Origin: Nitriliruptorales bacterium
Lineage (GTDB): Bacteria; Actinomycetota; Nitriliruptoria; Euzebyales; Egibacteraceae
Reading direction: 5' to 3'
Assembly: GCA_007119305.1 (NCBI GenBank)
Contig: SKPY01000133.1
Coordinates: 1 to 32,597 of the forward strand
Length of the DNA: 32,597 bases
The position numbers and the translations under genes are program-made. Of this stretch, positions 1 to 32,597 are shown one piece after another. The notes under the pieces are model-generated. The model saw only the letters and a list, made by a program, of their open reading frames with translations. It ran no database searches and was not told where the DNA came from. Position 1 is the first letter of the stretch. Each line of letters opens with the position of its first letter.

Positions 1-53
1 CCGGCTCGGCGTCGAACCCCTCCTGCAGGTGAACCTCCACGCGGCCTCCCATC
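1..53 (-). CDS. Possible 5' end of a protein running off the left edge (MGGRVEVHLQEGFDAEP...)
   Basis: The reverse complement of 1-53 is an open frame starting ATG GGA GGC CGC GTG GAG GTT CAC CTG CAG GAG GGG TTC. A GTG with GGGAGG just upstream is an alternative start. Too short to identify. Confidence 0.3.
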
Positions 54-339
54 CAGGGACAGGCGCTCACACAGCCTCGCCTGGGTCGACGGTAGTGCCC
101 TCGAGGACACCCGGTCAACGGACCAGACCGGCGCAGGCCCGCCAGCCAGGGGGCCGCTCCGGGAGTTGGGTGACAGCATCTTGCTATAGAAACGACAGCC
201 GCGGCGTCAGGTCCAGAGCGCAGCCGGCCTGGCCGCCCCGGGCGTTCCGGTACCCTGCCCAGGGGCGGCGTCCGAGCTGCCCGGCGGTCTGGGAGCACGA
301 GGGATGTGGCGGCGACCGCATCCAACAGGAGGTCCAGGA

Positions 340-1653
340 ATGCACGTCCGACTGGCCTATGGGAGCGACGGGCTCGACGTGGAGCTGCCCGACGAGCGCA
401 CCGTCGTGGTCGAGCCCACGCTGCAGGCCGGGGCGGAGGACCCATACGGCGTCCTCCGCGCCGCGCTGCGGGAGCCCGTCGCCGGCCTGCCCCTGCGCGA
501 CCTCGTCCGACGCGGGCAGCGCGTCGCGATCTCCGTGTGCGACGGCACCCGCGCGCAGCCCCGCCACCTCATGGTCCCAGCGGTGCTCGAGGAGCTCGAG
601 GGCACCGTTGCCCTTGGCGATGTCGTCGTGCTCGTGGCGACCGGTACCCACCGGGGGAACACGCCCGAGGAGCTGCGTGGGATGCTCGGCGATGCCGTCT
701 GCGACGCGGTGGCCATCGTCAACCACGACGCACGTGACGAGGCAACCCTCTCCTGGCGGGGCATGCAGGGTGACGGGGTGCCGGTGTGGCTCAACCGGCA
801 GTGGCTGGAAGCGGACGTCCGCATCACCACCGGCTTCGTGGAGCCGCACTTCTTCGCGGGGTTCAGCGGCGGCCCGAAGATGGTCGCACCCGGGCTTGCG
901 GGGCTCGAGACCGTCCTCACGCTGCATGACGCGGCGCGCATCGCTGATCCCCAAGCGACCTGGGGAGTCTGCGACGGCAACCCGGTGCACGACGACATCC
1001 GCGCAGTCGTCGGCGCCGTCGGGGCCGTCGACTTCGCCCTTGACGTGGTCCTGAACAAGCAACAGGAGATCGTGCAGGCCTTTGGTGGGGAGCTGTTCGC
1101 GATGCATGCGACGGCACGGGCTGCCGCCACCCGGGCCGCGATGCAGGCTGTGCCCGCGCCCTTCGACGTGGTGGTGACGACCAACTCCGGCTTCCCGCTG
1201 GACCAGAATCTCTACCAGTCCGTCAAGGGCATGTCGGCGGGAGCCACGGTGGTGAAGCCGGGCGGGACCATCATCTGTGCTGCCGAGTGCCGCGACGGCT
1301 TCCCCGATCACGGCTCGTACCGCGAGCTGCTGTGCTCCGAAGCCTCCCCGCATGCGCTGCTCGAGGCCATCCAACGCCGTCCTCGCACGACTCCGGACCA
1401 GTGGCAGGTCCAGATCCAGGCCAAGATCCAGCGCCACGCCCGAGTCGTCATGCACACGAGGTACCTCTCCGGCGAAGAGCTGCGGTCAGCGCATCTCGAG
1501 CAGACGGACGACATCGCGGCCACCGTCCGCGAGGCTCTCGCCGCCAGCGGGCCGGCGGCACGGGTGTGCGTGCTCCCGGAGGGGCCTCAGACCATCCCGT
1601 ACGTGGCCTCAGCACGCCGGTTCTTCTGCTGGGGTCACGGCCGGCGCGCGTAG
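340..1653 (+). CDS. LarA-like nickel-dependent racemase family protein (DUF2088)
   Basis: ORF track 304..1653. ATG at 340 follows AGGAGGTCC. LarA-like motifs: CDGTR, VATGTHRGNTPEEL, PHFFAGFSGGPKMVAPGLAGLETV, NKQQEIVQAFGGE. Confidence 0.85.
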   Translation: MHVRLAYGSDGLDVELPDERTVVVEPTLQAGAEDPYGVLRAALREPVAGLPLRDLVRRGQRVAISVCDGTRAQPRHLMVPAVLEELEGTVALGDVVVLVATGTHRGNTPEELRGMLGDAVCDAVAIVNHDARDEATLSWRGMQGDGVPVWLNRQWLEADVRITTGFVEPHFFAGFSGGPKMVAPGLAGLETVLTLHDAARIADPQATWGVCDGNPVHDDIRAVVGAVGAVDFALDVVLNKQQEIVQAFGGELFAMHATARAAATRAAMQAVPAPFDVVVTTNSGFPLDQNLYQSVKGMSAGATVVKPGGTIICAAECRDGFPDHGSYRELLCSEASPHALLEAIQRRPRTTPDQWQVQIQAKIQRHARVVMHTRYLSGEELRSAHLEQTDDIAATVREALAASGPAARVCVLPEGPQTIPYVASARRFFCWGHGRRA

Positions 1654-2666
1654 GGGACGCAGCCAGGGCTGCCGCAGTGCGCCACTTTCAGGGCGCTGTT
1701 GCCCCAGTAGCTGATGATGGGCAGGCCCTCGACGTCGAGCACCATGGCCACGTGCCCGCCGACGTCGCCGGAGTGGTCGACGGTGACGATCGCCGCCTCG
1801 CTGCAGCCGCGGTCCACGCAGCGCGCCACCCGCAGATCGGCATTTGTGCTGTACCGGTAGGCGATGACGGGCTGGCCGTGAGCGTCGATGGCCAGCGCTG
1901 AGAACCGCCCGACGTAGGTGTCGTCGTCGACGGTCGCCCGGCGCACCTGCCGGCAGTCGAGCGTACGGCAGTGTGCGACTTTGAGCACACCGCGTGTCGC
2001 GTCGTAGTAGCTCACGAGCGGCCGGCCGTCCACGCCGACCGCCAGCGACGTGAAGCGTCCGACGTTGCCCTCGTCGTCCAGGACGCGGATGTCCGCCTCC
2101 TCGCAGCCCGGAGTCCGGCAGCGCGCGAGCTTCACCGCTTCTCGGGTGTAGTCGTGATAGCTCACGAGCAGCAGGCCGCCAGCACCGATAGCAGCGGAGC
2201 TGAAGCTGCCGACGTTGCCATCATCGTCGACGATGACCGTTGACGATGACGCGCACGCGGGGTCCTGGCACCGGGCGACCTTCAGGGAGCCTTCGACCGC
2301 ATCGTAGTAGGAGATCAGCGGCAGCCCATGCGGGGCGATCGCGACCGAGGGGTAGAGGCCCACGTCACCGTCGCCCTCGTCGACGGTGGTGATGGTCACC
2401 GATTCACAGGCTGCGTCGCTGCAGTGGGCTGCCTGCAACGACCCAGCGTGCCGGTCGTGGTAGACGATCAGCGGGTGGCCATCGGCGCCGACGACCACAT
2501 CCGTGTGCCAGCCGGCGTCCGGCCCGTCAGCGATGATCTGGACCGAGGCGTCTGTGCAGCTGCGGTCTGCGCACCGCGCCAGCCTGAGGTCGCCGCGGTC
2601 GAAGTCGTAGTAGCTGATGACCGGGTGGCCGTCTGCCCCGATGGCGATCGACGTGAACCAGCCGAC
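1635..2666 (-). repeat. Seven tandem ~150-bp (48-51 aa) coding repeats
   Basis: First-Cys to first-Cys spacings are 50, 51, 50, 50, 50 and 48 aa. Consensus SYYD...G.LKVA(R/H)C....C. Confidence 0.9.
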
Positions 2667-2924
2667 CACGGTCCCGTCAGCGTCCACGGTGTGCAGCGTG
2701 TTCGGCCTCGGGACCGGGTCGACGACATGAGAGGGGTCACGCGGCGGCCCCTCCACCGCCGGCTCCTCCCCGAGCCACCAGCCTGTCTCCGGCGGGACCG
2801 CGTCGGCAGCCGGGTCCCGCGCCGCCTGCTCCAGCGCGTCCACCGGCCACGGGCCGTGGCTCGCGAACGCCGCACCTGCGGCAACAACCACAAGCACCCC
2901 GAGGAACAGGAGGCCGCGCTTCAT
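1635..2924 (-). CDS. Secreted repeat protein, probable seven-bladed beta-propeller with CX4C in every blade
   Basis: Start MKRGLLFLGVLVVVAAGAAFA (signal peptide-like), then seven copies of VG.(F/Y)(T/S)S.A.G.DG.P(L/V)(I/V)SYYD...G.LK(V/L)A(R/H)CxxxxC. Confidence 0.85.
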   Translation of the reverse strand: MKRGLLFLGVLVVVAAGAAFASHGPWPVDALEQAARDPAADAVPPETGWWLGEEPAVEGPPRDPSHVVDPVPRPNTLHTVDADGTVVGWFTSIAIGADGHPVISYYDFDRGDLRLARCADRSCTDASVQIIADGPDAGWHTDVVVGADGHPLIVYHDRHAGSLQAAHCSDAACESVTITTVDEGDGDVGLYPSVAIAPHGLPLISYYDAVEGSLKVARCQDPACASSSTVIVDDDGNVGSFSSAAIGAGGLLLVSYHDYTREAVKLARCRTPGCEEADIRVLDDEGNVGRFTSLAVGVDGRPLVSYYDATRGVLKVAHCRTLDCRQVRRATVDDDTYVGRFSALAIDAHGQPVIAYRYSTNADLRVARCVDRGCSEAAIVTVDHSGDVGGHVAMVLDVEGLPIISYWGNSALKVAHCGSPGCVPYARRP

Positions 2925-2953
2925 GCCGTGCGCATGTGCGCTGCGATGTTCAT
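2921..2953 (-). CDS. Candidate 10-codon upstream ORF (MNIAAHMRTA) overlapping the propeller gene start by ATGA
   Basis: The reverse complement reads GAGGAGGATCGGGGC-ATGAACATCGCAGCGCACATGCGCACGGCATGA. Its TGA overlaps the ATG of MKRGLL (2924). Confidence 0.4.
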   Translation of the reverse strand: MNIAAHMRTA

Positions 2954-3093
2954 GCCCCGATCCTCCTCGCACGCCCGTAGCCCGGGTGACGCGACTGCTG
3001 CTCTGCGTGAGGATCACGCTCGCACACGTAGCCCGTCAAGTTGAGGTGCACCCTCCGAGAACGCCGCCCGGGCTGCACGGGTTCCCGAGCAGG

Positions 3094-3134
3094 TTGGTCA
3101 GGTTCTCGGGGCCGGCTAGACTGCGCCCGTCTAG
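3094..3134 (+). promoter_or_regulatory. Putative promoter with overlapping palindromic operator upstream of the SDR gene
   Basis: TTGGTC (3094-3099), 17 nt, TAGACT (3117-3122). Perfect inverted repeat CTAGAC-N7-GTCTAG at 3116-3134. Confidence 0.4.
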
Positions 3135-3176
3135 ATCGCGTCGCCGCAGCGGCGTGCGGCAAGAAAGTGGAACAAC

Positions 3177-3935
3177 GTGGCAGCGAACGGGCTCGAAGAT
3201 CATGGCGTGATCGTAGTCGGTGCCGGCGACGGTATCGGCAAGGAGACGGCAGTTGCTCTTGCCGAGCGAGGGGCACGGGTGGCGTGCCTGGACCGCAACG
3301 GGGACACGGCGGCCGAGACCGCCGCGCAGGCCCAGCGGCACACTGCGGGCGCTTTGAGCTTCAAGATGGACGTCACGGACGACGACGCGGTCGACCTCAC
3401 GGTCGAGCAGGTGGAAGCAGAGCTCGGCCAGATCCACGCGCTCGTCAACTGTGCCGGCACGACGGGGCAGACCAACCTCCGGAGCCACGAGGTCGACGTC
3501 GACGACCTCGACTTCGTCTACCGCGTGAACCTGCGGGGGGCGTTCCTGCTCTCCCGGGCGGTGCTCCCGCGGATGCTCCCGCGCGGCTACGGCCGCGTGC
3601 TCCACGTCACGTCGATCGCCGGGAAAGAGGGCAACGCCGGCATGATGGCCTACTCGGCCACCAAGGCCGGCCTGATCGGGATGGTAAAGGCCCAGGGCAA
3701 GGAGTACGCCGAGACCGGGATCACCGTGAACGCGCTCGCTCCGGCGGTGATCCGCACGGCTATGGTTGCCGCGCTGCCCGAAGAGCAGGTCCAGTACATG
3801 ACGAGCAGGATCCCAATGCGCCGCTGCGGCACCCTGGCCGAGGCCGCCACCATGGTCTGTTGGATCGTGTCTCCCGGGTGCAGTTTCACGACCGGCTTCA
3901 CCTTCGACCTGTCTGGCGGTCGTGCCGTCTACTGA
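3177..3935 (+). CDS. SDR family NAD(P)-dependent oxidoreductase
   Basis: GTG start. GAGDGIGKE nucleotide-binding motif, NCAG, and YSATK catalytic motif. Confidence 0.9.
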   Translation: MAANGLEDHGVIVVGAGDGIGKETAVALAERGARVACLDRNGDTAAETAAQAQRHTAGALSFKMDVTDDDAVDLTVEQVEAELGQIHALVNCAGTTGQTNLRSHEVDVDDLDFVYRVNLRGAFLLSRAVLPRMLPRGYGRVLHVTSIAGKEGNAGMMAYSATKAGLIGMVKAQGKEYAETGITVNALAPAVIRTAMVAALPEEQVQYMTSRIPMRRCGTLAEAATMVCWIVSPGCSFTTGFTFDLSGGRAVY

Positions 3936-5145
3936 CCGGAGCGCGCCCGCACGGGATCGCCACTACGCCTCCCTCAAGTGGCGGCTCGCCTTCACCGCGA
4001 GCCTCGCGTTCGCCGCCGCTGCAGGGACGCTCATGCAGTTCGTGCTCGGTGCACTCGGCCCGTTTCTCGTCGAGGACCTGGGTCTCAGCCGAGCGCAACT
4101 GGGGACGCTGACCACGCTCTTCTTCGCGCTGGGGGCGTTGTGCTCGACGCCTGCTGGCGGCCTCGTGGACCGCGTGGGCGGGGATCGCGTGCTCGTCGCC
4201 TACTTCGGCCTCGTTGGCTGCGCCATGGTCGGTCTCGCCGCCGCGCCCTCGCTGCCGTGGCTCTGGCTTGCCGTGAGCGTTTCGGGCATCGCGCATGCGG
4301 CGATGAACCCCGCCACGAACGATCTCATCGCCACGCAGGTCCCGCCCGGACGCCAGGCGGTGATCACTGGGGTGAAGCAGTCGGGTGTGCAGGTGGGAGC
4401 GTTCCTCGCGGGCGCGCTGCTGCCGCCCATAGCTGTCATCCTCGGCTGGCGCAGCACGGTCGCCCTCGCCGGGGTGGTCATCTTCGCGGGGGTGTTCGGC
4501 AGGCTCCTCGTGCGCAAGCCCTCGAGACGAGCGCCGGCCGCCAGCGGGCAGGAGCCGACGGGGCGCCGACCGTTGAGCAGCCTGGCACGCTGGCTCACCG
4601 TCTATGCGCTGCTCATGGGCTTCGGCTACTCCTCGGTCATCGCCTACCTGCCGCTATACGGCTACGACGCGCTCGGCATGACCGCGGCGGCAGCCGGGAT
4701 GCTCACCGGAGTGCTGGGGTTCGTGGGGATCGGGGGCCGTATCGCCCTCGCCCGCATCAGCGAGCTCCGTGGCCGCGCCGACGGGATCCTCACCGCCGTC
4801 GCGCTGGCAGCGGCCGTGGCGCAGATCGCGGTGCTCGTCGCGCCGGTCGTCGGCACCTGGTCGCTCTGGGCCGCGGCGGTCGGGCTCGGCCTCACCGCGG
4901 CCTCATGGCATGCGGTGGGCATGCTGGCGGTGATCCGCGAGACACGCGGTGTCTCCACCGGCAGGGACACTGGCATCGTGCACGCAGGCTTTCTCGTCGG
5001 GCTCATGACCTCGCCCGTGGTGCTCGGCTGGAGCGTGGACCGCACCGGAACGTATGTGATCACCTGGGGCGCGGTGGCCGTGGCCTTCGCGCTAGCCGCC
5101 GTGCTGAGCTGGGCGTGGAGGCGGAGCTGCGCCGCGGGCGCGTAG
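3922..5145 (+). CDS. MFS transporter
   Basis: Many hydrophobic helices. PAGGLVDRVGGDRVL loop typical of MFS. Overlaps the SDR end by 14 nt. Confidence 0.88.
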   Translation: MPSTDRSAPARDRHYASLKWRLAFTASLAFAAAAGTLMQFVLGALGPFLVEDLGLSRAQLGTLTTLFFALGALCSTPAGGLVDRVGGDRVLVAYFGLVGCAMVGLAAAPSLPWLWLAVSVSGIAHAAMNPATNDLIATQVPPGRQAVITGVKQSGVQVGAFLAGALLPPIAVILGWRSTVALAGVVIFAGVFGRLLVRKPSRRAPAASGQEPTGRRPLSSLARWLTVYALLMGFGYSSVIAYLPLYGYDALGMTAAAAGMLTGVLGFVGIGGRIALARISELRGRADGILTAVALAAAVAQIAVLVAPVVGTWSLWAAAVGLGLTAASWHAVGMLAVIRETRGVSTGRDTGIVHAGFLVGLMTSPVVLGWSVDRTGTYVITWGAVAVAFALAAVLSWAWRRSCAAGA

Positions 5146-6303
5146 CGGCGGCCCCTGCGCGGCGTTGACCGCACCGACGACGGTGGCAGCGAGGCGCTCC
5201 AGCGCAGCGAGGCTGTGGCCATCGCAGAAGGCGTCCACATGGGGCAGAGCCGCGGCCATGCCAGCGGCCAGCGGCGCGTAGCCCGGGTGACCCTTGCGGG
5301 GGTTCGCCCAGACAACCCGAAAGGCCAGGCGTGAGAGACGAGCCATCTGCTCCCCGAGCAGCGTCGCATCGCCGCGCTCCAGACCGTCGGACAGCACCAC
5401 CACCACCGAGCTCCTGGCAAGGCCGCGCTGGCCCCACTCGTGGAGGAACTCGCGCAGCTTCTCGCCCAGGCGCGTGCCCCCCTCCCAGTCCGGGACCGCC
5501 CGGGAGACCGCAGCGAGTGCCAGGTCAGGCTCGCGGTGGCCCATCTCCCGGGTCACGCGCGTCAGGCGGGTGCCCATCGTGAACACCTCGGTCGGTGCCT
5601 GCACACGCCGCCGCGCCGCGTGGGCGAACCGCAGGAGCACGTCGGCGTACGCACCCATCGAGCCACTGACGTCCAGAAGCAGCACCACGCGTCGGGGCCG
5701 GAAGCGGCGGTCCCGGTAGCGCAGGCGTGACGGCTCGCCCGCGCTCTGGAGCATCTCGCGGACAGTGCGTTGAGGATCGAGCCGACCACGGCGGGCGGGA
5801 GCGAGGCGGCGGGTCCGGCGGAACTGCCCGGGGAGCCAGAAGGCTTCCAGCAGCCGCTGCAGCTCTGCACGCTCCTCGGGGGTCAGCGTCGTGACGTCCT
5901 TGTGCCGCAGGAGCTCGTGGGTGCTTGCCTGCAACTCCCGTGTCTCCGCTTCGGCCTGCATCTCCTGTCCCTCGGCGGAGTCGCCCGCGCCGGTCACTCG
6001 CTCGATGCGGCGGCGACGGGGGCGACTTGGTCGTTCCTCAACATGCGGGAGCGCGCCGGCGAAGTAGGCCGCGAAGACCCGGTCGTAGCGGCGGATGTCA
6101 TCGGGCGTACTGCACAGGGTCAGACGGCCCGCCCAGTACATCTGTTCGCGCGACGACGGGTCGAGGCGGTCCAGGCATGCCACCAGTTGCTGCACCCGAT
6201 CGGTGGTGGCTGGTACGCCGACGGCCCGCAATGCGGCGGCGAGGCCGACCACGGTGGCGATGGCGTCGTGCGACGCCGACGCGGTATCCGCCTCTGTGCT
6301 CAA
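5092..6303 (-). CDS. VWA domain-containing CoxE-like protein
   Basis: MIDAS motif VVLLLDVSGSMGAYADVLLRFAHA. Directly downstream of, and overlapping by ATGA, a MoxR ATPase gene. Confidence 0.88.
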   Translation of the reverse strand: MSTEADTASASHDAIATVVGLAAALRAVGVPATTDRVQQLVACLDRLDPSSREQMYWAGRLTLCSTPDDIRRYDRVFAAYFAGALPHVEERPSRPRRRRIERVTGAGDSAEGQEMQAEAETRELQASTHELLRHKDVTTLTPEERAELQRLLEAFWLPGQFRRTRRLAPARRGRLDPQRTVREMLQSAGEPSRLRYRDRRFRPRRVVLLLDVSGSMGAYADVLLRFAHAARRRVQAPTEVFTMGTRLTRVTREMGHREPDLALAAVSRAVPDWEGGTRLGEKLREFLHEWGQRGLARSSVVVVLSDGLERGDATLLGEQMARLSRLAFRVVWANPRKGHPGYAPLAAGMAAALPHVDAFCDGHSLAALERLAATVVGAVNAAQGPPLRARGAAPPPRPAQHGG

Positions 6304-7235
6304 CGTCCCGCTGCGGGCTGCACACCCGGGAGCGTGGCGAAATCGAGCGTGCGAGCCCGTTCCTGGTCCTCGTGATACTTGAGCACCGAGCCGAGCGTCA
6401 GTGCCATGAGCTCCGCGTCGAGCTCCTCTGCACCGAGGGCGACGAGCGCCTGGGTCCAGTCGAGCGTCTCAGCGACACCGGGCGGCTTCACGAGATCAGC
6501 CTCCCGCAGGGCCTGCACCGCCGCGGTCACCTGTTCGGTCAGTCGCTCGCTGGCGTGGGGCAGCCTCATGCGGACGATCGCGACCTCACGGTCGAACGAT
6601 GGGTGGTCGAGCCAGTGGTACAGGCACCGCCGCTTGAGCGCGTCGTGCACCTCGCGGGTACGGTTGGACGTGACGACAACGACTGGGGGCGTGTCCGCGT
6701 GGACCGTACCGATCTCGGGAATCGACACGGTGAAGTCGCTCAGCACCTCGAGCAGAAACGCCTCGAACTCGTCGTCAGCACGATCGACCTCGTCGACGAG
6801 CAGCACGCTCGGGGTCGTCTCCAGCGCCTGCAGCAGCGGCCGGGGGATGAGGAAGCGACGGTCGTATAGCTCACCTTCAACAGAGTCGACATCAGTCCAC
6901 TTCCCGCCTCCGATGCCTGCGACCGTCTCGATCGACCGAAGGTGCAGGAGCTGGCGGGGAAAGTCCCAGTCATAGAGCGCCTGCGATACGTCGATGCCCT
7001 CGTAGCACTGCATGCGGATGAGCGGCGCCTGCAACAGCCGCGCGAGCGTCTTGGCGACCTCCGTCTTGCCCACGCCCGGCTCCCCTTCGAGAAAGAGCGG
7101 GCGCGACAGCGTGAGGCCGAGGTAGCAGGCGGTCCCGAGGCCGAGGTCGGCGAGGTAGCCGTGCCGCTCAAGAGCCTCGACGAAGTCGTGGGGGCTCGTC
7201 ATGCCCTCGGGTAGGAGGCCAGCAGGCTGTGACAT
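6300..7235 (-). CDS. MoxR-family AAA+ ATPase, CoxD-like
   Basis: Walker A GEPGVGKTEVAKTLA, Walker B VLLVDEVDRADDEFEAFLLEVLSDF. Start MSQPAG preceded by GGAG. Confidence 0.9.
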   Translation of the reverse strand: MSQPAGLLPEGMTSPHDFVEALERHGYLADLGLGTACYLGLTLSRPLFLEGEPGVGKTEVAKTLARLLQAPLIRMQCYEGIDVSQALYDWDFPRQLLHLRSIETVAGIGGGKWTDVDSVEGELYDRRFLIPRPLLQALETTPSVLLVDEVDRADDEFEAFLLEVLSDFTVSIPEIGTVHADTPPVVVVTSNRTREVHDALKRRCLYHWLDHPSFDREVAIVRMRLPHASERLTEQVTAAVQALREADLVKPPGVAETLDWTQALVALGAEELDAELMALTLGSVLKYHEDQERARTLDFATLPGVQPAAGR

Positions 7236-7275
7236 CAATCGCTCCATGGCAGGTCCCGTCGAGCGGGGTCGTCGA

Positions 7276-8112
7276 TCAGGTCGCGCCGTCGAGGTTCTCA
7301 CCGATGCCGCCAGGACGGAGCAGCGGCCGCTGACTGCCGCTCCGCTTCTCCGACAGCGCAGCGCTCAACAGGGCGGATACTCGGTGCATCTCCGGGACGA
7401 TCGCCGTGGCGAAGTCGCCATGGAGGCGCACGGTCGGGCCGGACACGCTGAGAGCAGCGACCGGTTTGCCACCACCGAACACGGGGACGGCGACGCACCG
7501 CACCCCAAGCTCCTCCTCCTCGTCGTCCGTCGCAAAGCCGTTGGTGGCCACCTGGTCGAGCTCTGCGAACAGGTTCTCGCGCTCCGTGATGGTGTTAACG
7601 GTACAGGCGGGCAGGCCGGTGCGCTCCAGGATGCCCTCGACGACCGCCCGCGGCTGGAACGCGAGCAGTACCTTGCCAGTTGCGGTCGCGTGTGCCAGCG
7701 CCCGCCTGCCGACCTCGGTGATCATGCGCATCGCGTGCGGTGACGGTGCCTGGCGGACGTAGAGGGCGCTGGTGTCGTCCAGGACAGCCAGGCTCGCCGT
7801 CTCTCCCGTGGCCTCGACGAGCCGGACCAGGTGCGGCTCGGTCCACGGCCCGAACAGCTGCCCCGCTGAGACGTCGAGCCGCACCAGCCCGACACCCGGT
7901 GCGTACTTGCGCGAGCCGGGGTCCCGGCGCGCGTAGCCGCAGGTCACGAGCGTCGCGAGCAGACGATGGATCGTCGCCGTGGGCAGACTCGTCGCCTTCG
8001 CGAGCTCGCTGATACCCACCTCGCCCGGAGACGAGGCAAGGATCTCGAGCAGCATCAGCGCGCGTTCGACCGACTGAACGCCGCTGTCACCGTCATGCTC
8101 GGCGATGGCCAC
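7276..8112 (-). CDS. IclR family transcriptional regulator
   Basis: N-terminal wHTH SVERALMLLEILASSPGEVGISELAKATSLPTATIHRLLATLVTCGYARRD plus an IclR effector-type domain. Confidence 0.92.
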   Translation of the reverse strand: MAIAEHDGDSGVQSVERALMLLEILASSPGEVGISELAKATSLPTATIHRLLATLVTCGYARRDPGSRKYAPGVGLVRLDVSAGQLFGPWTEPHLVRLVEATGETASLAVLDDTSALYVRQAPSPHAMRMITEVGRRALAHATATGKVLLAFQPRAVVEGILERTGLPACTVNTITERENLFAELDQVATNGFATDDEEEELGVRCVAVPVFGGGKPVAALSVSGPTVRLHGDFATAIVPEMHRVSALLSAALSEKRSGSQRPLLRPGGIGENLDGAT

Positions 8113-9796
8113 TTCCTGGAGCCCCTCCTTCGGCCTCTTGCAGACGGGTCCCCGGCGTCAGCTGCGCGGGGTCGGTCCGAAGCTCGATGACAGCAGGACG
8201 TCCTGATGCGAGAGCACGCTCCAAGGCGGCCGGGAAGGCGTCCGTGTCCTGCACGACCTCGCCGTGCGCCCCGAATGAGCGGGCGTACGCCGCGAAGTCC
8301 GGGTTGACGAGGTCGACACCGTAGGCCCGGCCGGGATACAGGCGCTCCTGGTGCATGCGGATCGTGCCGTACATGGTGTTGTTCACGACGATGAGGATGA
8401 CCGGCAAGTCGTACTGGACCGCCGTGGCGAGCTCCTGGCCGCTCATCAGGAAGCAGCCGTCGCCCGCGACGCCGATCACCGTCCGCTCCGGTAGCACCGC
8501 CTTGGCAGCGATGGCAGCCGGCACGCCGTAGCCCATCGCCCCGCTCGTCGGCGCCAGCTGGGTGCGGACACGGGAGAACTGCAGGAAGCGATGCATCCAC
8601 ACCGTGTAGTTCCCGGCGCCGTTCGTGATGATGGCATCGGGCGGAAGGTGCTCGCGCAGCACCGCCATCACCTCCCCGAGGTCGACACCGCTACGGACGG
8701 GCTCGTGCTGGAGACTGGCGAGGTACTCGTCGCGCGCAGCCTTGCGCCAGGCCGCCCAGGCGGTGCTGTCGACGGGCTCCAGAGCCCGCGCCGCCGCGGC
8801 GAACGCTCCCGGGTCGGCGTTGATGAGCAGATCCGCGGCGTACACGCGCCCGAGCTCTTCCGCTCCCGGGTAGACGTGGACGAGTTGTTGCCGCGGCCGT
8901 GGCGGCTCGAGCAGGGTGTAGCCACTCGTGGTTGCGTCGCCCAGGCGTGCCCCCACCGTGATGATGAGGTCCGCTTCCCGGATCCGCTGACCGAGAGCTG
9001 GGTTGATGCCAAGGCCGGCCACACCCACGTACTGCTCGCTGCGGTTGTCGACGTGGTCCTGGCGCCGGAAGGTGGCCACGACGGGAAGGTCGTTCGCCTC
9101 GGCGAATGCCTCGAGGTCCCGGCTCGTGGCCTCGGTCCAGGCGCCGCCGCCTACGAGCACGAGCGGGCGGTGGGCCGGCTGCAGCAACGCGCGGAGCTGC
9201 CGCAGCTGTGCGGGGCTCGGGTGTGGGCGCACGATCTGGAACGGCGGGGCGTCGTCGACCTCGCAGGTCTCGGCGAGCACGTCCTCGGGCAGGGCGATCA
9301 CCACCGGCCCGGGCCGCCCGGAGACCGCGGTGTGAAAGGCACGACTGACGAGCTCGGGCAGGCGCACGGGGTCGTCGATTTGCGTCACCCACTTCGCCAT
9401 CTGACCGAACACCCTGCGGAAGTCGAGCTCCTGGAAGGCTTCGCGCTCGAGGTGGGCGCGCTCGACCTGACCGACGAACAGGATCAGCGGTGTCGAGTCC
9501 TGAAAGGCCGTGTGCAGTCCGACGCTCGCATGCATCGCCCCGGGGCCGCGGGTCACGAGGCAGATGCCAGGCCGGCCGGTCAGCTTGCCGTATGCGTCGG
9601 CCATGTTCGCCGCGCCGGCCTCATGCCGGCAGACCGTGAGGGCCAGCTGCTCCGGCACGTCGCGGAGGGCGTGGAGGACGGGGAGAAAGCTCTCTCCAGG
9701 CACGCAGAAGAGCCGGTCGGCCCCGTGAACGAGCAGCTGGTCGACGAGGACCGCACCGCCGGATCGGGGCCCAGGTGGGGACGACGGCGCCCTCAT
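8093..9796 (-). CDS. Acetolactate synthase-like ThDP-dependent enzyme (possibly a 2-oxoacid decarboxylase)
   Basis: CRHEAGAANMADAYGKLTGRPGICLVTRGPGAMHA and ThDP motif GDGCFLMSGQELATAVQYDLPVILIVVNN. Start MRAPSS at 9796, ATGA overlap with the cupin gene. Confidence 0.92.
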   Translation of the reverse strand: MRAPSSPPGPRSGGAVLVDQLLVHGADRLFCVPGESFLPVLHALRDVPEQLALTVCRHEAGAANMADAYGKLTGRPGICLVTRGPGAMHASVGLHTAFQDSTPLILFVGQVERAHLEREAFQELDFRRVFGQMAKWVTQIDDPVRLPELVSRAFHTAVSGRPGPVVIALPEDVLAETCEVDDAPPFQIVRPHPSPAQLRQLRALLQPAHRPLVLVGGGAWTEATSRDLEAFAEANDLPVVATFRRQDHVDNRSEQYVGVAGLGINPALGQRIREADLIITVGARLGDATTSGYTLLEPPRPRQQLVHVYPGAEELGRVYAADLLINADPGAFAAAARALEPVDSTAWAAWRKAARDEYLASLQHEPVRSGVDLGEVMAVLREHLPPDAIITNGAGNYTVWMHRFLQFSRVRTQLAPTSGAMGYGVPAAIAAKAVLPERTVIGVAGDGCFLMSGQELATAVQYDLPVILIVVNNTMYGTIRMHQERLYPGRAYGVDLVNPDFAAYARSFGAHGEVVQDTDAFPAALERALASGRPAVIELRTDPAQLTPGTRLQEAEGGAPGSGHRRA

Positions 9797-10461
9797 GCTG
9801 CCCCCGGCAGGACGATCGGCTCGTCGACGAACACGGTGTAGCGCTGGCTCTTTGGCTTGTCGCGATCTTCGGGGCGCACGTAGCGGATCGATGGCTGCCC
9901 CCGCAGGCGCCGCGGGAGGACCATGACTCGGGCGAAGCTGGTGTCCTCGCGATCTGACGCCGCTGCGAACACCGGCTCCGGGCCGCGCTCGTACCAGGGT
10001 TCGAGCGGCTCGATCGTGGAGACGCCACCTTCCGTCTCGACCCGCAGACGGCCCCGCAACAGGCAGCGGATACCAGGGCCCTGATGCGTGTGCAGCAGGG
10101 CCACGCCGCCGGGCGGGAAGTCGACCCGGTCGCAACGCACCAGGTAGCCGTCGTGATCGGTCAGAGACAGCGAGCCGGTAAGCGACGGCGGCCCGTCGGC
10201 GGCTTCCGCGCCGGCGGGCAGGAGCTCCCATCGCAACACCGTGGCGTGTCCGTTCACCGCGACGACCGTCGTGGCAGCGGTGCCGAGCGTGGCCTCGTTG
10301 GCACCGAGCCGCTCCGGCCATCCGCCCCCAGGGCTGGCCAACGTAACGGTGCCGTCCACGACGTAGAGGATCCGCACGGCAGGCCTGGCACCAAGGGGGA
10401 GCCCATCGGCGCCAACGGCGTCCCGATGGAACCGCAGCTCGTGGGTGACAGGCTCGCTCAT
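9793..10461 (-). CDS. Cupin-domain protein
   Basis: Start MSEPVTHELRFHRDAVG. Cupin-like PPGGVALLHTHQGPGIRCLLRGRLRVE. Start overlaps the NIPSNAP stop (ATGA). Confidence 0.75.
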   Translation of the reverse strand: MSEPVTHELRFHRDAVGADGLPLGARPAVRILYVVDGTVTLASPGGGWPERLGANEATLGTAATTVVAVNGHATVLRWELLPAGAEAADGPPSLTGSLSLTDHDGYLVRCDRVDFPPGGVALLHTHQGPGIRCLLRGRLRVETEGGVSTIEPLEPWYERGPEPVFAAASDREDTSFARVMVLPRRLRGQPSIRYVRPEDRDKPKSQRYTVFVDEPIVLPGAA

Positions 10462-10772
10462 CGGATGGGAGAGAACGGCGCGGGGCGCAGGATGAGGTTC
10501 TCCTGCTCGACGATCAGCACCCGGAGCTTCTGTACGAACGCTTGCCACTTCTCGTTCGTTGCAAGCTCCGCGCGTCGACGGTCCCGGTCGTCGAAGCTCT
10601 CATAGCCCCACATGTGCACGATGCGGTTCAGCGGCCCCACCTCGCTCGAGAAGTAGCCGATCAGATGGCCGAGGATGGGCTCCTGGATCGCCAGGCCCTC
10701 CCGCTCGTAGAGCTCGAGGTACTCCGAGGCCTTCCCGGGTTGCAGGGTGTAGATGCGCTGCTCGACGATCAT
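10458..10772 (-). CDS. NIPSNAP family protein
   Basis: MIVEQRIYTLQPGKASEYLELYEREGLAIQEPILGHLIGYFSSEVGPLNRIVHMWGYESFDDRDRRRAEL. RBS GGGAGGAG. Confidence 0.88.
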   Translation of the reverse strand: MIVEQRIYTLQPGKASEYLELYEREGLAIQEPILGHLIGYFSSEVGPLNRIVHMWGYESFDDRDRRRAELATNEKWQAFVQKLRVLIVEQENLILRPAPFSPIR

Positions 10773-10814
10773 GATCTCCTCCCAGCGGCGGCGCTGTCGC
10801 GAGCGCCGACGATG

Positions 10815-11585
10815 TCAGTTGAAGTAAGCGCCCCCATCGACGAGCAGGCTCTGACCGGTGATGAAGCTCGCCTCTGCGCTCGCGAAGAACACGGCGGCGC
10901 CGACGAGGTCTTCCGGGTACTGGTCGCGTTGCAGGGTCCGGGCGTTGCGGGAGATCTCCTGCAGCTTCTCAACCTGCACCGGGTTCGCCTTGACACCGTC
11001 CGAGAGGGTGAATCCCGGGGCGATCGCGTTCACGAGGATGCCGTCGCCGCCCAGCTCCTTCGCGAGGGCACGGGTCAGCGCGACGACCGCCCCCTTGCTG
11101 CTCGTGTAGTGCAGGAGGTACGGCACCCCCTTGAACGGGGTGCCCGATGCGAGGTTGATGATCCGTCCGCCCCCCCGCTCCCGCAGCGCGCGCACCGCGG
11201 CTTTGCAGCAGAGGAACATCCCGAGCACGTTGACGTCGAACACCTTCCGCCAGGTGTCGACGTCGATGTCCTCGAACGGCCCGGGATTGAGCGAGGCGTA
11301 GATCCCGGCGTTGTTCACGAGCACGTCGAGCGCACCGAACGCCTCGATGGTCTCCGCCACCATGCGGCGCGTATCGTCCTCGTTCGTCACGTCGGCGGTG
11401 ATGCCCACCGCACGATGCCCCTGCTCGACGAGCGCCTCGGCCGCGGACTCGGCGCCGGACACGTCAACGATGGCCACCGCTGCGCCTTCGTTGGCGAGCC
11501 CGTCCGCGATCGCTCGCCCGATCCCCATGGCGCCGCCGGTCACGATCGCCGACCGGCCCTCGAGACGCCCTCCCTGTGCTGCCAT
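10815..11585 (-). CDS. SDR family oxidoreductase
   Basis: VTGGAMGIGRAIADGLA, NNAGIY, YTSSK. RBS GAGGAGGG. Confidence 0.92.
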   Translation of the reverse strand: MAAQGGRLEGRSAIVTGGAMGIGRAIADGLANEGAAVAIVDVSGAESAAEALVEQGHRAVGITADVTNEDDTRRMVAETIEAFGALDVLVNNAGIYASLNPGPFEDIDVDTWRKVFDVNVLGMFLCCKAAVRALRERGGGRIINLASGTPFKGVPYLLHYTSSKGAVVALTRALAKELGGDGILVNAIAPGFTLSDGVKANPVQVEKLQEISRNARTLQRDQYPEDLVGAAVFFASAEASFITGQSLLVDGGAYFN

Positions 11586-11608
11586 GCTGTTCCCTCCTCG
11601 TGTGGATC

Positions 11609-13072
11609 TCAGGTGATGTCGCCAAGGCAGTGGTACTTGAGCTCAAGCCACTCCTCGAGCCCGTACTTGGAGCCTTCTCGCCCGATCCCCGACTCCTTGA
11701 AACCGCCGAAGGGCGCGACCTCGGTCGAGATCAGCCCCGTGTTGATGCCGAGGATGCCGAACTCCAGACGCTCGGAGACTCGCCAGATGCGTCCTACATC
11801 GCGTGCGTAGAAGTAGGCGGCCAGCCCGTACCGGGTGTCGTTGGCGATGGCGAGCGCCTCGTCCTCCGTGGAGAAGCGTCGGATCCCGGCCACTGGCCCG
11901 AACGTCTCCTCGCAGCACATGTCGGCTTCGTCGACGACATCTGTGAGCACCGTGGGCTCGAAGAAGGTGCCGCCGCGCGCGTGGGGCTGGCCGCCGAGCA
12001 GCAGCCGCGCCCCCCGGTCCAGAGCGTCGGCTACGTGGCGCTGCACCTTCTCGAAGCCTTGCTGGTCGATGAGGGGCCCGATCTTCGTCCCGGGTTCCAG
12101 GCCATGGCCCACGGTCAGCTCCTTCGCAGCCGCGACGAGGCCGTCGACGAACGCGTCGTACACGTCATCGTGGACGAGGATGCGGTTGGCTGAGATACAG
12201 GTCTGGCCGCTGTTGCGGTACTTGCAGATCAGTGCGCCTTGGATGGCGGACTCGAGATTCGCATCGTCGAAGACGATAAACGGGGCGTTGCCCCCGAGCT
12301 CCAGGGAGATCTTCTTGACCTGGGGGGCGCACTGCTCCATGAGTAGCTTCCCCACGGCAGTGGATCCGGTGAAGCCGATCTTGCGCACAAGCGGGTTGCC
12401 CGTGAGCTCCCGTCCGATGATCGGTGCATCATCGGCGCCGCCGGTGACGACGCTGAAGACCCCCGAGGGGAGACCAGCCCGCATTCCGAGCTCGGCGAAG
12501 GCGAGGGCCGACAGCGGCGTCTGCTCGGCTGGCTTGAGGACCATCGGGCACCCTGCCGCGAGCGCTGGAGCGGCCTTGCGGGCGGGCATGGCCACGGGGA
12601 AGTTCCAAGGCGTGATCCCGCCCGCGACCCCGACCGGCTCCTTGGTCACGAGGATGCGCTTGTCGGGCTGGTGCGGGGGGATGGTGTCGCCGTACACGCG
12701 CTTGGTCTCCTCCCCGTACCACTCGAGGAAGGAAGCACCGTAAAGGACCTCCGCGTGCGCTTCCGCGAGCGGCTTGCCTTGCTCACTGGAGAGGATCGTC
12801 GCGAGGTCGTCGGCGTGTTCGACGAGTAGATCGGCCCATCGACGCAAGACGCGGGCACGCTCCTTGGCCGTGGCCCCGCGCCAGCCCGGCAAAGCCACCG
12901 CCGCGGCTTCGATCGCCCGCCGGGTCTCCGTCTGCCCCACCCGGGGAACGGTACCGAGGGTCTCGCCTGTCGCAGGATCCTGCACGTCGAGCGTTGCTCC
13001 CCCGTCGGCGTCGATCCAGGTGCCGGCGACCAGTGCCTGGGAGCGCAGCAGGTCGGTGTCGGTGAGTCTCAT
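11609..13072 (-). CDS. gabD-like: NAD(P)-dependent succinate-semialdehyde dehydrogenase-type aldehyde dehydrogenase
   Basis: Start MRLTDTDLLRSQ. EPVGVAGGITPWNFPVAMPARKAAPALAAGCPMVLKPAEQTP, LELGGNAPFIVFDDA (Glu), GQTCISANR (Cys). Confidence 0.9.
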   Translation of the reverse strand: MRLTDTDLLRSQALVAGTWIDADGGATLDVQDPATGETLGTVPRVGQTETRRAIEAAAVALPGWRGATAKERARVLRRWADLLVEHADDLATILSSEQGKPLAEAHAEVLYGASFLEWYGEETKRVYGDTIPPHQPDKRILVTKEPVGVAGGITPWNFPVAMPARKAAPALAAGCPMVLKPAEQTPLSALAFAELGMRAGLPSGVFSVVTGGADDAPIIGRELTGNPLVRKIGFTGSTAVGKLLMEQCAPQVKKISLELGGNAPFIVFDDANLESAIQGALICKYRNSGQTCISANRILVHDDVYDAFVDGLVAAAKELTVGHGLEPGTKIGPLIDQQGFEKVQRHVADALDRGARLLLGGQPHARGGTFFEPTVLTDVVDEADMCCEETFGPVAGIRRFSTEDEALAIANDTRYGLAAYFYARDVGRIWRVSERLEFGILGINTGLISTEVAPFGGFKESGIGREGSKYGLEEWLELKYHCLGDIT

Positions 13073-13164
13073 CCCTTGTCTCCTCGCCGTGTCGAGGTCG
13101 CCGCTGCGCGTCGTGAACCCCCTTCGGAATGGCGAGCGCGCGGCGTGCTGCATGCAGGGCGCCC

Positions 13165-13920
13165 TCAGGCTACGCCGAGGTAGCGTTGCTGCGCTTCTTC
13201 GTCTTCGAGCAGGTCCTTCGCCTTCAGGTCTGCTTCGACCCGCCCGTTCAGGAGGACCAGCACCCGGTCGCAGAGCGCTGTGGCGAACCACAGGTTCTGC
13301 TCGATGAGGAAGATCTCGTGGCCCTCCTCCGAGATCGTGCGGAAGGTGTCCACCAGGAGTTCCACGATGCTCGGGGCCAACCCCTCGGAGGGCTCGTCCA
13401 TGACCAGCATCTCCGGGTTGGTGAGCAGGGCACGCCCGATGGCGAGCATCTGCTGCTCGCCACCGGAGAGGTTGGCCGCACCGAGGTTGCGCCGGTCGGC
13501 AAGCCGCGGAAAGAGGTCATAGATCGTGTCCACGTTCCACCGCTGCCCGGACGAGGCACCGACCATCGCGAGGTGCTCGTGGGTGGTGAGCGACGGGAAG
13601 ATCCTGCGGCCCTGGGGCACATACCCGATGCCGGCGTTCACGATCTGGTAGGGCTGCCGTCGCAAGAGGCTGTGGTCTTTGAAGCGGACGGAGCCCGATG
13701 CGGCGCTGAGCAGCCCGACGATGGTCTTGGCCAGGGTGGTCTTGCCCATGCCGTTGCGGCCGACCATAGCCACCGGCTCGGCCCCCACGGCGAAAGTGAC
13801 GTCCTGGAGGATGTGTACCCGGCCGTAGTAGACGTTGAGCCCGTCGACCGTGAAGACCGGGTCGTCAATCGCCGCCCCTACCGGGCGCTCCGTCGCCGGC
13901 TGGTTCTCAGGTGTCTTCAT
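13165..13920 (-). CDS. livF: Branched-chain amino acid-type ABC transporter ATP-binding protein (LivF-like)
   Basis: GRNGMGKTTLAKTIVGLL, LSGGEQQMLAIGRALLTNPEMLVMDEPSEGLAP. MKTPENQP start at 13920. Confidence 0.9.
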   Translation of the reverse strand: MKTPENQPATERPVGAAIDDPVFTVDGLNVYYGRVHILQDVTFAVGAEPVAMVGRNGMGKTTLAKTIVGLLSAASGSVRFKDHSLLRRQPYQIVNAGIGYVPQGRRIFPSLTTHEHLAMVGASSGQRWNVDTIYDLFPRLADRRNLGAANLSGGEQQMLAIGRALLTNPEMLVMDEPSEGLAPSIVELLVDTFRTISEEGHEIFLIEQNLWFATALCDRVLVLLNGRVEADLKAKDLLEDEEAQQRYLGVA

Positions 13921-14686
13921 GGCGCTTCCCCAGATAGATCTCGTGGACCTCCGTGCTCTGACGGATGTCATCAGGAGTGCCCTCCATGAGCTTCTTTCCC
14001 TCGTGCATGACCACGATCCGGTCGCCGATCACGAGGGCGATGTCCATGTCGTGCTCGATCAGCAGGAGTGTGATCGAGGGGGCGAGATTGGTGAGCATGT
14101 CGACGAGGTGGGCGCGCTCCGAGGGTGAGAACCCGGCAGCGGGCTCGTCCAGCAGGAGGAGCTTCGGGTCACCACCGAGGGCCATGCCGACCTCGAGCTG
14201 GCGCTGCTCGCCGTGCGAGAGCTCGCTGGCCGGCGTCTCGGTCTGGCCCGCGAGCCCGACCTGCTCGGCGAGCTCGCGTACCCGCGCCGAACGCTCGGCA
14301 TCCCGTAGTACCGACCGCAGCGGGTTCACGCTCCGGGGCGGTGCGGCCAGTGACAGGTAGAGGTTGTCTGCCACCGTGAGATCGAGGAACAGCTTTGAGG
14401 TCTGGAACGTGCGCGTTAGGCCCCGTTGCGCGCGCTTGCGGCTCGGCAGCCGCGTGATGTCCTCACCGAACAGCTCGACCGTGCCGCCCGTGGGCTTGTA
14501 CAGCCCCGCGATGAGGTTGAAGAGCGTGGACTTGCCGGCCCCGTTCGGGCCGATCACCGAGACCCGGTCGCCGTGTTCGACGTCGAGGTCGACGTCGGAC
14601 ACGGCACGGATGCCGCCGAAACGGCGGCTCAGGCCCTGCACCCGCAGGGCCTGAGCCTGGCCGTTGCCGCTGTCGGTCACGGGCAC
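13907..14686 (-). CDS. livG: Branched-chain amino acid-type ABC transporter ATP-binding protein (LivG-like)
   Basis: GPNGAGKSTLFNLIAGLYKPTGGTVELFGEDIT, RTFQ, LSHGEQRQLEVGMALGGDPKLLLLDEPAAGFSPSE. GTG start. Confidence 0.9.
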   Translation of the reverse strand: MPVTDSGNGQAQALRVQGLSRRFGGIRAVSDVDLDVEHGDRVSVIGPNGAGKSTLFNLIAGLYKPTGGTVELFGEDITRLPSRKRAQRGLTRTFQTSKLFLDLTVADNLYLSLAAPPRSVNPLRSVLRDAERSARVRELAEQVGLAGQTETPASELSHGEQRQLEVGMALGGDPKLLLLDEPAAGFSPSERAHLVDMLTNLAPSITLLLIEHDMDIALVIGDRIVVMHEGKKLMEGTPDDIRQSTEVHEIYLGKRHEDT

Positions 14687-16029
14687 CCGTCGAGGCGCTC
14701 GAACGGCTCGGGGTGCTGCTCGATGCCGTCGTCGCGGCGCAGCAGCTCGGTCGTCAGCTCCCCGTCATCACCCTCGACGACCTGGAAGATGAAGTTGCTG
14801 ACCGCGCCCTGGTTGTTCTCATCGACACCGTCGATCGGGCCGATGGGGGTGTCCCACGCGACGGTGCTGAGGGCGTTCCGCAGACCCTCGTGACCGTCGT
14901 CGAGGTCACCACCGACTTCCTCGAGGGCGTGCAGCAGGGACTTGAAGCTGTTGTAGTACAGCGCCGCGAACAGCGACGGGGTCTCGAAGCCGTCGGGGAA
15001 CTCCGCGTGGTAGCGCTCCTCGAAGTCAACCCACTCCGCGTTGTCCTCGTCGGCGAACACCGGAGCGGCGGCAACGATGTCCTCCACCGCGTCGCGCAGG
15101 TCTGCACCCTCGGCGGCGAGCACGGTCTCATCCACGAGGATCGAACCGCCGATCAGCGGGATCTCCAGACCGAACTCGATCGACTGCTGCAGGAAGTTCA
15201 CGGCGTCGGAGCCGCCGATGCCGCCGTAGATGGCGTCAACGTCGGTTGGCATCGACGCGATCACCGAGCTGTAGTCGGACTCACCGAGCGGCACCCAGAA
15301 GGCCTCGGTGACCTCGCCGCCTGCTTCGCAGAACTGCGTGATGAAGCTGCCAGCGAGCGCGTGGGGGAATGCGTAGTCCTCGGCCACGATCGCGACGCGC
15401 TCGATGCCGAGCTCCTCATAGGCGTAGGTGCCGAAATTGCCGCCCTGCTGGTCACCGGCGGCGGTGAAGCGGAAGTAGTTGTCGGGACCCTCGAGCGTCG
15501 TCTCGGCACCGCCCGAGGAAGCGTCAACAAACGTGACGTCGGGCACGCCGGCGGCGTACTGGGAGATCGCGACACCTTCCGAGCCGGAGAGCGGACCGTA
15601 GACGATGTCCACGCCGTCCTGCTCGACGAGCTTGCGGGCGCGCTCCACGGCCGTGTCGGGGGTCGTGTCCGAGCTCTCGACGATGACCTCGATGGGCCGG
15701 CCGTTGATCTCGGAGTCGAACTCCTGGAGGGCCAGCTCCACCGCACGGCTGCCGTCTTCGGCACCGGCCGCGAACGGGCCTTCCAGTGCGTTTACGTGCC
15801 CGATCACGATCGCGTCGTCAGCCGGCTCCGCCGGCTCGTCCACGTCCTCGTCGACCTCGGGCTCTTCCTCGGGCTCATCGGCGGGTTCGTCGACGATGTC
15901 GTCGTCGACCTCGTCCACGGCGACGTCGTCTTCCACGCCGCACGCGGTGGCGATGAGGCTGAGTACGCCGAACATGGCAAGCAACATCCAGTTCTTGCGC
16001 CATCCGCTGGCACGTGACAGTGCAGTCAT
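14677..16029 (-). CDS. livK: ABC transporter substrate-binding lipoprotein (LivK-like)
   Basis: Lipobox-like LSLIATAC, acidic linker, periplasmic-binding fold sequence IVIGHVNALEGPFAAGAEDGSRAVELALQEFDSEINGRPIEVIVESSDTTPDTAVERARKLVEQDGVDIVYGPLSGSEG. Confidence 0.9.
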   Translation of the reverse strand: MTALSRASGWRKNWMLLAMFGVLSLIATACGVEDDVAVDEVDDDIVDEPADEPEEEPEVDEDVDEPAEPADDAIVIGHVNALEGPFAAGAEDGSRAVELALQEFDSEINGRPIEVIVESSDTTPDTAVERARKLVEQDGVDIVYGPLSGSEGVAISQYAAGVPDVTFVDASSGGAETTLEGPDNYFRFTAAGDQQGGNFGTYAYEELGIERVAIVAEDYAFPHALAGSFITQFCEAGGEVTEAFWVPLGESDYSSVIASMPTDVDAIYGGIGGSDAVNFLQQSIEFGLEIPLIGGSILVDETVLAAEGADLRDAVEDIVAAAPVFADEDNAEWVDFEERYHAEFPDGFETPSLFAALYYNSFKSLLHALEEVGGDLDDGHEGLRNALSTVAWDTPIGPIDGVDENNQGAVSNFIFQVVEGDDGELTTELLRRDDGIEQHPEPFERLDGCP

Positions 16030-16065
16030 TGCAGTCCTCCAATCGAAGTGCAGATGTCGTGCGTT

Positions 16066-16082
16066 CCTGCTCCAAGAGCAGG
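16066..16082. other. Perfect 7-bp hairpin in the livM-livK intergenic gap
   Basis: CCTGCTC-CAA-GAGCAGG. No adjacent T tract. Confidence 0.45.
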
Positions 16083-16122
16083 CGACTCGCTAGTTGTCCT
16101 GCGGCATGTCCTCCCTTGTTTC

Positions 16123-17172
16123 CTAGTCCGTGGACCGTTCTGACAGCTGTGCGGCCCCTGCGCCGACCCCCTTGCCCTCGACGGCATCTCGTGTGGCGGG
16201 ACGCCAGCGGTCGTGCGCCCAGAGGTAGTAGCCCGTGAACTGTCGCCACAGGCCGGCGATGCCCTGGGGGAAGAAGAGCACGACGACGACGAACACGACG
16301 CCGGTGAGCGTGAGGTAGCGGGAGGTGAAGAACTGCGAGAAGTTCTGCACCATCGTGAGCGCGAACGCGCCGATGAACGCTCCCGGCAGGCTGATCACGC
16401 CGCCCACCACTGCGGCGATGAGCACATCAATCGTGCGGATCAGCCCGACACCGTCCGGCACGATCTGCCGGTTGTAGAAGATCGCGAGCACCCCGCCGAT
16501 CGAGGCGATGAACGCTGCGAACGAGAACGCCACGACCTTGTAGGCGTAGACGTTGTAGCCAAGTGCGCGCATCCGCTCCGGGCTGTCCCGCAGCCCCCGG
16601 AGGGCCAGGCCGAAGGGCGTCCCCTCGATGTAGCGGCACAGGACATAGAGCAGCACCGCAATGGTCAGGGCCACGAGGTACTGCGTGCGCGCACTGACGA
16701 GGTCGAGACCGAGGAAGGTCGGTGGGCGAATGCCGGTGATGCCCTGGTGACCACGGGTGAACTGGGACGCCTGCAGGGCAGCAAAGTACATCAGCTGGGC
16801 CACGGCCAGGGTGAGCATGAGGAAGTACACCCCGGACGCTCTGATCGCGAAGGAGCCGACGAGGGCGCCGAGGAGGATCCCGAACACGATGCCGAGCGCG
16901 ATGGCGGGCGCGAAGGACCACCCCTGCAGCTGCACGAGGTAGCCGATCGTGTAGCCGGCGGCGCCCCAGAACGCAAGCTGGCCCAGCGACAGCAAGCCCG
17001 TGAACTTGTACAGGAAGATGAGGCTCAGCGCCATGACGCCGAGCCAGAGGGACTTGATGCCGATGTTCACGACCCAGAAGCCGGGCTGCGGCACCACGAA
17101 CGGGTAGATGATGAGCGCTGCGAGGAGGACCCCGCGCGCGGTCCAGCGAACGGCAGGCGACGAGAGCCTCAC
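16123..17172 (-). CDS. livM: Branched-chain amino acid-type ABC transporter permease (LivM-like)
   Basis: Multi-TM protein with GTPFGLALRGLRDSPERMRALGYNVYAYKVVAFSFAAFIASIGGVL. GTGA overlap with livH. Confidence 0.9.
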   Translation of the reverse strand: MRLSSPAVRWTARGVLLAALIIYPFVVPQPGFWVVNIGIKSLWLGVMALSLIFLYKFTGLLSLGQLAFWGAAGYTIGYLVQLQGWSFAPAIALGIVFGILLGALVGSFAIRASGVYFLMLTLAVAQLMYFAALQASQFTRGHQGITGIRPPTFLGLDLVSARTQYLVALTIAVLLYVLCRYIEGTPFGLALRGLRDSPERMRALGYNVYAYKVVAFSFAAFIASIGGVLAIFYNRQIVPDGVGLIRTIDVLIAAVVGGVISLPGAFIGAFALTMVQNFSQFFTSRYLTLTGVVFVVVVLFFPQGIAGLWRQFTGYYLWAHDRWRPATRDAVEGKGVGAGAAQLSERSTD

Positions 17173-18035
17173 ACTGCCACCTTCCCCAAGATCCCCTGCG
17201 GGCGGACCGCGAGCACGGTGATCATCAACCCGAAGACGAGCACCGCGGCGAATGACGACGCGTATGCCAGAGCGTAGTTCGACACCATGGCAACGAGCAC
17301 CGCCCCGAGGGCCGCGCCGCCCACGCTGCCCATGCCACCGACGATGATGACGACCAGAGAGAAGAGCAGGAACTGCATGTCGACGCCTGGCGCCAGGGAG
17401 AACGCAGCGCCCCCGATTGCCCCGGAGAGGCCGGCGAGCGCGGCACCGAGGAGGAACACGGCCACGAATACGAGCCGGATGTTGATCCCCGACGCGGACA
17501 CCATCTCCCGGTCGTCCACGCCCGCCCGCACGATCATGCCGAAGCGGGTACGGCTGAGCAGGAGCCAGAGCCCGATGCCCACCGCAACGGCGATGCCGAC
17601 GATGGTCAGCCGGTACGCAGGATAGTTGATGCCGAGCAAGGGAACCGGCACGGCGGTGCGCAGCGGCTCAGGTGTCGGGATGCTGTGTGCCACCCCCCCG
17701 AAGTAGGCCAGCATCTGGTCGGCGCCGATCAGTGAGACACCGATGGTGACGAGGGCGACGCGCATGTCGTCGCGCTCGATGGTGCGGAGCAGCCCCTGGT
17801 GCAGGACGAGCCCCACCACCCCGATGAGGAGCGCGGCGACAAGGGCTCCGAGCATGAAGCTGTCCGTTGCGCGGATGACCGTCCACGCCACGTAGCCCCC
17901 GAGCAGGTACAGCGTGCCGTGCGCCAGGTTGACGATGCGCATGAGGCCGAAGATCAGCGTGAGCCCACTGGCCACGAGGAAGTACAAGCCGGCCAGCGTG
18001 AGTCCGTTCAAGCCCACGGTGAAGAACTGGCGCAT
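17169..18035 (-). CDS. livH: Branched-chain amino acid-type ABC transporter permease (LivH-like)
   Basis: GLNGLTLAGLYFLVASGLTLIFGLMRIVNLAHGTLYLLGGYVA, RAGVDDREMVSASGINIRLVF, VIIVGGMGSVGGAALGAVLV. Start MRQFFTVG at 18035. Confidence 0.9.
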   Translation of the reverse strand: MRQFFTVGLNGLTLAGLYFLVASGLTLIFGLMRIVNLAHGTLYLLGGYVAWTVIRATDSFMLGALVAALLIGVVGLVLHQGLLRTIERDDMRVALVTIGVSLIGADQMLAYFGGVAHSIPTPEPLRTAVPVPLLGINYPAYRLTIVGIAVAVGIGLWLLLSRTRFGMIVRAGVDDREMVSASGINIRLVFVAVFLLGAALAGLSGAIGGAAFSLAPGVDMQFLLFSLVVIIVGGMGSVGGAALGAVLVAMVSNYALAYASSFAAVLVFGLMITVLAVRPQGILGKVAV

Positions 18036-18323
18036 GCTCTCTCTCACTCGTCGGTACGGGCACGAGCCCCGCCGGCGGAACGCGCCGACGGTCCAGCACC
18101 GCTCTGCCGGCGGGTTGTGGGCTCCGGTGGAAACGGCAAGCGTTCTGCATCGTGGACGAACGGGTCCGCTCCACGGAGCCAATGAGCAGCATAGTAGGCA
18201 GGGCCATGCCGCCTGACAAGGGGACGGGCCGATTTTCTTCCCGAGCCCGCCATCGGGCAATCAGTTCGATGGGCAGCAAGTCGTCCGCATCACGGAAAGA
18301 TGCTCCCGCGATGCGGATGGGGC

Positions 18324-18353
18324 TTGACCGTGGCTGGCGCGAAACCGTAGGGT
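18324..18353 (+). promoter_or_regulatory. Putative sigma70-type promoter of the molybdenum hydroxylase operon
   Basis: TTGACC-N18-TAGGGT in the divergent intergenic region. Confidence 0.35.
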
Positions 18354-18419
18354 CTGTCAACGGCCGAGAGCGGCCTACCGAAGCGTCTGGGACAAGTGAC
18401 GAGTATAGGGGTTGTGCAC

Positions 18420-19211
18420 ATGACTGCCGCGTCAACCGCCTCTGCGGAAGTTCTCATCCCGTCCTCACCCTCCGAGGCCATCGAAGCCTTCGGCGACGGG
18501 GACGGGATCGTCGTCATCGGCGGCGGGACGATCCTGATGCCCGAGATCGTCGCGGGCCGCCTCGTCCCCGAACGAGCCCTGCTCCTGAGCCGTGCCGGGC
18601 TCGACGCGATCATTCGGGAGGGTGGCACGGTCCGGATCGGAGCTGGCACCACCCTCGAGGCCGTGGCTGCCGAGGCGCCCGAACCGCTCGCGACGGCAGC
18701 CCGCCAGCTCGCCGACCCCGAGGTGCGGCGGCAGGCCACCCTCGGCGGCAACATCTCCACCATCAGCGACGGGGACCTCCAGGCGGTGCTGCTGGCGCTG
18801 GACGCGACAGTCCGTCATACCGGCTCAGGCGGTGAGCGTACCGAGCCCGTCGCTTCCTACCTCCGCCGTTTCGGCGGTGACGACGAGCGGCTCGCCCTCG
18901 AGTTCGGCTTCGACGAGCCCGAGGCAGGCAGCTACACACGGCTCGACCGGCCACACGCGCACCCGTATACGTACATGGCCGTCACCGCCGTGCGCGCCGG
19001 CAGCGCCACGAAGGTCGCGGCCAAGGGGGCCAGCCCCGGCTGCAGCCGGCTGCCCGCGGTCGAGCAAGCGCTGGCGGACGGTGCGAGCCCCGAGGACGCG
19101 GCCGCACGGGCGCTGGACGATGCCGAGCCCTTCGACGACGCGCTCGCGTCGGCCTGGTACCGCAGCCGGGTCCTGCCCACGCTCGTCGCGCGCGCCCTGG
19201 CAGATCTCTAG
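18420..19211 (+). CDS. Molybdenum hydroxylase FAD-binding (medium) subunit, CoxM/XdhB-like
   Basis: IVVIGGGTILMPEIVAGRLVP, VRIGAGTTLEAVA, RQATLGGNIST. GTG at 18396 is an alternative start. Confidence 0.88.
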   Translation: MTAASTASAEVLIPSSPSEAIEAFGDGDGIVVIGGGTILMPEIVAGRLVPERALLLSRAGLDAIIREGGTVRIGAGTTLEAVAAEAPEPLATAARQLADPEVRRQATLGGNISTISDGDLQAVLLALDATVRHTGSGGERTEPVASYLRRFGGDDERLALEFGFDEPEAGSYTRLDRPHAHPYTYMAVTAVRAGSATKVAAKGASPGCSRLPAVEQALADGASPEDAAARALDDAEPFDDALASAWYRSRVLPTLVARALADL

Positions 19212-19229
19212 GACCGAAAGGACGGATGC

Positions 19230-19769
19230 ATGAGACTCATGGTCAACGGAGCTGAGCAGGAAGTCGACAGCGGACCGCTTGCCTCACTCCTTCATGTGCT
19301 CCGCGAGGAGCTCGACATCACGAGCCCGAAGGCCGGCTGCCAGCAGGGTGGCTGCGGTGCCTGCACCGTGCTTGTCGACGGTAAGCCGCAGCGCTCGTGT
19401 CTGACGCCGTTGGCAAGCGTCGAGGGCGCGATGATCACCACCGTCGAGGGGCTGGGCGATGCAGGCGAGCTGACCGCCGTGCAGCAGGCGTTCTACGCCA
19501 AGTACGGGGCCCAGTGTGGCTACTGCACGTCCGGCATGATGCTCGCCGCGACCGCCCTCATCGACGCGACCAACGGCGACGGCGTCACACGGCAGGAGAT
19601 CGAAGAGGTCATGGGCGGTCACCTCTGCCGCTGCACCGGGTACGTCAAGATCATCGAGGCGGTCGAAGCGGCCAGCCGCGGTGAAACGTTCGACCTCGAG
19701 GAGCTCCGCAGGGCCGGCACCGCCGGCGGGGAGGAGACCATGATCCTCGACACCGGAGGACAGTCATGA
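19230..19769 (+). CDS. Molybdenum hydroxylase 2Fe-2S (small) subunit, CoxS-like
   Basis: KAGCQQGGCGACTVLVDGKPQRSCLTP, and QCGYCTSGMMLAA...GHLCRCTGYVKIIEAV. Confidence 0.95.
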   Translation: MRLMVNGAEQEVDSGPLASLLHVLREELDITSPKAGCQQGGCGACTVLVDGKPQRSCLTPLASVEGAMITTVEGLGDAGELTAVQQAFYAKYGAQCGYCTSGMMLAATALIDATNGDGVTRQEIEEVMGGHLCRCTGYVKIIEAVEAASRGETFDLEELRRAGTAGGEETMILDTGGQS

Positions 19770-21139
19770 AGGCCGTTGGCGCACGCTTCCCACGCTACGA
19801 CGGACTGCTGCATGTGACGGGACGCACCCGGTACGTCGACGACTTCAAGGTGCCCGGCATGCTGTGGTGCCGGACGTTGCGGTCGTCCATCGACTCGGGG
19901 CGGATCACCCGACTCGACACCTCTCGGGCCGAAGCCCTCGACGGCGTCTACGCCGTGCTCACCCACGAAGATCCGGACCGCAACGTCGTCGGGCACCTCG
20001 AGGACCTGGGCGTGCCGCCGGACATGCCGCTGCTCGCGGAGGACGAGGTTCGTCACAAGGGCCAGCTCATCGCTGCCGTGGCCGCGGAGAGCGAGGAGCG
20101 CGCGCAGCAAGCCGTCGACATGATCGAGGTGGACTACGAGGAGCGTCAGCCGTTCCTGGACATCCGGAAGGCGTTCGACCCGGACCAGCCGCAGGTCACA
20201 CCCGACGGCAACGTCTACTTCTACGACCCCTACGACCACTGCCGGGTGCGCAAGGGCGACGTCGACTGGGCCTTTGAGCAGGCCGACGTGATCGTGAAGG
20301 GCTGCTACCGGCCGCAGGCCATCGAGCAGGCACCGATCGAGACGCAGGCGGCGCTTGCGATCCCGGAGGCGGACGGCAAGATGACCGTCCACTCGACGAC
20401 GCAGGCCATGTACTTCTCCATGGGCATCGTCGCGAAGTTCCTGGGCGTATCACTGAACCAGATCAAGTTCGTCGGCGGCACCGTTGGTGGCGGGTTCGGT
20501 GGCAAGGTCGACACCGCCGTCGAGCCGATTGCAGCGCTCTTGGCGCGCAAGGCCCGCCGCCCGGTCAAGTACCGCAGCACCCGAGAGGAGGAGTTCCTGG
20601 CGCTGTGGACCCGGGCGCCGTGGCACATCGAGATCGCCGACGCGGTGTCCCGCGATGGCTGGATCCTCGGGCGGCGCACGCTCACGCTGCACGACGCGGG
20701 GGCGTACACGGGCTTTTCGGCCTACGGGGCGATGAAGCATCTCCACCACTCGGCCGGCGCGTACACGATCCCGAACGTGTTCATGAACTCCTACGTCGTC
20801 TACACCAATCACGTGCCGACGTCGGCGATGCGTGGGTTCGGTGTCACCTCGGTCTCGTTCGCGGTGGAGACCCACATGAACCGCATCGCGGGGGAACTCG
20901 GGATCAGCCCCTGGGAGCTGCGGCTTAAGAACGGCAACCGGATCGGGGACCTGACACCGACCCGCGTGAAGCTCGAGGACCCCTCGACGGTGCCGACCAT
21001 CCTGGCATGCGCCGACGCGGCGGGCGTCGAGCTGCCCTCGGAGTACGCGCAGATGACACCCGGGGAGCGCTCCGGGGAGCTGCTCCCGGAACACCTCGAG
21101 GACCAGTTGGGCAAGGCTGACGCGTGGAGGAACCGCTGA
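19766..21139 (+). CDS. Molybdopterin-binding subunit, N-terminal half
   Basis: GRTRYVDDFKVPGMLWCRTLRS, GGTVGGGFGGK, SAMRGFGVTSVSFAVE. ATGA overlap with the 2Fe-2S gene. Ends mid-subunit. Confidence 0.9.
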   Translation: MKAVGARFPRYDGLLHVTGRTRYVDDFKVPGMLWCRTLRSSIDSGRITRLDTSRAEALDGVYAVLTHEDPDRNVVGHLEDLGVPPDMPLLAEDEVRHKGQLIAAVAAESEERAQQAVDMIEVDYEERQPFLDIRKAFDPDQPQVTPDGNVYFYDPYDHCRVRKGDVDWAFEQADVIVKGCYRPQAIEQAPIETQAALAIPEADGKMTVHSTTQAMYFSMGIVAKFLGVSLNQIKFVGGTVGGGFGGKVDTAVEPIAALLARKARRPVKYRSTREEEFLALWTRAPWHIEIADAVSRDGWILGRRTLTLHDAGAYTGFSAYGAMKHLHHSAGAYTIPNVFMNSYVVYTNHVPTSAMRGFGVTSVSFAVETHMNRIAGELGISPWELRLKNGNRIGDLTPTRVKLEDPSTVPTILACADAAGVELPSEYAQMTPGERSGELLPEHLEDQLGKADAWRNR

Positions 21140-22332
21140 TGAGGCACCGTGGACGCGGCTTGGCCGCGATCGAGTACCCGACCGGGATGAACCTGGGCGG
21201 TGACCCGAGCCAGGCTTGGATCAAGATCAAGCCGGACGGGCGCGTGGACGTCTTCGCGGGCACGGTCGACATCGGCCAGGGGTCGAGGACCGTGCACACG
21301 CAGATCGTTGCCGACGCGCTCGGCGTGCCCTACGACTGGGTCACGATGGACGTGTCGAACACGGATTCCTCACCGCTGTGCACCGGCACGTTCGCCTCCC
21401 GCGGCACCTTCATCGGCGGCAACGCGGTGCGCGTGGCCGCGGAGAAGACCCGGGAGGCCCTGCTCGCCATCGCCGCCCAGGAGATGGAGGTCGACCCCAA
21501 CGACCTCGAGGTCGTAGACGGAGAGGTGCGGGTCAAGGGGACCCCGACCCAGAAGCTGGGCGTGGACGAGGTCGCCGGTGCCGCGACCTACGCCTACGGC
21601 ACCATCGTCACCGGCTCTGGCGGCTGGATGAAGCCCGCCTCGGAGCCCGATCCCGAGACCGGCGAGTGCGACCCGCATGCCGCGATCTCCTACGCCGCCT
21701 GCGTCGCTGAGGTCGAGGTCGACGACGAGACCGGCGAGGTCGTCGTCACGAAGCTCATCCAGGCCTACGACGTCGGGAAGGCCATCAACCCTACGATGGT
21801 CGAGGGGCAGATCGAGGGCGGCGGTGCGATGGGCATCGGCCTCGGCCTCCTCGAGCAGGCCTACCCCTACTACCCAACGCTTGAGCACCGTGGTGACCGG
21901 TTCGGCCACTACCTGATGCCGGCACTGAAGGACACGCCCGAGTACGTCAACCTCATCATCGAGAACCCCTCGGCGGACGGCCCGTTCGGCGCGAAGGCCA
22001 TCGGCGAGATGGCGAACAACGCACAGCCGCCGGCGATCGGCGCAGCGATCCACGACGCCGTCGGCGTGTGGATCACGGAGATGCCAGCAACGCCGGAGCG
22101 GGTGCTCCGTGCCCTTGATGAGAGGGAGCAGCGCGCACCTCGCCGGGACGGCAAGTGGCTCATCTTCGACGACGATATCTCCATCACGGCCGTCTCGAGC
22201 AACGGCGGCGACGGCTTCATCCACGTGTCGCTGCCTGCAGCCGATGTGAGCGGGAGCGGAGGCGGAGGCGCCGCCGGCCCCAGGCGCCCTGATCCCGGCG
22301 ACCCGGGTGTGGCGCGGGGCAGCCCTGCCTGA
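21139..22332 (+). CDS. Molybdopterin-binding subunit, C-terminal half
   Basis: MRHRGRGLAAIEYPTG, VDIGQGSRTVHTQIVADALG, TGTFASRGTFIGGNAV, PFGAKAIGEMANNAQPPAIGAAIHDAVG. GGAGGA upstream. Start overlaps the previous stop (TGATG). Confidence 0.88.
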   Translation: MRHRGRGLAAIEYPTGMNLGGDPSQAWIKIKPDGRVDVFAGTVDIGQGSRTVHTQIVADALGVPYDWVTMDVSNTDSSPLCTGTFASRGTFIGGNAVRVAAEKTREALLAIAAQEMEVDPNDLEVVDGEVRVKGTPTQKLGVDEVAGAATYAYGTIVTGSGGWMKPASEPDPETGECDPHAAISYAACVAEVEVDDETGEVVVTKLIQAYDVGKAINPTMVEGQIEGGGAMGIGLGLLEQAYPYYPTLEHRGDRFGHYLMPALKDTPEYVNLIIENPSADGPFGAKAIGEMANNAQPPAIGAAIHDAVGVWITEMPATPERVLRALDEREQRAPRRDGKWLIFDDDISITAVSSNGGDGFIHVSLPAADVSGSGGGGAAGPRRPDPGDPGVARGSPA

Positions 22333-22371
22333 TCCTGAAACCGCCAGCGACCCATCGCGTTACGCCGCCAC

Positions 22372-22411
22372 GCGCGTAGAGGCGACCCCCGCAGGTCGCC
22401 TCTCTGCGCGC
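22372..22411. other. Strong intercistronic hairpin between the Mo-subunit and cyclase genes
   Basis: Perfect 10-bp stem AGAGGCGACC (22378-22387), loop CCCGCA, GGTCGCCTCT (22394-22403). Outer GCGCG/CGCGC pairing across a small internal loop. Confidence 0.65.
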
Positions 22412-22441
22412 CGGCCGGCGGGTTCCCAGGAGGTTCCGCCC

Positions 22442-23107
22442 GTGCCGATCATCGATCTCACGCTCCCGTTCGGCCCAGGCACGCCGTCGCCACCATCGGC
22501 CGGTGTCGAGGTCGCAATGGAAAGCTTCCACAGGGGTCCGGGCTTCTGGCAGGCGAGCAGGGTCAACATGCTCCTCCACACCGGATCGCATGTCGACTTC
22601 GCGCGCCACTGCGTCGAGGACGGGGAAACTGCCGCGGATGTCGCGCTCGACCGGGCGTGCGGGGATGCGCTCGTCGTGGACCTCAGTCACGTGGAACCGG
22701 ATCACGCGATCAGCATCGCCGACCTCGAGGAGCACGCCCCCGAGGTCCGGCGGGGCGACATCGTCCTTGTGCGGACGGACTGGAGCGACGAGGCGTGGGG
22801 CGATTTCCCCCGCTACTTCATGGAATCGCCCTACTGCGAGCCCGAGGCGGCGCGGTGGCTCATCGACAAGGGCGCGAAGGCGGTCGGCTTCGACTGCTTC
22901 AGCGAGCACTCTGCCCGGCGCAAGGACTTCACCTCAGAGGAGTTCATCATCCACAAGATCGTCCTGGAGGCGGGGGCCATCCTCATGCAGCACCTCACCA
23001 ACCTGCGTGCGGTGCCGGATGACGACCGGTTCTCGTTCTTCGCCACCTGGCCGAAGATGCGCGAGGCCGAGGGGGCACCGGCAAGGTTCTTCGCTCTCTG
23101 GCCATGA
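22442..23107 (+). CDS. Cyclase family (kynurenine formamidase-like) hydrolase
   Basis: IIDLTLPFGPGTP..., metal-binding LHTGSHVDFARH, GDIVLVRTDW, KAVGFDCFSEHS. GTG start with AGGAGG. Confidence 0.85.
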   Translation: MPIIDLTLPFGPGTPSPPSAGVEVAMESFHRGPGFWQASRVNMLLHTGSHVDFARHCVEDGETAADVALDRACGDALVVDLSHVEPDHAISIADLEEHAPEVRRGDIVLVRTDWSDEAWGDFPRYFMESPYCEPEAARWLIDKGAKAVGFDCFSEHSARRKDFTSEEFIIHKIVLEAGAILMQHLTNLRAVPDDDRFSFFATWPKMREAEGAPARFFALWP

Positions 23108-23143
23108 CCGCCTCGCGCCTGTTCCCCTCGATCGAAGGAGCAC

Positions 23144-23455
23144 ATGATGCTGAAAGTGATCTCGCTGATGAAGCGCCGTGAGGACATGAGCCTCGACGAG
23201 TTCCGCGACTGGGCGACGAAGGAGCACGTCGAGTTCGGCAAGCAGCTCCCCGGCCTGCGTCAGTACCGGATGAGCGTCGTGCTCGCGGACGACCCGAATC
23301 ACCCCTACGACGCGGTGTCGGAGCTCTGGTTCGACGACCAGGACGCCCTGGCCGCCGCCTTTGCGACCGATGCGGGCAAGGCTGCCGGCGAGGACGTGGC
23401 TGCACACACGTCCAACCGGACCCGCTTGATGACCAGCGAGATCGAGGTCATCTGA
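23144..23455 (+). CDS. EthD domain-containing protein
   Basis: MMLKVISLMKRREDMSLDEFRDWATKEHVEFGKQLPGLRQYRMSVV...DAVSELWFDDQDALAAAF. Confidence 0.85.
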   Translation: MMLKVISLMKRREDMSLDEFRDWATKEHVEFGKQLPGLRQYRMSVVLADDPNHPYDAVSELWFDDQDALAAAFATDAGKAAGEDVAAHTSNRTRLMTSEIEVI

Positions 23456-23494
23456 GCCGCCCGACGGCGCCGCCGTATCTCCGAGCAGCCGTCG

Positions 23495-23518
23495 AGGGCC
23501 CGGCACACGCCGGGCCCT
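23495..23518 (+). terminator. Candidate terminator-like hairpin after the EthD gene
   Basis: Perfect 10-bp stem AGGGCCCGGC-ACAC-GCCGGGCCCT, 40 nt after the stop. No strong U tract. Confidence 0.5.
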
Positions 23519-23564
23519 GGGCGTGTTTCCGCAGCTTGCCTCGGCTTGTCCTCCCGCTCGTTTT

Positions 23565-23600
23565 CGTGAACAATCGATGATGCATGATCGTTGCGTCACG
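23565..23600. promoter_or_regulatory. Candidate operator upstream of the second IclR gene
   Basis: Imperfect palindrome AACAATC-N10-GATCGTT (23569-23592), with an outer CGTGA (23565-23569) / TCACG (23596-23600) pair. Confidence 0.4.
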
Positions 23601-23700
23601 CGCTTCTGAGGCGTCACCACACCGCGAAAGACGGCCATGGCCGTCACTCGGGGCCGCTTGGGCAACAATAGATCTGGCGAGCGCATCGGGGAGCCGTCGA

Positions 23701-24479
23701 TGATCCGCATTCTGGAGCACGCGTTCACCCTGTTGGAGTCATTGGTCAACACCGACCATCCGCTGGACACGCAGGAGGCGGCTGCCGTTCTCGACATCTC
23801 CGAGCCCGAAGCCGAGCGCATTCTCGCCACACTCGTGCGCCAGGGGTATGCAGCCCGTGACCCTCAGCGTGGGACGTACGTCCTCGGCTCCCGTTGTTTC
23901 GAGCTGGCGGGGCTCGCCCGCGGGACCCGGGATCTGCGGACCGCAGCGTTGCCGTATCTCGTCGAGCTGAGCCACGGGGTGCACGAGACCGTGCACCTCG
24001 GCATCTACCACGCGAGTGACGTGGTCTACATCGCACAGCTCGAGCGGTCAGATACCGCGGACGGCCCCATCGCTCACATCGGGGTGCGCGCCCCAGGCTT
24101 CTGCGTCTCCGTGGGGCGAGTCCTGCTCGCGTACCAGCCGCCCTACGAGCTCGACCGGGTACTCTCCACCCAGCCGCTGCCGCAGTACACGAGCGACACG
24201 GTGACCAACCGCGACGCCCTGCTCGCGGAGCTGGCAGACACGTGCCGGCGCGGCTATGCCATCAACCGCGGGAGCTGGCGTGAAGGCGTCTGCGGTGTCG
24301 CCGCACCGGTCCGCGACCACTCCGGTGCAGTGGTCGCCGGCGTCGGCTGCTGCGTGCCCCTCGATCGCTTCGATGACGCACCCGACGCGCCCCTGGTGAC
24401 GGCGACCCGCTCGACGGCCGTGCAGATCTCAGCTGCGCTCGGCTACCGGCCGCTCGCGGTGGCCCAGCCGACCGTCTAG
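23701..24479 (+). CDS. IclR family transcriptional regulator
   Basis: ILEHAFTLLESLVNTDHPLDTQEAAAVLDISEPEAERILATLVRQGYAARDPQRGTYVLGSR plus an IclR-type C-terminal domain. Confidence 0.85.
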
Positions 24480-24596
24480 GCACGCTGCTCAGTGCCGGCG
24501 CACTCAGTCCGAACCGCGGATTTCCTTTTCCGACGCTGTTGCCACCGTCCAGCGAGCCGGGGTAGCCTCCTGCGGTTGAAGCGGAGCCGGTTGCAG

Positions 24597-25571
24597 ATGG
24601 ACCGGAAGCCAGCATCCGTACCGCCGCTTCCCCTGACCGACGAGCTTGAACACTGGGGTGTACACATGGGTCTCAAGGCTGATTCCGCGGCGATGCACGA
24701 CCTCGCAGCCCGCGGGGCTGCAGCGCAGCAAGTTGCGAGCGGCTTCACGTTCACTGAGGGGCCGATCTGGTTCGCGGACGGCTCCTACCTGCTGTTCAGC
24801 GACATGCCGGGGGACGTGCGCCGACGCTACGACCCCGGCGAGGGTGTCCGCGAAGTCATGCGGCCGAGCAACAAGGGCAACGGCATGACCATCGACAACG
24901 ACGGCAACCTGATCGTCTGCGAGCACTCGACGAGCTCGGTGGTCCGCGAGCGTCCGGATGGCACCCGCGAGGCGGCGGCCACCCACTACCAGGGGCAGGA
25001 ACTCAACTCGCCCAACGACGTGGTGGTCAAGTCGGACGGCTCCATCTACTTCTCGGACCCGACCTTCGGGCGCATGCCGGGGTTCGGTGTCGAACGCGAG
25101 CAGGAGCTCGACTTCCAGGGGGTGTTTCGGGTCCCGCCTGGCGGTGGCGAGGTCGAGCTCGTCATGGGGGACTTCGAACAGCCCAACGGCCTGTGCTTCT
25201 CACCGGACGAGTCGTTGCTCTACATCAACGACACACCGCGGGCGCACATCCGGGTATTCGATGTCCAGCCCGACGGCTCAGTGACGAACGACCGCGTCTT
25301 CGCGGACGGCATCGGCGACGGTGTCATCGAAAAGGGCGTCGTCGACGGGATGAAGATCGACGAGCACGGCAACGTCTACGTGACCGGCCCGGGGGGCGTG
25401 TGGGTGTTCGATGCACGCGGCAATCGCCTCGGCGTGATCGAGCTACCGGAGAACTGCGCCAATCTGAACTGGGCCGAGGACGGCTGGCAGACCCTTTACT
25501 TCACCGCCTCCACCTCCCTCTACCGCCTCGAAATGCTCGTTGCAGGTAACCGGCTCGGCTATATGCGCTGA
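24597..25571 (+). CDS. SMP-30/gluconolactonase/LRE family protein
   Basis: FTFTEGPIWFADGSYLLFSDMPGDVRRRYDPG, LNSPNDVVVKSDGSIYFSDPTFG, QPNGLCFSPDESLLYINDT, DGMKIDEHGNVYVTGPGGVWVFD. Confidence 0.92.
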   Translation: MDRKPASVPPLPLTDELEHWGVHMGLKADSAAMHDLAARGAAAQQVASGFTFTEGPIWFADGSYLLFSDMPGDVRRRYDPGEGVREVMRPSNKGNGMTIDNDGNLIVCEHSTSSVVRERPDGTREAAATHYQGQELNSPNDVVVKSDGSIYFSDPTFGRMPGFGVEREQELDFQGVFRVPPGGGEVELVMGDFEQPNGLCFSPDESLLYINDTPRAHIRVFDVQPDGSVTNDRVFADGIGDGVIEKGVVDGMKIDEHGNVYVTGPGGVWVFDARGNRLGVIELPENCANLNWAEDGWQTLYFTASTSLYRLEMLVAGNRLGYMR

Positions 25572-25620
25572 CGTCGCCCATACCGTCCCGCGCCCACGTT
25601 CGCAACCAGGAGGAACCGCC

Positions 25621-26247
25621 ATGAGTGACACTGCCACGCGCCTGAGACTCGATCCCGGCCGCACCGCCCTCATCATCCAGGACATGCAGAACGACGTCGT
25701 CACCGAGGGTGGCGCCTTTGCTGACGCGGGGCCCGCAGCACACGCCAAGAGCCAGAACACCGTGGAGAACCTGGTGCGTCTCGCCGATGCCTTGCGCGCC
25801 AGCGGCGGTGCGGTCATCCACGTGTGGTACATGGTGGAGAAGGGCTGCCGGGGCCAGGCGACCAACGCCCCGTTGTTCCAAGGGCTGAAGGACTCCGGGG
25901 CGATGGAGCGTGGCTCCTGGGGTGCGGCACCCTGCGCAGGGCTGGAACCGCAGGAGGGTGACTTCGTCGTCGAGAAGATGCGCATGAACCCCTTCTATGG
26001 CAGCACCCTCCAGACCATCCTGCAGGGTCTCGGCATCACCGCCGTCATCAGCGGCGGTGCGCTCACGAACATGGCTGTCGAGCACACGGCACGCCACGCG
26101 GCGGACGCCGGCTACGAGGTCGTCATGCCGTTGGACGGGACGGCGACCTTCAATGACGACTGGCAACGGGCCGCGTTCGAGTACGCGTTGGCCAACGTCT
26201 CGACCATCGCCACGTGCGACGAGATCATCGCCGCGCTGCAGCGCTGA
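25621..26247 (+). CDS. Isochorismatase-fold hydrolase-like protein lacking the nucleophilic cysteine
   Basis: TALIIQDMQNDVV (Asp), VVEKMRMNPFYGS (Lys), GGALTNMAVEHTARHAADAGY (Ala at the usual Cys). RBS AGGAGG. Confidence 0.88.
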   Translation: MSDTATRLRLDPGRTALIIQDMQNDVVTEGGAFADAGPAAHAKSQNTVENLVRLADALRASGGAVIHVWYMVEKGCRGQATNAPLFQGLKDSGAMERGSWGAAPCAGLEPQEGDFVVEKMRMNPFYGSTLQTILQGLGITAVISGGALTNMAVEHTARHAADAGYEVVMPLDGTATFNDDWQRAAFEYALANVSTIATCDEIIAALQR

Positions 26248-26253
26248 CCGGGA

Positions 26254-27129
26254 TCACGCTGACCTGGGCGGCGGGGCTGCGCCGACCTGCTCGACACCGT
26301 TGCGCAACTCGCCAAGCCCGGTGATGGCGATGCGCACGTCGTCACCGGGCCGCAGGGTGAAGTCGTCCTCGGGCACGATGGCGGTGCCGGTGAGGAGCAC
26401 GGCCCCATAGGGGAAGTCCTGGGCGAGGTAGAGCCAGCGGATGAGCTCCTCGGGGGTGCGCGTCATCGTTGCGACGTGCACCTCATCGGTGTACACGCTG
26501 GACCCATCCCGGGTGACCTCGAGGGTGATGCGCATGGCATCGACCGGGGGGGCTTCCTCGGTGGGCACGAGACACGGTCCCACGGCACAGCTACCCCGGA
26601 ACACCTTGGCCTGCGGCAGATACAACGTGTTCTCGCCCTCGATGCTGCGTGACGACACGTCGTTGCCGATGCTGTAAGCGACGATCTGCCCGGACCGGTC
26701 CGCCACCAGGGCCAGCTCCGGTTCAGGCACGTCCCAGCCGGAGTCGGCCCGCACACCCACCCGGGCGCCCGGACCGACCGCCCGTCCTGGAGCCGCCTTG
26801 AAGAACAGCTCGGGACGTGCGGCCTCGTAGACCCGATCGTAGGCGTCCGGTGCTTGGGATTCGTGCATCCTTGCGTCACGGCTGCGCGGATACGTGACAC
26901 CCGCAGCCCACACCTCCTGACGATCGAGCGGGGCAAGCACCGGCGTGCCGACGGGCACGGAGCCGGCGACCCGTGCAGCGAGGGCTTCAGCCAGCTGGGC
27001 CGCCGCGTCCTCAGCCCCGAGGATGCCGTCGAGCGTCAGCTCTGGCGGCAGCAGCTCGGAAGGCCCTTCGACCGCCGGCCCGCGTGCCAGCCGAGCGACG
27101 CCGTCGACCATGACCTTCCACAGTGCCAT
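26254..27129 (-). CDS. FAH family protein, 2-keto-3-deoxy sugar acid dehydratase-like (KdaD type)
   Basis: GWDVPEPELALV, SIGNDVSSRSIEGENTLYLPQAKVFRGSCAVGPCL, LTGTAIVPEDDFTLRPGDDVRI. Confidence 0.85.
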   Translation of the reverse strand: MALWKVMVDGVARLARGPAVEGPSELLPPELTLDGILGAEDAAAQLAEALAARVAGSVPVGTPVLAPLDRQEVWAAGVTYPRSRDARMHESQAPDAYDRVYEAARPELFFKAAPGRAVGPGARVGVRADSGWDVPEPELALVADRSGQIVAYSIGNDVSSRSIEGENTLYLPQAKVFRGSCAVGPCLVPTEEAPPVDAMRITLEVTRDGSSVYTDEVHVATMTRTPEELIRWLYLAQDFPYGAVLLTGTAIVPEDDFTLRPGDDVRIAITGLGELRNGVEQVGAAPPPRSA

Positions 27130-27159
27130 ACGCTCCTCCTCAAAGGTGTGCGACCCCTG

Positions 27160-27915
27160 CTAGACAGCGGTCATGCCGCCGTCCATGATCAAGGCGCTGC
27201 CGTTGACGAACCGAGCTTCCGGGCTCGCGAGGAAGGCGATGCCCGCCGCGACCTCCTCGGGTGAGCCCATCCGGCCGTCCAGCTGACGGGCTTCCATTGC
27301 CGCGCGCGCCGCGTCCGGGTCAGGCGCGCTGGCGAGGATCTTCCCGATCCACTCCGTGTCCACCGTGCCTGGACAGACCGCGTTGACCCGGATGCCCTCG
27401 GCGGCGTGGTCCGCCGCGATCGCGCGCGTCAGGCCGATGACCCCCGCCTTCGAGGCGCAATAGGCCGCACGGCGCCGCACCCCGACGATCCCGGCAACCG
27501 ACGAGACGTTCACGATGACCCCCTCGCCTCGTGCGACCATATGCGGCAGCACGACACGGCAGGTGTGGAACACCCCGCCCAGGTTGACGCCAATCGTCCG
27601 TTCCCAATCGGCCACTGACGTCTCAGGCGTCGTCGCCGCGACGCCCACGCCGGCGTTGTTCACGAGGAGGTCTGGGACACCTTCCTCCACTACGACCTCC
27701 GCCAGCACCGCTTCCAGCGCCGCCACGTCGGTGAGGTCGACCACGCGAACGGTGAACTGCCCGCTGGGCGCCGTGTCGGCGGTCCGGGCCAAGCCCGCTT
27801 CGTCGATGTCGAGCCCGCACACCCGGTAGCCCTCCGCGACGAGGCGGTGCGAGGTCGCGCGTCCGATCCCGGAGCCGGCTCCGGTGACGATCGCCGTCCG
27901 CTCGTGCTGCGTCAC
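27160..27915 (-). CDS. SDR family oxidoreductase
   Basis: VTGAGSGIGRATSHRLVAEG, NNAG, YCASK, NGSALIMDGGMTAV. GTG start overlapping the upstream stop (GTGA). Confidence 0.92.
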   Translation of the reverse strand: MTQHERTAIVTGAGSGIGRATSHRLVAEGYRVCGLDIDEAGLARTADTAPSGQFTVRVVDLTDVAALEAVLAEVVVEEGVPDLLVNNAGVGVAATTPETSVADWERTIGVNLGGVFHTCRVVLPHMVARGEGVIVNVSSVAGIVGVRRRAAYCASKAGVIGLTRAIAADHAAEGIRVNAVCPGTVDTEWIGKILASAPDPDAARAAMEARQLDGRMGSPEEVAAGIAFLASPEARFVNGSALIMDGGMTAV

Positions 27916-28772
27916 GGCGCCGGCCTGCACGTCTGTCGTTGCAGACCCAGCCCGCTGATCTCGAGCTCGACCACGTCCCCGTCGTTCAGGAAGCGCGGTG
28001 GGTCCTGCCCGGCGCCCACCCCCGCCGGCGTGCCCGTGTTGATCAGGTCCCCCGGTTCGAGGACGAAGAACTGGCTTAGGTACCAGACGAGATGCGGCAC
28101 GTCGAAGATCATCAGCGCGGTCGAGCCCTGCTGCTGCGGCGCCCCGTTGAGCCGCAACGTGAGCTTCAGATCCTGCACGTCGGGGAGCTCGTCGGGCGTC
28201 ACAAGCCAGGGACCGAGGGGGTTGAACGTCTCGCACGACTTGCCCTTGATCCACTGACCCCCGCGCTCGAGCTGGAAGCTCCGCTCCGACACATCATGGG
28301 ACACGCAGTAGCCGGCGATCACCGCGCTGGCCGCGTCGCGGTCGGGCAGGTAACGACCCTCGGCACCGATCACCACGCCCAACTCCACCTCGAAATCCAC
28401 CTTCTGCGCGTTGCGCGGGAGATAGATGTCATCGTAGGGACCCACGACCGTGTTCGTCGTCTTGCCGAACACCACGGGTTCTTCAGGCACCGCCATGGCC
28501 GACTCGCGGGCATGGTCGGAGTAGTTGAGGCCGATGCACAACACCTTGTGAGGCCGCGCGATGGGAGCGCCGATGCGCTGGTCCGCGAGCGCGATCCGCG
28601 GCAGCTCGTTCTCGTCCCGCTGCAACGCGCGCTCCAAGCGGGCGAGGCCGTCCGCAGCGAAGAACACGGGACCGAAGTCGTCCACGACCCCTGACACGTC
28701 GAGGGCCGTCTCGTCGTCCACCAACACCGCTGGACGTTCCGCCCCGCTGGGGCCGACCCGCAGCAGTCGCAT
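27912..28772 (-). CDS. FAH family hydrolase
   Basis: KVLCIGLNYSDHARESAM, KTTNTVVGPYDDIYLP, KVDFEVELGVVIG, GYCVSHDVSERSFQ, KSCETFNPLGPWLVT, LINTGTPAGVGAG. Confidence 0.92.
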   Translation of the reverse strand: MRLLRVGPSGAERPAVLVDDETALDVSGVVDDFGPVFFAADGLARLERALQRDENELPRIALADQRIGAPIARPHKVLCIGLNYSDHARESAMAVPEEPVVFGKTTNTVVGPYDDIYLPRNAQKVDFEVELGVVIGAEGRYLPDRDAASAVIAGYCVSHDVSERSFQLERGGQWIKGKSCETFNPLGPWLVTPDELPDVQDLKLTLRLNGAPQQQGSTALMIFDVPHLVWYLSQFFVLEPGDLINTGTPAGVGAGQDPPRFLNDGDVVELEISGLGLQRQTCRPAP

Positions 28773-28800
28773 ACGCGTTCGCTCCTTCTCTCGCGCCGGC

Positions 28801-30405
28801 TCAGCGCGTCACGGGATCCGTCGTCACCTCGCCGTTGACGAGTCGGGGCACGCCGAGCGGGTTGGCGTCCCGCAACACCGGTGGCAGCAGCTCGTTGGGG
28901 GCGTTCTGGTATGCCACGGGCCGTTGGAACCGACGGATTGCGGTGATCCCCACGGACGTGTGCTGCGCTGCCGTTGTGGCTGGGTACGGCCCGCCGTGGT
29001 GCTGGGCCGCAGCCACCGCGACACCCGTGGGGAAGCCGTTCCAGATGAGGCGGCCTGCTTTCTCGCGCAGCCGTGTGGTCAGCTCGTCGAGCTCGTCGAA
29101 CTCGGCCTCCACACCGTGGACCGTCGCGGTGAGACTGCCCTCCAGCGCGTCAGCGGCCTCGAGCATGCGCTCCGACGCTGTGCGCACCACGATGGATGCG
29201 GGCCCGAAGTGCTCCTCGAGCAGCTCAGGCGTCGCAAGCAGCGTGTCGAGCTGCACCTGCAGCAGCGTGGGCGCCAGGGACCAACCGGCGTCACCCGGTG
29301 TCGGACCCTCGACCACCGTCTCCACGCCCTCGAGCTGCTTCGTGCGCCCGAGCTGGTCGAGGAGCGCCTGCCGGATCCCCGCGTTCAAGAGCGGGGAGGC
29401 CTCGTGGTCGCGGAGCCGCTCGGAGATCTCCTCGACCAGGTGGTCACCGTGCTCGTCGGCGGGCACGAAGATCAGGCCGGGCTTCGTGCAGAACTGGCCG
29501 GCACCGAGCGTCATGGAGCCGGCATAGCCCGCGGCGATCTCCTCAGCGCGCGCAGCCGCCGCGCCGGGCGACACGAACACAGGGTTGAGGCTGCCCATCT
29601 CCGCGTACACCGGTATCGGCTCGTCACGTCCGGTACCGAGGTCGAACAGGGCCCGGCCAACCTTCGACGAGCCCGTGAACCCCACGGCCTTGACCTTCTC
29701 AGCTAGCACGAGCGCGCGCCCAACCTCGGGCTGGCGGCCCTGCACCATCGAGAAGGTGCCGTCCGGCAGACCGCTGCGCCCGGCGGCCGCGATGATCGCA
29801 CGAGCCGAGAGCTCGGACGTCCCCGGGTGGGACGGGTGCGCCTTTGCGATGACAGGGCAGCCCGCGGCCAGGGCAGAGGCCGTGTCTCCGCCGGGCACGC
29901 TGAACGCCAGCGGGAAGTTGCTCGCCCCAAAGACCGCTACGGGGCCGACGGGGATGAGCATGCGGCGCAGATCCGGCTGCGGTGGTGTCGCCGAGGGGTC
30001 GGCGGTGTCGATGATCGCCTCGAAGTGGCGGCCCCCCTCGACGAGCTCGGCGAAGGCTCGCAGCTGCCCGCAGGTGCGAGCCCGCTCCCCCGCGAGCCGC
30101 GTCTCGCCGAGCGCCGTCTCGAAGTCCGCCTGCGCGATGAGGGTGTCACCAAGCGCCTCGAGCTCGTCGGCGGCGGCGCGCAAGAACGCCGCGATGGTCG
30201 CCGGCTCGAGGTCCGCGAGCACGCCGGCGGCCTCGGCAGCCGCTGCCGCGGCCCGCTCCACCTCGGCGGAGGTGGCGTCATGGAACCGCACCGACCCTTC
30301 CTGGCCGGTGCGGGGATCGACGGCCGCGAACGTCTCATCGCGTCGGCGCGACTCTCCACCGGCGATGAGGTTCGCACCCGTCAGGGTGGCGGTGTCGTGT
30401 TCCAT
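28801..30405 (-). CDS. Aldehyde dehydrogenase, 2-ketoglutarate semialdehyde dehydrogenase type
   Basis: GPVAVFGASNFPLAFSVPGGDTASALAAGCPVIAKAHPSHPGTSEL, AEMGSLNPVFV (Glu), GAGQFCTKPGLIFV (Cys), NGFPTGVAVAAAQHHGGPYPATT. Confidence 0.92.
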   Translation of the reverse strand: MEHDTATLTGANLIAGGESRRRDETFAAVDPRTGQEGSVRFHDATSAEVERAAAAAAEAAGVLADLEPATIAAFLRAAADELEALGDTLIAQADFETALGETRLAGERARTCGQLRAFAELVEGGRHFEAIIDTADPSATPPQPDLRRMLIPVGPVAVFGASNFPLAFSVPGGDTASALAAGCPVIAKAHPSHPGTSELSARAIIAAAGRSGLPDGTFSMVQGRQPEVGRALVLAEKVKAVGFTGSSKVGRALFDLGTGRDEPIPVYAEMGSLNPVFVSPGAAAARAEEIAAGYAGSMTLGAGQFCTKPGLIFVPADEHGDHLVEEISERLRDHEASPLLNAGIRQALLDQLGRTKQLEGVETVVEGPTPGDAGWSLAPTLLQVQLDTLLATPELLEEHFGPASIVVRTASERMLEAADALEGSLTATVHGVEAEFDELDELTTRLREKAGRLIWNGFPTGVAVAAAQHHGGPYPATTAAQHTSVGITAIRRFQRPVAYQNAPNELLPPVLRDANPLGVPRLVNGEVTTDPVTR

Positions 30406-30484
30406 GCTGCGTGCTCCCGGATCGCGGACGGACAGGTTGTGTGGGGGAGCGGGCGGCTGGCGCCATCGTGAGCTCGAGCGTCGG

Positions 30485-31378
30485 TCACTCGGCGAGGTGG
30501 GGCGCATGGCGCTTGAGCAGCCCGAGGCCGATGGCCGCACGGCGCACCCGCTCCTCCGCCGTGGCGACGACGACCTGGTGCAGATGGCCGCCGGAGGGAT
30601 AGATGCCAGGAGCGTTGCGGACCGTGAACTTCAGGTGTACCGGGGCGGCGATCCGGACGATCTCGGGGATGTCGTAGTGGCGGACCGGCCCGCCGAAGTC
30701 GTCGGCACCCTCTATGTAGATGTCGAGCGGCGCCGAGACGGCGTCGCGTATGCTCGCGATCTGCTCCAGCGTGAGGTCCACCGGCAGGTTGATCGTGGTG
30801 GCCCCGAGGTCTTCGAGCACGCGTGCGGTCGCCGGGTTGGCCGCCGGCAGCGACACGGAGGTCTTCAGCACGAGTTCTGCGGGCAGCTGGCCGTCGGCCC
30901 TCATCCGCGCGAGGACCCAGAGCTGCCCGAGGTCCGCCACGAGCACGCTGCGCAGCCCCAGATCACAGCCGCGGATGACGTCCTCCACCCCGTAGACGAG
31001 CTGGCGGGCGCCGCGCAACGACCCGGCAACGACCCGGCCGGTGTCGGCGCGGACCTGCGCGCCGATGTCCCAGGCCGCCCGCGGGCCGACGAACAGGCAC
31101 ACCTCGATGTCGTGCTCGGCCCCGAGCTTCACCATGCGCTCGATCTCGGCGTCGGTCTGCAGCATGATGCCGCTGCCCTGACTGATCCGGTGCACGGGCA
31201 CGTCGTAGCTGGCCGCAGCGTCCAGCACGGCCTGGAAGGCGTCGGGGCCCTCCACGGAGGGGATCTCGATGTGATAGCGGGCGCCATCCGCGAAGCGGCC
31301 CTCGGCCTCGGGCAGCGCGCCGCCGTCGGCTGCGGGCAGCCCCAGGCTTGTGGTCAGCCACTCTCGCGTCGCCTGCAT
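30485..31378 (-). CDS. Uncharacterised protein, possibly a U32-like TIM barrel
   Basis: Start MQATREWLTTSLG with AAGGAAG RBS. RYHIEIPSVEGPDAFQAVLDAAASYDVPVHRISQGSGIML...LVLKTSVSLPAANP...HLKFTVRNAPGIYPSGGHLHQVV. Confidence 0.75.
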   Translation of the reverse strand: MQATREWLTTSLGLPAADGGALPEAEGRFADGARYHIEIPSVEGPDAFQAVLDAAASYDVPVHRISQGSGIMLQTDAEIERMVKLGAEHDIEVCLFVGPRAAWDIGAQVRADTGRVVAGSLRGARQLVYGVEDVIRGCDLGLRSVLVADLGQLWVLARMRADGQLPAELVLKTSVSLPAANPATARVLEDLGATTINLPVDLTLEQIASIRDAVSAPLDIYIEGADDFGGPVRHYDIPEIVRIAAPVHLKFTVRNAPGIYPSGGHLHQVVVATAEERVRRAAIGLGLLKRHAPHLAE

Positions 31379-31465
31379 CAGCTTCCTTGCTCTCGGGGAC
31401 TCGCCGTCCACAGTGGACGCCGCGGCGGTCACTGCAGCCTGTCACACCCCAGGAGACACCGCGCC

Positions 31466-31491
31466 ACCGTGTGGCCGTTGCCACGGTTTTT
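31466..31491 (+). other. Hairpin followed by a T tract on the plus strand, antisense to local genes
   Basis: ACCGTG(TG)GC-CGTT-GCCACGGT followed by TTTT. Confidence 0.35.
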
Positions 31492-31560
31492 ACAGGATGC
31501 ATCGTGCGCGAACAACTCCCCGTGTCTTCCGGGGGCCCGCCGCACGGCCGGTCGCGACCG

Positions 31561-32205
31561 CTAGAAGGCTCGGAAGCGCAGGTAGGCCTCCTGCGGGTCG
31601 ACCCCGTCCAGGATCGCGGTCCGGACTTGGCTCTCCGTGTTGACCATGGCCTCCGTCTGGTCGACGACGTCAGGGACGAGCGCCTCGGGGATGACCACCA
31701 CCCCGTCGCGGTCCGCACAGATGTAGTCCCCCGTGTGGACCGTCACCTCGCCGACTTGGATCGGCTCCTCAAAGCGGTCGCAGACCCAGCGACCGACCAG
31801 GTCTGCCGGCGTCATGTAGCGGCACCACACCCTGAACCCGAGCTCGAGGATCGCCTTCGTGTCACGGCAGCCGCCGTCGACGATGTAGCCGCGCACGCCC
31901 TTGCGGCTCAGCGTTTCGGCTGAGAGCTCTCCCATGTGGGCGCCCCAGGAGTCGTTGGCCTGGCAGACCACCACCGTGTCGGGCGGCACGCGCGAAAGGA
32001 ATCCGGTCCACTGCACGTAGGTCTCGTGCGGGTCGAGACCCTCCTCGACGTGCCCGCTCACGGTGTAGATGCGGCCCGCCAATGTGCGGTCGGGGTCCAG
32101 AGGCCGGATGTCGGCGGGCAGGACGCAGGCGCGGTGTCCCATGCTCCGTAGGACGTCGAAGACCGCTCCCGTGTAGACCTGTTCCAAGCGGCTGGCCAGA
32201 TCCAT
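31561..32205 (-). CDS. RraA-like / HMG aldolase-like family protein
   Basis: GAVFDVLRSMGHRACVLPADIRPL, NDSWGAHMGELSAETLSRKGVRGYIVDGGCRDTKAIL, GDYICADRDGVVVIPE. Start MDLASRLEQVY with GGGAGG RBS. Confidence 0.9.
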   Translation of the reverse strand: MDLASRLEQVYTGAVFDVLRSMGHRACVLPADIRPLDPDRTLAGRIYTVSGHVEEGLDPHETYVQWTGFLSRVPPDTVVVCQANDSWGAHMGELSAETLSRKGVRGYIVDGGCRDTKAILELGFRVWCRYMTPADLVGRWVCDRFEEPIQVGEVTVHTGDYICADRDGVVVIPEALVPDVVDQTEAMVNTESQVRTAILDGVDPQEAYLRFRAF

Positions 32206-32527
32206 CGCTTGCCTCCCTTGACGTGCTTGCTGGGCGAGTAGGTCGACGGACGGCATCCCCGGCTTCTGTGTGGTGCGGCTGCGGCAGCCTAGCATCCGCC
32301 TGAAACCGAAGTATGACCCGCCTTCTGACGGGCGGCGTGACGACCCACTCCCACGTAGCACGCCCGTCCGGTCCCGCAAAGCTCCAGGTCCTCTCCCACA
32401 CTCCTGGAGCGCCGCGGCACCAGCCCTCGCTGGGTATCTTGGCCTTGGCTTGTCAACGGAGAATCTCTGCTCGGCCCCCCGCCGGCGACGGCAGATGCAG
32501 GCGCACGCGCGCCGTATGGCGTAGCCG

Positions 32528-32597
32528 TCACATGTAGCCGAAGGGCTCGTCCGCGACGCGTGCGACCACGCGCCCGCCTTGCACCGACAACCCCAGC
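32528..32597 (-). CDS. Possible C-terminal end of a gene running off the right edge (...LGLSVQGGRVVARVADEPFGYM)
   Basis: Reverse-strand open frame ending in TGA at 32530-32528. Composition resembles a real protein end but is too short to identify. Confidence 0.3.
   Translation of the reverse strand, partial: LGLSVQGGRVVARVADEPFGYM

Follow-up and report, generated by a model that had tools for sequence, protein, structure and literature searches.

A predicted seven-bladed beta-propeller family with a cysteine pair in each blade, and its member beside a conserved catabolic cluster in Nitriliruptorales

What fold is built by an apparently exported protein of seven repeats in which every repeat carries one CX4C motif and no cysteine lies elsewhere, what do the seven cysteine pairs do, and what might such a protein be for? 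These questions are raised by a gene near one end of the 32,597-nucleotide stretch of a Nitriliruptorales genome analysed here, to which we refer as the window. By combining translation, structure prediction, repeat counting across genomes, a tree and a comparison of gene order, we trace how the repeats close into a ring, how the cysteine pairs are distributed over that ring, and in what genomic company the gene is inherited.

The gene and its predicted fold

The gene lies on the minus strand, where it runs from an ATG at 2924 (MKRGLLFLGVLVVVAAGAAFA) to 1635 (1635..2924 including the stop codon) and encodes a product of 429 amino acids. The original prediction had placed it at 1635-2666; the repeat part is indeed located there, but the whole gene reaches 2924. 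Its reading of seven repeats with exactly one CX4C each and no other cysteine is confirmed by translation. The repeats are about 50 amino acids long and their motifs, all on the minus strand, are CADRSC in blade 1 (residues 118-123, 2556..2573), CSDAAC in blade 2 (168-173, 2406..2423), CQDPAC in blade 3 (219-224, 2253..2270), CRTPGC in blade 4 (269-274, 2103..2120), CRTLDC in blade 5 (319-324, 1953..1970), CVDRGC in blade 6 (369-374, 1803..1820) and CGSPGC in blade 7 (417-422, 1659..1676), which succeed one another at spacings of 50, 51, 50, 50, 50 and 48 and are followed by the C-terminal tail VPYARRP. All 14 cysteines of the protein fall within these seven motifs; when 14 cysteines were placed at random in a protein of the same length, at most five CX4C pairs arose in 100,000 trials. 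We regard the gene as real because a full-length relative in the genome of another genus of the same family (G014), 45-47% identical to it, keeps all seven repeats and all 14 cysteines. A lineage-specific expansion was rejected, the gene being single-copy in its genome, as was a phage or plasmid origin (no phage match and one weak plasmid match).

Ahead of the repeats, residues 1-22 (MKRGLLFLGVLVVVAAGAAFAS; 2859..2924, minus strand) read as a signal or anchor segment with a basic start, a hydrophobic core and AFA preceding the linker, and the G014 relative likewise begins with a hydrophobic segment. We infer from this that the protein is exported or displayed outside the cell. Residues 23-72 (2709..2858, minus strand) form a linker rich in proline and acidic residues, modelled from the single sequence at low confidence and as mostly unstructured.

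The remainder, residues 73-429 (1638..2708, minus strand), is predicted to be a complete propeller domain. Modelled by AlphaFold2 with a 77-sequence alignment (A3) restricted to open reading frames of seven or fourteen repeats, a choice that repeat counting preceded, it shows one N-terminal strand followed by the strands of seven repeats, 28 strands in all (7 blades x 4), with a pLDDT of 97.2 and a pTM of 0.94; an earlier single-sequence model, with the right topology and a pLDDT of 65.7, was superseded by this one. Searched against the PDB with Foldseek, the model returned Photorhabdus seven-bladed lectins of the PLL/PHL group at ranks 1-21 without exception (TM 0.71-0.81, E down to 8.6e-16), and a viral fold library was matched by propellers of tail-protein and sialidase-like type, none closer than the PDB matches. 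A closed seven-bladed beta-propeller with four-stranded blades, as originally proposed from the repeats, is thus strongly supported by the model. In blade 1, strand c (domain residues 40-46) terminates at Cys46 and Cys51 stands just ahead of strand d (54-60); therefore CX4C spans the turn between strands c and d. DSSP places the N-terminal strand at domain residues 4-9 (2682..2699, minus strand), where it would be the outer strand d that closes blade 7.

Repeat counts in the rest of the family lend ring closure a support that does not depend on structure prediction. Among 93 complete open reading frames, 55 have seven repeats, 18 fourteen and one twenty-eight (74/93 in total), and several of the others span about seven repeat lengths or show a double-length gap where a repeat was missed. 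These 93 are partly paralogues and hence not all independent; the sevenfold number nonetheless recurs across phyla.

Extent of the family and its likeness to lectins

How far does this propeller extend, and which of its known relatives does it resemble? When 397 sampled genomes of the phylum were scanned with a profile of the repeat (A1), 14 proved to encode the family, and a consensus query, which is synthetic and biased toward consensus-like repeats, met 238 encoding places across genome contigs, among them contigs of Nitrospirota, Chloroflexota, Actinomycetota, Pseudomonadota, Acidobacteriota, Myxococcota, Armatimonadota, Patescibacteria and archaea. With the window protein as the query, no relatives were found in the genome contigs, and neither Pfam, NCBIfam nor the sequences of solved structures gave it a convincing match. 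The earlier view that the repeat cannot be assigned to a named family therefore stands for curated models, and we found no dedicated Pfam or NCBIfam model for it; it does not stand in the wider sense, since the repeat is not rare and belongs to a large family, spread across phyla, that points to beta-propeller lectins by its fold and, weakly, by its sequence. The kind of propeller is thus already known; what is new is the CX4C-stapled variant and its extent, and a search within a collection of papers found no description of the CX4C motif or of propellers with one disulfide per blade. Because there is no dedicated curated model despite the spread across phyla, members are likely to be annotated as hypothetical proteins or under unrelated names.

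The likeness to lectins begins with the fold. PLL/PHL lectins (8q83, 6rgg, 5c9l) share with the window protein the closed seven-bladed ring, four-stranded blades, repeats of about 50 amino acids and potential repeated interblade sites, and the structural match covers nearly the whole domain; they differ in that sequence identity is 10-15%, and in that the window protein has an N-terminal signal or anchor segment and a CX4C in every blade, the latter not reported for PLL. PLL lectins have two conserved tryptophans in each hydrophobic sugar site (PMC12203525), a pair that the window repeats lack: the repeat profile has no tryptophan among the common residues at any position, and the window domain holds three tryptophans in all. 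The CV39L lectin of Chromobacterium violaceum (6gxs) shares the propeller fold as well, at a TM of 0.67-0.70. Among the 77 family domains, NCBIfam models named 'beta propeller lectin' were matched by 13, 'CV39L family lectin' by nine (best E 2.9e-14) and 'fucose-binding lectin' by three, all far below the curated cut-offs and with E-values that repeats inflate, plainly false matches (HisB, YdhT, designed TIM barrels) standing in the same tables. Three relatives scored 24.6-31.6 bits against NF052348, where the cut-off is 200, and one scored 38 bits against the CV39L model (NF052350), where it is 350; the window protein has no match among the lectin models, these two included. The whole-domain fold match to PLL/PHL lectins is thus present in the window protein, and similarity to their sequence models is absent. 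We nevertheless favour lectin-like binding because of the fold ranking and the recurrent, sub-threshold lectin-model matches of the relatives. By analogy with PLL/PHL and CV39L, the propeller would bind glycans or related polyhydroxy ligands through repeated interblade sites, in a multivalent and low-affinity manner, rather than act in catalysis.

Several other matches were set aside. A profile search of PDB sequences aligned designed TIM barrels (E 1e-7), a repeat artefact whose aligned segments are at odds with the fold, and the HisB-like, YdhT-like, DUF7253 and other matches of relatives are likewise artefacts of near-identical repeats; PDB sequences searched with the relative that matches CV39L gave nothing useful. 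An Asp-box propeller was rejected, as S.D.G.T[WYF] is absent from 76 of the 77 family domains and SxDxGxTW from the window sequence by eye, and so was a propeller of the VCBS or integrin type, as DxDxDG is absent from 75 of the 77.

Propellers commonly act as interaction scaffolds, and the relatives provide some reason to think of the window protein in this way, as a structural or protein-binding component of the surface, such as an adhesin head or envelope part, that has no specific sugar ligand. Relatives carry CWB2, SLH, PKD, collagen-like, sortase, RTX and CBM6 domains, and such cell-wall-binding and surface modules indicate that these proteins are probably displayed outside the cell. We consider a scaffold of this kind a serious though minority possibility for the window protein, which lacks such extra modules and whose family has lectins in particular as its nearest folds and recurrent weak sequence matches. 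A survey of fibrillar adhesins describes a cluster (cluster 16) whose domain overlaps BNR_4, bears a fucose-binding-lectin annotation in InterPro and is ambiguous as to adhesive function (PMC9210967); compared by its description, this cluster may overlap the CX4C propeller family.

The relatives also show local variety. At L061, L062, L065 and L063, two to five paralogous propeller proteins are encoded in tandem and differ in their N-terminal modules (CWB2 or collagen-like), an arrangement that suggests diversification of surface proteins. At L116 two propeller genes lie side by side, and the proteins at L080 and L083 end in tails rich in serine, threonine and proline, the latter with a putative surface domain named 'flexitail'.

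A further reading makes the propeller an extracellular enzyme that releases sugars or sugar acids for the neighbouring gene cluster, as distant kin of GH145, L-rhamnose-GlcA lyase and ulvan lyase (BNR_4, PF15892). GH145 BT3686 with its homologues and the Fusarium L-rhamnose-GlcA lyase follow the PLL lectins directly in the fold ranking, together with CV39L; a DG-P-(I/V)-x-Y hairpin is shared with the BNR_4 enzymes in addition to the fold, and through this hairpin 24 of the 77 family domains reach E<=1e-3 against BNR_4; and 5muk and 5mum are weak hits of the A3 profile (E 0.011 and 0.078). The cluster moreover encodes a gluconolactonase-type SGL protein and a FAH-family hydrolase that is closest, below the cut-off, to 2,4-didehydro-3-deoxy-L-rhamnonate hydrolase. 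The BNR_4 matches of relatives, however, are sums of partial matches, by which some exceed the gathering cut-off with no single passing stretch, and the window protein scores 12.6 bits where that cut-off is 27.3. The conserved positions are those of the repeat consensus and are equal in all seven blades, whereas an active site would need blade-specific residues, and in the near-equivalent blades of the window protein no residues of a blade-specific, catalytic-like kind were seen. We therefore hold an enzyme to be unlikely. Blade 6 would be the first candidate for a special site, because it is the best conserved between the window protein and its G014 orthologue (58% identity, with VDDDT.VGRF and AYRYS common to both).

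Cysteine pairs and their tryptophan alternative

The distribution of cysteines over the family bears on what the pairs do. Both cysteines are present in 682 of the 991 aligned repeats and a single one in 11, and in 50 of 58 cysteine-type domains every cysteine belongs to a pair. Occurrence is close to all-or-none when a protein has seven detected repeats: 27 such proteins carry seven pairs of seven, 17 carry six, one carries five and 18 carry none, and where six are present the pairless blade is blade 7 in 16 of the 17 cases. The window protein belongs with the first of these classes: seven repeats, a CX4C at the c-d turn of every blade and no further cysteine. Related short tails after the last CX4C (VPYHRR, IPFHRPR and others; 1638-1658 in the window) recur in this seven-pair class across phyla.

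Proteins without the pairs form a sister clade, drawn from Armatimonadota, methanogens, Thermoplasmata, Chloroflexota and Actinomycetota, which shares the repeat consensus and seven repeats per domain with the window protein. It differs at the c-d junction, where the alignment shows an invariant or near-invariant tryptophan at the start of strand d, in every blade and also in the N-terminal strand, in place of CX4C; this alignment is sounder evidence than a regular-expression count of tryptophan in the linkers, whose mis-parsing makes that count too low. When the tree is built with the cysteine columns removed, there is a single switch between having and lacking cysteines, and the branch that bears it has 100% SH-aLRT support. 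As for the N-terminal tryptophan, 18 of 19 cysteine-less domains have it, as do 7 of 16 domains with six pairs, and it is missing from all 41 with seven. The simplest reading, which we adopt, is that either a tryptophan or a disulfide holds each blade together at the outer c-d hairpin, with the N-terminal strand closing blade 7. Since CX4C takes the place of tryptophan blade by blade, the family offers a natural experiment in keeping extracellular propeller blades closed, from which a testable rule of stabilisation follows.

The window protein would be assembled in the same manner. Each repeat would contribute strands a, b and c of one blade and then, past the CX4C turn, a strand d; the N-terminal strand would complete blade 7 and thereby close the ring; and the cysteine at the end of strand c and that before strand d, once oxidised, would staple the outer strand to its blade outside the cell. 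As the tryptophan of the cysteine-less relatives occupies the same c-d hairpin, the cysteines resemble a covalent staple in the place of a tryptophan anchor rather than a ring of metal sites. Of the two roles first suggested for the pairs, an intrablade disulfide or a metal-binding ring, the former is favoured by their all-or-none occurrence, their parity, the exception of blade 7 and the mutual exclusion of tryptophan and CX4C. That the seven pairs bind metal ions or act as a redox switch is very improbable: the pairs are regular, stand at one position in every blade and could in principle ligate a metal, but metal binding is disfavoured because there are two cysteines per site, the loop residues are variable with no conserved set of additional His or Asp ligands, and tryptophan serves as a functional replacement, which fits a packing role, while parity is almost exact and pairs are lost mostly in blade 7, whose c-d hairpin seems to be substituted by the N-terminal strand. 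Neither VKOR nor Thioredoxin_4, which are canonical oxidases, was found in the window's genome, where DSBA has one weak match; this speaks against disulfides but is not decisive, because that assembly is 83% complete. In the near-complete G014 genome Thioredoxin_4 is likewise absent and the DSBA match is strong.

The neighbouring catabolic cluster

Which cellular process might such a propeller serve? Most of the remaining window is occupied by a conserved catabolic cluster (3177..31432, with no single strand assigned), recognised by family matches and by collinearity with G014. It encodes SDRs, CoxE, MoxR, IclR regulators, a TPP enzyme, ALDHs, a Liv ABC transporter, a molybdenum hydroxylase, SGL, FAH hydrolases and others, enzymes that, to judge from their families, would be typical of sugar-acid or related oxidative catabolism. 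The collinear block of G014, which holds nearly all of this cluster, spans about 27 kb (~4,102,787-4,130,259) and reads, in order, racemase-like, ALDH2, FAH2, FAH1, isochorismatase, SGL, IclR2, cyclase, a molybdenum-hydroxylase large subunit in two pieces, CoxM, the Liv transporter, ALDH1, SDR2, cupin, the TPP enzyme, IclR1, MoxR, CoxE, SDR1 and, as the last conserved gene, the propeller. Some 20 cluster genes thus keep a common order in two genera of the bacterial family, their products being roughly 45-83% identical in amino-acid sequence, and the synteny that includes the propeller draws on these two genomes. Other genomes of the bacterial family have MoxR-CoxE without the propeller, either next to a CO-dehydrogenase-like enzyme that is more distantly related or close to the end of a contig.

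Because the gene is inherited with the cluster in two genera, we propose for the propeller the role of an extracellular receptor or capture protein, which would probably serve the cluster by binding or capturing substrate or matrix at the cell surface. Taken as a whole, the explanation that we find best, an exported, stapled seven-bladed propeller with lectin-like binding that serves the catabolic cluster, has in our judgement an even chance of being right. Distinctly unlikely, by our estimate, is the more specific proposal of a widespread, uncatalogued clade of propeller lectins that passed from the tryptophan anchor to the CX4C staple in a single step and whose member in the window lineage acts as the extracellular substrate receptor of the molybdenum-hydroxylase cluster. 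If sugar binding is confirmed, a large environmental group would be added to the few host-associated bacteria with propeller lectins, and the conserved cluster offers a concrete place in which to search for the ligand.

Two genes next to or within this region set the window apart from G014. The MFS gene at 3922-5145 was not found in G014. On the other side of the propeller gene, a gene of the LarA (lactate racemase) family (304-1653, plus strand) converges on it, so that the 3' ends overlap by 19 bases; no such LarA-like gene was found in the G014 cluster or in the flanks examined. A peculiarity common to both genomes concerns the molybdopterin-binding large subunit, which in the window is split into two overlapping open reading frames, one for the MoCoBD_1 part and one for the MoCoBD_2 part (19766-22332, plus strand), and in G014 is split equivalently (L179:6308-8802, minus strand); since the split occurs in both, it is conserved and not an assembly error.
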